From: Pseudarthrobacter sp. BIM B-2242
GTDB taxonomy: Bacteria > Actinomycetota > Actinomycetes > Actinomycetales > Micrococcaceae
NCBI RefSeq assembly: GCF_014764445.1
Contig: NZ_CP061721.1
Span: 2,418,001 to 2,482,000 of the forward strand
Length of the DNA: 64,000 nt
Reading direction: 5' to 3'
The position numbers and the translations under genes are program-made. This document shows, in pieces, positions 1 through 64,000 of the stretch (within the stretch, counting starts at the first letter, position 1; each line of letters starts with the position of its first letter). Under the pieces are notes generated by a model. The model was not told where the DNA came from. It ran no database searches and was given only the letters and a program-made list of their open reading frames with translations.

Positions 1-959
1 GTCACGATGGGGGCGTAACCGTTTCCGACCAGAAAGATTCCGGTTTCTCCGAAGTACACCGGTTCGTTGACTTTCAGGATCTGCTGCCGGCCCTCGGCGC
101 CCGGTTCCTCTTTGGTGGTGAGGGCGGCGGTGAAGTCGATGGGTTGGCCGAACTGACGGGTGGATTCCCTGTCAAAGCGCACATCAAACTGGTCCAGGGT
201 GACAGCGAAGGGGTCCAGTGTTGCGGGATCGAAATTGGTGCCGGGCGTGAAGGCGTCATAGCCAACAAGGGTGTTGACGAACGTCTCGCCCTCGATCAGG
301 ATCTTTTGTCCCCGGTAGCCGAACAGCCCGCCGATGCCCACACAGACAAGAACACCGATCAAAGAGACGTGGAAGACCAGGTTCCCGGCCTCCTTCAGAA
401 ACCCCCGTTCGGCCCCGACCGAGGGCATGGCCTCGTCGGTGTCCCGCACATCAACCCGGTAGCCGCGCTTCCTCAGGACCGCGGCGGCATCGGTGACGGC
501 CTGCCTGGCGGAGACGCCTGCCGCGGCGGGGAGCGCCATGGTTTCATATTCCGGCAGCCTGGACAGCCGGCGCGGCGTGCGCGGCGGTCGGGAGCGCATG
601 GCCTTGTAGTGCGCCCTTGCCCTGGGAACGACACAGCCGATCAGGGAGATGAACAGCAGAAGGTAGATCGCGGAGAACCACGCCGAAGCGTACACATCGA
701 ACATCTGCAGACTGTCCAGGAACTTACCGGTGTCCGGATTGTCCTTTAGGTACCGTGTGACGGCGGCAGCGTTGACCGGCCGCTGCGGGAACAGCGAACC
801 GGGGACGGCGGCTACGGCCAGCAACAGCAACAACAACAGGGCAGTGCGCATGCTGGTCAATTGACGCCACACCCAGCGCAGCATGCCTTTGATGCCCAGG
901 GCGGGTTCGGCCACGGGCGTGGAGGTTTTGGGCTGGCCGGGTTTGGTTTGGGCGGTCAT
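1..959 (-). CDS. resB: Cytochrome c biogenesis protein ResB (C-terminus beyond window)
   Basis: System II cytochrome c maturation factor; with CcsB it forms the membrane haem-delivery and ligation complex. The ATG at 959 begins MTAQTKPGQPK, followed by a first membrane helix near residues 40-60 ending in the PGSLFPQRP motif, a second helix (SAIYLLLFISLIGCV) and a third before FGYRGQK, then the large extracytoplasmic domain. The reading frame is still open at base 1, so about 319 codons are visible of a family member of roughly 550. It is clearly paralogous to the complete ResB at 33481-35133. No ccsB is visible here; it may lie outside the window. No strong ribosome binding site was identified. 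Confidence 0.93.
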   Translation of the reverse strand, partial: MTAQTKPGQPKTSTPVAEPALGIKGMLRWVWRQLTSMRTALLLLLLLAVAAVPGSLFPQRPVNAAAVTRYLKDNPDTGKFLDSLQMFDVYASAWFSAIYLLLFISLIGCVVPRARAHYKAMRSRPPRTPRRLSRLPEYETMALPAAAGVSARQAVTDAAAVLRKRGYRVDVRDTDEAMPSVGAERGFLKEAGNLVFHVSLIGVLVCVGIGGLFGYRGQKILIEGETFVNTLVGYDAFTPGTNFDPATLDPFAVTLDQFDVRFDRESTRQFGQPIDFTAALTTKEEPGAEGRQQILKVNEPVYFGETGIFLVGNGYAPIV

Positions 960-1151
960 AGTGCTGCTTTCTGCCGCTGTGGGCTGTTCCGCTTTTTGAT
1001 CGTTCTTCCCTGGCCTTCCCGCCGAATTCGTGCCGCTCCCCTGGTCATCTGCGCCTTCGCCCCTTTCCAGGCCCTGGGCTCCGGGCTGCGGGCCGGCTGG
1101 CTGTTGCCCGCAGTCCCGGGCGCCGGGCAGGCAGAAGCTGCCGGGGCAGCG

Positions 1152-1760
1152 TCAGAGCCAGAGGTTGATGAGGCGTTGCAGGGATCCTGATCCGATGAGG
1201 ATGGTCAGGCCCAGCCCGATGAAGACGGCCGGGACGAGCCAGTGTTCAATTTTTTCCAGGGTTTCGACGACTTTGTGGTGGGTGCCGATGAGCTTGCCCA
1301 AGGCGCACCACACAGCGACCAGGGCCAGGAAGACGATGACGGTGATGGTGGTGTCGGCCGGTGCCATAGTGCGGAACACGGGGGTGTAGATCGCGATGTT
1401 GTCCGCGCCGTTGGCGATGGTGATGCCCGCGATGCCAAGCAGGCCAAGACTTCCCGTGAGTTTGTTCTCATCATCATCATCGCCCTCGCGTTTCAGGCCG
1501 CGGATCAGGCCCAGGATGCCCAGGATCAGCGGGAAAATTCCGAGCAGCCCGACCCATTCGTCCGGGACGATGGTCAGACCCAGGGCAGCCAGGAGACTCA
1601 GCCCGACGAGGGTGATGAAACCGGCGTACTGCCCTCCGACAATGTGCCAGGCCCGTGGCTGGCCCCTGCTGGAGGCCAGGAAAAGCGCCGTCAGCACCAC
1701 GATGTCATCGATGTTCGTCGCGGCGAACATCGCAGCCGCTGCCAGGATGGTGGCAAGCAT
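1152..1760 (-). CDS. cadD: CadD-family cadmium resistance transporter
   Basis: A 202-residue integral membrane protein of the Cad (CadD) family, whose members confer cadmium and sometimes zinc or lead resistance. It opens with the family signature ATNIDDIVVLT near residues 14-24, repeated as NGADNIAIYTP around 116-126, the two Asp/Asn-rich helices typical of the LysE-related fold. A cytoplasmic loop near residues 92-99 contains GDDDDENK, a plausible metal-binding patch. It lies 53 bases downstream of lspA on the same strand, so it probably belongs to the arsR-ATPase-lspA operon. Two further CadD paralogues occur at 18989 and 41121. Metal specificity is inferred from family only. Confidence 0.9.
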   Translation of the reverse strand: MLATILAAAAMFAATNIDDIVVLTALFLASSRGQPRAWHIVGGQYAGFITLVGLSLLAALGLTIVPDEWVGLLGIFPLILGILGLIRGLKREGDDDDENKLTGSLGLLGIAGITIANGADNIAIYTPVFRTMAPADTTITVIVFLALVAVWCALGKLIGTHHKVVETLEKIEHWLVPAVFIGLGLTILIGSGSLQRLINLWL

Positions 1761-1812
1761 GAGGAGTCCTTTCCGGGTATCAGTGGGGCGTTAGGGCGCT
1801 CTGGGGTGCTGC

Positions 1813-2331
1813 CTACGCCTTTTGCTGTTCCCTGGACCCGAGCAGGGTGCCCAGGACGTACAGGCCTACGCCGACGGTGACGAAGACGTCGGCGAGGTTG
1901 AAGGTCGGGAACCAGCCGCTGTGCAGGTAGTCCACGACACCCTCCCCGTCCAGCCGGTCCATGAGGTTCCCGGCGCCGCCGCCGAGCACCATCGCCGCAC
2001 CGGCCCGGCAGATGGCCGGCATGGCCGGGGCGGTGGAGACGGCGTACCAGGTCATGCCCAGCACGATCGCGGCGGTCGCGGCGATGACCAGCCACGGGGC
2101 CAGGTCCGCGCCGAGGCTGAACGCGACCCCGGTGTTGTAGAGCAGCTTCAGGTTCAGCAGGCCCAGATCGACCGTGGCACCGTTGGCGAGCAGGGCTTCG
2201 GCCAGGGCCTTGATCCCCAGGTCGGCCGCCGCCAGCACGGCTGCCGCGACGAGCAGGGCGATCTTGATCCGCCGTGCCTTCTCAGCGACCGGTGGCGTTC
2301 CGGCAGGGTTGGCCGGGGGCTCGGCGCTCAC
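1813..2331 (-). CDS. lspA: Lipoprotein signal peptidase (signal peptidase II)
   Basis: LspA cleaves signal peptides of diacylglyceryl-modified prolipoproteins in the membrane. The 172-residue protein has four predicted helices and both catalytic aspartate motifs: GNLMDRLDGEGVVDYLH and FNLADVFV. It starts with GTG at 2331, overlapping the ATPase stop by four bases (GTGA), so the two are translationally coupled. A signal peptidase linked to a metal ATPase recalls the lead operon of Cupriavidus, where pbrC encodes a signal peptidase. Here it could process the TlpA-like lipoprotein encoded at 5591. A second copy lies at 39813 in the same position behind the second ATPase. Confidence 0.95.
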   Translation of the reverse strand: MSAEPPANPAGTPPVAEKARRIKIALLVAAAVLAAADLGIKALAEALLANGATVDLGLLNLKLLYNTGVAFSLGADLAPWLVIAATAAIVLGMTWYAVSTAPAMPAICRAGAAMVLGGGAGNLMDRLDGEGVVDYLHSGWFPTFNLADVFVTVGVGLYVLGTLLGSREQQKA

Positions 2332-4280
2332 GCCGCCGGTTCCAAAGCAGGCGCCGGCTTGGCAGCGGGGAGTGCGTTTTTGCGGCTGATCCGGCCGGCG
2401 CGGACGCCGTTGGCGATCACCACGATTTCGGCCAGTTCGTGGATCAGGACGACCGCGGCCAGTCCCAGCAGCCCGAACAGGGCCAGCGGGATCAGGATCG
2501 CGATCAGCAGCAGGGACAGGCCCACGTTCTGAAGCATGATGGACCGGGTCCTGCGGGCGTGGTCCAAGACCTGGGGCAGGTGGTTCAGGTCCTCGCCCAT
2601 CAGGGCGATGTCAGCGGTTTCAATGGCGACGTCCGTGCCCATGGCACCCATCGCTATTCCGGTGTCAGCGGTGGCCAGGGCCGGGGCGTCGTTGACGCCG
2701 TCACCGACCATGGCGGTGGGCTGGCGGGACTTCAGGGCCCGGATGATCTCTGCCTTGTCTTCCGGGCGGAGATCGGCGTGGACTTCGGTGATCCCGGCTG
2801 CCTTACCCAGGGCCGCGGCGGTGATCGCGTTATCCCCGGTGAGCATGGCCGTGGTGTACCCGGAAGCGCTCAGCCGGGCGATGACCTGCGGGGCTTCGGG
2901 GCGCAGTTCGTCACGGACCGCTACGGCACCAATGACTTCACCGGCGGATTCGATCAGGACGGCGGTGGCGCCTGCCGTTTGCATCCGCTCGACATCCGCG
3001 GCCAGGGCGCCGGGGTTGATCCAGCCGGGGCGGCCCAGCCGGACGGTTTTGCCCTCAAAGGTGCCTTGCAGGCCGGCGCCGGGAACGGTGTCCACGTCGG
3101 TCACATCGGCCCTGGCGGGTGATGCGGCGAGGATGGCGCGGGCCAGGGGGTGTTCGCTGCGGGCCTCCAGCCCGGCCGCGAGGGCCAGAACCTCCTCCCG
3201 GGTAGCGGTCCCTGCGGCGGCGACATCGATCACTTCGGGCTTGTTCCGGGTCAGGGTGCCGGTCTTGTCCAGGGCGATGGTGCGGATCTTGCCGAGGGTT
3301 TCCAGGGCGGCTCCGCCCTTGATGAGCACACCGATGCGGCTGGCGGCGCCGACGGAGGCGACGACGGTGACCGGGACGGAGATCGCCAGAGCGCACGGCG
3401 ATGCGGCAACGAGGACGACCAGGGCGCGTTCGAACCACAGCAGCGGCTCTCCCACGATGAAGCCGAAGGCGATGATCAGGGCCGCGGCGATGAGGATGCC
3501 GGGGACGAGTTTCTTGGCGATGTTGTCGGCCAGGCGCTGCCCGGGGCCCTTGCGGGACTGTTCGGCCTCGACGATGTGCACGATGCGGGCCAGGGAGTTG
3601 TTTTCCGCGGTGCTGGTGACTTCGACTTCCAGCGGCCCGGTGCCGTTGATCGCCCCGGCGTAGACATCGCTGCCGGGACCGGCCTCCACGGGGACGGATT
3701 CGCCGGTCAGCGCTGAGGTGTCCAGGGAGGTGCGGCCGGTGATGATCCGGCCGTCGGTGGCCAGCCGTTCGCCCGGGCGAACGATCATCCGGTCCCCGGG
3801 AACGAGCTCGGCAGGGTCAACGACGATTTCTGCTCCACCGCGCAGGACTGTCGCTTCGGCCGGGACCAGGTCCAGCAGGGCCCGCAGGCCACGCCGGGTC
3901 TTGGCCAGCGAGTATTCCTCCAGGCCTTCAGAAATCGAGTAGAGGAAGGCGAGCATCGCCGCTTCCTCGTACTCTCCCAGCGCGACGGCCCCGGCGGCGG
4001 CGATGGTCATCAGGGTCCCGACGCCGATCTTGCCTTTGGCCAGGCGGCGCAGGGTGGAGGGAACAAAAGTCCATGCCGCGACCAGCAGCGCCCCGATTTC
4101 CAGGACCAGGCGCAGCCACTCCGGGCCCCCGCTCAGGGACAGGATCCAGGCGGTCAGGAGCATCACACCCGCGATGGCGGCGGCCCTGATTTCGTTGATC
4201 TGCCAGAACCCGACCGCTTCCTCGGCCTCTTCCGCCGCGGTTTCGGGCTTGTCGTCGCTGCAGCCGCAGGCGTCACTCAT
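2328..4280 (-). CDS. Soft-metal-translocating P1B-type ATPase
   Basis: A 650-residue P-type ATPase. The N-terminus carries a short DACGCSDD cysteine motif instead of a full heavy-metal-associated domain. Visible motifs are TGES near 192 (actuator), SPC near 294 in the metal-site helix in place of the usual CPC, DKTGTLT near 338 (phosphorylated Asp), SEHPLA, MLTGDN and GDGVNDAPA, and a late helix with HELAEIVVIANG. The SPC and HEL combination with a CmtR-type regulator resembles mycobacterial CtpG-like pumps linked to cadmium and lead; the exact metal is not provable here. The ATG at 4280 was chosen because it overlaps the arsR stop (ATGA); an in-frame upstream start at 4487 lies inside arsR. 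Its paralogue at 37864 has the same length. Confidence 0.93.
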   Translation of the reverse strand: MSDACGCSDDKPETAAEEAEEAVGFWQINEIRAAAIAGVMLLTAWILSLSGGPEWLRLVLEIGALLVAAWTFVPSTLRRLAKGKIGVGTLMTIAAAGAVALGEYEEAAMLAFLYSISEGLEEYSLAKTRRGLRALLDLVPAEATVLRGGAEIVVDPAELVPGDRMIVRPGERLATDGRIITGRTSLDTSALTGESVPVEAGPGSDVYAGAINGTGPLEVEVTSTAENNSLARIVHIVEAEQSRKGPGQRLADNIAKKLVPGILIAAALIIAFGFIVGEPLLWFERALVVLVAASPCALAISVPVTVVASVGAASRIGVLIKGGAALETLGKIRTIALDKTGTLTRNKPEVIDVAAAGTATREEVLALAAGLEARSEHPLARAILAASPARADVTDVDTVPGAGLQGTFEGKTVRLGRPGWINPGALAADVERMQTAGATAVLIESAGEVIGAVAVRDELRPEAPQVIARLSASGYTTAMLTGDNAITAAALGKAAGITEVHADLRPEDKAEIIRALKSRQPTAMVGDGVNDAPALATADTGIAMGAMGTDVAIETADIALMGEDLNHLPQVLDHARRTRSIMLQNVGLSLLLIAILIPLALFGLLGLAAVVLIHELAEIVVIANGVRAGRISRKNALPAAKPAPALEPAA

Positions 4281-4678
4281 TGCGCAATCTCCTTCGTTGG
4301 TTCCACGTTTGTCAGTTCCGGGCCGCTTCCGGCGCCGTAGTTCGGGCACAGGCTGACCGCGTTGCCGGTTGCGGCGAGCAGGACTTCGGCCTGGGCAAGC
4401 ATGTCCATCAGTTCCGGGCGTGAGAGTGAGTAGTAGACGCTGCGGCCCTGCGCACGGCCTTCCACCAGGCCGCAATCGCGCAGGCATGCCACATGCGCGG
4501 ATACCGTGGACTGGGCCAGGCCCAGCTCCGCGGCCAGGTCACCCACCCTGATTTCCCCCTCGGCCATCCGCTTCACAATGCCCAGCCGGGTGGCGTCACT
4601 CAAGGAATGAAACAGAGCGGCAGCAGGAGCCAGTTCCCGCCACCCTTCATTCAAAACCGTCCCATGATGAATCGTCAT
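4277..4678 (-). CDS. ArsR-family metalloregulator, CmtR-like cysteine site
   Basis: A winged-helix repressor of 133 residues. The recognition region contains STVSAHVACLRDCGLV, placing two cysteines four residues apart as in the cadmium/lead sensor CmtR, and a further cysteine sits near the C-terminus (VSLCPNYG). Such proteins leave DNA on binding thiophilic metals. The ATG at 4678 is preferred over 4696: a -10-like TTATCA ends seven bases upstream, implying a leaderless message, and an inverted repeat overlaps the promoter. The stop overlaps the ATPase start, so regulator, pump and lspA form one coupled unit. Divergent ccdA/resA may share the control region. Confidence 0.92.
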   Translation of the reverse strand: MTIHHGTVLNEGWRELAPAAALFHSLSDATRLGIVKRMAEGEIRVGDLAAELGLAQSTVSAHVACLRDCGLVEGRAQGRSVYYSLSRPELMDMLAQAEVLLAATGNAVSLCPNYGAGSGPELTNVEPTKEIAQ

Positions 4679-4686
4679 AGGACGAT

Positions 4687-4711
4687 GATAACGCATAACT
4701 TTGATGTTATC
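4687..4711. promoter_or_regulatory. Inverted-repeat operator upstream of arsR
   Basis: GATAAC at 4687-4692 is mirrored by GTTATC at 4706-4711, with an inner ATAAC/GTTAT pair at 4695-4710. The repeat sits just upstream of the leaderless arsR start and next to its -10 element, the expected place for autorepression. Binding is inferred. Confidence 0.6.
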
Positions 4712-4826
4712 GGTCCCTTACAGTAACGTTCAATGGGACAAGTACGTACCTCCAGCTCTAGGTTGTGCGGCCCGGGCATGCCGCCGTGGCGCGGCCACGA
4801 ACTTGGCATGAATCGAGGAGTCAGCG

Positions 4827-5576
4827 TTGAGCATTGGCGGGTATTTCGCCGAGATGGTGCAGTCCGGGGCGCTGCTGGTTGCTATGCCGCTGGCGGCTAC
4901 GGCAGGGATTGTCTCCTTCATTTCCCCGTGCATCCTGCCGTTGGTACCCGGGTACCTGGGCTTCGTCTCGGGATTGACAGATCCCACCCGGCCGGACAAC
5001 CGTCGCAGGGTCATCACGGGTGTTGGGCTGTTCATCCTTGGATTCGCCGCTGTTTTTACCCTCTACGGGGCCGCGTTCGGCGTGATTGGAGGGTGGCTGC
5101 TGCAGTGGCAGGACATCCTGATCCGGGTCTTGGGCGTCTTCGTGGTGTTCATGGGCCTGGTGCTGGTCGGTGGTTTCTCCTTCCTGCAGACCACCCGGAA
5201 GCTGTCCTTCAGGCCCAGGGCAGGCGCCGCCGGCGCCCCGGTGCTGGGGATCGTGTTCGGCCTCGGGTGGACCCCCTGCATGGGCCCTACCCTCAGCGCG
5301 GTCCTGGCGCTGAGCACCACCACCGGGGATCCCTGGCGCGGGGCGCTGCTGGGATTCCTGTACTGCCTGGGGCTCGGAATCCCCTTCATGCTGGTCGCGA
5401 TGGGCCTGAACTGGGTGACAAAAACCCTGGGATTCATCCGCCGGCACATCCGCACGTTCAACATCATCGGCGGTTCCCTGCTGGTCCTTGTCGGGATCCT
5501 GATGGTCTCAGGGATCTGGATGCTCTGGATCTACCAGCTGCAAAACCTCGCCGCCACAATCACCACTCCCGTCTGA
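4827..5576 (+). CDS. ccdA: CcdA-type thiol-disulfide transmembrane transporter
   Basis: CcdA carries reducing equivalents from cytoplasmic thioredoxin across the membrane for cytochrome c maturation. The 249-residue protein has six predicted helices and the two redox cysteines in [15 protein letters not shown] near residue 32 and [15 protein letters not shown] near residue 152. It starts with TTG at 4827, preceded by GAGGAG at 4815-4820; the N-terminus ([17 protein letters not shown]) aligns with its paralogue at 40319. It stops 14 bases before the TlpA-like lipoprotein gene, forming an obvious electron donor-acceptor pair. Confidence 0.95.
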
Positions 5577-5590
5577 CGGAAGAACCAATC

Positions 5591-6211
5591 ATGAACACAC
5601 ACCAACCCGCACCTGTACCTCCCCTCCCGGGGCGGCGGAACCTGCTGCTGGGAGCAGCATCCGCGGCGCTGCTCCTGGCAGGCTGCGCCGCCCCCGACAC
5701 CCTGGCAGACCAGGCCAAAGCCGGGGACAACAAAAACTACATCGCCGGGGACGGATCCGTTTCCGAATACTCCCCCGACACACGCAGCGCCCCCGTGACG
5801 ATGACTGGCGCGCTCTATGACGGCACCACGGTGGATTCCGCGGACTGGCAAGGCAACGTCACCGTCCTGAACGTCTGGTACGCCGCCTGCGCGCCCTGCC
5901 GTAAGGAAGCCCCCGACCTGGAAGCCCTGCATCAGGAATTCAAGAACGACGGCGTGCGGTTCTACGGCATCAACGTCCGCGACACCGCCGCCACCGCGGC
6001 CGCCTTCGAACGCACGTTCGGCACCACCTACCCCAGCTTCAACGACTCCGACGGCGGCATCCTGCTCGCCCTGGCCGATCACGTGCCCCCGCGGGCCGTA
6101 CCAACCACCCTCGTTTTGGATAAGCACGGCAAAGTCTCCGCCCGGGTCCTGGGTCTGGCCGAAAAGAGCACCCTCAAAGCCCTGATCAGCGCCGCGCTCA
6201 GCGAGGCCTGA
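5591..6211 (+). CDS. TlpA/ResA-like thioredoxin lipoprotein
   Basis: A 206-residue thiol-disulfide oxidoreductase of the TlpA/ResA group, expected to reduce apocytochrome c cysteines outside the membrane using electrons from CcdA. Residues 1-40 form a lipoprotein signal peptide with lipobox LLLAGC; the thioredoxin fold carries WYAACAPCR (CAPC active site) near residue 100 and the cis-proline segment PTTLVLD. The ATG at 5591 directly follows ccdA. As a lipoprotein it needs Lgt and LspA, both encoded in the window. A close paralogue is at 35431. Confidence 0.93.
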   Translation: MNTHQPAPVPPLPGRRNLLLGAASAALLLAGCAAPDTLADQAKAGDNKNYIAGDGSVSEYSPDTRSAPVTMTGALYDGTTVDSADWQGNVTVLNVWYAACAPCRKEAPDLEALHQEFKNDGVRFYGINVRDTAATAAAFERTFGTTYPSFNDSDGGILLALADHVPPRAVPTTLVLDKHGKVSARVLGLAEKSTLKALISAALSEA

Positions 6212-6354
6212 AACGTGCCGGGAACGTGCACGGCAGGCACGGACCTCATGCCCTGCTCTGGGCGGCGGGTACTTCCCCTGGCTTCAGGCTCAACGACATC
6301 CGGCGGCTGGGGCAGCCGGACCGCACAATCCGCGCCGACCAGGAGTTACGGGTG

Positions 6355-6987
6355 ATGGCTGTTGCCGCCCTGGTCCTGTTTGTCGTCATGATGCTGCTCG
6401 CCGGCGACCTTCGGACACTGCTTCAGCGCCGCAGGACCGGCGACACCGGCAACCGGCGGAACTGGGCGGACCGCGGTTCAACCGAGTGGTGGGGGCTGGC
6501 CCTGGCCGAGCTGGGCTACCTGACGGTCGGCATCGCCGCTCCCGCCGCTGCCTTTTCCGGCCTGCCGCCCATCGCCGCCCTTGACCACCCGGCTGCGCAC
6601 ATTACCGGAGTCGTGATCGCCATCACCGGCATCCTGGCAACGTTCGGCGCCCAGCTGGCGATGGGATCATCCTGGCGGATCGGAGTTGACGAAACCGAAC
6701 GCACCGCGCTGGTGACAACCGGCCCGTTCCGGCTGATCCGCAATCCCATCTTCACCGCCGCGGCCGCGGTGTTCCTGGGGCTGACGATGATGGTACCCAA
6801 CGCCATCGCGCTCGTCGGCCTCATCTGCACGATCACCGGAATCCAGATCCAGGTCCGCCTGGTCGAAGAACCCCACCTGCGCCGCATCCATGGCACCGCC
6901 TACACCGACTACGCCTCCCGGGCCGGCCGCTTCCTGCCCGGCCTGGGCCGCCTGCCCGCCGAGCGCCATCCCCGGGCTGAGACCTGA
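6355..6987 (+). CDS. Isoprenylcysteine carboxyl methyltransferase family membrane protein
   Basis: A 210-residue membrane protein of the ICMT/phospholipid-methyltransferase-like family. The conserved C-terminal half is visible: GSSWRIGVDE, GPFRLIRNPIF and VRLVEEPHL with the downstream Y-x-x-Y region, which in the family binds SAM. Four to five hydrophobic segments precede it. The start at 6355 follows AGGAG at 6341-6345; a longer frame to 6226 lacks such a site and encodes a non-hydrophobic, unlikely leader. It lies behind ccdA/resA on the same strand. In bacteria the substrate of this family is usually unknown, and none is claimed. Confidence 0.8.
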   Translation: MAVAALVLFVVMMLLAGDLRTLLQRRRTGDTGNRRNWADRGSTEWWGLALAELGYLTVGIAAPAAAFSGLPPIAALDHPAAHITGVVIAITGILATFGAQLAMGSSWRIGVDETERTALVTTGPFRLIRNPIFTAAAAVFLGLTMMVPNAIALVGLICTITGIQIQVRLVEEPHLRRIHGTAYTDYASRAGRFLPGLGRLPAERHPRAET

Positions 6988-7160
6988 CGGAAGCTGAAAC
7001 CGAGGCCCGGCCGGAGTGCAGGAACCTGTTTCCCGACTGTTTACCCTTACGGCATCTGCAGGACCACTGGAGACAACTTAGGGGCCGTGGGCGGTACCTA
7101 CGATCCGTGGTGGCGTCATCAAACGCCACCACCGATTCGTACCCCTTTTGGAGACACCCG

Positions 7161-8666
7161 ATGCGACGCACTCTTCCCTTGCTTGGCTCCGCCGGCGCCC
7201 TTATGGCCGCAGCCGTGGCCGTCACGGCACTGGTCGGGCCTGCCGGGCCCGCCACAGCGGCCCCGGACGGCAACAACGGCCGGACCAAGAACGTTATCTA
7301 CCTGCTCGGTGACGGCATGGGCCGCACCCACATCAGCGCCGCCCGGGAACGGTTCTACGGTGCCGAAGGCAAACTGGCCATGGAAACCCTCCCGGCCCAG
7401 GGCTACGTCAGCACCTACGCCGTGGAGAAGAAGTCCGGCCAGCCCGGCGAACCGGACTTCAAGCCCAACCTCGTCACCGACTCGGCCTCCGCCGCGACCG
7501 CCTGGGCCTCCGGGGTGAAAACCTATAACGCTGCCCTGGGAGTGGACGCCAAGGGCGCCGTGGTGCCCACCGCGATGGAATTGGCCAAACAGGCAGGCTA
7601 CCGCACAGGGAACGTCTCGACCTCCGAGATCACCGACGCGACCCCCGCCGGGCAGATGAGCCACGTCCTGGCCCGCGGCTGCCAGGGCCCCGTCTATTCT
7701 GCCTCGGCATGCCAGGACACGGCCGTGACCGGCGACGCGCTGCCCACCAGTGATGTCAGGGTCACCCCGGTCGCTGACCAAATCGCCCGCAACGGCACCG
7801 CCGATGTCATCTTCGGTGGAGGCCTGGGACGCTTCGACGCCGCAGATGAAACCGCCCTGAAGGAACAGGGGTACTCGGTCCTGGGTTCGGCGGCAAGCCA
7901 GATCCCTGCCACCCGCACCGACCTGAACGCAGCCTCCGGGGATAAGGTCTTCGGCTTGTTCAACAAGGGCAACCTCACCGTGGAAAAGACCAAGCAGGAC
8001 AACCCTGCCGCACCCCAGGCCCAGGAACCGTCCCTGCCGGACATGACCAAAAAAGCCATCGAGCTGCTGAACAGCAAAAAAGGCGCCAACGGCAACGGTT
8101 TCTACCTTCAGGTCGAAGGGGCCCTGATCGACAAGCGCTCCCACGCCAATGATGCCGCCCAGTCGCTAGAGGAGATCAAAGCCTTCGACGATGCCGTTGC
8201 CGCCGCTCTTGACTTCGCCAAAAAGGACGGCAACACCCTCGTGATCGTGACCGCCGACCACGAAACGGCCGGTTTCAACATCATCGAGAAGGGCTCCTTC
8301 ACCAACCCCGAGGCAGCAGCACCTCCGGTCAACGTCGACAGCGGGAACACCGCCAACAATTCCGCCCCGTCACGGGCGGGCGGGAACACCAAAGACCCCG
8401 CCCGTTCCTCCGGCATCCTCAACGGCGCCGGCGCAGCCGACCCGCGTAACTTCGCCCCGGCCACCTTCCGTACCCCGAACGACCCGGCCGAGGTCAAGGA
8501 CGGTTCCAAGGAGGCCAGCCTGTGGCTGACCTACATCTCCGGCAACCACACCGGCGCTGACGTTCCCGTCTACGCCTACGGTTCCGGCTCTGAAAAGCTC
8601 CAAGGCAGCGTGGACAACACGGACCTGTTCGACATCGTCGGCAACGCCCTGCGCGTCCTGCGCTGA
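7161..8666 (+). CDS. phoA: Secreted alkaline phosphatase
   Basis: A 501-residue alkaline phosphatase releasing phosphate from monoesters outside the cell. A Sec signal peptide (MRRTLPLLGSAG... cleaved near ATAAPD) is followed by the metal motif LLGDGMGRT near 49-56, the nucleophile in LVTDSASAATAW (Ser108), and TADHETAGF near residue 365. The ATG at 7161 follows GGAG at 7150 and gives a proper signal peptide, unlike the upstream start at 7107. Next to a Cd/Pb-type pump, exported phosphate could precipitate lead or cadmium, as proposed for PbrB in Cupriavidus; that link is inference. A second phosphatase (49485) has a different N-terminus. Confidence 0.94.
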   Translation: MRRTLPLLGSAGALMAAAVAVTALVGPAGPATAAPDGNNGRTKNVIYLLGDGMGRTHISAARERFYGAEGKLAMETLPAQGYVSTYAVEKKSGQPGEPDFKPNLVTDSASAATAWASGVKTYNAALGVDAKGAVVPTAMELAKQAGYRTGNVSTSEITDATPAGQMSHVLARGCQGPVYSASACQDTAVTGDALPTSDVRVTPVADQIARNGTADVIFGGGLGRFDAADETALKEQGYSVLGSAASQIPATRTDLNAASGDKVFGLFNKGNLTVEKTKQDNPAAPQAQEPSLPDMTKKAIELLNSKKGANGNGFYLQVEGALIDKRSHANDAAQSLEEIKAFDDAVAAALDFAKKDGNTLVIVTADHETAGFNIIEKGSFTNPEAAAPPVNVDSGNTANNSAPSRAGGNTKDPARSSGILNGAGAADPRNFAPATFRTPNDPAEVKDGSKEASLWLTYISGNHTGADVPVYAYGSGSEKLQGSVDNTDLFDIVGNALRVLR

Positions 8667-8682
8667 CCTGACCAGTACATCC

Positions 8683-8713
8683 AGGGGGTCCGGGAAGATT
8701 TCCCGGACCCCCT
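8683..8713 (+). terminator. Perfect hairpin after phoA
   Basis: A 13-base perfect inverted repeat (AGGGGGTCCGGGA and its complement), extendable to 14 pairs, closes a 3-5 base loop 17 bases after the phoA stop and 19 bases before the next gene. No T-run follows, so it could end phoA transcription weakly or stabilise the phoA mRNA. Confidence 0.65.
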
Positions 8714-8731
8714 GACACCGAAAAGAAGACC

Positions 8732-9265
8732 ATGCACCGACGCCAAATCATTGTCCCTGCCGTGCTGCTCATCGCGGCTTTAGCCTTGACCGGATTCCTC
8801 GTGACGGCAGCGCAGCAGCCTCCCGGACCGGCCGATGCCGGCCATGGCCCGGCGGCAGCAGCAGCCAGGACTTCATTCCCGGGCCTCCCCTCTGCCGCCA
8901 GCGAGCCGGACCTGCCGGGGCTGCACGCGCCAGGGCCGGGCAAGGGAAAGGCACTGCAGGTTCCCGGACCGTTCGATGACAGGTTCGTGCTCGAAGGCCT
9001 GGTCTTCGACGGTTCAGCGGTCAGCGGCACCGTCAGGTCAACCGGGGCCACGAGCGAGCTTCTGGACCTTCAGGTTCTCGCCGGCTTTTACGATGACAAG
9101 GGCAGTCTGCTCGGCACGGCACGCTTCGACCACCACTTGGGAACCGAGGAACCGCACGCCGACGCCCCGGCAGAACACACGGAGTTCACCATGTCCGTCC
9201 CGGACCAATACCAGGACGCGGCAGTCTCAGCAGCGGTCGGCGTGCCCGTCTTCGTCACCGAATAG
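8732..9265 (+). CDS. Secreted or anchored FxLYD-like domain protein
   Basis: A 177-residue protein of unknown function. Residues 7-27 form an uncleaved anchor or signal peptide, followed by a Pro/Ala/Gly-rich linker to about residue 75. The rest resembles an FxLYD-type beta domain: LEGLVFDGSAVSGTVRS, then VLAGFYDDKGSLLGT and a final FTMSVPD strand. Two His-containing patches (RFDHHL, EEPHAD) might contact metal. It follows phoA across a hairpin, so it is probably co-expressed at lower level. Family assignment is by pattern only. Confidence 0.7.
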   Translation: MHRRQIIVPAVLLIAALALTGFLVTAAQQPPGPADAGHGPAAAAARTSFPGLPSAASEPDLPGLHAPGPGKGKALQVPGPFDDRFVLEGLVFDGSAVSGTVRSTGATSELLDLQVLAGFYDDKGSLLGTARFDHHLGTEEPHADAPAEHTEFTMSVPDQYQDAAVSAAVGVPVFVTE

Positions 9266-9402
9266 ACCATCCATCGGGAAGGCCGGCCACGTCCTTCCAA
9301 GCTGGTCCGTTGAGCTCCGGAACGCCCTGGCACTGTCCTAATCTTTCCGGCCGCCGGCCGCCGGCCGCCGTTGACGGCCGTCGCCTTCCAAAGGAACACC
9401 AC

Positions 9403-9600
9403 TCCTTTTTGACCCCGACGGAACCAAACCAACGACCCACGAACCTGGACAACCCGGGAAGCTTCAGCCCCGAACGCTTCCGCCACTGGTAGCACGTGGC
9501 CACCGATGCCAGGGAAAGACGCACGCTGGAACTGATCAAGCGCGCGATCCGCCCGCTTGCCGCGGAACATACCCTCCGAACTAAGCCCGCCTATTCAACC
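9403..9600 (+). pseudogene. Degraded CYP152 P450 fragment
   Basis: Translation of 9403-9492 gives PNQRPTNLDNPGSFSPERFR, matching the stretch around NHDPRSWPNPESFDPARFR of the intact P450 at 14200, then hits a stop. Bases 9500-9590 resume in a matching frame with LELIKRAIRPLAAEHTLR, equivalent to VELIKRAIRTLADTPAL. The intervening segment with the haem cysteine is deleted or scrambled. Only the C-terminal part is present, so this is a dead third copy. Confidence 0.82.
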
Positions 9601-9669
9601 CGTCCAAGATGCGGCATGTCACCATCGGGGCCCGCTTTGAATGATGACCTGCGGTGGGGGGGGTATTCC

Positions 9670-11055
9670 TCATGGCCCCGCATCGTGAGGCGATGCGGTA
9701 TACGGGACGACTGTGCGGTACTTGCCCCCTGGTGTCTGCTGGGGCAACTCATCTGCTCGAATGAGGGTGACGTGGGCGAGGTCGTGGCCGGTGAGGAGGT
9801 TCTCGATCTCGGTGCGTGCGGCTTGCCAGGTGAGTCCGGGATCGGCGCCAGCCTTGGGGTGCAGGCGGAGCCGGAGTTCGGTGGGTGATGTTTGCACCAC
9901 TTGGAACAGGTCAATCCCCGGGACACGGTCAAGCAGGGTGCTGACAGTGAGTGGGGTAATACTAACGAGTTCCTCGTCATGGGCGGGGAAGGTGAGCAGG
10001 TCCGCCGTGCGGCCGTGGACGCGGACGGCCGGCAGCCGGTCTCCGCATGGGCAAGAGTCAGGCCGGACCAGCACAGCATCGCCGAGGTCATAACGCAGAA
10101 TCGGTTGGACGCGGTTGGCCAGGTTGGTCAGCAAGGTGGTGTGGGATTGTTGGCCGGGCGGGACGGGCCGGTGGTCGGCGTCGACGGGTTCGAGGAGCAC
10201 CCAGTCGCTGTTCACGTGCAGCCAGTTCTCACGGCAACTGTAAGTGAGGAACGGACATTCGGTGGCGGCGTAGCTTTGCCGGACAGTGGCTCCGAACGCG
10301 GCGGCAATACGGTCATACTCGGTCACCGGAAGGCCTTCGGCCGACAGGACGACCAGGATGGGGTCGATGCGCAGCCGTCCTGCCTGCTGCTCCCCTGCAA
10401 GCAGCGCGCCGGTACCGGCATAGGCGGCAAGAATGGCCGGCCGGAAGGTGCTGAGCCGGGTCACCAGCTCCGGCACTGGCAGCTGGACAGGCAACACGTC
10501 GATGAGGCGCCGGCGGAACCTGTTTTTACGCAACCCGGCCGCGGCCACCGCTGAGGCGAAGTGTCCGCCGGTTGCGTTGACCATGGCGATACGCCCGCCG
10601 TGCGCGGCGATCCGTACCACGTCTGCCGGAGAGAGCCATGCACCGAGCATCCGTGTGCTCAGCGCGGCGGTCACGGCCAGGGAGTGCTGGTCAAGCAGGA
10701 ACAGGCCACGGGTTCCGGTGGTGCCCGATGTCGTCAGCGCCGTGTATTGGCCAAGGAACTTCTCCCCGACCCGAGCGGGATCATCGACGAACGACTGGAC
10801 CTGGGCGAGGCTGATCTTGGGATCGGTCACCCAGTCGTCGAACCGCGCCATCAGCGTTTTCTTGCTGACGACCGGCAGCAGGGCAGCGTCGCTCACCCGC
10901 TCGGGCAACCCGTGATAGAGCTCGCGGTAGTAGGCAGAATGGTTGCGCGCGTAGGTGACGATCCCGGCGAGCCGGTCCTGTTGTCTGCGCAGCAGCATTT
11001 CCGCGCCCTGTTTGTGCACGCGGCGCGCGTCCAGCATCAGCCCAAGAGCAGTCAT
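9670..11055 (-). CDS. PaaK/CapK-like adenylate-forming ligase
   Basis: A 461-residue member of the phenylacetate-CoA ligase-like AMP-forming family. Visible are the P-loop-like TTSGTTGTRG near residue 110, the core YAATECPFLTYS, and ILRYDLGDAV with the following PCPCGD, typical of PaaK homologues that carry a cysteine-bearing metal loop. It would activate an unidentified carboxylate as an acyl-adenylate. The ATG at 11055 overlaps the stop of the upstream CDF gene (TGATG), showing coupling; the in-frame start at 11103 would lie within that gene. A disrupted paralogue is at 41773-42998. Confidence 0.85.
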   Translation of the reverse strand: MTALGLMLDARRVHKQGAEMLLRRQQDRLAGIVTYARNHSAYYRELYHGLPERVSDAALLPVVSKKTLMARFDDWVTDPKISLAQVQSFVDDPARVGEKFLGQYTALTTSGTTGTRGLFLLDQHSLAVTAALSTRMLGAWLSPADVVRIAAHGGRIAMVNATGGHFASAVAAAGLRKNRFRRRLIDVLPVQLPVPELVTRLSTFRPAILAAYAGTGALLAGEQQAGRLRIDPILVVLSAEGLPVTEYDRIAAAFGATVRQSYAATECPFLTYSCRENWLHVNSDWVLLEPVDADHRPVPPGQQSHTTLLTNLANRVQPILRYDLGDAVLVRPDSCPCGDRLPAVRVHGRTADLLTFPAHDEELVSITPLTVSTLLDRVPGIDLFQVVQTSPTELRLRLHPKAGADPGLTWQAARTEIENLLTGHDLAHVTLIRADELPQQTPGGKYRTVVPYTASPHDAGP

Positions 11056-11684
11056 CACGGCCCACCGGGATGATCCGGCCGGTGCTCGCCGGCTTCTTTC
11101 CATGCCTCATGGCCGGACCACGCGGCGAATCCCGCAACAACGAGGGCGGCAACCGGGTCGGCCCACCACCAGCCGAGGACAGTGTTCAGGCCAAGGCCGG
11201 CGAGCACGGAAATGGACAGGTAGTTCGACATCCAGGTTTCGGTCGATTGCGCCACCAGCACAGGGTTTCCCAGTGCCTGCCCGGTGCGGCGCTGGGCCAA
11301 GGCAACCGGGACCATGACGATCAGCGCCGCAACGTTGAGCATGATGCCGACCAGTGATTCCCCCGCCTTGTCCTGGGTGATCAGGTCCCGCGCGGCCTCG
11401 AACACGACGTAGGCGGCGAGTGCGTAGAACGTGAGTGCGATCATTCGCAGGGCCGGTCGCAGACGTGAGGTGGTACCGGCGCGCAGTTGCCAGATCACCA
11501 CCGAGGCGGCGAAGACCTCGATCGCCGAATCGATGCCGAATCCGACCAGCGCCGTGGAGCCGGCAGCCAGCCCGGCAGTGATCGCGACGGCACCCTCAAT
11601 GAGATCCCACACCACAATGAACCACGCCAACCTCAGGCCGCGGCGGGTGAGCTTGTCCCTCTCCACCTCAGTGATCATCGGCAT
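11055..11684 (-). CDS. Short CDF-type cation transporter without C-terminal domain
   Basis: A 209-residue membrane protein matching the transmembrane half of cation diffusion facilitators, closest in layout to TMEM163-like proteins. Motifs include TALVGFGIDSAIEVFAA near residues 46-62 (first metal-site helix) and WWWADPVAALVVAGFAAW with an Asp in a late helix. The usual cytoplasmic metal-sensing domain is absent; the chain ends soon after the last helix. The ATG at 11684 sits six bases after a TATCAT -10-like element, suggesting leaderless translation. It is coupled to the adenylate-forming ligase and divergent from a methyltransferase. Metal is unknown. Confidence 0.83.
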   Translation of the reverse strand: MPMITEVERDKLTRRGLRLAWFIVVWDLIEGAVAITAGLAAGSTALVGFGIDSAIEVFAASVVIWQLRAGTTSRLRPALRMIALTFYALAAYVVFEAARDLITQDKAGESLVGIMLNVAALIVMVPVALAQRRTGQALGNPVLVAQSTETWMSNYLSISVLAGLGLNTVLGWWWADPVAALVVAGFAAWSGHEAWKEAGEHRPDHPGGP

Positions 11685-11758
11685 AAACCGATGATAGCGC
11701 GTCTTGTGCTGATATGGTGTGACCACGATTACAAGTACTTGAACGACGGGTGCCGGTT

Positions 11759-12403
11759 ATGTTGATGAACAGGATCGAAACTGCGCTGGTGACCTCGCCG
11801 CCCCGGCGGTGGTTGCAGCATTACGAAGTGCACCTGCTGACTAAGCTGGGCGGACGTACGCCAGGAGCGCGGGTCGCGGAGATCGGCTGCGGCTCCGGCT
11901 ACGGCACCAAGCTGATCCTCGACAAGTTCGGCGCCGCCGGCGTCGACGCCGTCGACCTTGACCCGGCGATGATCACCCGCGCTGCCAGGCGGCTGCAGCG
12001 CTACGCCGGACGGGTCCGGCTGGCCCAGGGCAGCGCAACTGATCTGCGCGCCGCGTTCGCTACGTTCAGCGGCGGCACTGACGCCAGCTACGACGCGGTG
12101 TTCGATTTCGCCATCATCCACCACATCCCTAACTGGCGCGACGCGCTGGCCGAGGTCGCCCGTGTACTCACCCCGGGCGGCCGATTCTTCTTCGACGAGG
12201 TCACCGCCGCCGCACTCGCCCGCCCGTCCTACCGGCGGCTGTTCGACCACCCCGGCAAGGACCGGTTCACCGCCGGGGAATTCCTGGCCGAATTGCCCCG
12301 CCATGGCCTGGACGTGGGCGACCGCTGGGTTACCCGCGTGGGCGGGGACTACCTCCTCGGAGTCGCCACGAAGTCCGGCAGGACCGAGGAAGTAACCAAC
12401 TAA
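11759..12403 (+). CDS. Class I SAM-dependent methyltransferase
   Basis: A 214-residue Rossmann-fold methyltransferase. Motif I is VAEIGCGSGYG near residues 39-49, followed by VDAVDLDPAMI (acidic ribose contact), AQGSATDLR, and FAIIHHIPNWRDALAEVARVLTPGGRFFFDE covering motifs post-II to III, given here in parts: HHIPNW near 120 and LTPGGRFFF near 139. The substrate is unknown; the HHIPNW segment is typical of small-molecule methyltransferases. The ATG at 11759 matches the start of the paralogue at 29687. It is divergent from the CDF gene and converges with lipoamide dehydrogenase. Confidence 0.86.
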   Translation: MLMNRIETALVTSPPRRWLQHYEVHLLTKLGGRTPGARVAEIGCGSGYGTKLILDKFGAAGVDAVDLDPAMITRAARRLQRYAGRVRLAQGSATDLRAAFATFSGGTDASYDAVFDFAIIHHIPNWRDALAEVARVLTPGGRFFFDEVTAAALARPSYRRLFDHPGKDRFTAGEFLAELPRHGLDVGDRWVTRVGGDYLLGVATKSGRTEEVTN

Positions 12404-12629
12404 AGCCCGCCGTTGCTCGTCTCTTCAGTGCTTTTGATCCGGCGGGGACGGGCGAAGCGGCCCGCACTTGGATGTGTCCCTGACCCGGCGGGGTGCCTTC
12501 CGGGGGACGCCGTTCGGCCACCTGCCCTGGGAAGCAGCCGCGGTTCTACTTGCCCGGAACGGACGATGTTTTTAACGGGGCCTGCTGGGCACGGTGTCGC
12601 AGCGGTCGGTCCTGCACCCTCCTGCCAGG

Positions 12630-13997
12630 TCAATCGTGGGTGTGCAGGGGTTTTCCGGCCAGGGCCAGGGCAGCTTCACCGATCGCGTCGTTTTGGGTGG
12701 GGTGGGCGTGGATGAGGTTGGCGACGTCTTCGGGGTAGGCGTCCCAGTTGACCATGAGTTGGCCCTCGCCGATCAGTTCACTGACCCGGGCACCGATCAT
12801 GTGGACGCCGACGATGGGCCCGTCCTTCTGCCGGACCATTTTGATGAATCCCGCGGTTTCGAGCATCAGGCTCTTGGCGTTCCCGGCCAGGTTGTATTCG
12901 GTGGTTTCGACTCCATCTGTGCCGAATTTCTCCCGGGCCTGGGCCTCGGTCAGACCTACGGACCCGATTTGGGGTTCGGAATAGGTCACGCGCGGGATGC
13001 CGGATTCCACGATGGGCGCGGGCTTCAGCCCGGCGATTTCCTCGGCAACGAAGATGCCATGCTGGAAGCCGCGGTGGGCCAGCTGAAGCCCAGGGACAAT
13101 GTCTCCTATGGCATAGATGTTGCCCACGCCGGTGTGCAGGCGGTCGTTGGCCAGGACGAACCCCCGCTCCATCGGGAGGCCATTTTCCTCGTACCCGAGA
13201 TTTGCCGTGGCCGGGCCGCGGCCAACCGCTACGAGCAGCAGGTCGGCCTCGAGCGTCGTGCCGTCCCGGGTAGTGACCGCGACGCCGTCCTCGTTCTGCG
13301 TCACGCCGGCGAACATGGTTTTCGTGTGAAAGGCGATATTGCGGGCCCGGAAGGCGCGTTCGAGCCCTTTGGACACGATTTCCTCTTCGCCGGGTACCAG
13401 CCGGGGCAGCGCCTCAATGATGGTGACCTTCGCCCCAAAGGAGCTCCACACCGAGGCGAATTCCACCCCAATTACGCCGCCGCCGAGAATGATGGCGCTT
13501 TGGGGCACGAAGTCCAGCTCCAAGGCATGCTCGGACGTGATGACCCGCCCGCCGATGTCCAGCCCCGGAAGGGACCTGGGGTAGGAACCGGAGGCCAGGA
13601 CAATGTTGTTGCCCCGGTAACGCGTGCCGCCCACCTCGACGGTGTCCGGCTCAACAAGCCTGCCCCAGCCGCTGACAAGTTCGACACCGCTGGAGGCAAC
13701 CAGGCCCTGAAGACCCTTGTACAGGCGGGAGACCACACGCTCTTTGAACGCGTTCACACCGGACATCTCAACACCTTCAAAGGTGCCGGCCACCCCGACC
13801 GACTTGCTGCCACGGATTGCGTCGGCCACCTCCGCGGAATGAAGCAAAGCCTTGGTAGGGATACACCCGCGGTGCAGGCAGGTGCCGCCAAGCTTGTCGC
13901 CCTCAACGAGGGCCACCTTCATCCCCAACCTGGCACCGCGCAGGGCAGCGGCGTAGCCGGCGCTGCCGCCTCCCAGGACAACAAGGTCATAGCTCAT
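12630..13997 (-). CDS. lpdA: Dihydrolipoyl dehydrogenase
   Basis: A 455-residue flavoprotein disulfide reductase. The FAD motif GGGSAGYAAALRG is near residues 9-21, the redox pair GGTCLHRGC gives Cys40 and Cys45, the NAD(P) motif is ILGGGVIGVEFAS, and the C-terminal HAHPTQNDAIGEA supplies the catalytic His-Glu pair. It lacks the C-terminal Cys pair of mercuric reductase. No E1/E2 genes are near, so it may serve another lipoyl or thiol substrate. It is divergent from the CYP152 gene. A paralogue at 29808 lies beside another copy of the methyltransferase. Confidence 0.95.
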   Translation of the reverse strand: MSYDLVVLGGGSAGYAAALRGARLGMKVALVEGDKLGGTCLHRGCIPTKALLHSAEVADAIRGSKSVGVAGTFEGVEMSGVNAFKERVVSRLYKGLQGLVASSGVELVSGWGRLVEPDTVEVGGTRYRGNNIVLASGSYPRSLPGLDIGGRVITSEHALELDFVPQSAIILGGGVIGVEFASVWSSFGAKVTIIEALPRLVPGEEEIVSKGLERAFRARNIAFHTKTMFAGVTQNEDGVAVTTRDGTTLEADLLLVAVGRGPATANLGYEENGLPMERGFVLANDRLHTGVGNIYAIGDIVPGLQLAHRGFQHGIFVAEEIAGLKPAPIVESGIPRVTYSEPQIGSVGLTEAQAREKFGTDGVETTEYNLAGNAKSLMLETAGFIKMVRQKDGPIVGVHMIGARVSELIGEGQLMVNWDAYPEDVANLIHAHPTQNDAIGEAALALAGKPLHTHD

Positions 13998-14041
13998 TGA
14001 TCTTCCCTTTCCACCAAACGGACTGGTCAGCGTGTGTTTGT

Positions 14042-14057
14042 ATCGTACGCGGACGAT
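14042..14057. promoter_or_regulatory. Possible operator between lpdA and P450
   Basis: ATCGT at 14042-14046 is mirrored by ACGAT at 14053-14057 in the divergent spacer between lipoamide dehydrogenase and CYP152. Short arms and no matching site near the paralogues make this tentative. Confidence 0.3.
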
Positions 14058-14199
14058 GCCGGCTCCGGCCGGGTATCAAACGCGGAAAGAACAAAGCCCA
14101 CCCGAAGCGCCAACCAAGGGACAAGGGCTTCCTGCCCGGAAGCCGCTGGCCTAGACTCGGGAAAAACACGGCCTGGCCTGCACAACGGGGAGAATACGA

Positions 14200-15441
14200 G
14201 TGACTGCACGATTGCCTGACAGCTCGCTGGCCCTGCTGCGGCAGGGCTACACCTTCATCTCCGCCCGCTGCGACGAAGCCGGCACAGACCTCTTTCAAAC
14301 CCGCCTGATGCTCCGCCCTGTGGTGTGCATCAGGGGAGCAGCGGCGGCGGAGTTCTTTTACGGCGGGGGCCGGTTCAGCCGTACGGGGGCTCTCCCGCGG
14401 TCGGTCAAGCACCTGCTGCAGGACGCCGGCAGCGTCCAAACCCTTGAAGGGGACGCGCACCACCGCCGCAAGCAGCTGTTCCTGGACCTGGGCAGCCGCG
14501 GATCGGCTGAACGCCTGGCGGACCATTTTGACGCTGAATGGCATGACCCTGATCGCGGGCTGCCGTCCGGGCGGCGTTTCAACCTTCACAACGAAGCCCG
14601 CCGGATCCTCACCGCGGCAGCCTGCCGATGGGCGGGTCTTCCTACCGACCCGTTCACTATCCGCAGGCGCAGCACGGAACTGGGCCTGATGATTGACCAG
14701 GCCGGCGCCTTCGGGCCAGTGAACTGGTACGCCCGCTGGCGGCGGCATTCCACCGAAAAGTGGGCCGCGACCGCCATCCTGACAGCACGCTTGGCCGCGC
14801 CGGACCAGACACCGGCAACCCCGGTGGAAGCCATCGCCTTCCATCGCGATCACGCCGGCAAGGAGCTGCCCGCCGACACCGCCGCGGTGGAACTGCTGAA
14901 CCTGCTCCGCCCGGTCGTGGCCGTCAGCAACTTCATCGTCTTCGCTGCCCTTGCCCTCACCCAGCACCCCGAATGGAAAAACAAACTCGCCAACGGGGAC
15001 GATGACGACCTGCACTGTTTCGCCCAGGAAGTGCGCCGGTACTACCCGTTCTTCCCCTTCGTCGGCGGCACCGCCACCGGGCACCTGGAATGGTCCGGGC
15101 ACGCCTTCAAGCCCGGGGACTGGGTCCTCCTTGACTTGTACGGAACTAACCACGACCCACGAAGCTGGCCAAACCCGGAAAGCTTCGACCCCGCACGCTT
15201 CCGCACCTGGCAGCCCAATCCCAACACCCTGATCCCACAAGGGGCAGGCGACAAGGAAACAGGCCACCGGTGCCCAGGGGAAGACATCACGGTGGAACTG
15301 ATCAAACGCGCCATCCGCACCCTTGCGGACACACCCGCCCTGCAGGTACCCGCACAGGACCTCAGCTTCAACCTCTCCAGCATGCCCGCCCTACCCAAAA
15401 GCGGATTCATCCTCGGGCCTGGCCATGCCGGCCGCCGCTGA
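14200..15441 (+). CDS. CYP152-family fatty-acid peroxygenase (P450)
   Basis: A 413-residue cytochrome P450. The haem ligand is Cys358 in GHRCPGEDITVELIKRAIR, whose short spacing is typical of CYP152. The I-helix reads LLNLLRPVVAVSNF, with Arg-Pro replacing the acid-alcohol pair, the hallmark of H2O2-using fatty-acid alpha/beta hydroxylases such as P450-BSbeta. EVRRYYPFFPFVGG is the K-helix region. The GTG start at 14200 follows GGGGAG at 14187-14192. Such enzymes hydroxylate fatty acids at alpha or beta carbons without a redox partner. A full paralogue is at 36161 and a dead fragment at 9403. Confidence 0.93.
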   Translation: MTARLPDSSLALLRQGYTFISARCDEAGTDLFQTRLMLRPVVCIRGAAAAEFFYGGGRFSRTGALPRSVKHLLQDAGSVQTLEGDAHHRRKQLFLDLGSRGSAERLADHFDAEWHDPDRGLPSGRRFNLHNEARRILTAAACRWAGLPTDPFTIRRRSTELGLMIDQAGAFGPVNWYARWRRHSTEKWAATAILTARLAAPDQTPATPVEAIAFHRDHAGKELPADTAAVELLNLLRPVVAVSNFIVFAALALTQHPEWKNKLANGDDDDLHCFAQEVRRYYPFFPFVGGTATGHLEWSGHAFKPGDWVLLDLYGTNHDPRSWPNPESFDPARFRTWQPNPNTLIPQGAGDKETGHRCPGEDITVELIKRAIRTLADTPALQVPAQDLSFNLSSMPALPKSGFILGPGHAGRR

Positions 15442-15717
15442 CAGAGCAGAACGAACCAGAGAACGGCTGGGAACGACTCATCCGGGCAGGTGGTTCAGAT
15501 ATGAAACACCGCGCAGCACCAGAACAGCCAAACTATTGCCGCCGGTGCGATCCTGTTTGCTCCCAGACGAGGGATCCCCTGGCTTCGGTACGAGCGGTGG
15601 AATGGTTGGAGCGGCATCAGATTCGGTTTTACCTGGGGGCTCGACCGCACGAATGGGCGTCAAGGGTTGAAACAGGCGTTTGTGCGGCGCTTGTGACCAC
15701 CGGAAGGTTGGAGACCC

Positions 15718-16080
15718 CTAGTCAGCCTCGCTGTTCGCTGGGCCAATAAATTTGGACAACGTCCTTGCCTCGGTGGGCTTCAGGAAGAACTCAACCGGTT
15801 TGAGCCTGCCATCGATCTCCAAGGTCAATGTGAAGCCCTCAGATCCAACGCTGGGGCGGGCCGACCAATGCTTGACGACTGGCGCGAGGTCCCGCCCCAT
15901 CAGAACGTTGCGCTCATCCATGTCCCAAGGCGCGCCCGCGTCGACCATCGCTTTATGCTCTCCACAGAGGTAGGCCTCATGATAGCCGACAGCAGCGTTT
16001 TGATTACCGAAAACGAAGGCGGATCCAGGGTTCGTGCAACGGAGCACTGAGCAAATAATCATGCTTTGGAAGATACCCAT
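15718..16080 (-). CDS. Hypothetical protein with Cys4-like motif
   Basis: Not recognised. The 120-residue product begins MGIFQSMIICSVLRCTNP and has paired cysteines early (ICSVLRC) and again in YLCGEHKAMV, a possible small zinc-binding fold, followed by LTLEIDGRLKPVEFFLKPTEARTLSKFI, which looks like a folded alpha/beta tail. A longer frame with a TTG start reaches 16131, but no ribosome binding site favours it; the start is uncertain. It stands alone on the minus strand next to the Ltp remnant. Confidence 0.6.
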   Translation of the reverse strand: MGIFQSMIICSVLRCTNPGSAFVFGNQNAAVGYHEAYLCGEHKAMVDAGAPWDMDERNVLMGRDLAPVVKHWSARPSVGSEGFTLTLEIDGRLKPVEFFLKPTEARTLSKFIGPANSEAD

Positions 16081-16152
16081 GAATGTGGAGGAAACCCGTG
16101 CAACACGTCCATGAGACTTCAATAGCTTCAAGCTCCGACGGGGACAGGAATC

Positions 16153-16420
16153 TCAGTCATCCCCCTGTACAAGTCCCGCTACCGTCACGCCGTGTTCGGC
16201 TTCCGGGGTAAGAAGACGTCGAATGTCAGCTGATCGACAAGGCCCTGCCGGAGAAGGCCTGAAACGTCAGGTAAGACTCGGCCTTCTTGGCCGCCTGTTC
16301 CTTCCATCCACTCTCTACGTGATCCGCGGCCCAAATAGCCTCCCTCGGTGTGAACTTGTGCAATTCCAGTTGCATTATCAGACCGGTGCGCGAGAACGCA
16401 TGGAAGTGCAACGTCATGGG
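16153..16420 (-). pseudogene. Remnant of Ltp-type lipoprotein repeat domain
   Basis: Pieces of the host-cell-surface-exposed lipoprotein (Ltp) repeat appear in successive frames. HAFSRTGLIMQLELHKFTP and AADHVESGWKEQAAKKAESY lie in one frame, RQGLVDQLTF in the next, then TPEAEHGVTVAGLV up to a stop at 16155. Two frameshifts and the missing signal peptide mark a pseudogene. Ltp domains are common in actinobacteria and in phage superinfection-exclusion lipoproteins. Confidence 0.8.
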
Positions 16421-16700
16421 GAGGCCTCGAAGCCCACAACTGCCAAAAGCAGTTTTATAGGCTGGATATGAAGCCTAAGGACCGATATCCGGAGGTGGAG
16501 ATGCATCTAAGTGCCCGCATCGCCCCGGGCTGAAGACGGCCACCAGTTCATCCATGTGCGGGGTAGCTTGCGCTGGCGGTGTATAGGAGGCCCCTTCCGG
16601 CGATTCTATCCCCAGGCATTGGCGACAGATGAGTAGTGAGAGCTGACAGCTGAACGCACGTCTACGGTCTATGACCAAGGGCTTGTGCTCAGCGCCCGTT

Positions 16701-17693
16701 TTACGACTGTGCGTGGGTCAGGTGGCGTGTCTCGTGCTCCGGCACGATGATAGGGACGATGCGTACCAGGACGACCATGGCGACCAGTTCGACGAGTGTC
16801 TGGGTGACGACGGCTAACGGGGCGATGCTCAGTGCCGGCGGCAGGGCCAGGGCCAGTGGGAGGACGACGAGGGAGTTGCGGGTGGTCGTGGAGAAGATGG
16901 CGGCCCGGGTGGCCGGGACGTCGAGGCGGGCGGCGCGTCCTGCAACTTTTCCTATGATGACGGCGATGACGACGAAGGCCACGTAGAGGGGAATGACGCG
17001 GGTGAGATTGAGGACCTGGGAGCCCACTGCGGCGATCTGGGATCCGATCACGACTGCGAGGGTGACCATCATCAGAGGCACCATGGCACCAGCCATGGTT
17101 CTTTCTATCGCTTGACCTGCACGATGCCGGCGGGCGATGTGCTGCACGGCGGCGGCGGCGGCCAGGGGCAGCACAATCAACAGGAGGAACGCTTCGATAA
17201 ACGGGCCGACATCAATCACGTCAAGAACGTCGGCGCCGGCGAACAGCAACAGATAGACCGGGAGCAGGAGTACCTGCACCAGCATCAGCAGCGGAGTTGC
17301 GGCGAGCAGGCGGGCGCTGGCGCCGCCTGCGATGCCGCTGAAGACGATGACGTAGTCGACGCATGGAGTCAGCAGCACCAGCAGGACGCCGAGCATCAGC
17401 CCGCGATCGTCCGCGACGAAGCGGGAAAGACCGAACACAAAAGCGGGGATGATGATGAAGTTCCCGATGAGCACCGTCCCCAGGAAGGGGATGTCGCGGA
17501 ATGCTTTGCCCACCTCGATCAGTGGGACAACGAGGAACGTGGCGAACAGCAGCAGAATCAGCACCGGTTTAATGGAATGTTCCAAGGCCGGCGCGAGCTG
17601 CGGCGCAGCCAGACCGACCGCCGCCCCAGTCAAGATCGCAACCATGTAGAGCAGAACCTGCTGATCGTCCCACCAGCCGATAATGCGGTTCAT
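16701..17693 (-). CDS. Arsenite permease-like (ACR3/bile-acid symporter superfamily) transporter
   Basis: A 330-residue membrane protein with about ten helices. It shows LLVLLTPCVDYVIVFSGIAG, corresponding to the conserved helix with the essential cysteine of ACR3-type arsenite carriers, and FSTTTRNSLVVLPLALALP near the C-terminus, the second discontinuous-helix motif of the superfamily. Export of arsenite or a related oxyanion is likely but not proven. The ATG at 17693 lies two bases after the MerR stop with AAGGAG upstream, so they form one operon. Control by MerR instead of ArsR is unusual for arsenite carriers. A frameshifted fragment of a relative is at 43005. Confidence 0.85.
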   Translation of the reverse strand: MNRIIGWWDDQQVLLYMVAILTGAAVGLAAPQLAPALEHSIKPVLILLLFATFLVVPLIEVGKAFRDIPFLGTVLIGNFIIIPAFVFGLSRFVADDRGLMLGVLLVLLTPCVDYVIVFSGIAGGASARLLAATPLLMLVQVLLLPVYLLLFAGADVLDVIDVGPFIEAFLLLIVLPLAAAAAVQHIARRHRAGQAIERTMAGAMVPLMMVTLAVVIGSQIAAVGSQVLNLTRVIPLYVAFVVIAVIIGKVAGRAARLDVPATRAAIFSTTTRNSLVVLPLALALPPALSIAPLAVVTQTLVELVAMVVLVRIVPIIVPEHETRHLTHAQS

Positions 17694-17695
17694 GA

Positions 17696-18157
17696 TCACC
17701 GTGCTCCTTCGATGGTTGTCGTCTTTGGGTCGGTTGTCTGCGTGGGGCATGCTTTCCGCTGGGTGGCGAGGAGTGCGCATTCGGAGCGGCAGGATCGTCC
17801 GCTGTCCGGACAGGCGCCAACCCTGGCCACTGCCGTATCGAGCCGGTCACGCAGCAGGCGCAGACTCGCAAGGCGTTTATCGACCTCAAGCAGCCTCTGC
17901 TGTAGCCGGGGGTGAAGAACTTCACGCACCTCAGTGCAACTTTCACCCTCGATAACGGTCAGAAGATCCACAATTTCAAATAGCGACAGATCGAGCTGCT
18001 TCGCAGCCTCAATGAACGACAGCTGGCCGAGCGCATCAACGTCGTAGTCCCGGTACCCGTTGGAGCCCCGCTTCGCTGTGAGCAGCCCTACCGATTCGTA
18101 ATAGCGCAGCGTCGTCGCGGGGACCCCCGACGCTGCCGCCAGCTCTGAAATTCGAAC
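17696..18157 (-). CDS. MerR-family regulator with apparent GTT start
   Basis: A 153-residue MerR-type activator. The N-terminal winged helix reads RISELAAASGVPATTLRYYE, followed by GLLTAKRGSNGYRDYD; a dimerising coiled coil spans about residues 75-110 and a Cys cluster (GACPDSGRSCRSEC) forms the likely effector site. No ATG, GTG or TTG exists in frame between the upstream stop and the HTH; the residue where MerR proteins begin is encoded by GTT at 18155-18157. That codon lies seven bases after a TACGCT -10-like element behind a 24-base palindrome, where a leaderless start belongs. It may use a rare start or be recently inactivated. It overlaps nothing and precedes the permease by two bases. 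Confidence 0.82.
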   Translation of the reverse strand, partial: VRISELAAASGVPATTLRYYESVGLLTAKRGSNGYRDYDVDALGQLSFIEAAKQLDLSLFEIVDLLTVIEGESCTEVREVLHPRLQQRLLEVDKRLASLRLLRDRLDTAVARVGACPDSGRSCRSECALLATQRKACPTQTTDPKTTTIEGAR

Positions 18158-18170
18158 GCTGCCTAGCGTA

Positions 18171-18194
18171 GACCTTCGAGTGCACTCGAAGGTC
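18171..18194 (-). promoter_or_regulatory. 24-base perfect palindrome, MerR-type promoter operator
   Basis: GACCTTCGAGTG at 18171-18182 is followed immediately by its exact reverse complement to 18194. On the minus strand it lies between a TGGACC -35-like element and TACGCT, a 20-base spacer, which is the long-spacer layout MerR activators untwist. It should control merR and the permease. Confidence 0.8.
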
Positions 18195-18619
18195 CACTCG
18201 GCGCGAACCCGGGCTGGAAATGTGGACGGTGTGGGACTGTAACAGCATTAAATGCGGTCCTATTGTTGACGCATGAGCGAGACGGCCGAGCACAACAAGC
18301 GCACTGTTTTCCATGCTGGTGGAGGCACTTTCCGGATGTCAGGACGTCGTCCAGACAGCGGCTGAAGGCGATACCGTCGTCGCCAGGCTGCGCTGTTCTG
18401 GTACTCACCTCGGTGTCTGGCGCGGGCATGCCCCGCCCGGCAGGCGCTTTGAGTGTGTGGGTTAACGCGGTGTACTTCTTTTCTTTCCTAGATGGGTTGA
18501 TCAGTGGCAGTTGGGGCCTTGAGGACAACCTGAAACGCTTCGCCCAACTAGGCCTCGCACTGGACTCACGCGCTCCTTCATTTGAGGGCAGCCGTGTCTC
18601 AAATGGTCAGTGTCTACTG
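18195..18619. other. Gene-free spacer
   Basis: Between the MerR palindrome and the CmtR-like promoter. Open frames here show no domain, biased codon use or ribosome binding site; nothing else is recognised. Confidence 0.5.
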
Positions 18620-18646
18620 TATAGTTCAGCGAGTGCTGACTATAGA
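18620..18646 (+). promoter_or_regulatory. Operator and -10 element of the CmtR-like gene
   Basis: TATAGTTCAGC at 18620-18630 and GCTGACTATA at 18635-18644 form an inverted repeat with one bulged base; the right arm overlaps TATAGA (18641-18646), the likely -10, which ends seven bases before the TTG at 18654. Repression by the encoded ArsR protein is expected. Confidence 0.6.
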
Positions 18647-18653
18647 TTCTCAC

Positions 18654-18992
18654 TTGGATGTAATGAACCGGTTAGGCCGGGCCATGGCCGACCCCACCCG
18701 GTCCCGAATACTGCTGACCCTGCTGGAGCGGCCCGCCTATCCCGCTGAGCTGGCCCGAGGCCTGGGGCTCACACGGTCGAACGTGTCGAACCATCTGGCG
18801 TGCCTGCGGGACTGCGGGATCGCGGTCGTCGTGCCGGAGGGCCGTCAGAACCGGTATGAGATCGCCGACCCGCACCTGACGCGCGCGTTGACCGCACTGG
18901 TCGATGTCACCCTCGCGGTGGATGAGAGCGCCCCGTGCCTGGATCCGGCCTGTTCGGTGCCGGGCTGCTGTGATGCGGAGGCTGAGGCATGA
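18654..18992 (+). CDS. cmtR: CmtR-like Cd/Pb-sensing ArsR regulator
   Basis: A 112-residue ArsR repressor closely resembling mycobacterial CmtR: RLGRAMADPTRSRILLTLLE, then LTRSNVSNHLACLRDCGIAV, which places the paired cysteines (C-x3-C) of the cadmium/lead site, and a Cys-rich tail (APCLDPACSVPGCCD) supplying more thiol ligands. The TTG at 18654 is chosen because the -10 ends seven bases upstream, the spacing seen for the other leaderless regulators here; ATG at 18663 is the alternative. The stop overlaps the cadD start (ATGA), making a sensor-exporter pair. Confidence 0.9.
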   Translation: MDVMNRLGRAMADPTRSRILLTLLERPAYPAELARGLGLTRSNVSNHLACLRDCGIAVVVPEGRQNRYEIADPHLTRALTALVDVTLAVDESAPCLDPACSVPGCCDAEAEA

Positions 18993-19591
18993 TCCTGTCT
19001 TCAGCCCTGCAGGCGATCGGCCTGTTCCTGGCCACGAACATCGATGACATCATCGTGCTCTCCCTGTTCTTCGCCCGCGGCGCCGGCCAGCGCGGGACCA
19101 GCGCCCGGATCCTGGTTGGCCAGTATCTGGGGTTCGTCGGTATCCTCGGCGCGGCCGTGCTCGTGTCGCTGGGCGCGGGGGCAATCCTGCCCCCGGAGGT
19201 CATCCCGTACTTCGGGCTCATCCCTCTGGGCCTGGGACTGTGGGCCGCCTGGCAGGCCTGGCGCGGGGACGACGACGATGACGACGATGAGGCCAAGATC
19301 GAAGGCAAGAACGTCGCCGCCTGGACGGTGGCCGGAGTGACCTTCGCCAACGGCGGGGATAACATCGGCGTCTACGTCCCGGTCTTCCTCAGCGTCGGCC
19401 CGGGAGCCGTGGTGGCCTACTGCATCGTGTTCCTGGCCTTGGTCGCGGTGCTGGTGGTGCTGGCCAAGTTCATCGCCACCCGCCGGCCGATCGCGGAGGT
19501 GCTGGAACGCTGGGAGCACATCCTGTTCCCGATCGTCCTGATCGGCCTCGGTGTCTTCATCTTGGTCAGTGGAGGAGCCTTCGGCCTCTAG
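18989..19591 (+). CDS. cadD: CadD-family cadmium resistance transporter
   Basis: A 200-residue membrane protein of the Cad family with both signature repeats: LATNIDDIIVLSLFF near residues 14-28 and FANGGDNIGVYVPVF near 118-132. The central cytoplasmic loop holds GDDDDDDDEAK, the most acidic of the three CadD paralogues. It overlaps cmtR by four bases, so its expression should respond to Cd or Pb. A hairpin follows at 19615. It is more diverged from the copies at 1152 and 41121 than those are from each other, suggesting a separate origin. Confidence 0.9.
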   Translation: MILSSALQAIGLFLATNIDDIIVLSLFFARGAGQRGTSARILVGQYLGFVGILGAAVLVSLGAGAILPPEVIPYFGLIPLGLGLWAAWQAWRGDDDDDDDEAKIEGKNVAAWTVAGVTFANGGDNIGVYVPVFLSVGPGAVVAYCIVFLALVAVLVVLAKFIATRRPIAEVLERWEHILFPIVLIGLGVFILVSGGAFGL

Positions 19592-19614
19592 CGAGTCCTC
19601 CAGGACAGAGACGT

Positions 19615-19656
19615 GGTGGCGGTGCGACTGAGCCTCGGTCGCACCGCACCGCCACC
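19615..19656 (+). terminator. Hairpin after cadD
   Basis: GGTGGC plus GGTGCGAC at 19615-19628 pair with GTCGCACC (19638-19645) and GCCACC (19651-19656), leaving a small bulge and a 9-base loop. It starts 23 bases after the cadD stop. No clear T-run. Confidence 0.6.
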
Positions 19657-20185
19657 TAGCGGCGGCAGCCCTACCATATAAGAGCCAGGACACAGCGGCT
19701 GCGGTGATAGGTTTCTGATGGGCCGGGTCAGAGCCGCAAACGATACTCGAACACTACATCCAGCAGATTGACTTGCACTAGGTTTCAACTTGCCGTCAAA
19801 GTGCCCGTAAGAGGTGCCGCGTATAGGCGACTTAAGGCTTCCCGTTAGACGGTCCCTAGCGCGACAACCCGAATTTGACGTCCGGTTTTGCAGAGGTGGA
19901 GTTTGAGGTGTCCCGTATACCCTGCCCGCAAAACTGCCCGGTGAACGCGCGCCCTAAACGCTACACACCCAAGCGTCTCAAAACCCTTGCGACTTGAGAC
20001 GGAAAGGTTCCGAGAGACACGGAGCTGGGCGTGACAGTTGGTTTCGAAGGGCGGTGTGCCCTGGTGCGGCTCGGACGTGGTCGCACTCTATTCATCGGCC
20101 GCGTGCGAAACGTGCGCTGCGGTGTCCGATCCTTAGGGGGTGCCGAAGTCACCTCTCATGGAAATCAGTGGTTCCCGGGAGTAGT
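19657..20185. other. Gene-free spacer
   Basis: About 530 bases between two hairpins. It is less GC-rich than its surroundings in places and has no convincing coding frame. It reads like eroded intergenic DNA and may be a junction between inserted segments. Confidence 0.5.
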
Positions 20186-20230
20186 CGCAGGGCGGCGGTC
20201 CCGTGGTCCACCGGCCCGCCCCGCCCTGCG
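20186..20230 (-). terminator. Terminator hairpin of the persulfide locus
   Basis: CGCAGGGCGG at 20186-20195 is the exact complement of CCGCCCTGCG at 20221-20230, with an inner GTGG/CCAC pairing. It lies eight bases downstream of the dioxygenase stop on the minus strand. Confidence 0.6.
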
Positions 20231-20237
20231 AGGTCAA

Positions 20238-21647
20238 TCAGCTCGTGGTGTCCGCGGGCGCGGAGGCCTGGAACGCGTCCCACGCAGCGTAGCTGCCGTC
20301 CAGTTCGACGACGTCGTACCCGGCCCGGCGCAGGGCGCTGGCGGCGACGGAGTTCCGGACGCCGGACTGGCAGTAGGTGACGATGGTGCCTTCGGCGGGA
20401 AGCTCATCGAGGTGCCACATCAGGCGGCCGCCGCTGAGCTGGTGCGAGCCGGGGATGTACCCGGCTGTGTGCTCGGTCTTGTTCCGGACATCCACGACCA
20501 TGGCGGCGTCAAAGCCGTGCAGGTCTTCGGGTTGGATCAGCTTCGGCGTGAAGGTGGGGAGTCCTTCGATGCTGGTGACGTAGCCGGCCACGTTGTCGAT
20601 GCCTACGCGGACAAGATGGTCCCACATGCCCTGTGCGGCTTCCTGGTCCTGCGCCAGCAGGACCAGCGGGTTCTTGTCCGTTTCCGGGTTGACTACCCAG
20701 GCGCCGTAGCTGGCAACGGACTTGCCGGCCGGAATGTTCAGCGAGCCGGTGACGGTGCCTTCGTGGACTTCGCTGTTGGGGCGGGTGTCGATGAAGGTCA
20801 GGGTGTCCTCGGCCAGGCCTGCAGCTACGATGCCGGTTGCGAGTTCGGGCAGCGGGGTGCGCTGACCCATCACGGCGGGGCCTTCACGGTTTTCCCGCTT
20901 CATCCGGCCGAAGTAGGCGTGGGCGTCGGGCTGGCCGTCGAGGAGTTCGTTGATGAAGCCCTGCTCGTCGTTCGCCGCGAGGTAGGGACCCCACCAGGAG
21001 TAGAGCCGCTCATAACCGACCGTGGAGGACGGGATCGCGCCGAGCGCCTTGCCGCAGGCACTGCCGGCACCGTGGGCGGGGTGGACCTGAATGTAATCGG
21101 GCAGGGTCAGGAACTTGTCCCGCAAGCTGGCAAAGAGCTGCCTGGCGCCTTCGAAGCGGGTGTCGACGCCGCCGGCGGCCTCGTCCAGCAGGTCCGGCCG
21201 GCCGAGGTCGCCCGAGAAGACGAAGTCGCCGGAGAGCAGGTAGCCGGGCTGGTCGCTGAACGCCCCGTCGGTGACCAGAAAGGACAGGTGCTCCGGGGTG
21301 TGGCCCGGGGTGTGGAGGGCCTGGATGCTGATGTTGCCGATGGTGATCTTGTCGCCGTCGGAGAGGCGTTCGCCGTCGAAGTTGTACTGCCAGTCCGGTC
21401 CGCCCTCGCCGGAGACGTAGATCTTCGCGCCGGTGGCTGCGGCCAGTTCACGGGTGCCGGAGAGGTAGTCGGCGTGGATGTGGGTTTCGGTAACTGCCAC
21501 GATCTTCATGCCGTTCTTCTCAGCCAGTTCCTGGTAGACCGCGATGTCGCGGCGGCTGTCGACAACAACCGCGGTGCCGTTGGCCTGGCAGCCGATCAGG
21601 TAGCTGGCCTGTGCGAGGTCTTCGTCGTAAATGCGCTCGATAAGCAT
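20238..21647 (-). CDS. cstB: Persulfide dioxygenase-rhodanese fusion (CstB-like)
   Basis: A 469-residue three-domain enzyme. Residues 1-240 are a metallo-beta-lactamase fold with THIHADYLSG (metal-binding HxHxD at 56-60) and GDLGRPDLLD typical of persulfide dioxygenases. Next is a rhodanese-like domain lacking the catalytic Cys (LVLLAQDQE), then a rhodanese with an active CQSGVR loop. This order matches CstB of Staphylococcus aureus, which turns low-molecular-weight persulfides into thiosulfate. The ATG at 21647 follows AGGAG. It lies 38 bases behind the TauE gene in an operon controlled by the CstR-like protein at 23325. Confidence 0.92.
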   Translation of the reverse strand: MLIERIYDEDLAQASYLIGCQANGTAVVVDSRRDIAVYQELAEKNGMKIVAVTETHIHADYLSGTRELAAATGAKIYVSGEGGPDWQYNFDGERLSDGDKITIGNISIQALHTPGHTPEHLSFLVTDGAFSDQPGYLLSGDFVFSGDLGRPDLLDEAAGGVDTRFEGARQLFASLRDKFLTLPDYIQVHPAHGAGSACGKALGAIPSSTVGYERLYSWWGPYLAANDEQGFINELLDGQPDAHAYFGRMKRENREGPAVMGQRTPLPELATGIVAAGLAEDTLTFIDTRPNSEVHEGTVTGSLNIPAGKSVASYGAWVVNPETDKNPLVLLAQDQEAAQGMWDHLVRVGIDNVAGYVTSIEGLPTFTPKLIQPEDLHGFDAAMVVDVRNKTEHTAGYIPGSHQLSGGRLMWHLDELPAEGTIVTYCQSGVRNSVAASALRRAGYDVVELDGSYAAWDAFQASAPADTTS

Positions 21648-21685
21648 GTAGTGATCTCCTTTGAGAAGAGGGTGGTAAGCGTGGA

Positions 21686-22572
21686 TCAGGCGGGTCTGGG
21701 AAGGGTGCGCCGGGTATTGCGCAGTGGGCAGGAGCGGATCAAGAACCAGCAGATTGCGGCGGTGGCTGCGGTGAGCGCTGCGATTCCGGCGGCGATGAAC
21801 CAGTGCAGGTGGGCCGGTGCCTGCTGGATGAGGACAAAGCTTCCCATGGCAAGGACGAACCAGCCGAAGGCTTTGCGCAGTGCGGCTTCCGGGATCCGGC
21901 CGGCGACCTTGGAACCGGCCAGGGTGCCCGCGATGGCCGCGGCTGTCACGCCGAGGGTGATCCCCCAGTCGAGCTGGACGGTGGTGAGGTAGCCGGCGAG
22001 CCCTGCGAACGATTTCATGGCGATGACCACCAGGGAGGTGCCCACGGCGACGGACATCGGCAGGCCGCCCAGGAGTGCCAGGGCCGGGACCACGAGGAAG
22101 CCGCCGCCTGCGCCGACCAGGCCGGTGATGAGCCCGACGGCGGCGCCGTCCAGCAGCACCCTGCCTAGGGGCAGCTCGTGCTTGACTGGTGCGGCGCCGT
22201 CGTCGTTCTTCTTTTTCCGTCCGCGGAGCATTGCCACGGAGGTCGCCACCATCATGATGGCGAAGGCAATCAGCAGGATCTGGCCGGGAATGTGCCCGCC
22301 CAGCAGACCGCCGAGGAACGCGCCGGCCATGCCTGCGGCGCCGAAGATCAGGCCGGTCCGCCACATCACCCTGCCCTCCCGGGCGTGGCTGAACACGCTG
22401 ACCACGGAGGTAACGCCGACAACGAGGAGGGAGGCTGCGATGGCTTCCTTGGCCTCGAACCCGGCCGCGTAGACCAGGATCGGGACGGTCAGGATCGAGC
22501 CGCCGCCGCCGAGGACGCCGAGGGAGAGCCCGATGACCACCGACAGGGCAAGGACCAGGGCCAGGGTGGCGG

Positions 22573-22576
<4 letters not shown>
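21686..22576 (-). CDS. TauE/SafE sulfite exporter family permease
   Basis: A 296-residue membrane protein with the duplicated TauE/SafE fold; the repeats are marked by LGVLGGGGSILTVPILVYA near residues 24-42 and GLVGAGGGFLVVPALALLGG near 163-182. It probably exports sulfite, thiosulfate or a related anion made by the adjacent CstB-like enzyme. The ATG at 22576 overlaps the rhodanese stop (ATGA). Confidence 0.9.
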
Positions 22577-23582
<1,006 letters not shown>

Positions 23583-24173
23583 CAAATCCGACATCCCAGA
23601 ACACGGCTACCAACGCCAACTTCACCGGGGGCCGTGGAGAGTTCGCTTAGCCTGCTGGCCTTCATCGCCACGTCGAGGTCCGCACTCACCGCTCGCATGT
23701 CGCCCAAAGCGAACCCGGGAAGCAGCTCGGCCGGGTTCGGGCAGGCGCTGCTTCCGTGCGTAGGTTTGACGGCAAATCGTCCACAGCTCGTATGTCTTCA
23801 CGCATAGATGGTTAAGGACATAGACCCGGGGATCTATGTGAGGGGTATGTTTTTCGCTCATACACGAGGAGAAAAGATCCCTGCTAAATCAGCACAAACA
23901 GCCCCCTCCCACTGCGATCACCACATGCTCACTAAGTGTCGAGTTCCGACAGCACGCGCCGGCCAAACTCGCCGTCGAGGGTGAAGGAAAGAGTTGGTGG
24001 TGCATCCGCGTAGGTTCCCGGAACTGAAGGCTCGGCCCTGTTTCGCCGCCGCTCGGATTTCGGTCGTGGTCACAGGAGGCTCACGGGCAGCGCTCCGATG
24101 CCGTTTTTTGCGGTTTTCCACATACTCAACGACTCCCCTATCGGCAGCCGGCCACTGATGCTGCACTGGAGCC
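23583..24173. other. Gene-free spacer
   Basis: About 590 bases downstream of cstR with only unsupported short frames; no domain, RNA structure or repeat recognised. Confidence 0.5.
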
Positions 24174-24305
24174 ATGCTCAGCTACGAAGACATCATCCTG
24201 CCCGGAGGGGAACGGGTCCTGGTCATCCAGGAGCACGAGGACGGCCGCTGCTGGTGCGGCGAAATCTGGGATTGGCGGGCACCGCCCAGTCATTTAAGTG
24301 TTTAG
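24174..24305 (+). CDS. Possible 43-residue ORF
   Basis: ATG at 24174 opens MLSYEDIILPGGERVLVIQ, continuing with GRCWCGEIWDW to a TAG at 24303. The first 33 codons have typical high-GC third positions and a CWC motif; the last few codons do not, suggesting a truncated gene. No family recognised and no clear ribosome binding site. Confidence 0.3.
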   Translation: MLSYEDIILPGGERVLVIQEHEDGRCWCGEIWDWRAPPSHLSV

Positions 24306-24603
24306 GTTCGGGGCCGCTTCCCAGCACGGTGCTGGTCCGGTCTAAAGCAAACACCGTCGATGCGCGGCCAGGGACGTACAGGAATCTCGATCATCAGGGA
24401 GTGCAGAGGTCCACGGTCGTCGGGACACGTGGGGGAAATAAAACGCGAAACGGAACCTCGACGCGGCAGGGCCCTAAGGTCTTGCCCGGGGCTTCCCAGC
24501 CGAAGGCCTGTTCTTGGGGTGGCTTGTGAAAAAGTGAAATATCCAACGCTAAGGTTTTGCGCCAGCGGTTGCGAAACGTCCCTCTAGGCCGGCTTAAATC
24601 CTC
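24306..24603. other. Gene-free spacer
   Basis: About 300 bases leading into the ccsB remnant; nothing recognisable. Confidence 0.4.
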
Positions 24604-24736
24604 GCCCGGGCCGCACGTGGCGGGCGCGGCAACCGCTCGGCCTGGCTGTGCATCATCGGATTCGCCGCTAGTGTTCAACTTCACCGTCGTCAACGTGTAC
24701 TTCCCCGGCCTGCACTCCTACTCCAGACGCACCTGA
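24604..24736 (+). pseudogene. C-terminal fragment of ccsB/resC
   Basis: SAWLCIIGFAA in one frame and VFNFTVVNVYFPGLHSYS in another match the last 40 residues of the intact CcsB at 32369 (AAWLSIVGYLCVVFNFTIV and NQFFNGLHSYSGL). A frameshift near 24670 and absence of the rest show it is dead. It is the third trace of cytochrome c maturation genes in the window. Confidence 0.8.
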
Positions 24737-24801
24737 CCCCGTCCCCGGCACCGCGGCGGCCGAATAACGATGTATCATCGCTTCGGTGAAGGGAACCTGC
24801 C

Positions 24802-25704
24802 ATGCCACCGATTGACCAGTGGGTCGCGTTCGAACCCCTCGCGGGCTCGCCAATCGCCGTCGCCGCCCTGCTGCTCGCGGCGCTATACCTGAGGGGGGCG
24901 ATCTGGATGTGGCGGCATCGCCGTCGCTGGGCAATCGCCCGTACGGCATCGTTCTTGACCGGATGCGTCCTGATCTTTGCCGTCACGACGTTCGGCGTGA
25001 ACCGCCTGGCCGAGGAGTTCGTCTCGGGCCTGGTGTTCCAACAGATCACCCTGTTGACCGTCGTCCCGCCGCTTCTCATCGCTGGCTCGCCGGGGCGTCT
25101 TCTCCTGCGCAGTACACCGCACACCGACCTCGGACGACTCGTGCTCCGCGCCGCGCACGCGGGACTCCGATCACGATTCTGCCGCGCCGCACTACACCCC
25201 GTGGTCGCCATCGTCGCCGCGATCCTGCTGTACCCGGCTCTCTATCTCACAGACGTCATCAGCATCATCATGCGCATCCCCTCCGGCCATGACGCCATGT
25301 TGTTCATCTTCCTCGTCCTCGGCGTCATCTCGGCGATACCGCTATGGTCGTCCGACCCCTTGCCACGTGTCCCATCCTTCGCTGTGCGGTTCGTCGACAT
25401 CGTCGTCGAGCTCCAAATCCATGCCGTCTTCGGCCTGATCCTGCTCCGAACCGGGACACCGCTTTTCAGTGCATACGCCAACCCCACCGGCGACCATGAT
25501 CCGATCCTCGATCAGGCGATCGCCGGGACCCTGGTATGGACCTATGCAGAACTGCCGCTATTCGTGGTACTCATCGTCTGCCTTTCCCGCTGGCGCACCC
25601 GGGAGATGCGCACCTCGAAGCAACGACAACGCGTCGAGGATGCAGAGCTCGACACATACAACGAATACCTCGCAAGTATGGCCCAGGGACGCCTTGAGAG
25701 GTAG
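24802..25704 (+). CDS. ctaG: CtaG-family cytochrome oxidase assembly protein
   Basis: A 300-residue, seven-helix membrane protein of the caa3-type CtaG family needed for cytochrome c oxidase assembly and copper insertion. Diagnostic segments are FQQITLLTVVPPLLIAGSPGRLLLR near residues 80-104 (shown in part), SSDPLPR, and the C-terminal DAELDTYNEYLA shared with the other CtaG copies. The ATG at 24802 leads straight into the first helix. It stands alone on the plus strand. Paralogue at 62212; a third CtaG domain is fused to CopD at 59448. Confidence 0.88.
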   Translation: MPPIDQWVAFEPLAGSPIAVAALLLAALYLRGAIWMWRHRRRWAIARTASFLTGCVLIFAVTTFGVNRLAEEFVSGLVFQQITLLTVVPPLLIAGSPGRLLLRSTPHTDLGRLVLRAAHAGLRSRFCRAALHPVVAIVAAILLYPALYLTDVISIIMRIPSGHDAMLFIFLVLGVISAIPLWSSDPLPRVPSFAVRFVDIVVELQIHAVFGLILLRTGTPLFSAYANPTGDHDPILDQAIAGTLVWTYAELPLFVVLIVCLSRWRTREMRTSKQRQRVEDAELDTYNEYLASMAQGRLER

Positions 25705-26205
25705 TGGGATCCTCGTGTGTCGCGGCCAGCGCATCAGTGCCGGCCCCAAGCGACCAAGGTACTGCTGGTTCCGGGCAGCCGGTGACGTCGTTTATTTTCC
25801 ACGGTCGTCCTCTCGTCAGCCCGTATTCCGGGCCGGAATAAGAAAGCTTAGCGCCTGCCGCAGGCGGCCGGCTTGGGTAGCAGGCTGAGTAATCAGTGAG
25901 CGCCGTTCAGCCGCCGCGCGTACCGGCTCAAACCGTGCAGGTACCGCCGCCGGCCGCCGGCAACCCTGAGCCGATAAAGAGGATCACGGCGTACTAAACA
26001 GCGGCATCCACACGAACTGCCGTGTCGGTAAAGCGATGAAGGGCCCAGGGCAGTCATGGCCGCAAGCCAGGGCACTGCCGGTGAGCAGCGGCGGTGCCCG
26101 GCCAACCACCCCGGGGTGAGATACTGCAGTTCAGGCGGCACGAGTACCGGTGATTAGTGTGCCTATCCCGACAATCCACGCCAGTTATTCAACCCAGGGG
26201 AAACA
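25705..26205. other. Gene-free spacer
   Basis: About 500 bases after ctaG. Several short stretches of GC-rich inverted sequence but no coding frame or hairpin I can defend. Confidence 0.4.
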
Positions 26206-26370
26206 ATGCGACGTTTCTGTTTCATCGCGATGGCCATCTTGGGACTGATAGGAGTGATGGCTATCGCCGCGGCCGCCGACAGCACAGATCGGGCCGTCGG
26301 GATCCTACTCTCCCTCACAGGTTTCATCGGCGCAATCGCAGTCGTCAGAACCAACAGAAACTCAAGCTAG
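26206..26370 (+). CDS. 54-residue membrane protein, paralogue of 47494
   Basis: Begins MRRFCFIAMAILGLIGVMA and ends with GAIAVVRTNRNSS. Two hydrophobic helices flank a polar turn ADSTDRAVGIL. The protein at 47494 has the same length and the same plan (GTDRIVGIL, LTGLIGAVAV), so both frames are under selection. AGGGGAAAC precedes the ATG. Function unknown. Confidence 0.75.
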   Translation: MRRFCFIAMAILGLIGVMAIAAAADSTDRAVGILLSLTGFIGAIAVVRTNRNSS

Positions 26371-26470
26371 CTGTATTGGGGCAGACCGTGAATCCGCAGG
26401 GATGGATGGAGTGAGGGCTGACGGCCGTCGCCAAGATGAAATATCCCGGGAAAAGTGGAAAGCTGGCCCT

Positions 26471-26965
26471 ATGCCTGAATCCAGTAGAGCTGCGCCTGCC
26501 CCAAAGAGCGCACCCGGTGACGCCAGCGTTCTTTACACCGAGAAGCTCTGGCCGAACTTCTGGATCTGGCTGGTCTCCGCGGGCTTCTCGAGCGCCGGAA
26601 TCCTGATGCTGGCGCCCATCAGCATCGCGGCCGGGATCACCGCAGCTATTGTGCTGTTCGCCATCATTTTCGTGCTGTTGGTCCTCTCGACCCCGACAAT
26701 CCAGGTGACCGGGTCAACGCTGAGTGTGGGCCGGGCCACGATCGAACGGAGCTTCGTCGGCACCACCATGGCGTTCCGCCGCGCCGAAGCGACGGCGGAA
26801 CGCGGCACCCGGCTCAATGGCCTGGCGTTTCTGTGCATCCGTGGCTGGGTGGATCCGGTGGTCCGGATCGAGATCACTGATCCCTCCGACCAGACCCCGT
26901 ACTGGCTGGCGTCCACCCGGCACCCGGACCAGCTGATCGTGGCCCTGTCGGCCCAGCGGCACTAG
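26471..26965 (+). CDS. DUF3093-type membrane protein
   Basis: A 164-residue protein matching the actinobacterial DUF3093 pattern: YTEKLWPNFWIWLVSAGFS start, two helices near residues 30-80, then a beta-rich tail with STPTIQVTGSTLSVGRATI, RGTRLNGLAF and a final DQTPYWLASTRHPDQL. Function unknown. The ATG at 26471 is preferred because upstream codons (from 26402) encode a charged leader absent from the family. Confidence 0.82.
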   Translation: MPESSRAAPAPKSAPGDASVLYTEKLWPNFWIWLVSAGFSSAGILMLAPISIAAGITAAIVLFAIIFVLLVLSTPTIQVTGSTLSVGRATIERSFVGTTMAFRRAEATAERGTRLNGLAFLCIRGWVDPVVRIEITDPSDQTPYWLASTRHPDQLIVALSAQRH

Positions 26966-27029
26966 GCCTGGGTTAGCTCAATGTCCCCGTAGGGCTTGTT
27001 TATTACCACCGTCCTCCAGCCCGGGCTCC

Positions 27030-27056
27030 GGGTCATAACGCCCGGGTTTATGACCC
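27030..27056. repeat. Inverted repeat upstream of protein mannosyltransferase
   Basis: GGGTCATAA at 27030-27038 and its exact complement TTATGACCC at 27048-27056 flank a CCCGGG-containing loop 37 bases before the pmt start. It may be an operator or the end of the DUF3093 transcript. Confidence 0.55.
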
Positions 27057-27092
27057 GCAGATTATGGCACCGGCAAAACATAGCATGGGCAC

Positions 27093-28802
27093 ATGACGCA
27101 GACCTCCGTACCTCCTGTCGAGGCCCGCCCAGCCCCTCTGGAGCATCCGGCGCCCGGGACGCCTGTACGCAATCTTGCAAGCCACCGGTGGATCCGCCGG
27201 CCGCAGGAAGCATTCACCGAAAGCGCCCTGCAGGAACGGCTGCTTGGCGGCATCCGTTCATGGCGCGATTATCCGACGTCGCTGCGGCTGTGGTTCTGGC
27301 TGATTCCGGCCCTCAACGCCGCGATCGGCGGCGTCCTCCGCTTTGTCCGCCTGGACATTCCGCGCAGCCTGGTGTTTGACGAGACCTACTACGTCAAGGA
27401 CGGCTATTCGCTGCTGGTGAGCGGTTACGAACGCAGCTGGCCGGAGGAGGCCAATGTCTCCTTCAACGCCGGTAACCCGGCCGTCCTGCTGGACACCCCC
27501 CAGTACGTGGTCCACCCGCCGGTCGGCAAGTGGATGATTGCGGCAGGAATGTGGCTGTTCGGGCCCGACAATCCCCTGGGCTGGCGCTTCGGCGCAGCGC
27601 TGACGGGGACCCTGTCCATCCTCCTGATCGCCCTGATCGCGCAAAAACTCTTCCAGTCCCTGACCCTTGGGGCCGTAGCCGGCCTCCTCCTGGCAGTGGA
27701 CGGACACCACCTGGTGATGTCCAGGACCTCCCTGCTGGATATTTTCCTGATGTTCTGGATCCTCGCCGCTTTCGGTGCGCTCCTGATGGACCGCGACGAC
27801 GGCCGGCGGCGGCTGGCCGCTACGCTGGGACGCCAGTCCGCCGCTGCTGCCCCGGACGGCAGGCCCTCGGTGCTTCAGCTGTTTTCCGGACCGTGGCTGG
27901 GCGTCCGCTGGTGGCGCGTGGCGGCGGGCATCTGCCTGGGCCTTGCGGTGGGCACCAAGTGGTCCGCGCTGTTCTTCATGGCTGCCTTCGGTTTGCTGAC
28001 CGTCTTCTGGGACCTGAGCGCTCGCCGGGTCGCCGGGATCCGGGGCTGGATCAGCGGCGGCCTCATCAAGGACGGAATTCCCGCTTTCCTAAGCATCGTC
28101 CCTGTTGCCGTCCTGGTGTACGTTTCCACGTGGGCCGGCTGGTTCCAATCCAAGGATGCGTACTTCCGGCACTGGGCCGACACCAACCCCTCAGTCCAGT
28201 GGGGCTGGATTCCGGGCCCGCTGCGGTCTCTGGCCCAGTACCATCTGGAAGTCTACAAGTTCCATCAGGGACTCAGCTCCGACCACCCCTACGAAGCCAG
28301 CGCCTGGAGCTGGCTGGTGATGGGGCGGCCCACGTCGTTCTTCTACGAGTCCCCCAAGCAGGGAAGCCCAGGCTGCGACGTTACCAGCTGCGCCTCGGCC
28401 ATCCTCTCAGTGGGCAATCCCCTGATCTGGTGGAGCGCCACGGTTTCGCTGGTGATCCTGCTGTTCTGGTGGGCAGGCCGCCGGGACTGGCGGGCCGGTA
28501 CCATCCTGGCCGGGGTCGGCGCGGGCTACCTCCCGTGGTTCCTGTACCCGGAACGCACCATGTTCACCTTCTACGCCGTCTCCTTTGAACCGTTCCTGGT
28601 ACTCGCCCTGACATACTCCCTCGGCCTGGCGCTCGGACGGAGGCAGGACCCGCTGTGGCGTCGGCGTTCCGGGCTCTACCTGGTGGCCCTGTTTGTGGCC
28701 GCAGCAGTTTTGCTCTCGGCATTTTTCTACCCAATCTGGACCGCGGAAATCATCCCGTACCAGGAGTGGCGGCTCCGGATGTGGATGCCGTCCTGGATCT
28801 AG
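27093..28802 (+). CDS. pmt: Polyprenyl-phosphate-mannose protein mannosyltransferase
   Basis: A 569-residue GT39 glycosyltransferase that O-mannosylates secreted proteins using polyprenyl-phosphate mannose. The first extracytoplasmic loop has LVFDETYYVKDGYSLL with the catalytic Asp-Glu pair near residue 95 and VHPPVGKWMIAAGMWLFG near 145; later come DGHHLVMSRTSLLDIFLMF and a long C-terminal helix series ending RMWMPSWI. About ten membrane segments. It likely modifies lipoproteins or secreted enzymes. Single gene, no operon partner visible. Confidence 0.93.
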   Translation: MTQTSVPPVEARPAPLEHPAPGTPVRNLASHRWIRRPQEAFTESALQERLLGGIRSWRDYPTSLRLWFWLIPALNAAIGGVLRFVRLDIPRSLVFDETYYVKDGYSLLVSGYERSWPEEANVSFNAGNPAVLLDTPQYVVHPPVGKWMIAAGMWLFGPDNPLGWRFGAALTGTLSILLIALIAQKLFQSLTLGAVAGLLLAVDGHHLVMSRTSLLDIFLMFWILAAFGALLMDRDDGRRRLAATLGRQSAAAAPDGRPSVLQLFSGPWLGVRWWRVAAGICLGLAVGTKWSALFFMAAFGLLTVFWDLSARRVAGIRGWISGGLIKDGIPAFLSIVPVAVLVYVSTWAGWFQSKDAYFRHWADTNPSVQWGWIPGPLRSLAQYHLEVYKFHQGLSSDHPYEASAWSWLVMGRPTSFFYESPKQGSPGCDVTSCASAILSVGNPLIWWSATVSLVILLFWWAGRRDWRAGTILAGVGAGYLPWFLYPERTMFTFYAVSFEPFLVLALTYSLGLALGRRQDPLWRRRSGLYLVALFVAAAVLLSAFFYPIWTAEIIPYQEWRLRMWMPSWI

Positions 28803-29054
28803 GGCAGAATGCTCGCGACCTCTGACCTGTCCAAAAATTCATCCACGTCCCGGCCGGGACTCGCCTCCAGCTTCCTTTGCCCCAATCCTGGCCCTGCCAA
28901 AGACCTGGGCAGGCCTTGTTCGACCAGCCTTCGAACACATGTCACCGAACGAGCTCTGGACCTCGAGGATCTGGCCCGGGGACGGCAGTGCGGTCTGGAA
29001 AGGTAAGGTTACGGCGCTGGACCAGCGAACAGGGCGCAGGCGGCGGAGTACATA

Positions 29055-29687
29055 TCAGCCGTCGCTCCTGGCAGGAACCGGCTTTGCGGCCACACCGAGC
29101 AGGTAATCGCCGGAGATCCGGGTGAGAGAACCAATCACCACGAGCCCGTGGTTGGCCAGTTCGTCGAGGAATTGCTGGGCGGTGAAGCGGTCCTCGGTGG
29201 GATGGTCGAACAGCCGCTGATAAGTCGGGCGGGCCAAGGCGTGAGCGGTGACCTCTTCGAAGTAGAACCGCCCGCCCGGCGCCAGGACCCTGCTGGCCTC
29301 GGCGATGGCTGCGCGCCAGTTCGGTATGTGGTGGACGATCCCGAAGTCGAACACCGCGTCATAGTCGTCGTCCCCGGCACTGAGCGCGGAACGCAGGTCG
29401 GTTGCGCTGCCTTGCGCCAGTCGCACCCGGTCACCATAACGGGCAAGGCGCCGGGCAGCGCGGTTGATCATCGCCGGGTCCAGGTCTACAGCGTCAACGC
29501 TTGCGGCGCCGAATCGTTCCAGCACCAGCTGGGACCCATAGCCTAAGCCGCAGCCGATCTCCAGCGCCCGTGCCCCGGGCAGCAACCGGCCACCCAGCCG
29601 CAGCAACACCCGGATCTCGTAGAAGCGCTGCAGCCACCGCCGGGGCGGAGAATTGACCAGAAGAGTTTCCATCCGGTTCATTAACAC
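29055..29687 (-). CDS. Class I SAM-dependent methyltransferase (paralogue of 11759)
   Basis: A 210-residue methyltransferase nearly co-linear with the copy at 11759: start MLMNRMETLLVNSPPRRWLQ, motif I ALEIGCGLGYG, VDAVDLDPAMINRAARRL, AQGSATDLR, VHHIPNWRAAIAEASRVL and GDYLLGVAAKP at the end. GTG start at 29687, as the upstream codons are not conserved. It lies 120 bases behind lpdA on the same strand, whereas the first copy is convergent to its lpdA. Substrate unknown; repeated pairing with Lpd suggests shared function. Confidence 0.86.
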   Translation of the reverse strand: MLMNRMETLLVNSPPRRWLQRFYEIRVLLRLGGRLLPGARALEIGCGLGYGSQLVLERFGAASVDAVDLDPAMINRAARRLARYGDRVRLAQGSATDLRSALSAGDDDYDAVFDFGIVHHIPNWRAAIAEASRVLAPGGRFYFEEVTAHALARPTYQRLFDHPTEDRFTAQQFLDELANHGLVVIGSLTRISGDYLLGVAAKPVPARSDG

Positions 29688-29807
29688 CGTTAGCCGTCCC
29701 TTCGTCCAAACGATGTGGGTGAGTCAACGACAGCCACCTGGGACGACCGGGGTGGCAACACGGCGATGGTGAAGCCCGTCCGCAGAGTCGAACCGAGCAG
29801 ACGTCGT

Positions 29808-31175
29808 TCAACCGTGGGCGTGCAAGGGTTTGCCCGCCAAGGCGAGGGCAGCCTCACTGATGGCGTCGTTCTGGGTGGGGTGGGCGTGTACCAGGTTCGC
29901 GACGTCCTCGGGATAGGCCTCCCAGTTGACCATCAGCTGGCCCTCCCCGATCAGCTCACTGACACGGGCGCCGAGCATGTGCACCCCAACGATCGGGCCC
30001 TTCTTTTGACGGATAAGTTTGATGAAGCCCGCGGTCTGCAGCATCTGGCTTTTTGCGTTCCCGCCAAGGTTGTACTCGACCGTCTCGACGCCGTCGGCGC
30101 GGAACTGTTCCTTCGCCTGGGCCTCCGTGAGGCCGACAGAGCCGGCCTGGGGTTCCGAGTAGGTCACACGCGGGATGCCCGATTCGATGATGGGTGCCGG
30201 GTTCAGGCCGACGATCTCTTCGGCGACGAAAATCCCGTGCTGGAAGCCCCGGTGGGCCAGCTGAAGGCCGGGCACGATGTCCCCGATGGCATAGACGTTG
30301 CCGACCCCGGTGTGCAGCCGGTCGTTGGTGGGCACGAAGCCGCGCTCCATGGGGATGCCGGCTTCTTCGTAGCCGAGGTTTGCTGTGGAGGGGCCACGGC
30401 CCACCGCCACGAGCAACACCTCGGCCTCCAAAGTTTTCCCGTCCTGGGTGGTGACGGTGACGCTGTTATCGTTCTGGGTAACGCCGGCGAACATCGTGTT
30501 GGTGAGAAATTTGATGCGGCGTTTGGTGAAGGCCCGCTGCAGTCCCTTGGACAGGGATTCGTCCTCGTTGGCGATGAGGCGCGGGAGGGCCTCGACGATG
30601 GTCACTTCCGTGCCGAAGGAAGCCCAGACGGAAGCGAATTCCACGCCAATGACGCCGCCGCCGAGGATGATCGCGCTCTTGGGTACGAAATCTAGTTCGA
30701 GTGCCTGTTCGGAGGTGATGACCCGGCCGCCGATCTCCAGACCGGGCAGGGACTTGGCACAGGACCCGGTTGCCAGCACGATGTTTTTGCCCTGGTAGCA
30801 GGTGCCGTTGACTTCCACCGTGTCGGGGCCGGCCAGCGTGCCCCATCCCTGGATCAGGTCGATACTGCGGGAAGCCACCAGGCCCTGGAGCCCTTTAAAC
30901 AGCCGGGCAACGACGCCTTCCTTGAACTTTGTCACACCGGCCATGTCGATACGGCCCAAGGTGCTTTCGACGCCGAATGCTTCGCTTTCACGGATGGTGT
31001 CCACGATTTCCGCCGAGTGCAGCAGGGCCTTGGTGGGGATGCAACCGCGGTGCAGGCAGGTCCCGCCGAGCTTGTCGCCCTCAACGAGGGCCACCTTCAT
31101 GCCCAGCTGCACCCCGCGCAGAGCAGCTGCATAACCGGCGCTGCCACCTCCGAGGACTACGAGATCATGGGCCAT
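29808..31175 (-). CDS. lpdA: Dihydrolipoyl dehydrogenase (second copy)
   Basis: A 455-residue flavoprotein with the same motifs as the 12630 gene: GGGSAGYAAALRG, GGTCLHRGC (redox cysteines 40 and 45), ILGGGVIGVEFAS and HAHPTQNDAISEA. The ATG at 31175 follows GGAGG with suitable spacing; an earlier in-frame start at 31226 adds a leader absent from the paralogue. It heads a minus-strand run with the methyltransferase and lies downstream of lgt. No lipoyl-dependent complex genes occur in the window. Confidence 0.95.
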   Translation of the reverse strand: MAHDLVVLGGGSAGYAAALRGVQLGMKVALVEGDKLGGTCLHRGCIPTKALLHSAEIVDTIRESEAFGVESTLGRIDMAGVTKFKEGVVARLFKGLQGLVASRSIDLIQGWGTLAGPDTVEVNGTCYQGKNIVLATGSCAKSLPGLEIGGRVITSEQALELDFVPKSAIILGGGVIGVEFASVWASFGTEVTIVEALPRLIANEDESLSKGLQRAFTKRRIKFLTNTMFAGVTQNDNSVTVTTQDGKTLEAEVLLVAVGRGPSTANLGYEEAGIPMERGFVPTNDRLHTGVGNVYAIGDIVPGLQLAHRGFQHGIFVAEEIVGLNPAPIIESGIPRVTYSEPQAGSVGLTEAQAKEQFRADGVETVEYNLGGNAKSQMLQTAGFIKLIRQKKGPIVGVHMLGARVSELIGEGQLMVNWEAYPEDVANLVHAHPTQNDAISEAALALAGKPLHAHG

Positions 31176-31330
31176 AATTTTCCTCCCGATCCAGTACGTG
31201 AGCTGTTTCCCGATATTATTGCCCAAGGCCGATCTTTCGGGGAGTCCTTTCCGGGATTTCGTGGTTGTGGGTTGGCAGTTGTGTTCAATCGCTTACCACG
31301 GCAGCTGCGGCACCCGTTATCGCCGCACTT

Positions 31331-32212
31331 TCAGCGTGCGGGGTGCGGTAGCGTGCCGCCGGTTTCGACTTTTGACCGTGCCCGGGATCTGAGGGTTTGG
31401 AAGAGTGCCAGCCCGGTGACGAGGACAAGCCCGGCTACCCAGGTGTTGACGCGTGCACCGAGGATCGTGTTGGCAGGATCGGAGCGCATCAATTCGAGAG
31501 CAAACCGGCCGGCCGTGTAAAAGACGAGGTAGAGGGAGAAGACCGCTCCGGCGCCGAGGCTGTATTTGCGGTCCAGGATTATCAGCAGTGCCGCCGCGGC
31601 CAGGCACCAGAGGGATTCGTAGAGGAAGGTCGGGTGGAAGTAGCCGATGACCTCAGGGGCGCCTTCAGGGGAAGTAATTGCCTTCCCTGTGGTGGAGTCC
31701 ATGGCGTGGATTTGCAACTTCCATGGCAGATCCGTGGGGGCGCCGTAAATTTCGTTGTTGAACCAGTTTCCCCACCTGCCCAGGGCCTGCGCCAGGAGCA
31801 GTCCAGGGGCGGCGGCGTCAACGAATGCAGCGAAGGGGACTCCGGTGCGGCGGGAACCAATGGCTGCCCCGACGAGGCCGAGGGCGACCGCACCCCAGAT
31901 CCCAAGTCCGCCTTCCCAGATCCGCAGGCTGCCCCAGGGGTCCTTGCCCGGCCCGAAGTACAGCTGGTTATCGGTGATCACATGGTAAAGCCTGCCGCCG
32001 ACGATGCCGAAGGGAACGGCCCACATCACGATGTCCAGGGCCTGTTCGGAGGTGCCTCCCCTTGCTGTGAGGCGGCGGACGGTCAGCCAGGTGCCGACGA
32101 CGATGCCCGCCAGGATGCACAGCGCGTAGAAGCGTATCGTCAGCGGGCCCAGTGCGAAGGCGCTCAGTGTCGGGGAAGGCAGGAAGAGATCCGGCGTTGA
32201 TAACGGTTGCAT
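31331..32212 (-). CDS. lgt: Prolipoprotein diacylglyceryl transferase
   Basis: Lgt transfers diacylglycerol to the lipobox cysteine of prolipoproteins. The 293-residue protein has seven predicted helices with GGRLYHVITDN near residue 72, the signature GRWGNWFNNEIYGAPTDLPW near 143-162, and FHPTFLYESLW near 191. Unusual in being next to cytochrome c maturation genes rather than the trp or core locus, implying an accessory Lgt for the TlpA-like lipoproteins. ATG at 32212; a hairpin at 32325 separates it from ccsB. Confidence 0.94.
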   Translation of the reverse strand: MQPLSTPDLFLPSPTLSAFALGPLTIRFYALCILAGIVVGTWLTVRRLTARGGTSEQALDIVMWAVPFGIVGGRLYHVITDNQLYFGPGKDPWGSLRIWEGGLGIWGAVALGLVGAAIGSRRTGVPFAAFVDAAAPGLLLAQALGRWGNWFNNEIYGAPTDLPWKLQIHAMDSTTGKAITSPEGAPEVIGYFHPTFLYESLWCLAAAALLIILDRKYSLGAGAVFSLYLVFYTAGRFALELMRSDPANTILGARVNTWVAGLVLVTGLALFQTLRSRARSKVETGGTLPHPAR

Positions 32213-32324
32213 GGCTCCGGTTCGCTCAGCGTCGTGGCGGGTAGGGAAATCCTGCGGCGGTAATCGTTCTCGGCACGGAGCGGCAGGTCAGTGGAAAGGC
32301 GCCCTCGGCTCCATGCCCTGGACT

Positions 32325-32347
32325 GGCCGCAGCCGGCTGCTGCGGCC
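32325..32347 (-). terminator. Hairpin after ccsB
   Basis: GGCCGCAGC at 32325-32333 pairs perfectly with GCTGCGGCC at 32339-32347 around a five-base loop, 22 bases past the ccsB stop on the minus strand. No T-run. Confidence 0.55.
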
Positions 32348-32368
32348 CTGCCGGCGCCTAGGGTGAGA

Positions 32369-33481
32369 TCACAGGCCGGAGTAGGAGTGCAGGCCGTTGA
32401 AGAACTGGTTCACGATGGTGAAGTTGAAGACCACGCACAGGTAGCCGACGATGGACAGCCACGCGGCGCGGGTTCCGGTCCAGCCGCGTGTGGCACGGGC
32501 GTGGAGGTAGCCGGCGTAAACCACCCAGATGACGAAGGTCCAGACTTCCTTGGTGTCCCAGCCCCAGAACCGGCCCCAGGCTTTTTCGGCCCAGATCGCA
32601 CCAAACATCAGGGTAAAGGTCCAGCCAATGAACCCGAGCGCGTTGATGCGGTAAGAGAGGTTCTCCAGGCTCAGCGCCGACGGGACGACGCGCATGAACC
32701 CAAGCCTGGCCGCGCCTCCCGCGGCGACAGTTTTCTGCCGGCGGGACTGGACCAGCTGCAGGGCGGACAGCGCGAAGGTCAGGGTGAACAGGGCCGATGA
32801 GAGAACGGCGATGGAGACGTGGATGATCAGCCAGTAGCTTTGCAGGGCGGGAACGAGGTGGCCCACGGGAGTCCAGTACGCCACCGAGGCGGCGACCTGC
32901 ATGATGATGACCAGGCCGATCACGAAGGTGCCCAGGAACCGCAGGTCACGGCGGATCAGCGCGAGCAGAAACACCGCTGCGACGACGAAGGCGCCGGTGG
33001 TGAGGAATTCGTACATGTTGCCCCAGGGAACCCGGCCCGCACCGAGGGCCCGGGTCACCACCCCGGCGCCGTGGATCAGGGCGCCCAGCATGGTCAGGGC
33101 TACACCGACGCGCGCGGGCATGCGCCGGGCGGGGGCGTAGTCCATGTCGGTCCCGGCAGTTCGTCCTGCGCCGGCTGCGTCTTCTCCTGTCCGGTGCGCT
33201 GCTGAGCTGGGGCGTTCAGCAAAGCCAGCCGGCCCGCCGACGCCGGAAGCCGCCCGGTCCCCGGACGCGCGGGCACTGGTTCCGGCGCTGATCGGAACCC
33301 TGGCGGGTGCGGAGGCTTGAGCGGGCGCGGCTGTTGCGGCTTTGAGGTCCACCGCACGCAGGGTCCTGCTGCTGCGGGCCAGGTCCCAGGCGAATGCGAT
33401 GAACGCCACGGTGTAGGTGCCTGCGGCCAGGAGCATGAACAGCTCGCTGTACTGGCCCATGATTTCGTTGATCTCAGGCAT
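32369..33481 (-). CDS. ccsB: Cytochrome c biogenesis protein CcsB/ResC
   Basis: A 370-residue haem-handling partner of ResB. After an N-terminal helix (LFMLLAAGTYTVAFIAFAW) there is a long low-complexity cytoplasmic insert to about residue 120, then the conserved CcsA-type core with VPWGNMYEFL, the WWD-like haem segment FWGWDTKEVWTFVIW and VNQFFNGLHSYSGL at the end. Conserved His residues lie in VIIMQ and YWLIIHVSIA helices. The ATG overlaps the resB stop (TAATG), so the pair is coupled. Confidence 0.94.
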   Translation of the reverse strand: MPEINEIMGQYSELFMLLAAGTYTVAFIAFAWDLARSSRTLRAVDLKAATAAPAQASAPARVPISAGTSARASGDRAASGVGGPAGFAERPSSAAHRTGEDAAGAGRTAGTDMDYAPARRMPARVGVALTMLGALIHGAGVVTRALGAGRVPWGNMYEFLTTGAFVVAAVFLLALIRRDLRFLGTFVIGLVIIMQVAASVAYWTPVGHLVPALQSYWLIIHVSIAVLSSALFTLTFALSALQLVQSRRQKTVAAGGAARLGFMRVVPSALSLENLSYRINALGFIGWTFTLMFGAIWAEKAWGRFWGWDTKEVWTFVIWVVYAGYLHARATRGWTGTRAAWLSIVGYLCVVFNFTIVNQFFNGLHSYSGL

Positions 33482-35133
33482 TAGTGCTCCTTCGGTGAGC
33501 GGGCAGGGACGGCGGCGGCAGCGGCGGGGTCGGACTCTGCCAGGTTCCAGCGGGCGGCGAGGCGGGCACGGATCGCGGCGGCTTCGGGCGCGAGCCTGTG
33601 GTCTTCTCCGCGGGCCAGCAGCCCGTATTCGATCATCGTGCGGCCGTCCACGTGGGCGCCGGCACGGAGCCAGACGCGGCGACGGTTCACATACAGGGAG
33701 ACGATCAGCCCCGCGACGGCGGCCAGGGAGAAGATGAGAACCCCCTCCTGCCCGGGGACCGTGCGGATGTCCACCCCGATATAGCGTTTGAGCCCGTCGA
33801 AGCTGATCGAGCCTTTACCCTCCGGGAGGGTGTAGCTCTGCCCTGCGTCCAGGACAATGCCGCCGGCGGGAAGATCCCGGCCGTTGAGCTGGGTGAGGTT
33901 CTGCACGTCCAGGTTGTAGACGTTCTGGGGTTTCCCGGTGTCCAGCCCGAGGTCACCGTAGTAGGAGTTCAGGTTCAGTTGTGGGTTCAGCGGGTCCGGG
34001 TCGAAGCTGTAGGACACACCCTCCTGGTTCTTGATGGCCGAGGGCAGGAAGAACCCGACGAAACCCAGCTGGGAAGGTGACGCGTCCGGGGCCTTGAGGA
34101 CAATGCTGGAGGTGTAGACGGCGTCGTTGGGGACGGAGACGACGGGGCCGCTGAACGCGGTGTTCCCGTCCCCGTCCTTGACGGTGACGATGGGTGCGTA
34201 GCCGTTGCCCACCAGGAAGATGCCCGTTCCGCCGAAGTAGACCGGTTCGTTGACTTTCAGGACCTGCTGTTGCGGGGCGGCGTCAGGGCTTTCCCGGGTC
34301 GTCACGGCGGCTTTGAAGTCGATGGGCTGACCGAACTGCCGGGTGGATTCGCGGTCGAAGCGGACCTCGAACTTGTCCAGCGTGATGGCGAACGGGTCCA
34401 GCCAGTCGGACTGGAAGTTGGTTCCGGGGGTGAAGTTGTCGTAGCCGACGAGGGTGTTGACGAAGGTGTCGCCTTCGATGATGATTTTTTGGCCCCGGTA
34501 GCCGAACAATCCGCCGATGGCCACGGAAACCAGCACGCCGATCAGGGCGGTGTGGAAGACGAGGTTGCCGACCTCCCGTAGCAGCCCCCGTTCAGCCCCC
34601 AGTGAGGGCATCGCGGCGTCGGCGTCCCGGATATCGACCCGGTAGCCGCGTTTTTTCAAAACGTCCGCTGCGTCCCGGATGGCGTCGCCCGGGCTGACAC
34701 CGGATTCCGCCGGCAGGACGAGCGTGCCGTATTCGGGCAGCCGGGAGAGCCGACGCGGGGTGCGGGGCGGGGCTGAGCGCAGGGCCTTCCAGTGGGCCCG
34801 TGCCCTGGGTATCACGCAGCCGATGAGGGAGATGAACAACAGGATGTAGATCGCGGAGAACCAGGCCGAGGAATAGACATCGAAGAGCTGGAGTGAGTCA
34901 AGGATTTTTCCGTACTCCGGGCGGTCCTTGATGTATTGGGTCACCAGGGCAGGGTTCGCAGGACGCTGCGGGAACAACGAGCCGGGCACAGCGACCACGG
35001 CCAGCAGCAGCAGGAGAAAGATTGCGGTCCGCATGCTTGTCAGCTGCGTCCACGCCCAGCGCAGCATCCCGGCGGGACCCAGCGGCGGCGGGACCGGGCC
35101 TGCCGCAGTCTCCGGCGCGTCAGATAAGGACAT
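33481..35133 (-). CDS. resB: Cytochrome c biogenesis protein ResB
   Basis: A 550-residue complete ResB: helix and PGSLFPQRP motif near residues 45-60, SAIYILLFISLIGCVIPRAR, the third helix before FGYRGQKIIIEGD, the extracytoplasmic domain, and a final helix (GVLIFSLAAVAGLIVSLYVN) near residue 455 followed by a cytoplasmic tail. The ATG at 35133 gives MSLSDAPE; the frame extends to 35169 without a better start. Coupled to ccsB and divergent from the TlpA-like gene, with a symmetric site at 35187 in the spacer. Confidence 0.94.
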   Translation of the reverse strand: MSLSDAPETAAGPVPPPLGPAGMLRWAWTQLTSMRTAIFLLLLLAVVAVPGSLFPQRPANPALVTQYIKDRPEYGKILDSLQLFDVYSSAWFSAIYILLFISLIGCVIPRARAHWKALRSAPPRTPRRLSRLPEYGTLVLPAESGVSPGDAIRDAADVLKKRGYRVDIRDADAAMPSLGAERGLLREVGNLVFHTALIGVLVSVAIGGLFGYRGQKIIIEGDTFVNTLVGYDNFTPGTNFQSDWLDPFAITLDKFEVRFDRESTRQFGQPIDFKAAVTTRESPDAAPQQQVLKVNEPVYFGGTGIFLVGNGYAPIVTVKDGDGNTAFSGPVVSVPNDAVYTSSIVLKAPDASPSQLGFVGFFLPSAIKNQEGVSYSFDPDPLNPQLNLNSYYGDLGLDTGKPQNVYNLDVQNLTQLNGRDLPAGGIVLDAGQSYTLPEGKGSISFDGLKRYIGVDIRTVPGQEGVLIFSLAAVAGLIVSLYVNRRRVWLRAGAHVDGRTMIEYGLLARGEDHRLAPEAAAIRARLAARWNLAESDPAAAAAVPARSPKEH

Positions 35134-35186
35134 CACTGCCTTCCAATCGGGATGAACAAGAGCTCGCACGGTCTGCAGACCGCAGT

Positions 35187-35203
35187 TTCTACCTTACGTA
35201 GAA
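35187..35203. promoter_or_regulatory. CTAC-N5-GTAG symmetric site upstream of resB
   Basis: TTCTAC and GTAGAA flank five bases (35187-35203) in the resB/tlpA divergent spacer. A matching CTAC-N5-GTAG site lies at 57359-57371 in the copper region. Possibly a CopY/BlaI-type operator; this is inference. Confidence 0.5.
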
Positions 35204-35430
35204 TTAGTACCAGGTGGGTGGCCACGCCTTCCGAGCGCCCTCCTGATAATATCGCCTAAAGACGATTGCACCGGTTCCGGTTAAGTCCCTCTGCCCGAAG
35301 TTCTCACGGAATACGGGGGCGGGCCGGGAACGGCTTCTGCAGGTGCGTGCCTTAGCCGGCTGGCTTGATCCGCCAGGGAAGCAGTGGGCGTGACGATCAG
35401 CCGGAAACCCGACAAACGAGGAAGTCATCC

Positions 35431-36039
35431 ATGAACACCCCATCCGGCGGCGGCCTGGCCCGGCGCAGCATCCTGACAGGATTGGCCGCGGCGGCCTTCC
35501 TCGGCCTGGCCGCCTGCGCGGGACCTGACCCCCTCGCCCAGCAGGCAGCGGCAGGGGATAACAAGAACTACATTGCCGGTGACGGATCGGTGCAGGAATA
35601 CGCTGAGGAATCACGCAGCGCTCCTGTGGCCTTGAACGCGACCCTCTATGACGGCACCCCTGTCAGTTCCACGGACTGGGCCGGCACTGTGACGGTACTC
35701 AATTTCTGGTACGCGGCGTGCGCCCCGTGCCGCGTTGAGGCCCCGCACCTGGAAGCGCTGTACCAGGAGTTTGCCCCGCAGGGAGTTTTGTTCTACGGCA
35801 TCAACGTCCGGGATGAAAAGCCCACGGCGGAAGCCTTCGAGCGGACCTTCGGCGTGACCTATCCAAGCGTGCAGGACAAGGACGGGAAGGTGCTGCTCGC
35901 CATGACCCGCTTCGTTCCGCCCCAGGCGGTCCCAACCACCCTCGTGCTGGACAAGCAAGGCCGTGTCGCGGCCAGAATCCTGGGCGGACTGGACAAAAGC
36001 ACCCTGAAAGCCCTGATCACTTCCACACTCGAAGCCTAA
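35431..36039 (+). CDS. TlpA/ResA-like thioredoxin lipoprotein (second copy)
   Basis: A 202-residue lipoprotein oxidoreductase. Signal peptide with lipobox LGLAAC, a GDNKNYIAGDGSV stretch identical to the copy at 5591, active site WYAACAPCRVE near residue 97, and PTTLVLDKQGRVAARIL. Preceded by GAGGAAG. Here it is divergent from resB instead of adjacent to ccdA, but the ResB/CcsB/ResA trio is complete. It should reduce apocytochrome c outside the membrane. Confidence 0.93.
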   Translation: MNTPSGGGLARRSILTGLAAAAFLGLAACAGPDPLAQQAAAGDNKNYIAGDGSVQEYAEESRSAPVALNATLYDGTPVSSTDWAGTVTVLNFWYAACAPCRVEAPHLEALYQEFAPQGVLFYGINVRDEKPTAEAFERTFGVTYPSVQDKDGKVLLAMTRFVPPQAVPTTLVLDKQGRVAARILGGLDKSTLKALITSTLEA

Positions 36040-36160
36040 GAAAAGCTATGACGCTCCCGGCTTGGCGTTCCGAGCGGGCCGGTACGCTGGGATTCCCGAA
36101 GCGCCCGGGCCGCCTCAACGCCGGCCATGCCGGGGCGGCACGAGAGAAGGCTGGTCCATC

Positions 36161-37399
36161 ATGACGGTGCAGTTGCCTGAGAGTTCCCTTGCTCTTCTGC
36201 GTGAGGGATACACGTTCATTTCGAGCCGGTGCGACCGGCTCGACACCGATTCGTTCCGCACACGGCTGATGCTTCGCCCCGTTGTCTGCCTCCGCGGGGC
36301 GGAAGCGGCAGAGTTCTTCTACGGCGGTGGCCGGTTCGGCCGCGAGGCGGCGATGCCCCGCTCCGCCCAGCACCTTCTGCAGGACGCCGGCAGCGTACAG
36401 TCCCTCCAAGGTCCTGCCCACCGGCACCGGAAACAACTGTTTCTTGACCTGATGACCAAGGAATCGGTCGAACGCCTCGGCCAGGCCTTCGATGAGGAAT
36501 GGGTGTCGGCGGTGCATTGGTGGCAGGTCCGCGGCGAAGTTGTGCTGCATGACGAGCTGCGCCCGCTGCTCACCGCCGCCGCCTGCCGGTGGGCGGGAGT
36601 GCCGGCAAACCCGGCAACGGTCGAACGGATCAGCCGCGAATTGGGCCTGATGATCGAAAAGGCCGGAGCGGTCGGGCCGGTGAACTGGTATGCCCGGTGG
36701 CGCCGCCGCTCCACGGAAAAGTGGGCCGCCGAGCGCATCAGCACCCTCCGCCGGAGCGGTCCGGCCGCGGCCGGCGATACCCCTGCCGCTGCGATCGCCT
36801 TTCACACGGACGAGCACGGCAACGCTCTGCCGGCGGACATCGCGGCGGTGGAACTTCTCAACCTGCTCCGGCCCATCGTGGCTGTCGGCCGCTTCATGGT
36901 CTTTGCAGCCGTCGCCCTGCACCAGCACCCGGAATGGAAAGAGATCCTGCGCGCAGGCCAGGACGCGGACCTGGACTGCTTCGCCCAGGAAGTCCGCCGG
37001 TACTATCCGTTCTTCCCCTTCGTCGGCGGCACTGCCCGGGAAACGCTGGAATGGAAGGGCCACGCGTTCAAAGCCGGGCAATGGGTCCTGTTCGATCTGT
37101 ACGGCACGAACCACGACGGCCGGATCTGGAAGGACCCGGAAAGCTTCAACCCTGCCCGGTTCCGTACCTGGCACCCGGATCCCCACACCCTTGTTCCACA
37201 GGGCGCCGGCGACCCGGCCGCCGGGCACCGCTGCCCCGGCGAGGACATCACCGTTGACCTGATCCGCCGCGCCACCCGGGCGCTTGCCGCGGAGACCCGG
37301 ATGACCGTACCCGCTCAGGACCTGAGCATCAACCTCACCCGGATGCCCGCCCTGCCCCGGAGCGGCTTCATCCTCTCCGGACGCCCAGGACCGCACTGA
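36161..37399 (+). CDS. CYP152-family fatty-acid peroxygenase (second copy)
   Basis: A 412-residue P450 aligned along its length with the gene at 14200: MTVQLPESSLALLREGYTF, EFFYGGGRF, LLNLLRPIVAVGRF (Arg-Pro replacing the oxygen-activation pair), RRYYPFFPFVGGTA and GHRCPGEDITVDLIRRA with the haem Cys near 358. The ATG at 36161 was chosen over 36062, since the shorter form matches the paralogue's start. Expected to hydroxylate fatty acids with H2O2. It lies between the TlpA-like gene and arsR, unlike the first copy, which is beside lpdA. Confidence 0.93.
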   Translation: MTVQLPESSLALLREGYTFISSRCDRLDTDSFRTRLMLRPVVCLRGAEAAEFFYGGGRFGREAAMPRSAQHLLQDAGSVQSLQGPAHRHRKQLFLDLMTKESVERLGQAFDEEWVSAVHWWQVRGEVVLHDELRPLLTAAACRWAGVPANPATVERISRELGLMIEKAGAVGPVNWYARWRRRSTEKWAAERISTLRRSGPAAAGDTPAAAIAFHTDEHGNALPADIAAVELLNLLRPIVAVGRFMVFAAVALHQHPEWKEILRAGQDADLDCFAQEVRRYYPFFPFVGGTARETLEWKGHAFKAGQWVLFDLYGTNHDGRIWKDPESFNPARFRTWHPDPHTLVPQGAGDPAAGHRCPGEDITVDLIRRATRALAAETRMTVPAQDLSINLTRMPALPRSGFILSGRPGPH

Positions 37400-37463
37400 C
37401 ACCTCCCCGCACACACGACAGGGGAATCCTTCGGGCGCACGCCGCATGAGCAACGGTTGGCAC

Positions 37464-37483
37464 ATATCCACATGTATGGATAT
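37464..37483. promoter_or_regulatory. Inverted-repeat operator upstream of second arsR
   Basis: ATATCC at 37464-37469 and GGATAT at 37478-37483 are separated by eight bases; the right arm overlaps the ATATCA -10-like element that ends seven bases before the arsR ATG. Confidence 0.65.
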
Positions 37484-37492
37484 CATCGGTGC

Positions 37493-37867
37493 ATGACGAT
37501 TGATATGAGGAGCGGTACCCGGTTGGAACCGGCGGCCGCGTTGTTCCACTCCCTGGCGGACCCGGCCCGGCTTGCCATCGTGAAACGCATCGCCCAGGGC
37601 GAGGTCCGGGTCGGTGACCTCACCGAGGTACTGGGTCTGGCGCAGTCCACGGTCTCGGCGCATGTGGCCTGCCTGCGGGACTGCGGCCTGGTGACGGGCC
37701 GGATGGAGGGCCGGAAGGTGTTCTATTCCCTGACCCGCCCTGAACTGATCGATGTCCTGGCCCAGGCCGAGATCCTTCTGGCCGCCACGGGCAATGCGGT
37801 CAGCCTGTGCCCGGTCTACGGCGACGCCTCCCGCGCCACCGCAACCACCAAAGAGGAGCAACTGTGA
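37493..37867 (+). CDS. ArsR-family metalloregulator, CmtR-like (second copy)
   Basis: A 124-residue repressor with LEPAAALFHSLADPARLAIV, STVSAHVACLRDCGLV (paired cysteines) and VSLCPVYG near the C-terminus, matching the regulator at 4277. The ATG at 37493 is leaderless by the same seven-base rule; an upstream in-frame start at 37457 would place the operator inside the gene. Its stop overlaps the GTG of the ATPase (GTGA). Likely Cd/Pb/Zn sensor. Confidence 0.92.
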   Translation: MTIDMRSGTRLEPAAALFHSLADPARLAIVKRIAQGEVRVGDLTEVLGLAQSTVSAHVACLRDCGLVTGRMEGRKVFYSLTRPELIDVLAQAEILLAATGNAVSLCPVYGDASRATATTKEEQL

Positions 37868-39816
37868 GCGACGCCTGCTGCGGCGATGACAAGCCTGTAA
37901 CAACAGAAGAGGGTCAGGAAGAGGCTGAGGGCTTCTGGCAGGTGACTGAGGTCCGCGCGGCCGCGGTCGCCGGCGGGCTGCTGCTGATGGCATGGATCGC
38001 TTCGCTGCTGGACGCGTCCGAGTGGGTCACCCTGCCGCTGGAGGCCGCGGCGCTGCTGGTCGCGGGGTGGACGTTTGTTCCCTCAACCCTGCGCCGGCTT
38101 GCCAAGGGCAAGATCGGTGTCGGCACGCTGATGACGATCGCGGCAGCGGGAGCCGTTGCCCTGGGGCAGGTCGAGGAAGCGGCGATGCTGGCCTTCCTGT
38201 ATGCCATCTCGGAGGGGTTGGAGGAATACTCGGTAGCCCGCACCCGGCGCGGGCTGCGTGCCCTGCTGGATCTGGTCCCGGCCGAGGCCAGGGTCCTGCG
38301 CAACGGAACCGAAGTCACCGTCTCCCCGTCCGAGCTGGTGCTCGGTGAAACCATGGTCGTGCGCCCTGGCGAACGGCTCGCCACGGACGGACGCGTCCTG
38401 ACCGGGCGCACCTCCCTGGACACCTCGGCCCTGACCGGCGAATCAGTCCCGGTCGAAGCAGGACCGGGCAGCGACGTTTACGCCGGCTCCATTAACGGCA
38501 CCGGCCCGCTCGAGGTTCAGGTCACCAGCACCGCGGAAAACAACTCGCTGGCACGAATCGTGCACATCGTGGAGGCCGAGCAGTCCCGCAAGGGCCCCGG
38601 CCAGCGGCTGGCCGACTCGATCGCCAAAAAGCTCGTCCCGGGTATCCTGATCGCCGCCGCGCTCATTGCCGTCTATGGTTTCATCGTCGGTGAACCGCTC
38701 CTGTGGATTGAACGTGCCCTGGTGGTCCTGGTGGCAGCCTCACCGTGCGCCCTGGCCATCTCCGTGCCCGTGACAGTGGTCGCCGCCGTCGGCGCTGCCA
38801 GCCGGATGGGCGTCCTGATCAAGGGCGGCGGCGCCCTGGAAACCCTCGGCAAGATCCGCACCATCGCCCTGGACAAGACCGGGACCCTGACCCGCAACAA
38901 ACCCGCCGTGATCGAAGTCGCCGCCACCGCCTCCTCCACCCGGGAGCGGGTGCTGGCCGTCGCCGCCGGCCTGGAAGAACGCAGCGAACACCCGCTCGCC
39001 CGCGCCATCCTCGCCGCCGCCAGCGACCGGGTCACCGTCACCGGCCTGGACACCGTTCCCGGTGCCGGGCTCGAAGGGACCATCGACGGGCACAGCGCCC
39101 GGCTCGGCAGGCCCGGATGGATCGCCCCGGGGGAGCTGAAGGACACCGTTCAGCGGATGCAGGCCAGCGGCGCGACAGCGGTCCTGGTCGAGGAGAACTC
39201 TGTCCTCATCGGCGCCGTAGCCGTCCGCGACGAACTTCGCCCCGAAGCCGCGGCCGTGATTGAACGCCTCAGCCGCGCCGGCTACACCACGGCCATGCTC
39301 ACCGGTGACAACCGGCTCACCGCCGAGGCCCTGGGCAAGGCAGCGGGCATCACCGAAGTCCACGCCGACCTGCGCCCCGAAGACAAGGCGGAGATTATCC
39401 GCGCCCTGAAGGGGCGGCAGCCGACCGCCATGGTCGGTGACGGTGTAAACGATGCCCCCGCTCTGGCGACCGCCGATACCGGCATCGCGATGGGCGCGAT
39501 GGGCACCGACGTGGCCATCGAAACCGCCGACGTCGCACTGATGGGCGAGGACCTGCACCACCTGCCGCAAGTACTGGAGCACGCCCGCCGCACCCGCCGC
39601 ATCATGTTCCAGAACGTAGGACTCTCCCTGGCCCTGATCGCCGTGTTGATCCCGCTGGCCCTGTTCGGCATCCTGGGACTGGCAGCAGTTGTGCTGATCC
39701 ACGAACTGGCCGAAATCGTTGTCATCGCCAACGGCGTCCGCGCCGGCAAGGTGAGCAAGTACGGCACCATCCCGGCCACCCAGGACACCGTCCCCACCCT
39801 GGAACCGGCACGGTGA
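37864..39816 (+). CDS. Soft-metal-translocating P1B-type ATPase (second copy)
   Basis: A 650-residue pump, same length as the copy at 2328. The N-terminus is DACCGDD, so the vicinal cysteine motif differs (CC here, CGC there). Motifs: TGES near 192, SPC near 294, DKTGTLTR near 338, SEHPLA, MLTGDN, GDGVNDAPA and a late HELAEIVVIANG helix. GTG start at 37864 overlaps the arsR stop; its own stop overlaps the lspA GTG. The order arsR-ATPase-lspA is conserved, then ccdA and cadD follow, so pump and thiol export are co-transcribed here. Confidence 0.93.
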   Translation: MSDACCGDDKPVTTEEGQEEAEGFWQVTEVRAAAVAGGLLLMAWIASLLDASEWVTLPLEAAALLVAGWTFVPSTLRRLAKGKIGVGTLMTIAAAGAVALGQVEEAAMLAFLYAISEGLEEYSVARTRRGLRALLDLVPAEARVLRNGTEVTVSPSELVLGETMVVRPGERLATDGRVLTGRTSLDTSALTGESVPVEAGPGSDVYAGSINGTGPLEVQVTSTAENNSLARIVHIVEAEQSRKGPGQRLADSIAKKLVPGILIAAALIAVYGFIVGEPLLWIERALVVLVAASPCALAISVPVTVVAAVGAASRMGVLIKGGGALETLGKIRTIALDKTGTLTRNKPAVIEVAATASSTRERVLAVAAGLEERSEHPLARAILAAASDRVTVTGLDTVPGAGLEGTIDGHSARLGRPGWIAPGELKDTVQRMQASGATAVLVEENSVLIGAVAVRDELRPEAAAVIERLSRAGYTTAMLTGDNRLTAEALGKAAGITEVHADLRPEDKAEIIRALKGRQPTAMVGDGVNDAPALATADTGIAMGAMGTDVAIETADVALMGEDLHHLPQVLEHARRTRRIMFQNVGLSLALIAVLIPLALFGILGLAAVVLIHELAEIVVIANGVRAGKVSKYGTIPATQDTVPTLEPAR

Positions 39817-40322
39817 GCCAACCGACACCGGTGCGCGACAGCACCCCGTCCCGGCCGTGGATGCGCCGGGGCGGGCTGCTGGCCGCCGCGCTCCTGCTGG
39901 CCGGGGCCGACCTGCTCATCAAGACCCAGGCCGAAGCCGGTCTCTCCCGGGGAGAAGTGATCGAGGTGCCGCTGCTGACGATCAAGCTCCTCTACAACAT
40001 GGGCGTGGCCTTCAGCCTCGGATCCGCCCTGCCCACCGGAATTGTCGTGGCCGGTACCGGGGCCATCATCGCCGTGCTGCTGACATGGCTAACAGTGAAC
40101 GCACCAAAGATGTCCAGGACCGCCCTTACCGGTGGTACTCTCATTGCCGGCGGCGCCATCGGAAACTTCATTGACCGGCTCGACGGGCGCGGGGTCGTCG
40201 ATTATCTGCACAGCGGATGGTTCCCCACGTTCAACCTCGCCGACGTCTTCGTCACCGTGGGAACCGCCGTCCTGGTCCTGGGAATGCTGCGGGCAGGCAA
40301 GGAACCGGAGACAGCGGAATGA
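39813..40322 (+). CDS. lspA: Lipoprotein signal peptidase (second copy)
   Basis: A 169-residue signal peptidase II with catalytic motifs GNFIDRLDGRGVVDYLH and FNLADVFV and four helices. GTG start overlaps the ATPase stop; its stop overlaps the ccdA ATG (ATGA). The N-terminal 25 residues differ from the first copy while the core is close, consistent with divergence after an old duplication. Confidence 0.95.
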   Translation: MSQPTPVRDSTPSRPWMRRGGLLAAALLLAGADLLIKTQAEAGLSRGEVIEVPLLTIKLLYNMGVAFSLGSALPTGIVVAGTGAIIAVLLTWLTVNAPKMSRTALTGGTLIAGGAIGNFIDRLDGRGVVDYLHSGWFPTFNLADVFVTVGTAVLVLGMLRAGKEPETAE

Positions 40323-41068
40323 GTCTTGGCGGCTTCTTCGCCGAGTCTGTGCAGTCCGGAGCCCTGCTCCTGGCAGTGCCCCTGGCGGTCATCGCCGGTC
40401 TGGTCTCGTTCATCTCACCCTGTGTCCTGCCCCTGCTCCCGGGCTACCTGGGTTACGTCTCCGGCCTGGCCGGAACCGATGAAAAGGCCGCCCGCAGGCG
40501 CACCACCGCCGGCGTCGGGCTGTTCATCCTCGGCTTCGCCGCGGTCTTCACCCTTTACGGTGCGGCGTTCGGGACCATCGGACACTGGCTGGTGAGCTGG
40601 AGCGACATGATCACGCGTGTTCTGGGCGTGGTCGTGATCGTGATGGGCGTCGCCCTGTCCGGAAAGATCCCGTTCCTGCAGAGCACGGCCAAGCTGACCT
40701 GGAAACCGAACACCGGCCTGGCCGGGGCGCCGCTGCTGGGCATCGGCTTCGGGCTCGGGTGGACGCCGTGCATCGGCCCGACCCTCAGCGCCGTGCTGGC
40801 GTTGAGCACTACCACCGGGTCGGCCTGGCGCGGGGCGCTGCTCGGCTTCGCGTACTGCATCGGTCTGGGTATCCCGTTCCTCCTCGTCGCCCGGGGCTTC
40901 AGCTGGGTCACCGGCACCCTCGGCTTCGTCCGGCGGAACATCAGGGCCTTCAACCTCGCAGGGGCAGCGACCCTGGTCCTGGTCGGGATCCTGATGGTTT
41001 CCGGTGTCTGGACGACCTGGATCCTGAGCCTGCAGAACCTGATCGGAACCTTCACCACGCCCATCTGA
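40319..41068 (+). CDS. ccdA: CcdA-type thiol-disulfide transporter (second copy)
   Basis: A 249-residue, six-helix protein with FISPCVLPLLPGYLG and [15 protein letters not shown] supplying the two redox cysteines. ATG at 40319 overlaps lspA. In this island ccdA is inside the metal-pump operon rather than with the TlpA-like gene, tying extracytoplasmic thiol reduction to metal induction. Confidence 0.95.
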   Translation: MSLGGFFAESVQSGALLLAVPLAVIAGLVSFISPCVLPLLPGYLGYVSGLAGTDEKAARRRTTAGVGLFILGFAAVFTLYGAAFGTIGHWLVSWSDMITRVLGVVVIVMGVALSGKIPFLQSTAKLTWKPNTGLAGAPLLGIGFGLGWTPCIGPTLSAVLALSTTTGSAWRGALLGFAYCIGLGIPFLLVARGFSWVTGTLGFVRRNIRAFNLAGAATLVLVGILMVSGVWTTWILSLQNLIGTFTTPI

Positions 41069-41120
41069 CCTGGCCGCGGGTATGCAACCGGCGGGGACGC
41101 CCTGAGAGAGGTGCTGATTA

Positions 41121-41723
41121 ATGCTTGGCATCATCGCGGCCGCGGCAGCAATGTTCGCTGCCACGAACATCGACGACATCGTCGTTTTGACCGTGCTGTT
41201 CCTCGCCTCCTCGAAAGGCCGCCGGCCCCGGCCCTGGGAAATCGTCGGCGGGCAGTACCTGGGATTCATCACCCTGGTCGGCATCAGCGTCCTGGCCGCG
41301 CTCGGGCTGACCCTTGTCCCGGACGAATGGGTCGGCTGGCTCGGCCTGCTCCCCCTCGGAATCGGCGTTTTCGGCCTGATCCGTTTCCTGCGCAGACGCG
41401 GCGAAGAGGAAACCGAAGGCGCTATCAGCGCAGTTGGCCTGCTCAGCGTCGCCGGCATCACCATCGCCAACGGTGCAGATAACATCGCCATCTACACCCC
41501 GATCTTCCGGACCATGCGCCCCCAGGACACCGTGGTCACCATCATCGTGTTCCTCATCCTGGTAGCCGTCTGGTGCGCACTGGGACGTGTTGTGGGAACC
41601 CACCCCAAAGTCATTGAGACCCTCGAAAAAATCGAACACTGGCTCGTCCCGGCAGTGTTCATCGGGCTGGGCCTGTTCATCCTCCTCAGCTCCGGCGTCC
41701 TGACCCGGCTGTTCAACGCCTGA
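41121..41723 (+). CDS. cadD: CadD-family cadmium resistance transporter (third copy)
   Basis: A 200-residue Cad-family protein with ATNIDDIVVLTVLFLASSKG and NGADNIAIYTPIF. The central loop is short and less acidic (RRRGEEETEG) than in the other two. Over most of its length it matches the copy at 1152 (VGGQYLGFITLVG, VPDEWVGWLG, ETLEKIEHWLVPAVFIGLG in parts). It follows ccdA by 52 bases, likely the last gene of the arsR operon. Confidence 0.9.
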   Translation: MLGIIAAAAAMFAATNIDDIVVLTVLFLASSKGRRPRPWEIVGGQYLGFITLVGISVLAALGLTLVPDEWVGWLGLLPLGIGVFGLIRFLRRRGEEETEGAISAVGLLSVAGITIANGADNIAIYTPIFRTMRPQDTVVTIIVFLILVAVWCALGRVVGTHPKVIETLEKIEHWLVPAVFIGLGLFILLSSGVLTRLFNA

Positions 41724-41772
41724 GCAACAAGGAATCACCGGGGACCAGCCACGGCCAGGGCCAGGAGGAATC

Positions 41773-42998
41773 ATGAAAGAAACGCCAGGGGGGCTGTTGC
41801 TTGATGCCCGTGCTGCCCGTGACGACAAAGGCAGCCCTGATGGCTCACTTCGATGAGTGGGTGACGGATCCTGCCGTGACGCTGGAGGGTGTGCAGTCGT
41901 TCGTTAATGACCCGTCGCTGGTCGGCGCGAAATTCCTCAACCGCTACACGGTCGCTACAACGTCCGGGACGACCGGCACCCGGGGAGTGTTCCTGCTCGA
42001 CACCACATCCCTGGCCGTGGCCAAGGCCCTGACATTTCGCATGCTCAGTTCCTGGCTCACCCCGGCCGATATCCTGGGGATAATCCGCGGTCACGGGCGG
42101 ATCGCCATGGTCATCGCCACGGGCGGCCACTTCGCCTCGGCAGCAGCCGCGGCCGCGCTCCGGAAGGGACCAGGCAGGCACAGCGTGGGGGTGTTCCCGG
42201 TCCAGACACCGATGCCGGACCTCGTCGCCCAGCTGAACAGCTTCCGCCCGGCCCTTCTTGCCCCCTACGCCTCAACCGGACGGTTGCTGGCGTCCGAGCA
42301 GGAAGCCGGACGGCTGAACATCCACCCCGTTGCCGTTGTTCTCTCCGCCGAGGGCCTGCCCGAGGGAGACTACGGCAGGATCAGCGGAGCGTTCGGAGCC
42401 AAGGTCCGTCAAGGCTACGCAGCGACTGAATGCCCCTTTCTGAGCTACAGCTGCCAGGAAGGCTAGCTCCACGTCAACAGCGACTGGGCCATCCTGGAAC
42501 CGGTCGACGCTAACCATAAACCCGTCCCGCCCGGGCAGCCCTCGCACACCGTGCTGCTGAGCAACCTGGCCAACCGCATACAACCGATCCTGCGCTACGA
42601 CCTGGGCGACAGTGTCACCACCAGGACTGACCCGTGCCCGTGCGGGGACCCGACGCCGGCCATCCACGTGCAGGGACGAACAGCGGAGCTGCTGACCTTC
42701 CCTGGAAACGCCCGGGCTCTCCGTTTCAATAACACCCCTCACGCTGAGTGCCGCCTTGGACAAAGTTCAGGGCCTGAGTAAGGGCCAGATCATCCAGACA
42801 GGACCCCAGGACCTCGCCCTCCGGCTGCAACCCGCCCCCGGTGCCGAACCTGCGAGGGTTTTCGAAGCCGCCCGTTCCGAAATCGCCGCCGTGCTGGCCG
42901 GTCATGGACTGGGCCATGTCACCCTGACAAGGGATCCCTCCCCTCCGCGTCTCACCCCAGGCGGCAAACACCGCACAGTCATCCCGCTGCCCCCGTAG
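41773..42998 (+). pseudogene. Disrupted PaaK/CapK-like ligase
   Basis: Homologous to the intact ligase at 9670. A good AGGAGG ribosome site and ATG at 41773 lead to GLLLDARA, then the sequence jumps about 65 codons to LPVTTKAALMAHFDEWVTDP in another frame, across a repeated GCCCGT. Translation then runs well (TTSGTTGTRG, YAATECPFLSYSCQE) to TAG at 42464-42466, where the intact gene has TGG (Trp). It resumes with LHVNSDW and shifts frame near 42733 before ending in GGKHRTVIPLP. Three lesions make it non-functional. Confidence 0.9.
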
Positions 42999-43004
42999 GG
43001 CAGA

Positions 43005-43300
43005 GCAGTTATCCCGGTGTACGCGGCGTTCCTGGTGGTGATGGTCCCGCCAGGAATGGCTGCCGCGGTGGGCAGGCGGACTGGACGCAGCCAGTGCCAA
43101 GGCCGTGATCTTCAGTGGCACAACACGCAACTCATTGTCGTACTCCCCCTGGTCCTGGCCCTGCCCGAGCCGCTCGCCCTGGTATCCCTCGTCGTCGTCA
43201 CCCAGGCATTTGTGGAGCTCCTCGGGATGGTGGCCTACGTCATGATGGTCCCCCGGGTCATCATGTCGGACCTGCCCCTCCAGCCAAGTCGCATCCCCTC
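43005..43300 (+). pseudogene. C-terminal fragment of an arsenite permease-like gene
   Basis: VIPVYAAFLVV, AKAVIFSGTTRNSL and VVLPLVLALPEPLALVSLVV appear in successive frames and match VIPLYVAFVVI, TRAAIFSTTTRNSL and VVLPLALALP of the transporter at 16701. Frameshifts separate the parts and the first two-thirds of the gene is absent. Confidence 0.82.
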
Positions 43301-43352
43301 CCGATAGGCAGCGGCTGATGCTTGGTATTCAGGCGTGCTGCTCTCGTAGGCC

Positions 43353-45986
43353 TCACTCGGAGTCTGCCCTGCCAGCTGCAGTAGATCTACGGAGAAGGAT
43401 GCGCGGCCGTTGCAGCTGGCGCTCAAGCAATCCCATTACCTTGGTGGCCCCCGCCCAGTAGAGGATGCCTGCGGCCAGGGACGCGACGACGGCCAGGCCT
43501 TTTTGTGCCGGGTCAACGAGCGGGTACACCAGCCAGTGGGTGACGTAGATGTACAGGGAGGCGCTGGCCAGCAGTGCCGTGACCCGGTGCAGTCCGCGCG
43601 GGACGGTCAGGGTGGGCAGCCAGAGCAGGATGAGGAAGCCCACCAGGATGGTTGCGCTGCGGTACTGGTCGTCGAAGGACTGTGGGATGGTGAGCAGGGC
43701 AATGGCGGTCACGGCTGCCCGCTGCCACAGTGTCCGCGACGCGGCGGCGGCCCAGCCCAGCCCGAACAGCCACAGGACCGGCCCCTGCCCCGGATACCGG
43801 CTGTCAACCAGGTCGAAGAGCAACGGCAGGTCAACAGCTACCAATGCCAGGGCGAAGGCCCACGGCCACCGGCGCTGGGCCCGGTCAGCGGCAGGAATTG
43901 CCATCAGGGCGGCCAGGCCCAGCAGGATGTAGACCAGGATCTCGATAAACCAGAACCGGGAATAGTCGGTCCAGCCTTCCGGCCCCAGCAAGGAGTTCAG
44001 CAGGAAAACATTCGCCCAGGTATAGGTATCGGTCACGGCAAAAGCCAGGCCTATGACCGCAACGCTGGGCACGACGATCCGGGCCACGCTGCGCAGTTGC
44101 CGCCGCAGCCGGGCACAGCGGGTACCGGTCAGCTGGAAGCGGGCAAAGTTATAGCCGGCGACGGCGATGAGCACGTGGGCGGTCCCTTCCCAGTGGAAGA
44201 AACCTATATGCGTGGAAACAATGAAGATGATGGCAACGGCGCGGAGCACAATCCCGGTGTCCATCGGGGCCAGCATCCGCCGGTGCCAGCGACGTGCGGT
44301 CTTCCCGGCCGGGCGGCTAAGCTGGCCCGCAGCCTCACCCGTGGCCGCGGGCTGCGTGCCCTGCGCCCGGTGGGTGGCAGGCACAAGTTCACAGACCGGC
44401 GTCAGGTGCCAGCCCTGCGGGATGTGTCCCAGGGCACGCTCCAGCCGGACGGACGCTGCCACGTAGGACAGCGAGTCACCGCCCAGGGAAACAAAGGTGT
44501 CCGTATCGGCGACGTCCTCCTGTTCGAGGACCTCCGCGAAAATCCTCCGCACGTCAGCCGGGCGTCCTGCCGGTTCCGGTGCAGTAGCAGTACCGCCGGC
44601 GCGGTCATCATTCCTGGACGCCAGGGCCAGGACCGCGGGGTAGTCCGGCTTTCCGTTCTCCAGGCGCGGTATGGACCCCACGGCATGAAGCTGGACCGCT
44701 GAACGCGGCAGACCCAGGTCCTGGGCAAGGCTCTTGGCCACCAGGGCAAGATCGTGGCTTCCTTCCACCGCCGCGACCACTGCGTCGTCCGAGCCGGCAG
44801 CCGCGGCGATCAGGCCAAGATCGGCCAGCAGCCGTTCCACCTGGCCCAGGTCCACCCGCAGGCCGACGATTTTCACGAACCGGCTGCGCCTGCCCACGAT
44901 CTCATAGAGGCCATTGGACCCGCGCCTGGCGAGGTCACCGGTGTGAAGCTCCGTGACAACCCGTCCCAGGGCAAGGTCTTCCGGCTGTTCGGCGTACCCC
45001 AGCATGACGTTGGGACCTGAGTAGACGAGCTCGCAGGCATCCAGGCCGGGGACGGGCTCCAGCCGGAAGGATCCACCGGGGACAGGCACTCCAATGGCGT
45101 GGGGGTGTTCTGCCGCCAGGTCCGGGGGCAGATAGGCCATGCGGGCCGTGGCTTCGGTCTGCCCGTACATGACAAACAGGTCCCAGCCCTGCCGCCTGCC
45201 CAGTTCCGCGTAGGAACGCACGCGGTCCGGATCGAGCCGGCCGCCCGCCTGGGTGATGTAGCGCAGGCCCGGCAGGTCCATGTGCTCAAATCCGACGCGT
45301 TCGAGGAGATCGAAGGTGTAGGGCACGGCGGCGAAGGATGTGACGTTTTCGGTATGAACCAGTTCCCAGAAGCACGGGTCAACCACTGAAAGGTCGGTCA
45401 GTGCCAGGGACGCGCCGACCAGGAGGTGGCTGTTCACCACACTCATCCCGTAGCAGTAGGAGAGCGGAAGCGTGGTGGCCGCGGTGTCGTCCGGGCGCAG
45501 GTGCAGGTATTCGGCTATCGCCGAGGCGTTGGCCTGCACGGCTTCGGCGGACAGGCGCACGAGTTTTGGCGAACCGGTGGATCCGGAGGTGCTCAGCAGA
45601 AGCGCCAGCTCCGGGTGCAGCTCATGCCTGGTTTCTTCCCGCCGTACGTCCAGGACCGCCTCACCCTGCGAGGCGCGGACCACGATATCGGGATCGTATG
45701 CGGCGACGAGCGCCTCGGCGGCGGTCCCGCCGCCTGTGGGCAGGATCAGCAATGGGTTGCCGGAGGACAGGGCGGCGAGGTAGACCACCAGGGACGGCAG
45801 CGTGTTCTCGGCCTCAAGGGCAATGAGCCGCCGGGCGGGTCCGAAGGAACGGGCCATGTCGTCGACACGGCGTCCCAGTTCGCCGTAGCTCACTGAGTGG
45901 TTTTTGGTCCTGATGGCGGTGCGGTCTCCGAAGCCGGCCAGCTGCGCGGCGAACGAGACTCCTGCCAGTTCCGGCTGTACAGTCAC
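43353..45986 (-). CDS. Adenylation-carrier-membrane acyltransferase fusion
   Basis: An 877-residue single-chain protein. Residues 5-455 are an AMP-binding domain with TSGSTGSPKLVR near 133, YGQTEATARM near 274, LHTGDLARRG near 347 and the catalytic NGKPDYP near 444. Residues 470-530 are a carrier domain with LGGDSLSYVA (phosphopantetheine Ser near 505). Residues 575-870 are a ten-helix acyltransferase-3 domain with RAVAIIFIVSTHIGF (conserved Arg and His). No condensation domain. It could activate an acid, load it on itself and pass it across the membrane, like DltA-DltC-DltB fused. The GTG at 45986 is preferred because a TTG at 46007 lies inside the iron-box-like promoter. Confidence 0.88.
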   Translation of the reverse strand: MTVQPELAGVSFAAQLAGFGDRTAIRTKNHSVSYGELGRRVDDMARSFGPARRLIALEAENTLPSLVVYLAALSSGNPLLILPTGGGTAAEALVAAYDPDIVVRASQGEAVLDVRREETRHELHPELALLLSTSGSTGSPKLVRLSAEAVQANASAIAEYLHLRPDDTAATTLPLSYCYGMSVVNSHLLVGASLALTDLSVVDPCFWELVHTENVTSFAAVPYTFDLLERVGFEHMDLPGLRYITQAGGRLDPDRVRSYAELGRRQGWDLFVMYGQTEATARMAYLPPDLAAEHPHAIGVPVPGGSFRLEPVPGLDACELVYSGPNVMLGYAEQPEDLALGRVVTELHTGDLARRGSNGLYEIVGRRSRFVKIVGLRVDLGQVERLLADLGLIAAAAGSDDAVVAAVEGSHDLALVAKSLAQDLGLPRSAVQLHAVGSIPRLENGKPDYPAVLALASRNDDRAGGTATAPEPAGRPADVRRIFAEVLEQEDVADTDTFVSLGGDSLSYVAASVRLERALGHIPQGWHLTPVCELVPATHRAQGTQPAATGEAAGQLSRPAGKTARRWHRRMLAPMDTGIVLRAVAIIFIVSTHIGFFHWEGTAHVLIAVAGYNFARFQLTGTRCARLRRQLRSVARIVVPSVAVIGLAFAVTDTYTWANVFLLNSLLGPEGWTDYSRFWFIEILVYILLGLAALMAIPAADRAQRRWPWAFALALVAVDLPLLFDLVDSRYPGQGPVLWLFGLGWAAAASRTLWQRAAVTAIALLTIPQSFDDQYRSATILVGFLILLWLPTLTVPRGLHRVTALLASASLYIYVTHWLVYPLVDPAQKGLAVVASLAAGILYWAGATKVMGLLERQLQRPRILLRRSTAAGRADSE

Positions 45987-46000
45987 AAACCTGCACAGTA

Positions 46001-46019
46001 AAGGCAAAAGCTAACCTAA
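46001..46019 (-). promoter_or_regulatory. DtxR/IdeR-like iron box
   Basis: The minus strand reads TTAGGTTAGCTTTTGCCTT; the first ten bases match the actinobacterial iron-box half-site exactly while the second half is degenerate. It lies 15 bases upstream of the 45986 start. Confidence 0.5.
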
Positions 46020-46278
46020 CTCAAATGGACATTCCTTGGAACAGGGCCACCACGACAGCGATGCGATCACCAGCCGCCACTCGGGTTGGCGCAGACAGCG
46101 GTTCAAATGGACCTTGGGCTGAGGGGCTCAGCCTTTATAGTGATCGTGAGCGGTAAGGATCACAGGCTGGTAGGTGAGGCCCTCGCGATCCGCCAACTGC
46201 CCAGCGGCGGCTGGCAGGTCAGCAACCACACCCCCGGCAGCGTCCTCCCCGGCGGGGAAGGGCGACTAGTGGTGTCAG

Positions 46279-46587
46279 TCAGCCTTGCTGGGCCGTGTCA
46301 TCCCCAGGCTGCTGGGCGCTGCGGGTACCGGGCAGAGCAGGGCTCTCAGCGCCCGCTTCGCTGACCTGTGCACGGTATCTCATGCGGCGGATTCGTCCGG
46401 TCATTGACACCATCAGCATCACAACGGCTATAACCATGAACGCTGTCATCACGAAGCCAAGGAAACCCGGGGTCACCTGGTCGGGGCTAAGACCTGGTCT
46501 TAGCCCATTCTCGCCAGCGCTCGGGGAGGGGGTTGCGCTGAGGGCAATAATTCCCTGGGCCAGAGAATCGACTAACGATAGCTTCAT
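46279..46587 (-). CDS. Small single-helix membrane protein
   Basis: A 102-residue protein, not recognised as a named family. N-terminal MKLSLVDSLAQGIIALSATP, a Ser/Pro/Gly linker, one helix (FLGFVMTAFMVIAVVMLMVSM) near residues 43-63, then RIRRMRYRAQ and a polar tail, indicating a cytoplasmic C-terminus. Codon use is typical of the genome. The ATG at 46587 is the only sensible start. Confidence 0.75.
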   Translation of the reverse strand: MKLSLVDSLAQGIIALSATPSPSAGENGLRPGLSPDQVTPGFLGFVMTAFMVIAVVMLMVSMTGRIRRMRYRAQVSEAGAESPALPGTRSAQQPGDDTAQQG

Positions 46588-46766
46588 GTAATCCTTGCAG
46601 TTCTGCCCGGGTTGCGTGCCCCCCGGAGTCGGCCGGGCAGAGCGTCCGGCTCATGAAAAATCTTACGACAGCAGGGCCGAGGGGCCGTGGAGGTGTTGGG
46701 GCCATGCCATCGTGCCATAGCCCAGCCGAGGCCTCCCGTGCCAGTGCTGGCCGACGGCGGTACCCG

Positions 46767-46988
46767 TTACCTGATCATCTTGCGGACCTGGTGCCCTCGT
46801 ACCGCCACTCCTGCGGCGTGGAGAACCAAGCCAGTTCCGATCACGGGCAAGGAAGCGAAAGCCAACCCCTGATTCTGGGTGGCATTGCCCAGGACGCTGA
46901 TAACGAGGCCTGCGGCGATGAGCCCCATGGCACCAAACACCAGGGCTTTGTAAAACTTGGAGGCAACATTCCAAAACTCATTGAGCAC
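46767..46988 (-). CDS. DUF3188-type small membrane protein
   Basis: A 73-residue protein with two helices (ALVFGAMGLIAAGLVISVLG and FASLPVIGTGLVLHAAGVAV, each about 20 residues) and a basic end RGHQVRKMIR, fitting the actinobacterial DUF3188 pattern. GTG start at 46988 (MLNEFWNVASKFYK). Function unknown. Confidence 0.8.
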   Translation of the reverse strand: MLNEFWNVASKFYKALVFGAMGLIAAGLVISVLGNATQNQGLAFASLPVIGTGLVLHAAGVAVRGHQVRKMIR

Positions 46989-47493
46989 GAATGGAGTCTA
47001 CCGCTCAACGGGCGGGACACTGGGCCGGTCAGGCGAAGTGCGGTCCACTAAACGGGCCGGCGCGGTTGTCTCGGGGCCTTGCGGGCCCCTCCCCCGCTTG
47101 TGCGGCCCTTTCCTCAATGTTCGCCCCCGGCGATCGTCGTGTCACAAGCGCCGCCTTTACCGCCGGCTGCCCCGGCACGTTCCGGTTGCCGTAAAAGCCC
47201 AGACTGCCTACAGGCCCGGCGAGGCGAAACAAAGACCAGGGCCGCACCGAACCCGGCGCAGGTGTGCAATTGGCCAGACTGGGCGTCAGTCGATTATCTT
47301 GTGGACAATCTGGCCCGGGTGCTGCCTTCCCAGCAAATCGCAAGGTTATGGCAGGCATAATGGAACCGAAGCTCCGGTCAACCGCTATTTGATCGGAGCT
47401 TCGCCAACTGAGCGGCACCAGGGCTGGTGCTGCTTCGCGCAGTGTTAGTCGGCTGCTGCCCACACGTCCCTGTTCTGCGTCCGGAAGTTACCA

Positions 47494-47658
47494 ATGCGGC
47501 ATTTCAGCCTGGTAGCATTGGCACTCCTGGGTGTGCTGGGTGTGGCCTTTATCGTGGCGGGTGTCCACGGCACAGACCGAATCGTAGGAATTCTGTTCGC
47601 CCTTACTGGACTGATCGGCGCCGTCGCAGTGGCGGCATCTCAGGGGAAAAGCTCTTAA
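47494..47658 (+). CDS. 54-residue membrane protein, paralogue of 26206
   Basis: MRHFSLVALALLGVLGVA at the start, then GTDRIVGILFALTGLIGAVA and a short SQGKSS tail. Same length and plan as the gene at 26206. GGAAG precedes the ATG at about eight bases. Two helices; function unknown. Confidence 0.75.
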   Translation: MRHFSLVALALLGVLGVAFIVAGVHGTDRIVGILFALTGLIGAVAVAASQGKSS

Positions 47659-47734
47659 GCAGTCAGGACGTATCGTGGACCGGTAGCGCTGCAGGTGCCA
47701 CCGCCCTCGCCTGATTTCCGGGTAGGTTTGAGGC

Positions 47735-48172
47735 ATGCCCTTCCAATTCCTGTCCGTTACGCACGCCCTCCGGGGTGTCGCTGCAGCTGCAGTGGCGGTC
47801 GCACTCTCGGGCTGCACCCAGCAGCTTTCGGTCGAGAACGCTGATATCCCATCGTGGAAGGCCACCGCCCTCCCGACCACGGGCACAGCAGTGGCCGAAG
47901 GTGCCGGCAAAATCCTGGATGCGCAGCCCGTCAGCAACATCGTGCCCGTGCCCGAAGGCGACTACACACTTGTGCTGGCGTGTGACGGCGGCGGCAAAGC
48001 CTTCCTGACTGCACGCGTGGAAGAACGCGAGCTGATCGACTTTGGTGCTGCCTGCAACGGTGCGCGCGAAAATATTAGACTCCATATTCCGCAATCAGGT
48101 CCGGTGGAATTTGCAGCATCAAGCGTGGACGCGCCTCTGCTTTACGCATACCAGCTCCTTCCTCGAACTTAG
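47735..48172 (+). CDS. Putative lipoprotein
   Basis: A 145-residue secreted protein with signal peptide and lipobox ALSGC near residues 24-28, so it would be a substrate of Lgt and LspA. The mature part (EGDYTLVLACDGGGKAFLT, then FGAACNGARENIRLHIPQ) looks like a beta-sandwich with two cysteines that could pair. No named family recognised; similar small lipoproteins are common in Arthrobacter relatives. Confidence 0.8.
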   Translation: MPFQFLSVTHALRGVAAAAVAVALSGCTQQLSVENADIPSWKATALPTTGTAVAEGAGKILDAQPVSNIVPVPEGDYTLVLACDGGGKAFLTARVEERELIDFGAACNGARENIRLHIPQSGPVEFAASSVDAPLLYAYQLLPRT

Positions 48173-48394
48173 CCACTGCAACTGCCGGTCATCATGGCAC
48201 CAGCCTGCGCACCTGAACAGCCACCGGACCAGCCGCCCCCAAGATGAAGGGGGCCATGATTTCAGGCCTACCTCAGCCGCTCAGGACACACCTGCAGCGG
48301 TCAATGAGACTGGCAGTGCGCTCACCCATGGGTGGTGAGGGCGGCACAAGGCTGGAGTCTTTGTGGGGAGGCCCAGTACCGAGGGCTGAGTGAA

Positions 48395-49174
48395 TCAGCC
48401 GAGCCCGACCGCCCTTCCAAACAGGCTGAAACCGACGAACGCCACAATGTTGATGAGTGCGTGGGCGACGACAAGCGGCATCACACGGCGGCTCTTGGTA
48501 TAGATCCATGCAAAGACCACCCCCATCACCATATTGCCAATAAACGGCCCGAAGCCCTGGTACAGGTGGTAACTGCCCCTTAGCATGGAACTGGCAAAAA
48601 TGGCCAGGGGAACTGACCAGCCGAACTTCCCAAAGCGGTCCAGCAGATAACCCACTACGATGACTTCCTCGACGACCGCGTGCCGCACCGCTGACAGAAC
48701 CAGCACGGGAACCGTCCACCAGTAAGGGTCCAGGGCGCTGGGAATGATCGCTGTCGTGATGCCCAGTGCGCGCCCGGCCGCGTAGAGGCCCAGTGAGGGG
48801 ATGCCTATCAGGACGGCAAGCCCGAGCCCCTGCAGGATGGCCAGCCCGGGGCGGGTGAAGTTAAAACCGATTTTCGTGAAGGCCGAACCATTGCCCTCGC
48901 CGTTGCCGGTGTTCGTCCTGTGCTGGTCGGTCAGGAAGTAGAGCGCCAGAACGACAGGTACCAGCGCGAAGAAGATCTCCAGCAGTTGATATGTCAGATC
49001 AAAATATTCGCGGGTGCTTTGGGAGTTGTTGAGCGTGGAGGTGCCCTGGGCCAGCGGCGCGCTGGTGATCTTGTCCAGAAACTGCACCACGGAGTAAACG
49101 GCGGACTGTCCTAACGACAGTCCCAGGACTATCAGGACTTCAATCCGCAGACGGCGGCGGGAGGGAACGAGCAT
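48395..49174 (-). CDS. CPBP-family intramembrane metalloprotease
   Basis: A 259-residue protein of the CPBP (Abi/Rce1-like) family. Motifs in order: HAVVEEVIVVGYLLDRFG (the EExxxR-like motif with Glu pair) near residue 193, RGSYHLYQG near 220 and HALINIVAF near 246, which in Rce1 form the catalytic site. Six to eight membrane helices. ATG at 49174, since the frame to 49222 adds only a polar leader. Stands alone. Confidence 0.86.
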   Translation of the reverse strand: MLVPSRRRLRIEVLIVLGLSLGQSAVYSVVQFLDKITSAPLAQGTSTLNNSQSTREYFDLTYQLLEIFFALVPVVLALYFLTDQHRTNTGNGEGNGSAFTKIGFNFTRPGLAILQGLGLAVLIGIPSLGLYAAGRALGITTAIIPSALDPYWWTVPVLVLSAVRHAVVEEVIVVGYLLDRFGKFGWSVPLAIFASSMLRGSYHLYQGFGPFIGNMVMGVVFAWIYTKSRRVMPLVVAHALINIVAFVGFSLFGRAVGLG

Positions 49175-49484
49175 GGTCCTATTCTTGCCTGCAGTTGCCG
49201 GGTCTCTGCCGGGATGCCACAAGGAAGTCCATCCGCGCCCGGCCCGGCTACCGACCCTTTTCTACTGGCCGTCAGCCAGTGGCGGAGGGGGAAAAACAAG
49301 CTCCCCCAGGAGGCTCCCGGGTTCAGTTGTCCTTAATGTCGACGCCTTGGCAACAGCTTGGACCGGGCTTTATCGAGGTCCCCGTTATCCTGCATCACCT
49401 GGCCCGGCGGGTTGAGGCGTGCGGAAGCCTCGTCGGGCTTGGCCGTGGCCGTGGCAGGTTTGCAGTTCTGGTTTTCCGCTGCGG
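49175..49484. other. Gene-free spacer
   Basis: About 310 bases between the CPBP promoter and the phoA stop. No convincing frame or terminator seen. Confidence 0.4.
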
Positions 49485-51023
49485 TCAGCCCAGGACGCCC
49501 AGGGCGTTACCTACGATGTCGAACAAATCGGTGTTGTCCACGCTGCCCTGCAGTTGCTCCGAGCCTGGGCCGTAGGCGTAAACGGGCACGTCTGCACCGG
49601 AGTGGTTGCCGGAGGCGTAGCTCAGCCAAAGACTGGCTTCCTTTGAACCGTCCTTGACTTGGGGCGGGTCGCTCGGCGTCCGGAAGGTGGCAGGGCCGAA
49701 GTTTTGCTGGTCCTTTGCGCCTGCACCGTTGCTGATACCGGTTGAACGTTCCGGGTCCTTGAAGTTTCCGTCGGACCGGGTCGGGGTGGAGTTATTGGCG
49801 GCGTTCCCGGAATCGACGTTGACCGGGGGCGCGGCTGCTTCGGCGTTAGTGAAGGAGCCCTTTTCGATGATGTGGAAACCGCCGGTTTCGTGGTCGGCGG
49901 TAACAATGACCAGGGTATTGCCGTCCTTCTTGGCGAAGTCCAGGGCTGCGGCGACGGCATCGTCGAAGGCCTTGACTTCCTCCAGTGTCTGGGCCGCGTC
50001 GTTGTCGTGGGACCGCTTGTCAATCAAGGAACCTTCAACCTGCAGGTAAAAACCCTTGCCGCTGCTTTCCTGTTGCTGGTTTAGAAGCTCAAGAGCTTTC
50101 TTTGTCATCTCCGGCAGGGACGGCTCCTTCGCCTGGGGAGCTCCGGGGTCGTCCTGCTTGGCTTTTTCAACGGTCAGGTTTCCCTTGTTGAACAGGCCAA
50201 AGACCTTCTCCCCCACGGCTCCGTTCAGGTCGTCCCGGGTCGCGGGAATCTGGCTGGAAACCGAACCCAGGATCGAGTAGCCCTGCTCCTTCAGCTCGGT
50301 TTCATCCGAGGCGTCAAAGCGGCGCAGGCCGCCGCCGAAGATGATGTCCGCGGTACCGTTGCGGGCGATCTGGTCTGCGATCGGGGTTACTCGGACATCA
50401 CTGGTCGGCAGCGGCTCACCGGTGATCTCTGTGTCCTGGCACGCGTCCGCGGAGTAGTCCGGTCCCTGGCAGCCGCGGGACAGGACGTGGCTCATCTGCC
50501 CGGCCGGGGACGCGTCGGTAATTTCGGCCGTGGAGACACTGCCAGTGCGGTAGCCGGTCTGCTTGGCCAACTCCATCATGGTCGGCACCACATGGCCCGT
50601 GGCATCCACCCCGAGGGCGGCGTTGTAGGTTTTCACCCCGGAGGCCCACGCCGTGGCTGCAGCGGCGGAATCGGTGACCAGTTCCGGGGCGAAGTCAGAC
50701 TGCCCCGGCTGGCCGGAGTTTTTCTGCACAGCATAGGTACTGACAGAACCGTGGGCCGGGAGGGTTTCCATAACCAGCCTGCCCTCGGCACCGTAGAAAC
50801 GCTCCCTGCCGGCAGTGACTTGGGTGCGGCCCATGCCGTCACCAAGCAGATATATAACGTTCTGGGCTGTGCCAGGTGCCGGCTTGGTGGCGGTAAACAC
50901 CGCGGACGAGATCAGCCCGGTGGCCACGACGGTGGCCACGACGGCTGCCAGGACGACCCAAATGATCCTGCGTCTTTTCCGTGCAGGGTCGGCGGGCGTG
51001 ACGTCGGCCGGAACTTGTGTCAT
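49485..51023 (-). CDS. phoA: Membrane-anchored alkaline phosphatase
   Basis: A 512-residue alkaline phosphatase: LLGDGMGRT near 61, TDSAAAATAW (nucleophile Ser near 120), TADHETGGFHIIEKG near 375. The catalytic body closely follows the enzyme at 7161. The N-terminus differs: instead of a cleavable signal it has DPARKRRRIIWVVLAAVV and SAVFTATKPAP, which resembles the anchor of the DsbA-like protein at 58100 (DPARKVRIVLWILLAAAV, YAVFTAAKPEP). It is therefore probably tethered to the membrane. ATG at 51023. Confidence 0.93.
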   Translation of the reverse strand: MTQVPADVTPADPARKRRRIIWVVLAAVVATVVATGLISSAVFTATKPAPGTAQNVIYLLGDGMGRTQVTAGRERFYGAEGRLVMETLPAHGSVSTYAVQKNSGQPGQSDFAPELVTDSAAAATAWASGVKTYNAALGVDATGHVVPTMMELAKQTGYRTGSVSTAEITDASPAGQMSHVLSRGCQGPDYSADACQDTEITGEPLPTSDVRVTPIADQIARNGTADIIFGGGLRRFDASDETELKEQGYSILGSVSSQIPATRDDLNGAVGEKVFGLFNKGNLTVEKAKQDDPGAPQAKEPSLPEMTKKALELLNQQQESSGKGFYLQVEGSLIDKRSHDNDAAQTLEEVKAFDDAVAAALDFAKKDGNTLVIVTADHETGGFHIIEKGSFTNAEAAAPPVNVDSGNAANNSTPTRSDGNFKDPERSTGISNGAGAKDQQNFGPATFRTPSDPPQVKDGSKEASLWLSYASGNHSGADVPVYAYGPGSEQLQGSVDNTDLFDIVGNALGVLG

Positions 51024-51569
51024 CGGAGGGTGCTTTCCTGTCAGGGGCGGGGGGCTATATCGCCTTTGCCTCAAACCGTACCGCGGCCATAGCACTACCC
51101 GAGGGTTTCTCGAGCCAATGGAAATAGATCCGTTCAGAAAGGATACGCATGTTCCGGGGCATTGAATCAGTTAAGGACAACCCGGCCTTCATCCGGCTGG
51201 CCCGCCCGGTCCTACCAACCGGTGCGCCCATCAGTGGGGCCTGTTCCAAAGGCAGCCGCTGAACAGAAGCCTTTTAGCGGCGGCGAAGACGGAATGCACT
51301 TCCGGCTTCGCCTTCGTCTTCTTCCAAAGCATGTTTCAGACTTCACAAATGATTATGTGGCCGACCGGGCAGGAAGACGGGCCGTTCTTTTTCGACTCCC
51401 GGCGGGCGGCGGCGCGATTGTTCAGCCCCCGTCCTTAGCGCCGTCCTTCAGGTATTCGGACGGGGGATCGCTGCTTTGCGTTATGCAAATGTGACAACGC
51501 CGTGGTTTTTGCAGTAGGGTCGGACGCGTGCCGGTCTCAGAATGCGGCACTCCTGAGCAGATTTGCCTA
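51024..51569. other. Divergent promoter spacer
   Basis: About 550 bases between phoA and the riboswitch. It must hold the promoters for both. Parts are A/T-richer than the surroundings, but no clear operator or gene is seen. Confidence 0.4.
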
Positions 51570-51740
51570 ACTCTGCCGCTGCCCCGGGATCCCTTCGCAA
51601 CATTCGTCCGGCAGAGACGGGGAAACCACATGACGGCCTGCTTCGGGCGGGCCTTGGGGTGAAGCCGCGCCTCCTGCCTTGCGCTGGAGATGCGGCCGGG
51701 TGTCTCCCATCCGAATCCGACAGCTAACCTCGCAGGCAGT
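51570..51740 (+). promoter_or_regulatory. c-di-AMP riboswitch (ydaO/yuaA class)
   Basis: Hallmarks of the ydaO class are present: GACGGGGAAACCACATGACG near 51616, CCTTGGGGTGAAGCCGCG near 51652, and the 3' signature CCGAATCCGACAGCTAACC through CTCGCAGGC at 51711-51737. It ends just before the ribosome site of an NlpC/P60 protein gene, the usual target in actinobacteria, which is turned off by c-di-AMP. The 5' boundary is approximate. Confidence 0.88.
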
Positions 51741-51757
51741 GGGAGAGGCCCTTTTTC

Positions 51758-52558
51758 GTGTCTATTCGCCGTGCTCACGGCCGCCACCGCGCGGTCCCCG
51801 TTCAGACCAGTGCCCTTGCGGTCCTGTCCAAATCCGTCGCTGAAAACGCCGGCGGTGTGGGCCGTCAGGCCGCCGTCATCGCGGCAGCTTCCGGGCTCGT
51901 CCTGACCAGCGGCCTTGCAGCGCAGGCAGCGGACGCGCCGGCCCAGCGGGACACGGAGCCGACCTCGACCCTGGAGCTCGCCAGCCAGGTCCAGGCCCCG
52001 CTCAGCGCAGACGCCACCGTCCAGATCTCCTTCGAACGTCCCGCCGTGAAGACCACGCCGGCCCCTGTCGTGGAAGCGCCGAAACCGGTCGCCGTCCAGG
52101 CCCCCAAGGCAGCCGCTCCGGCCGCGCCCGCCGCCGTGAAGGCTGCTGCGCCGGCCAAGGCCAAAGCCCAGGTCACTGTCACCCCCGCCCCTGCTGCCGC
52201 GCCGGCAGCCGCCCCGGCGGCCGCTCCGGCAGCAGGTGGAGTCAACGCCACCATGGTCTCCTCGGCCTACGCGCAGATCGGCATGATCCAGGACTGCACC
52301 CGGCTGGTGGAAAACGCCCTGAACGCTGCAGGGATCCCCGTCGGTGACCTCGGTCCCATGCAGTTCATGAACTACGGCACCGTGGTCTCCGATCCCCAGC
52401 CCGGGGACATGGTCATGCAGCCCGGCCACGTCGGCATCTACGTCGGCAACGGCCAGGTCCTCAGCTCCGGGCTGAACGGCAAGAACGAAACCGCGGTCCA
52501 CCCGCTGACCTGGATGACGTCCAAGGGCGCCGTCACCTTCGTCCGCGCAGGCAAATAA
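51758..52558 (+). CDS. Secreted NlpC/P60-like cell-wall hydrolase
   Basis: A 266-residue secreted protein. A long signal region ends near residue 58 (LAAQAADAP); a Pro/Ala/Lys-rich wall-spanning linker fills residues 60-160; the catalytic domain starts at VSSAYAQIGMIQDCTRLVEN with the Cys nucleophile near residue 182 and PGHVGIYVGNGQV with the His near 226. The usual DCSG is DCTR, so it is a variant NlpC/P60 fold. GTG at 51758 follows GGGAGAGG. Controlled by the c-di-AMP riboswitch and followed by a hairpin. Confidence 0.87.
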   Translation: MSIRRAHGRHRAVPVQTSALAVLSKSVAENAGGVGRQAAVIAAASGLVLTSGLAAQAADAPAQRDTEPTSTLELASQVQAPLSADATVQISFERPAVKTTPAPVVEAPKPVAVQAPKAAAPAAPAAVKAAAPAKAKAQVTVTPAPAAAPAAAPAAAPAAGGVNATMVSSAYAQIGMIQDCTRLVENALNAAGIPVGDLGPMQFMNYGTVVSDPQPGDMVMQPGHVGIYVGNGQVLSSGLNGKNETAVHPLTWMTSKGAVTFVRAGK

Positions 52559-52562
52559 ATCC

Positions 52563-52615
52563 ACTGAAGGCCGGTCATTCGGTGCCTTGGGGGCGGCGAA
52601 TCACCGGCCTTCAGT
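52563..52615 (+). terminator. Hairpin after the NlpC/P60 gene
   Basis: ACTGAAGGCCGGT at 52563-52575 pairs exactly with ACCGGCCTTCAGT at 52603-52615 around a 27-base G-rich loop, five bases after the stop. Also between convergent-facing genes. Confidence 0.65.
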
Positions 52616-52758
52616 ATCGCTTGAGCAGCACCCGCCGCGAATGCTGTTCCTGGAACTACGGCCTGTCCGCACTGACCAGCCGACCGCTTAGTAACGATTT
52701 GGACACGGCCTGCACGGCTTCTTCTCCTCAGCGTCCAGCCCTTGCCTTGTGCACGAGG

Positions 52759-55104
52759 TCAGTATCGGCGTCGTAGCGATCGCGGCAGGAGCCTGGCTCT
52801 CAGGCGCGCCGGCAGGGTCTTCGAACCCCACAAAGCCCGCCTGACTTCCTGGACATCGGCCCAGGTTGGAGACACCGTCCCGGGTACGGGTTGTACCTTC
52901 GCAGCAGCGTACATTTGCATCTCAAAGGCGTGGCGGAGCCTGGTCAGTGAGTCGACGGCCTGGCTGTTGAACCGCGCCTGCTGCATCAGTCGGCTGGTAA
53001 AAGCCCGCGGTGTTTCTGCCGCGCCCGGAGTGTAGCCATGGTCAACGGCGCTTTCCGTCGTCTCGGCCCAGGCGATGCTGGCTGCTTGTTGCGGATTCGA
53101 CCTGAGAAAGCGGCGCTTCCGTCCACCGGATCTGGCGGCGCGGATCAGGAAGGGCGCGGCGGCCAGAAACAGCAGGACCAAGGCCACCACCGTCATGCCG
53201 GGCTCCACGCCGGAAGGGATGGGCGTGCCCGGCGTGCCGCTGCCCGAAAGTCCCGGGGCAGGAGTCGGGGATGTCCCGGTGTCCGGCATGGATAAGCCGT
53301 CGGGTCTGAGGTCGTCTTCTACCGGGAGGTTTGGAGGAGTTGCCGGTTGCTGCGCGTAGTCCGGGACCACGCCGCGGGAGGGTGTCGGTTCGAACCTCAC
53401 CCAGCCGGCACCGCGGAAGTACAGCTCAGGCCAGGCATGGGCATCCTTGGAATCAACGGCGAATTCGGGCAGCTGTTCACCGCCAACCAGAACGGCGTTC
53501 CCGGTTGGGTCCCCTGGTGCATAACCGACTGCGACGCGGCTCGGGATCCCGGCCAGCCGGGCCATGACAGCCATGGCACCGGCGAAGTGGACGCAGTAGC
53601 CGGCTTTTACCTCAAGGAACCGGCCAATGACTTCAAGGCCGGTGCCATCGTAGTTTCCTTCAACAGGCGCCTGGAGGGAGTAGGTGAAGTCACCGCCGCG
53701 GAGGTAATTCTGGATGGCCATTGCTTTGTTATAGGGGTTGATCAAGTCCGAGGTGAGGTTCGACGCCGTTTCCCTGACGACTGTCGGAAGATCCTCGGAC
53801 AGGTAACTAAACCGGGCGTCAACTTCGTCATTCCCCACAGGTGCGCTGCCGGCAAGGACTTCACGCGTCAATTCCGGTACTGAACTGGTCACCTGGTAGC
53901 TTTGCCCGGCCGAAGTTTCCCCTGTAGCCGACAATACCGTCAGTGTTCGCGGATCCCATGTCCACCGGCCGTCGACTCCCGTGATGCTCATTGGGGCATA
54001 GGGTGCCAGCAACCACGGACTCGTAAAGCTTCGGGTATCGATCCGGGTGCTGATCAGGTTCCCGCCGCCGACCGGAAGGCCGGCACTCAGGCCCATCTGC
54101 CTGATCCCGGTGCGGCGGGAATCCATGCGCTGCTCCGGTTGCCATCGCCTGCCCGAGAAGTCCTCCAGCGTTGTCAGCCGCAGATACAGTGGCTCATCGG
54201 CGGTAGTGGCATAGGTGATCCGGCCAGAACCGTCGGGCTCCCGCAGGGAGTTTCCCAGGGTTACGCTCGGGTCGAGCCCGGATGCTGCCGTCCACCATTG
54301 CAGGCGGGATCCCTGCGGAAACGTTCCGGTGGTGAATCCCGGGACCATGGCAGGCAGAACGAGGGCCAGGCTGAGCGCGGCCGCCCCGATGGTTGCGGCC
54401 CGGGCAAGGTAGACGGCAGCCGCTGCCCGGCCTTGAGCTTCAAAGCTTTCCCGCCATTGCCCGGTAGCCAGGAGGAAGATGTAGCCTGCGGCGGCTGCAG
54501 TGAATGCGGGAACACCGACGCTGTCAGGAAGGATGATTGCGGGGATGGAAAGGACGGCCAGCAGGGGTATTCCGCTGGTCGCGGGCATCCTGCAGGTGAT
54601 GGCCAGGGTATCGATGAGCAGTGCGGCCAGGCCGGTTGCGGCACAGGTGATCAAGAGGACGCCCTCGCCGGGCGCCACCGGTGCCAGCTCTGAGGCGACG
54701 GTGGTTTCGGCGTTTTCGAGCAAAGACGCAAGACGTTCCGTGGCCTGAGAGCCCGGGATAATGCCCAGGAAACTTTGGTCACGGAAAAACTGCCAGACGA
54801 GCACCCCGGCAAGGGTCAAAAGGCCCGCCCCCAGGCTCAGGACCGGGGGCCAACGGAGGCTCCGTGTCCCTGCTGTCGCCGTCAATACGGCAGCGGCAGT
54901 AAACATTACGTTCGGAAGCCAGCCCCAGCCGTCAAGGACTCCATGGATGCTCAGCGATACCAGGACCATTGCCACCAGGGCGGCCAGCGATACCATCAAG
55001 TGCCGCTGACTCTCCGCGGCGTGGTTGCTTTGCCTCAGGGAGCGCCGCTGTTGCGGGTCGGGCTCCGGAAGCGTCTGGCGGTCCGTCGCAGTGGCGGTTT
55101 CCAT
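52759..55104 (-). CDS. TgpA-like transmembrane transglutaminase
   Basis: A 781-residue protein: an N-terminal helix bundle (about residues 35-245) with six to eight helices, an extracytoplasmic domain, and a transglutaminase-like core with KAGYCVHFAGAMAVMARLAG (catalytic Cys near 520), DSKDAHAWPELYF (His near 570) and WVRFEPTPS; then a Pro/Gly/Thr linker, one more helix and a cytoplasmic DUF4129-like tail. In actinobacteria this normally follows moxR and DUF58 genes, which are absent on either side. ATG at 55104. Confidence 0.9.
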   Translation of the reverse strand: METATATDRQTLPEPDPQQRRSLRQSNHAAESQRHLMVSLAALVAMVLVSLSIHGVLDGWGWLPNVMFTAAAVLTATAGTRSLRWPPVLSLGAGLLTLAGVLVWQFFRDQSFLGIIPGSQATERLASLLENAETTVASELAPVAPGEGVLLITCAATGLAALLIDTLAITCRMPATSGIPLLAVLSIPAIILPDSVGVPAFTAAAAGYIFLLATGQWRESFEAQGRAAAAVYLARAATIGAAALSLALVLPAMVPGFTTGTFPQGSRLQWWTAASGLDPSVTLGNSLREPDGSGRITYATTADEPLYLRLTTLEDFSGRRWQPEQRMDSRRTGIRQMGLSAGLPVGGGNLISTRIDTRSFTSPWLLAPYAPMSITGVDGRWTWDPRTLTVLSATGETSAGQSYQVTSSVPELTREVLAGSAPVGNDEVDARFSYLSEDLPTVVRETASNLTSDLINPYNKAMAIQNYLRGGDFTYSLQAPVEGNYDGTGLEVIGRFLEVKAGYCVHFAGAMAVMARLAGIPSRVAVGYAPGDPTGNAVLVGGEQLPEFAVDSKDAHAWPELYFRGAGWVRFEPTPSRGVVPDYAQQPATPPNLPVEDDLRPDGLSMPDTGTSPTPAPGLSGSGTPGTPIPSGVEPGMTVVALVLLFLAAAPFLIRAARSGGRKRRFLRSNPQQAASIAWAETTESAVDHGYTPGAAETPRAFTSRLMQQARFNSQAVDSLTRLRHAFEMQMYAAAKVQPVPGTVSPTWADVQEVRRALWGSKTLPARLRARLLPRSLRRRY

Positions 55105-55466
55105 GGAGACGATGTTCTTTCCGCTATGGAAAAAGGGGAGGCCGATGGAACAGGACGGTCGGCGGAACGGTGGAAGGTTTCCTGCCCGCGGAGCGCTGAT
55201 CGATTGTGGTCATGGAAACCTTCCTTATGCAGGCCAAGGAAGAATCCCTGGGAGCTGCGCCGGGAGAAATCACTGGATTGACATTCCAACGTGTTGATCG
55301 AGTGGAAGGTTCCGCTAACGGATAGGTGCTTGAACCTGTTGAGGTCACCACCACCGTGTTCGATCCAGCTGATGCTGTAACGTCGGGGAAGGCAATCATC
55401 CGCCGCACCATTGGTCCGGCACCAGCCCGGAACTTCGGTCCGGGCCTAATATTTAAGAGGAAGTTC
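55105..55466. other. Divergent promoter spacer
   Basis: About 360 bases between the transglutaminase and the small membrane protein. AAGAGGAAG near 55455 is the ribosome site of the latter. No gene seen. Confidence 0.4.
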
Positions 55467-55958
55467 ATGGATTCGACCGTGCCAGACAAGACGACAAGCC
55501 AGGGGGCGCGAACTGACGGGGACCAGGGAGTGGCGGCCGGGATGCCCCTCGGTGCCAAGCGGCTGGTACTCCTGGGCGGTTTAGGCGTTCCCGTCGGTCT
55601 GGTTGCCGGGCCGTATGTGCTCGGCATGCAGCTCCTGGCAGTGACCGGGGTAGTGGCGATAGCCATCGCCTTGTCCTACCGGGATGGCACGGCGTGGTTT
55701 TCCCGGTGGTCGTGGCTGACAGCGTGCGCGGGCCTCATATGGACAGGGGCCACCGTCGCGTACTGGCTGACCATCATTGCCGCTGCGGATGCGTCCGCCC
55801 CTGCGCCGCCGGTGTCCTCCGTACTGTTCTATGTGGGCGTTGCCGCATTCGTCCTGATGGCCGGGGCTGTTCTGGTTGCCGCCGTGGCCAGGTACACGGG
55901 CCGCAGGCGGTCGGCGAAGGCCCGGCTTCACGCGCAAAACCCCGAGACCGCGCCATAA
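55467..55958 (+). CDS. Four-helix membrane protein of unknown function
   Basis: A 163-residue protein with a polar N-terminus, then four helices around residues 33-50, 53-72, 80-105 and 118-142 and a basic tail (RYTGRRRSAKARL). Not recognised. The ATG at 55467 follows AAGAGGAAG; upstream codons to 55326 lack a start signal. Convergent with copC across a long perfect terminator. Confidence 0.75.
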   Translation: MDSTVPDKTTSQGARTDGDQGVAAGMPLGAKRLVLLGGLGVPVGLVAGPYVLGMQLLAVTGVVAIAIALSYRDGTAWFSRWSWLTACAGLIWTGATVAYWLTIIAAADASAPAPPVSSVLFYVGVAAFVLMAGAVLVAAVARYTGRRRSAKARLHAQNPETAP

Positions 55959-55960
55959 AA

Positions 55961-56005
55961 AGCCGCCGTGACAGGGCACCTTTCCGGTGCCCTGTCACGG
56001 CGGCT
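55961..56005. terminator. Bidirectional terminator, 20-base perfect stem
   Basis: AGCCGCCGTGACAGGGCACC at 55961-55980, a TTTCC loop, and its exact complement to 56005. It lies between convergent genes, preceded by AAAA on the plus strand, so the minus strand transcript ends in TTTT. Strongest terminator in the window. Confidence 0.9.
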
Positions 56006-56030
56006 GCGAATGGGAACGTCCCCCGTAGCG

Positions 56031-56645
56031 TCAGCCCTGGTTGCCGGGCCGCTCCCGGCGGCGGCGGGCGAGGTAAAGGATGCCTCCCAGGACGGCGATG
56101 ATGGCAGCGCCGATCCCTGTCACGAGTGGACCGTTGCTGTCATCCGGGCGGGGAGCCTGGGGCATCGCGTTTGCCGCGGCGCTTGGGGTTGGCGATGCTG
56201 TCACGGACTCCGATACTGGCGCTGCCGGTGAGGCCGTTGGCACCGCCGCGGGGTCCTGGACGGTGAAGGAGTAGTTTCCCTCGATGGGGTGGCCGTCGGA
56301 GGAGACCGTCCGCCACAACACGGTGTAGGGTCCGTTGCTTCCCGGGGCGACTTTGGTTGAGATCGTCGGGCCGGTCACCGTGACCTGTCCGTCGCTGAGC
56401 GTTTTTCCGGTCGAGTCGGTCACGGTGATCACGCTCAGGTTCAGGCTCTTCGAATCCGTGGGCGGTTCCGACAAGGTGAGGGTCACGGTGTCGGGGGCGG
56501 CTGTCACCGTAGCGTCCCGGTCCGGGGATGTGGACTGGAGAGCGTCATGGGCCCGCGCTGGTCCGGCGCCGATTGCTGTGAGCAGCAGCGCTCCGGCGAG
56601 AGCCAGGCCGGCCCGGGAGCGTGCGTTCTTTTTCCGTGCTGTCAT
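56031..56645 (-). CDS. copC: CopC-domain copper resistance protein
   Basis: A 204-residue envelope protein. The signal peptide ends at GPARA, exposing HDALQSTSPDRDATV, so the mature N-terminus begins with the His that binds Cu(II) in CopC. The Ig-like domain continues with VTLTLSEPPTD, YTVLWRTVSSDGHPIEGNYSF (second His) up to about residue 130; a Ser/Pro/Ala linker leads to a C-terminal helix (GIGAAIIAVLGGILYLA) and basic anchor. ATG at 56645 chosen for the signal peptide; the longer frame to 56942 overlaps the upstream gene. Confidence 0.93.
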   Translation of the reverse strand: MTARKKNARSRAGLALAGALLLTAIGAGPARAHDALQSTSPDRDATVTAAPDTVTLTLSEPPTDSKSLNLSVITVTDSTGKTLSDGQVTVTGPTISTKVAPGSNGPYTVLWRTVSSDGHPIEGNYSFTVQDPAAVPTASPAAPVSESVTASPTPSAAANAMPQAPRPDDSNGPLVTGIGAAIIAVLGGILYLARRRRERPGNQG

Positions 56646-56724
56646 GGGTTCTTCACTTCTGTTCGTATCCGGTCCCCGCACTGCAGAGCGCAGGCGGGTT
56701 GCCCTGCCGTCACCGGCGAGGGTC

Positions 56725-57330
56725 TTATGAGCAGCCCAAGCGTGGCGGCGGCCCACGGACAACGGTTTGAACGGGGACTGTGACGCCAGGAGGAAGAGGC
56801 CGCCGGGTACGGAGCGGCTGGCGGAAGCCCGGCGGAATAATGACAGGATCGATGGGTCCGTTGAGGGGACGCAGCCACGCCGCAAGCGCCCAGAGGGCGG
56901 CCTCGCCGCGGGCAAGGAGGAGTGCTGTAGCCAGCGTTGCAATGACGTGCGCGAACGTCATTGGCGAACCGGCGTCGGCCATCAGATGCTGATGGGTCGC
57001 TGCGCTTTCCAGCATCAATGGCCCGGCCGCCAGCCCGGGCCCGTGATGTGAAGGCTCTGAACCGGGCACGGCGCCGGCGGACAGGGTTGAGAAGGCCAGG
57101 TGCAGGCTCAGCTGGGCCCCGCCGAGGTAGGCGGCCAGGAGCGGGGCTGTCATTTTCAGCCCCGCGAGCAGGACTGCGGAGAGTCCCACGACCGCGGCAA
57201 GCGCCATCATGATTGCCGGCGCTGGAAGCTGACCCCCGGCTCCCACGTGTGCCGCGGCGGCGAGTGTGAGCACGGTCAGGGCCAGCACCCCTGCGCGGGG
57301 CAGGCGCAGCGGCGCGTGCCGAAGGACCAC
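56725..57330 (-). CDS. His-rich membrane protein of the copper locus
   Basis: A 201-residue membrane protein, five or so helices, with a loop containing SEPSHHGPGLAAGPLMLES and ATHQHLMADAGSPM, rich in His and Met, which suggests copper handling outside the membrane. It lies directly upstream of copC on the same strand with a symmetric site in its promoter. Similar genes accompany copC in Micrococcaceae; no named family is claimed. Start at 57330 begins MVLRHAPLRLPRAG before the first helix. Confidence 0.75.
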   Translation of the reverse strand: MVLRHAPLRLPRAGVLALTVLTLAAAAHVGAGGQLPAPAIMMALAAVVGLSAVLLAGLKMTAPLLAAYLGGAQLSLHLAFSTLSAGAVPGSEPSHHGPGLAAGPLMLESAATHQHLMADAGSPMTFAHVIATLATALLLARGEAALWALAAWLRPLNGPIDPVIIPPGFRQPLRTRRPLPPGVTVPVQTVVRGPPPRLGCS

Positions 57331-57352
57331 GTGCCAGCTCCTTCCGGGCGTT

Positions 57353-57374
57353 GTTCTGCTACGTCATGTAGAAC
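57353..57374. promoter_or_regulatory. Symmetric operator upstream of the copper genes
   Basis: GTTCT-G-CTAC and GTAG-AAC flank GTCAT (57353-57374), with CTAC/GTAG at 57359-57371. It lies 23 bases upstream of the 57330 start and shares its CTAC-N5-GTAGAA core with the site at 35187. Confidence 0.55.
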
Positions 57375-57407
57375 GATAGCGTTTCTGCAGGCCCCGCTGC
57401 GTGCCGG

Positions 57408-58100
57408 CTATTTGACGGCGTCCTCGAGTTTCTGCCGGAATTCCGCTTCGGTGTTGAGGGTCAGCTTTTCACCGTTGAGGAAAAAGGTCGGCGTGCCGGA
57501 GACGCCGAGGGCTTTTCCGTCAGCGATGTCTTTGCGGATCCGTTCCTTGGTCTCTTCGGCAGCCACGGCAGCGTCGTACTTCGCCATGTCCAGGCCCAGT
57601 TCTTCGGCGAAGGTCCTGAACAGGGCGTTCTGGAAGTCCTGCTTCTCGCCCCACTGCGGCTGGGTTTCGAACATCTTGGCGGCCATCTGTTCGTACTTGC
57701 CCTGCTGGGCTGCGGCTTCCACCGCCAGGGCGGCCTGGCCTGAGTTCTTGTGAGAGGGCAGCGGGAAGTAGCGGTTGACGAAGGTGATCCGGTCCCCGTA
57801 TTCCTTCTTCAGTTCCTCCACCAGCGGCGCGGCGGCCCCGCAGGCCTCGCATTCAAAATCCAGGAACTCTACGAGCTGGGCCTTCTCGGTGGCGGGGGCG
57901 GTGAGGCGGTGGCTGTCGTCCCTGACCACCTGGGCGTCCGCTACCGGCTGCACTGCGGCCGGTTCGGGTTTGGCGGCGGTGAACACCGCGTACCAGATCA
58001 GGCCGGCGCCGACGGCGGCGGCGAGGAGGATCCAGAGGACGATCCGGACCTTCCGCGCCGGGTCGGTGGGCTTGGCGGTGGATTTTGTTGCCTGTGTCAT
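57408..58100 (-). CDS. DsbA-family membrane-anchored thiol oxidoreductase
   Basis: A 230-residue protein with one N-terminal helix (IVLWILLAAAVGAGLIWYAV, residues 19-38) and a DsbA-type thioredoxin fold: FLDFECEACGAAAPLVEEL (CEAC active site near residue 86), helical insert, and GVSGTPTFFLNGEKL with the cis-proline near 205. It should oxidise or isomerise disulfides outside the membrane. The ATG overlaps the stop of the CDF gene (TAATG). Its anchor matches that of the alkaline phosphatase at 49485. Confidence 0.92.
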   Translation of the reverse strand: MTQATKSTAKPTDPARKVRIVLWILLAAAVGAGLIWYAVFTAAKPEPAAVQPVADAQVVRDDSHRLTAPATEKAQLVEFLDFECEACGAAAPLVEELKKEYGDRITFVNRYFPLPSHKNSGQAALAVEAAAQQGKYEQMAAKMFETQPQWGEKQDFQNALFRTFAEELGLDMAKYDAAVAAEETKERIRKDIADGKALGVSGTPTFFLNGEKLTLNTEAEFRQKLEDAVK

Positions 58101-59020
58101 TAGTGGGGAATGCTTTCCTGGTTGCGGTGGGCTACTGGTTCGATCTGAAAAGTTGAGTGCTCGACGCTGACTTCGAAATGTTCCGCGACGCAGCGCTGCA
58201 GGTCCGCCAGGATCTCGGCGGCGTGGCCGTCCAGCATGCAGCCGTCTTCGACTGTGACGTGCGCGGAGAGGACTGGGGTGCCCGAGGCGACCAGGGAGGC
58301 ATGCAGGTCATGGACGTCGATGACGTGCGGCAGGGCAAGGATGTGTTTACGGACCTCTGCCAGGTCAAGGCCTGCCGGCGCGTTCTCCATCAGCACGTTC
58401 AGGGTCTCGCTGAGCAGCTTCAGGGTCCGGGGGATGATCAGCGCCCCGATCAGCAGGGATACGACGGCGTCGGCCTGCACCCAGCCGGTGACGGCGATGA
58501 TGATGGCGGCGACGATAACGGCGACGGATCCCAGGGCGTCATTGAGGACCTCGAGGAACGCGGCACGCATATTGAAGTTATGCTTCCGGCCCGAGGCCAG
58601 CACGATCAGGCCGATGACGTTGCCGGCCAGGCCGATGATGCCGAACCAGAGCATCGTGGACCCACCGACATCCGGAGGTTCGAACAGCCGGCGGATGCCT
58701 TCGATGATGACGAAACCGCCCACGCCCAGGAGCAGGGCCGCCTGCCCGGCGGCGGCGACGATCTCTGCCCGTTTGTAACCCCAGGTCCGCTTCATGGTGG
58801 CGGGTTTGAGCGCCAGCGACGCGGCAATAAGGGCGATCAGCAGGCCAGTGGAATCGGTGAACATGTGTCCGGCGTCGGCCAGCAGGGCAAGGCTGCCGGT
58901 CAGGAAGGAACCGATGATTTCGGCGACCATCACGGCGAAGGTGATGGTGAAGACGATGATCAGTTTTCCGCGCTGAGCCGCCCCGTCACCGGCGCCGTGG
59001 GCGTGATCGTGGCCGCTCAC
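58100..59020 (-). CDS. czcD: CzcD/ZitB-type CDF zinc/cadmium exporter
   Basis: A 306-residue cation diffusion facilitator: His-rich N-terminus (SGHDHAHGAGDGA), six helices with ALLADAGHMFTDSTGL (HxxxD zinc site) near residue 46 and FLEVLNDALGSVAVIVAA near 157, and a full C-terminal metal-sensing domain (LPHVIDVHDLHASLVASG). Exchanges Zn, Cd or Co for protons. ATG overlaps the ArsR stop; its stop overlaps the dsbA-like ATG, giving a three-gene coupled unit. Confidence 0.94.
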   Translation of the reverse strand: MSGHDHAHGAGDGAAQRGKLIIVFTITFAVMVAEIIGSFLTGSLALLADAGHMFTDSTGLLIALIAASLALKPATMKRTWGYKRAEIVAAAGQAALLLGVGGFVIIEGIRRLFEPPDVGGSTMLWFGIIGLAGNVIGLIVLASGRKHNFNMRAAFLEVLNDALGSVAVIVAAIIIAVTGWVQADAVVSLLIGALIIPRTLKLLSETLNVLMENAPAGLDLAEVRKHILALPHVIDVHDLHASLVASGTPVLSAHVTVEDGCMLDGHAAEILADLQRCVAEHFEVSVEHSTFQIEPVAHRNQESIPH

Positions 59021-59394
59021 GAATGGATCTCCTGGTTTACCGCCCCGGTCCGGGAGAATGCGGTTGTCTCCTGGGCGCAGTCAGGGTCAGCGCACTGGCA
59101 GATGGGGCCGACCGTGAGGATGGTACCGAGCAGGTCATCCAGGGCGTGGGCAAGGCGGGGATCAGAAAGTTCGTACCTGACGCGCCGTCCCACGGGCTCG
59201 GCCAGGACCAGCCCGCAGTCGCGCAGGCAGGCAAGGTGATTGGAAAGAATCTGGCGGCTCACACCGATCCTTTCGGCCAGATCAGAGGGAAACGCCGGAC
59301 CGTTCCGCAGCGTGAGCAGGACCGCTGCCCTGGTCGGGTCTGCGAGGGCTTTGCCGAACCGGGCCAGGACCTCAGTGCTCGAGAGAATGCGCAT
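59017..59394 (-). CDS. CmtR/CadC-like ArsR regulator of czcD
   Basis: A 125-residue ArsR repressor: EVLARFGKALADPTRAAVLL, SRQILSNHLACLRDCGLVL (C-x3-C in the recognition region) and a Cys-rich tail GPICQCADPDCAQE, the CmtR-type thiol site. The ATG at 59394 is set by a perfect-looking TAATAT -10 ending seven bases upstream (leaderless). Controls czcD and the DsbA-like gene, linking metal stress to disulfide chemistry. Confidence 0.92.
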   Translation of the reverse strand: MRILSSTEVLARFGKALADPTRAAVLLTLRNGPAFPSDLAERIGVSRQILSNHLACLRDCGLVLAEPVGRRVRYELSDPRLAHALDDLLGTILTVGPICQCADPDCAQETTAFSRTGAVNQEIHS

Positions 59395-59447
59395 ACCGGC
59401 AATATTACAGCTGTTTCTGGATTCAGGAAAGCCTGGATCGACGCGGT

Positions 59448-61538
59448 TCACCGGCCATCCCGCCGCCGGTCGATCCTGCTGTCGCGCTCCTGCAGCTGGG
59501 CAAGCATGTCGTTGTATGCGTCCAGATCCGCATCGTTGTTCCGTACGGCGGCGCGGTCGGTGCGGCGCATTTCCCTGGCATCAGAGCGGGACCACATCAC
59601 CGCGACGCCGATGGCAATGAGTAAAGTGGGGACTTCCCCGATGCCCCAGGTGATGGCTCCGCCCATCTGCTGGTCGGCCAGGGCCGACGGTCCCCAGTCC
59701 CGGCCCAGGCCGGTGAACCAGTCCGGCTGCAGGAGAGTTGGTGAGCCCATGAGCGTTACCCCGAAGAAGGCATGGAAGGCCATGGTTGCCAGCAGCAGCA
59801 GGAGCCGCAGCGGGTAGGGGGCGCGGCGCGGCAGCGGGTCGGTTCCGATCATCGAGAGGATGAACAGGTAACCGGTGATCAGGAAGTGGGCGGTCATCAG
59901 CTCATGTCCGGCATGTTCGCGCAGAGCGAACCCGAAGGCGTCTGAGTAGTAGAACAGCACGATGGAACCGGCGAAGTTGGCCGCGACAAACAGCGGGTGG
60001 GTCAGGACCGCCGCCACCCGGGAATGAACCAGAATCATGATCCATTCCCTGGGGCCGCGGGAGCCGTCCCGCCGCGGGGCCAGGGTGCGCAGGGCCAGGG
60101 TGACCGGGGAGCCGAGGACCAGGAAGACGGGGACGACCATGGTCAGGGCCATGTGATCGACCATGTGGGCGCTGAAAAGTACCCTGCCATATACGGAAGG
60201 GCCGCCGGACGTGAAAAAGACCAGCGCCGCAAGCCCGGTGAGCCAGAGCGCCGTCCGGATCCAGGGCCAGTTGTCCCCGCGCCGGCGCAGGCGATGCGCG
60301 CCCAAAAGATACAGGACAGCAGCGGTAGCGGCCAGGGTGATCCACAGCCAGTCCGGCCGCCACACGGTAAACCAGCGCTCCGGGGTCAGTTCCGGCGGCA
60401 GAAGGTATCCGGTGAGCACTTCGGCCGGGGTGAGGGCCGCGCGGATTTCTTCGCCGCCGGGCGGAGGCGTCCGGCTCAGGGCTGCTGCGAGGCCGCTGAC
60501 GGCGCCCATGATCAGCAGTTCCGCGACGATGAACCGCCACAGCACCGTGCCCGCTCCCGGCGCATCCTTCCGGCTCAGGGCGGGGATGAGGCGGGTACGG
60601 TGCAGATATCCGATGATGCCCAGGATGATGACGGCGGCGGTTTTGGCCATGACCAGGACGCCGTACGGGGAGGCCAGTCCTTCCGGCAGCGCCATCCGGA
60701 TTGAGGCGTTAATGATGCCGGAAGCGGAGACCAGGATGAAGGCGAACAAGGCCAGGGACGAGAACCGGCGAAGGACCGCTGCTGTGTCTTTGCCCAGGGC
60801 TGTTCCGGCCACGGTGAGGGCGATCAGTCCGCCGAACCAGAGGCACGCCCCGACCAGGTGAAGGCCCAGGGAATTGGTGGCCTGTTCGTGGTCGGTACCG
60901 CTGGAGGCATGGCCAATGAGGATGACGGGAACCAGTCCTGCGATGGCCAGCAGCGCCGCGGCCGCCAGGGGCCCCGGCGAGCGGGCACCGAACACCACTG
61001 TTGCTACCACTGCTGCGATGATCACGACCGACAGCCACGCGTTTCCGCTGGGCAGTTCTGTCATATAGGCGACAAGGCCGGCAGAAAATTCGGGGCTGCC
61101 GGAGACCGGGACGCCGGCGATGTCCGCGAAGCCCAGGACCAGGACCGCCAGCGCCGAGAAGGTCCAGATGATGCTGGTGGTCGCAACCAGGACCATGATC
61201 CGGGTAAAGGCGGGGTGCTCAGCCCCTGTTGCCGGGGCCTGCCGGCGAACACCGGTTCGGGAGGCCCGGCCGGCGCTTTTGAGGGGCGGGAGAATGAAAG
61301 CGGCAAAGACAAGCCCGCCGATCGTTGCCGCCGCCGCCAGGTTGTGTATTGTCTGCGCCAGGCCGTAGCCCCACTGAACCAGCGCCCCCGGGTCCCGGGT
61401 CTCGGCCGGAAGAGTTCCCCTGCCGTAGGCGGTCGCAGCAAGGACGACCACCAAGGCAACTGCGCAGGCGGCCGCCAGCCAGACCGGCCCGGGTGAAACA
61501 GTTGTCCTCTCCTGTGAAGCGGAGGCTTTGAGCGCCAC
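59448..61538 (-). CDS. CopD-CtaG fusion protein
   Basis: A 696-residue polytopic protein. The N-terminal half (to about residue 360) contains CopD-type segments, HNLAAAATIGGLVFAAF and GLHLVGACLWFGGLIALTV with conserved His, for copper import. The C-terminal half from about 400 is a CtaG domain with SAHMVDHMALTMVVPVFLVLG, GTDPLPRRAPYP and the end motif DADLDAYNDML shared with the CtaG proteins. It likely passes copper to cytochrome oxidase assembly. GTG start at 61538. It ends 54 bases upstream of the arsR start on the same strand. Confidence 0.92.
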   Translation of the reverse strand: MALKASASQERTTVSPGPVWLAAACAVALVVVLAATAYGRGTLPAETRDPGALVQWGYGLAQTIHNLAAAATIGGLVFAAFILPPLKSAGRASRTGVRRQAPATGAEHPAFTRIMVLVATTSIIWTFSALAVLVLGFADIAGVPVSGSPEFSAGLVAYMTELPSGNAWLSVVIIAAVVATVVFGARSPGPLAAAALLAIAGLVPVILIGHASSGTDHEQATNSLGLHLVGACLWFGGLIALTVAGTALGKDTAAVLRRFSSLALFAFILVSASGIINASIRMALPEGLASPYGVLVMAKTAAVIILGIIGYLHRTRLIPALSRKDAPGAGTVLWRFIVAELLIMGAVSGLAAALSRTPPPGGEEIRAALTPAEVLTGYLLPPELTPERWFTVWRPDWLWITLAATAAVLYLLGAHRLRRRGDNWPWIRTALWLTGLAALVFFTSGGPSVYGRVLFSAHMVDHMALTMVVPVFLVLGSPVTLALRTLAPRRDGSRGPREWIMILVHSRVAAVLTHPLFVAANFAGSIVLFYYSDAFGFALREHAGHELMTAHFLITGYLFILSMIGTDPLPRRAPYPLRLLLLLATMAFHAFFGVTLMGSPTLLQPDWFTGLGRDWGPSALADQQMGGAITWGIGEVPTLLIAIGVAVMWSRSDAREMRRTDRAAVRNNDADLDAYNDMLAQLQERDSRIDRRRDGR

Positions 61539-61749
61539 GATACGTCCTAACCTGGTCCTGGCCGCGTCCCGGAAGGGCGGGGACGGAGCGCGAAACGAAA
61601 CACCGCGCGCGACACCAGATTATCTGTAGAGTTGTTCACACGTTAAACGCGCGTGTCGGCGTGCGTTCCCCCGGGCCGCGGGCCTCGTGCGCTTGCCGCA
61701 CGTATCCGGGGCAGATCACAGATTCAGCACATAAAGGTAGCCTAGATGG

Positions 61750-62169
61750 ATGACGCAGATCCCACCCCTGGCCCCTTCCGGGCCGGAGTGTTCCCTCCGG
61801 CTCGTCGATGCAGACAAAGTCGAGGCGGTCCGGTCCCGGATGCCTGGAGATTCGGACGTGGCCGATTTGGCGGTGATCTTCGGGCTGCTCTCGGACCCTG
61901 GCCGGGTCAGGATCCTGATCGCCCTCCTCGAAGGGGAAATGTGCGTCTGCGACCTGGCAGCAACCACCGGGCTGAGCGAATCCGGCGTCTCCCACGCCCT
62001 GCGCCTGCTGCGCGGGCCCAGGGTTGTTCAGGTGCGCCGCTCGGGCAGAATGGCCTACTACTCACTGGCAGACTCCCACGTCCGGATGCTGCTCGATCTT
62101 GGCCTGACCCACGTGGGCCATACAGGGAAGGACCGGTTGCGCGCGGTCGAAACCGCCCAGCCAGGCTGA
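61750..62169 (+). CDS. SmtB/CadC-type ArsR regulator
   Basis: A 139-residue repressor differing from the CmtR-like set: it has EGEMCVCDLAATTGLSESGV, giving the CVC motif of SmtB/CadC alpha-3 sites, and a C-terminal helix DSHVRMLLDLGLTHVGH carrying Asp and His ligands of an alpha-5 site for Zn, Co, Ni or Cd. ATG at 61750 is leaderless, six bases after TAGCCT. It is divergent from copD-ctaG and followed 42 bases later by ctaG. Confidence 0.9.
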   Translation: MTQIPPLAPSGPECSLRLVDADKVEAVRSRMPGDSDVADLAVIFGLLSDPGRVRILIALLEGEMCVCDLAATTGLSESGVSHALRLLRGPRVVQVRRSGRMAYYSLADSHVRMLLDLGLTHVGHTGKDRLRAVETAQPG

Positions 62170-62211
62170 TAGGGGCCGCTGTGTCTGCGCGGTGCGGCCG
62201 CCGGTGCTGCC

Positions 62212-63180
62212 ATGTCTGAGCCGGAGATCACCGGTCCGGTCTGGCTTCCTTCGCTGCCCCCGTCGCTTACTGAATACCTGGCGCCCAACCTGCAGCCGGT
62301 ACCGCTGATCCCTGCCCTGACGCTCCTGGCCGCGGTGTTTTACCTTGCAGGGGCGATCCGGCTGTGGCGGCAGGGCCGGCGCTGGTCCGTGGTGCGGACC
62401 TGTTCCTTCCTGGTGGGCTGTCTGGCCATCCTCGTGGTCATGGGAGCCGGTATCGAAGGGTACGGGCTGCGGATGTTCTCCATCTTCATGTTCCAGCAAC
62501 TGACTCTCATGATGGCCGTTCCACCGCTGCTGGTAATTGGATCACCAGGAACACTGCTGCTGCGTGCCACACCACACGGCAGGCTCGGCCGCCGCGTCCT
62601 TCAGGCAGCGCTGTGGGGTCTGCGTTCGGGCTGGGGGCGCATTGCGATTCACCCGGCCTTCATGGTCCCGCTGTTCCTGCTCAGCTTCTACGGCGTGTAC
62701 TTCTCGGGCCTGGCGGACCTGCTGCTGCCTAGCTGGTACGGCCACGTCGGCCTGGAACTGCTGTTTTTGATCTCCGGGATCCTCTTCACTGTCCCGTTAA
62801 TCTCCGCCGATCCCCTGCCGAGCCGCCAGACACACTTCGGGCGGATGGTCGACATTTTCGCGGAGATGCCGCTCCATGCCTTCTTCGGGGTGGTCGTCAT
62901 GATGGCGACCACGCCCATGGTGAAGTTCTTCGCCGCACCCCCTCCAGGATGGAATGTCGACCCGATGACGGACCAAGGCGTGGCCGGCGGACTGGCCTGG
63001 TCCTACGGGGAGCTGCCCGGGGTGCTCCTGCTGATGTTCATCCTGGTCCGGTGGCAGCGCGAGGAGGCAAGATCCAACGCCAGCATCGAGCGGGCCGAGC
63101 TGACCGGAGGAACCCCCGAGCTGGACGCCTACAACAGCTACCTGCAGCACCTGGCAGACAGACCTGAGCGTCACCGCTGA
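62212..63180 (+). CDS. ctaG: CtaG-family cytochrome oxidase assembly protein
   Basis: A 322-residue, seven-helix CtaG: FQQLTLMMAVPPLLVIGSPG near residue 94-113, SADPLPSRQTHFGRMVDIFAE, LAWSYGELPGVLLLM and the terminal PELDAYNSYLQHLA. Located behind an ArsR regulator and close to the CopD-CtaG fusion, so CtaG function is duplicated within 4 kb. Matches the protein at 24802 throughout. ATG at 62212. Confidence 0.9.
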   Translation: MSEPEITGPVWLPSLPPSLTEYLAPNLQPVPLIPALTLLAAVFYLAGAIRLWRQGRRWSVVRTCSFLVGCLAILVVMGAGIEGYGLRMFSIFMFQQLTLMMAVPPLLVIGSPGTLLLRATPHGRLGRRVLQAALWGLRSGWGRIAIHPAFMVPLFLLSFYGVYFSGLADLLLPSWYGHVGLELLFLISGILFTVPLISADPLPSRQTHFGRMVDIFAEMPLHAFFGVVVMMATTPMVKFFAAPPPGWNVDPMTDQGVAGGLAWSYGELPGVLLLMFILVRWQREEARSNASIERAELTGGTPELDAYNSYLQHLADRPERHR

Positions 63181-63355
63181 TCAGCAGCGCCGTCCGACTT
63201 GACCCCCGGGTCTGGTCGTATGAAGATATCTGCAGACGAGTTTTACAAAGCGTAGAAGTAGCTTTCTTTTCCTGCTGTTATCGGATTGTGACATTCTCGT
63301 TCGGTTAGGTAGCATTGATTCAGGCTTTTCTGTATTAAGCCTCGGCTCCGCATGC

Positions 63356-63537
63356 TCAGCCCCGCCGGCGGTGCCAGACGACGAACCCTTTACGGCGGGG
63401 GCGGAGGACCCACTCACGGCAGCTTGCTGCCTTGGGGTGAAGACGCACACTCGGCAGCGGCCCTGCGGGCCGGTGACGGGGCTGCGTCCGGGCTTTTTTC
63501 CTTGGCCCGAACCCGACAGCTAACTTCGCAGGCGACC
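63356..63537 (+). promoter_or_regulatory. c-di-AMP riboswitch (ydaO/yuaA class), second copy
   Basis: Contains GCGGAGGACCCACTCACGGC near 63402, CCTTGGGGTGAAGACGC near 63430 and the 3' signature CCGAACCCGACAGCTAAC then TTCGCAGGC at 63508-63534 (one C-to-T change from the first copy's CTCGCAGGC). It ends 14 bases before a GTG start. The upstream boundary is approximate. Confidence 0.87.
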
Positions 63538-63550
63538 TGAAAGGATAGCT

Positions 63551-64000
63551 GTGCTCCCCTCCCGCCACGGCCGCCGCCGTGCCCTGCCCCGAGACCGCTC
63601 CCGAGCCCGCGCAGGTGCTGCAGGGCCGCGGGGACGGTCCGGTCCCCACGCCCCGTCCCGGCGCCCTGCCTGGCTTCCCGGGGCCTCCGCTTTTGCTGCC
63701 GTCGCTATGCTCGCGTCCGGTATACCCGCCGCGCATGCCGGCCTAGTTGCTGCCGGACCCGTCCCAGCCGCCCCGCCGGCGGCCGTTGAGGCTGCACCGG
63801 CCATTGCGGCGCAGGCGCAGGCGGTCATCACCTATCCACGCACTGACGTCGGAACCAGTCCGGCCGAACGGCCTGCGGCACCGGCGCCTGCCGGAACAGG
63901 ATCCACTGCCGGAACGCCGGCCGCAGTTCCTCCCGATGCAGCGGCGGCACCGCCAGGGGCTGTACCCGTGGATGCCACCTTGGCCGCCCCGCTGGCCAGC
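63551..64000 (+). CDS. Secreted wall-associated protein (C-terminus beyond window)
   Basis: GTG at 63551 opens an Arg-rich leader (LPSRHGRRRALPRDRSRA), a hydrophobic signal segment (AFAAVAMLASGIPAAHA) and an Ala/Pro-rich extracellular linker, 150 codons to the window end without a stop. GAAAGGA lies upstream. The catalytic domain is not visible; given the c-di-AMP riboswitch a peptidoglycan hydrolase (NlpC/P60, M23 or Rpf type) is likely, by inference. Confidence 0.8.
   Translation, partial: MLPSRHGRRRALPRDRSRARAGAAGPRGRSGPHAPSRRPAWLPGASAFAAVAMLASGIPAAHAGLVAAGPVPAAPPAAVEAAPAIAAQAQAVITYPRTDVGTSPAERPAAPAPAGTGSTAGTPAAVPPDAAAAPPGAVPVDATLAAPLAS

Follow-up and report, generated by a model that had tools for sequence, protein, structure and literature searches.

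In the DltA-DltC-DltB system of teichoic acid D-alanylation, an acyl group is activated by adenylation, loaded onto a carrier, and moved by a membrane transferase to an acceptor on the outside. Adenylation and carrier domains are also found together in the A-PCP modules of nonribosomal peptide synthetases (NRPS), such as linear gramicidin synthase LgrA, PvdL and ObiF1, and membrane acyl transfer is the business of the AT3/TmAT superfamily, with OafB, OatA and HGSNAT among its members. According to parts of PMC9558356, known AT3 enzymes acylate extracytoplasmic glycans, AT3 proteins of Actinobacteria modify antibiotics and antitumour drugs, and the AT3 fusions described are to SGNH or racemase domains. 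Parts of PMC9558356 and PMC12423673 give acyl-CoA as the AT3 donor and the first arginine of TMH3 as broadly conserved and functional, and part of the latter describes AT3 as structurally distinct from MBOAT/DltB. In the literature searched, mostly open-access and with bioRxiv preprints outside it, we found no description of an adenylation-carrier-AT3 (A-PCP-AT3) architecture or of an iron link for one, the relevant parts of PMC9558356, PMC12423673, PMC4531530, PMC12161575 and PMC1382209 included, and no report pairing SfuABC/FbpABC importers with an acyl-transfer synthetase. A first, sequence-only reading of the locus likewise knew of no characterised example, but it overlooked the DtxR/IdeR box and the adjacent ferric importer that are central to the argument below.

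An A-PCP-AT3 protein is encoded in the window, the whole 64,000-nucleotide stretch analysed here (G000:C1:2418001-2482000, on a 4.36-Mb contig). Its gene occupies 43353-45986 on the minus strand (G000:C1:2461356-2463986) as one uninterrupted reading frame that runs for 877 codons from a GTG start at 45986 to a stop codon at 43355-43353, and the plus strand across the same interval is interrupted by stops. The ORF listing lengthens the frame to a TTG at 46007, a start we disfavour because an iron-box-like site occupies 46001-46019. Pfam finds AMP-binding (PF00501, residues 12-331, E 2.9e-39), PP-binding (PF00550, residues 478-520, E 1.2e-6) and Acyl_transf_3 (PF01757, residues 580-831, E 7e-7), the last scoring 29.0 bits, a little short of its 31-bit threshold, and 32.4 bits when neighbours in the frame are included. 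The order of AMP-ligase, carrier with an LGGDSL serine, and AT3 domain described in the sequence-only reading is therefore borne out, both by Pfam and by the relatives of the protein.

The adenylation domain (about residues 12-455; 44622-45953, minus strand) contains STSGSTG, YGQTEATAR, TGD and Lys446 (44649-44651), which we take to be motifs A3, A5, A7 and A10. The carrier, or PCP, follows at residues 478-540 (44367-44555, minus strand), with its phosphopantetheine serine, Ser505 (44472-44474), in LGGDSL, and the two domains align with LgrA over residues 17-518. Unlike in the NRPS modules, what stands behind them in place of condensation, thioesterase or reductase domains, none of which appears in a Pfam scan of the 877-residue protein, is a divergent AT3 membrane domain at residues 575-851 (43434-44264, minus strand); the condensation and chain-release domains of an NRPS siderophore synthetase are likewise absent by Pfam. 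Hydropathy maxima above 2.0 are confined to the region past residue 570, weaker segments (1.3-1.6) lie at residues 63-84, 183-206 and 386-408, and in this single sequence fewer helices stand out than the ten expected of AT3.

Proteins of this kind are widespread. Matches at E<=0.001 number 5506 among 8000 scored candidates, a figure that includes ordinary adenylation enzymes; of the 120 listed, all three Pfam domains are annotated in 89 and AT3 (PF01757) in 114, the carrier model being often missed in the precomputed domains. Across the class, 394 genomes were surveyed and 71 contain a match at E<=1e-60. Open frames of at least 837 residues hold 66 of these matches, although in some only the adenylation-carrier part reaches E<=1e-60, and the remaining five lie in shorter frames (485-715 residues) and cover the adenylation part only. 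The 66 long frames, together with the Pfam architecture of relatives, therefore identify the protein as a fusion, not a chance frame, and a spurious ORF is rejected on the strength of full-length homologues, invariant key positions and long frames across the class. Plasmids also carry homologues, 45-50% identical in Rhodococcus and Mycolicibacterium and 34-36% identical in Sinorhizobium, Rhizobium and Leisingera. Near relatives are found on plasmids typed as conjugative, and the window copy itself adjoins a cadmium/redox island that it has in common with Arthrobacter plasmids.

For closer comparison we used 90 loci, comprising 10 plasmid loci and 80 genome loci (the best 80 of 578 confirmed, a choice biased to close relatives). 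Seventy of these, chosen by hand, were aligned with the window protein and 13 of the 120 listed database proteins, the 20 loci omitted being fragments, overlong frames and near duplicates. Lys446, Ser505, Arg282, Arg582 (44241-44243), His593 (44208-44210), Glu682 and Tyr814 are present in all 84 sequences, so that both the A10 lysine and the phosphopantetheine serine of NRPS-like A-PCP synthetases are kept; the aspartate of LGGDSL is replaced by asparagine in 15. At the level of sequence, then, the carrier serine and the conserved AT3 arginine and histidine, which the sequence-only reading had singled out as the residues on which its proposal would stand or fall, are all intact.

A profile comparison with AT3 domains from related genomes as templates, 19 of 20 being retained and one of which (L116) has extra N-terminal sequence, places Arg582 and His593 on the Arg-x10-His of TMH1, although the aspartate of DxxRx10H is not found three residues ahead of Arg582. 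The SxxxY of TMH9 is kept as Ser810 (81/84) and Tyr814, which match the serine and tyrosine of other AT3 domains, and the histidine that follows, His817 (83/84), aligns with its AT3 counterpart. With these motifs in common, the protein differs from the AT3/TmAT enzymes in being fused behind its own synthetase and carrier, in having Leu606 at the phenylalanine position of FxxxxG (TMH2), and in an incomplete RxxR in TMH3, where Ser633 stands at the first arginine and Arg636 at the second (Arg632 is found in 43 and Arg636 in 60 of the 84 sequences). The missing first arginine might fit a donor bound to a carrier rather than to CoA.

The substrate pocket departs from that of amino acid-activating enzymes. 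By hand alignment, the position of PheA Asp235, the aspartate that binds the alpha-amino group, is Cys178, with cysteine in 80 and serine in 4 of the 84 sequences; this assignment is provisional, since the automatic profile alignment to LgrA runs two residues out of register here. The same hand alignment gives the pocket invariant Tyr179, Ser182, Thr245, Met273 and Arg282. Because the Asp235 equivalent is missing, a normal alpha-amino acid is argued against, and the amino acid envisaged in the sequence-only reading finds no support if an alpha-amino acid is meant; the substrate is probably a small carboxylic acid instead. An acid that is anionic or hydroxylated would be a good fit for Arg282, yet the same residue occurs, within TEATAR or TEATSR, in adenylation-only relatives, and we therefore draw no substrate from it and have dropped it as proof of a dicarboxylic one. 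Among NCBIfam models the best match of the adenylation domain is the exosortase-associated acyl ligase TIGR03098, and the closest families otherwise are generic acyl ligases, with the 2-oxoglutaryl-ACP ligase AmcH also among the matches listed, all of them far below their cut-offs.

How, then, does the protein relate to Dlt? The order of steps is the same, and the sequence-only reading, which saw the logic of DltA-DltC-DltB condensed into one chain, was right to expect a different family of membrane acyltransferase from DltB: PF01757 is the sole Pfam match in the membrane part, where no MBOAT/DltB-type domain is detected. To judge from its sequence, however, the protein works like Dlt without being a member, because two defining features that were tested, the pocket aspartate and an MBOAT-type DltB, are lacking; the condensed Dlt thus holds as an analogy and fails as a matter of membership. 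In contrast to the Dlt system, the protein is a single chain with an AT3 domain, has no amino-acid aspartate, and belongs to a family with iron boxes and linked ferric importers.

The importer is the most persistent neighbour of the gene. In neighbour clustering of the 90 loci the commonest cluster is an importer permease (45 loci) and the next ones also fall on importer genes; beyond the four largest clusters, which were placed on importer genes, none reaches more than 9 loci. A binding protein (SBP), a permease and an ATPase occur together in 52 of the 90 loci by tblastn, in five arrangements: divergent in 24 loci (ATP- PERM- SBP- synthetase+), importer then synthetase in 19 (SBP+ PERM+ ATP+ synthetase+), synthetase then importer in 7 (synthetase+ SBP+ PERM+ ATP+), and two further arrangements with one locus each. 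In these 52 loci no more than 456 bp (median 186) separate the synthetase gene from the closest importer match, and estimated junctions are -11 to -28 in ten Mycolicibacterium/Mycobacterium loci and -4, -4, 163 and 303 in four Rhodococcus loci. Compared with the Rhodococcus fascians SBP (L004), the linked SBPs range upward from 29% identity (Kocuria), with a median of 36%. Four of the 52, from which the ferric-binding identity is drawn, were matched to solved ferric-binding proteins: L004 (E 9.4e-134, best match 1xvy), L061 from Streptomyces (E 3.5e-78, 7w3w), L038 from Pseudarthrobacter (E 5.3e-80, 7li0) and L048 from Micromonospora (E 3.6e-88, 7w3w). Because the best matches of the four differ, more than one type of ferric importer, as classified by these matches, is paired with the gene. 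NCBIfam gives the L004 SBP sub-cut-off matches alone, the best to 2-aminoethylphosphonate binders. Importers of the SfuABC/FbpABC class are the neighbours to which the gene is most often tied.

A second line of evidence comes from the DNA upstream. The 19-bp DtxR/IdeR box has the consensus TTAGGTTAG(G/C)CTAACCTAA, as given in part of PMC1382209, and a search of the 90 loci with this one consensus, allowing up to 4 mismatches, returned 57 box-like sites; three block shuffles returned 0. Without exception the sites fall in the 300 bp upstream of a gene of the pair, 45 before the synthetase gene and 12 before the SBP gene. They are spread over 50 loci and 19 genus-level labels, counts in which related loci share sites by descent, the labels of MAGs are placeholders, and 7 sites are additional ones, some overlapping, from loci that had already contributed one; in the remaining 40 loci no site has 4 mismatches or fewer. 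Across many genera the box precedes the estimated start of the synthetase by 10 to 191 bases. A box is present in 30 of the 52 loci with a complete importer, and 20 of the 38 loci without one still have a box before the synthetase gene, while the three alphaproteobacterial loci, at 35-36% identity, lack both the box and a complete importer. Permuted palindromes were found in 0.015 loci on average, compared with 37 of 90 for the real palindrome, in a control that used partly unreliable estimates of gene starts. We consider this strong sequence evidence that the family is under a DtxR/IdeR-type iron repressor.

The window copy is a less tidy representative. Its box-like site, AAGGCAAAAGCTAACCTAA at 46001-46019, is separated from the GTG start by 14 bases and has one perfect and one degenerate half-site, with 7 mismatches in total; it nonetheless ranks first of 63,982 window positions under a matrix built from 41 sites in genera outside Micrococcaceae. 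No importer adjoins this copy. An SBP-permease-ATPase set (by Pfam, a binding-protein-dependent permease and an ABC ATPase) lies elsewhere in the same genome, with an SBP at G000:C1:590729-591790 that resembles SfuA/8k7n (E 6.6e-134) and a strong box, GTAGGTTAGCCAAACCTAA, 85 bases before the SBP start, an arrangement that would fit control of both by one repressor acting in trans. Among 59 near relatives, 38 have an SfuA-type SBP (E<=1e-50), 13 of them without the A-PCP-AT3 gene, and four (G025, G037, G045 and G051) have the gene without such an SBP at that threshold, which would miss more distant ferric SBPs. Since each occurs without the other, gene and SfuA-type SBP are not strictly interdependent. 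Co-occurrence with this SBP was set aside as uninformative, the SBP being found in 38 of the 59 with or without the gene.

Overall, we believe that an enzyme induced by iron starvation, in which a carrier feeds an AT3 domain that places a carboxylic acid on an outside acceptor and so aids Fe(III) capture with the importer, is an attractive reading, one whose chances we put at about even. The adenylation domain, whose invariant motifs are intact, would activate a small carboxylic acid as its AMP ester and load it onto the phosphopantetheine of its own carrier. From what is known of AT3 biology, the carrier-bound thioester would then take the place of acyl-CoA at the cytoplasmic mouth of the AT3 domain, and this domain would hand the acyl group over to an extracytoplasmic acceptor. 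Transcription would be controlled by a DtxR/IdeR-type iron repressor, for which the family offers strong sequence evidence and the window a degenerate site, and the strong genomic linkage suggests that the output serves ferric-iron uptake with an SfuABC/FbpABC-type importer. The likeliest product would be a (hydroxy)carboxylate chelator, extracellular or bound to the surface, which collects Fe(III) for the importer's binding protein. Against this reading stand the degenerate box and the lack of an adjacent importer in the window copy, the 40 loci with no site of 4 mismatches or fewer, the alphaproteobacterial loci, the loose co-occurrence of gene and SfuA-type SBP, the sub-cut-off NCBIfam matches of the L004 SBP, and the glycosyltransferase-type neighbours of adenylation-only relatives, which favour simple decoration of the surface.

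Envelope remodelling is the alternative that comes closest to the sequence-only reading. Under iron starvation the enzyme would acylate a surface glycan or lipid and alter charge or permeability, the acyl group itself not binding iron. This accords with the extracytoplasmic glycans on which known AT3 enzymes act (parts of PMC9558356), with the TIGR03098 match, far under cut-off as it is, and with the adenylation-only relatives, of which five were fetched and four were readable. In three of those four, a glycosyltransferase-type gene verified by Pfam is close by. At L127 the surroundings include a carrier gene, dehydratase-like genes, and a protein that combines glycosyltransferase and teichoic-acid-type CDP-glycerol glycerophosphotransferase domains; L131 has a glycosyltransferase and an ABC exporter; and at L128 and L129 the adenylation gene adjoins genes for an SDR and a LuxE-type synthetase, L128 having a verified glycosyltransferase as well. 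Ancestrally, such enzymes may have served to acylate surface polymers, and the surface-polymer role suggested by the sequence-only reading gains some support here, although that reading missed the iron clue. The glycerophosphotransferase of L127 led us to raise this alternative slightly, yet repeated linkage to more than one type of ferric importer, in five arrangements and with tight iron boxes, points to iron supply, and we judge remodelling a serious but rather improbable explanation.

Iron regulation and importer linkage would also suit an enzyme that tailors or releases a classical siderophore produced from another part of the genome, its AT3 domain acylating the siderophore or a precursor during export, and actinobacterial AT3 proteins do modify antibiotics and antitumour drugs (parts of PMC9558356); the four linked importers tested, however, belong to the ferric SfuA/FbpA class, and neighbour clusters beyond the four largest reach at most 9 loci, which makes this unlikely. 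Transfer of D-Ala or another alpha-amino acid onto a surface polymer, as in Dlt, would draw on the shared order of steps and the intact carrier, but it would have to contend with Cys178 at the Asp235 position (80/84, serine in 4/84, by the hand alignment), with an AT3 partner structurally distinct from MBOAT/DltB (part of PMC12423673), and with an iron linkage that it leaves unexplained, and we hold it very improbable. Slimmer still are the chances that the gene is a passenger on mobile elements, with its iron linkage a by-product of the way metal genes gather on plasmids and islands: the cadmium/redox island beside the window copy and the conjugative plasmids of near relatives speak for such a history, but in many genera the gene has a box of its own 10-191 bases ahead of its estimated start, and the order and type of importer vary.

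Returning to carrier-fed transfer in the service of iron capture, a new role in iron acquisition for an NRPS-like synthetase joined to an AT3 domain is plausible. Only tentatively, and as a doubtful proposition in its full form, would we extend this to a new iron-acquisition system, in which a one-protein chelator factory has its AT3 domain fed by a synthetase-loaded carrier instead of CoA, an iron-binding acyl group is built on an outside acceptor, be it a surface polymer or a small molecule, and an importer of the SfuABC/FbpABC type harvests the iron, with no need of a siderophore synthetase or a siderophore-class importer. If true, about one in six of the genomes sampled in the class would have such a chelator factory, and a common uncharacterised actinobacterial protein would be the missing partner of ferric SfuABC/FbpABC-type importers. 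The AT3 enzymes, in turn, would add metal nutrition to their roles and a carrier-bound acyl group to their donors, and the natural fusion lets the question of the AT3 donor, CoA or carrier, be tested directly. In soil bacteria that are easy to grow, the reading would also predict a simple knock-out phenotype under iron regulation.

The cadmium/redox island at 31328-42997, which encodes CcsB, ResB, a thioredoxin-like protein, a P450, a P-type ATPase, LspA, CcdA and a Cad transporter, is matched by three Arthrobacter FB24 plasmids (87.6% over 54% of the 21 kb query), and this plasmid-matching stretch stops at 42997. The A-PCP-AT3 gene and its iron-box-like site (43434-46029) give a separate match, at 85%, to two plasmids other than the FB24 three. 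Near the island's end, a phenylacetate-CoA-ligase-like/F390-synthetase-related gene (41801-42998, forward strand) appears broken: a 221-aa piece, which matches TIGR02304 in part, is followed by a stop and then by a second open piece. The FB24 plasmid stretches that match this region carry an annotated coenzyme F390 synthetase.

An alkaline phosphatase gene (49485-51095, reverse strand) lies near the A-PCP-AT3 gene, and one is also found close to the homolog on an Arthrobacter FW306-05-C plasmid. Elsewhere on the contig, and unlinked to the A-PCP-AT3 gene, a ferric importer set of substrate-binding protein, permease and ATPase (G000:C1, L109:2474-6395) is accompanied by a strong DtxR-type box.

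In contrast to the iron context of many A-PCP-AT3 homologs, the distant homolog in Rhizobium phaseoli (L020:10662-15584) adjoins adenylate-cyclase-domain proteins and a YcaO/TfuA pair. Among the adenylation-only relatives, SDR, adenylation and LuxE-type genes stand consecutively in two actinobacterial genomes (L128:4191-7519 and L129:4101-7305), the former row with a verified glycosyltransferase close by; possibly, these rows represent an acylated surface-polymer locus.
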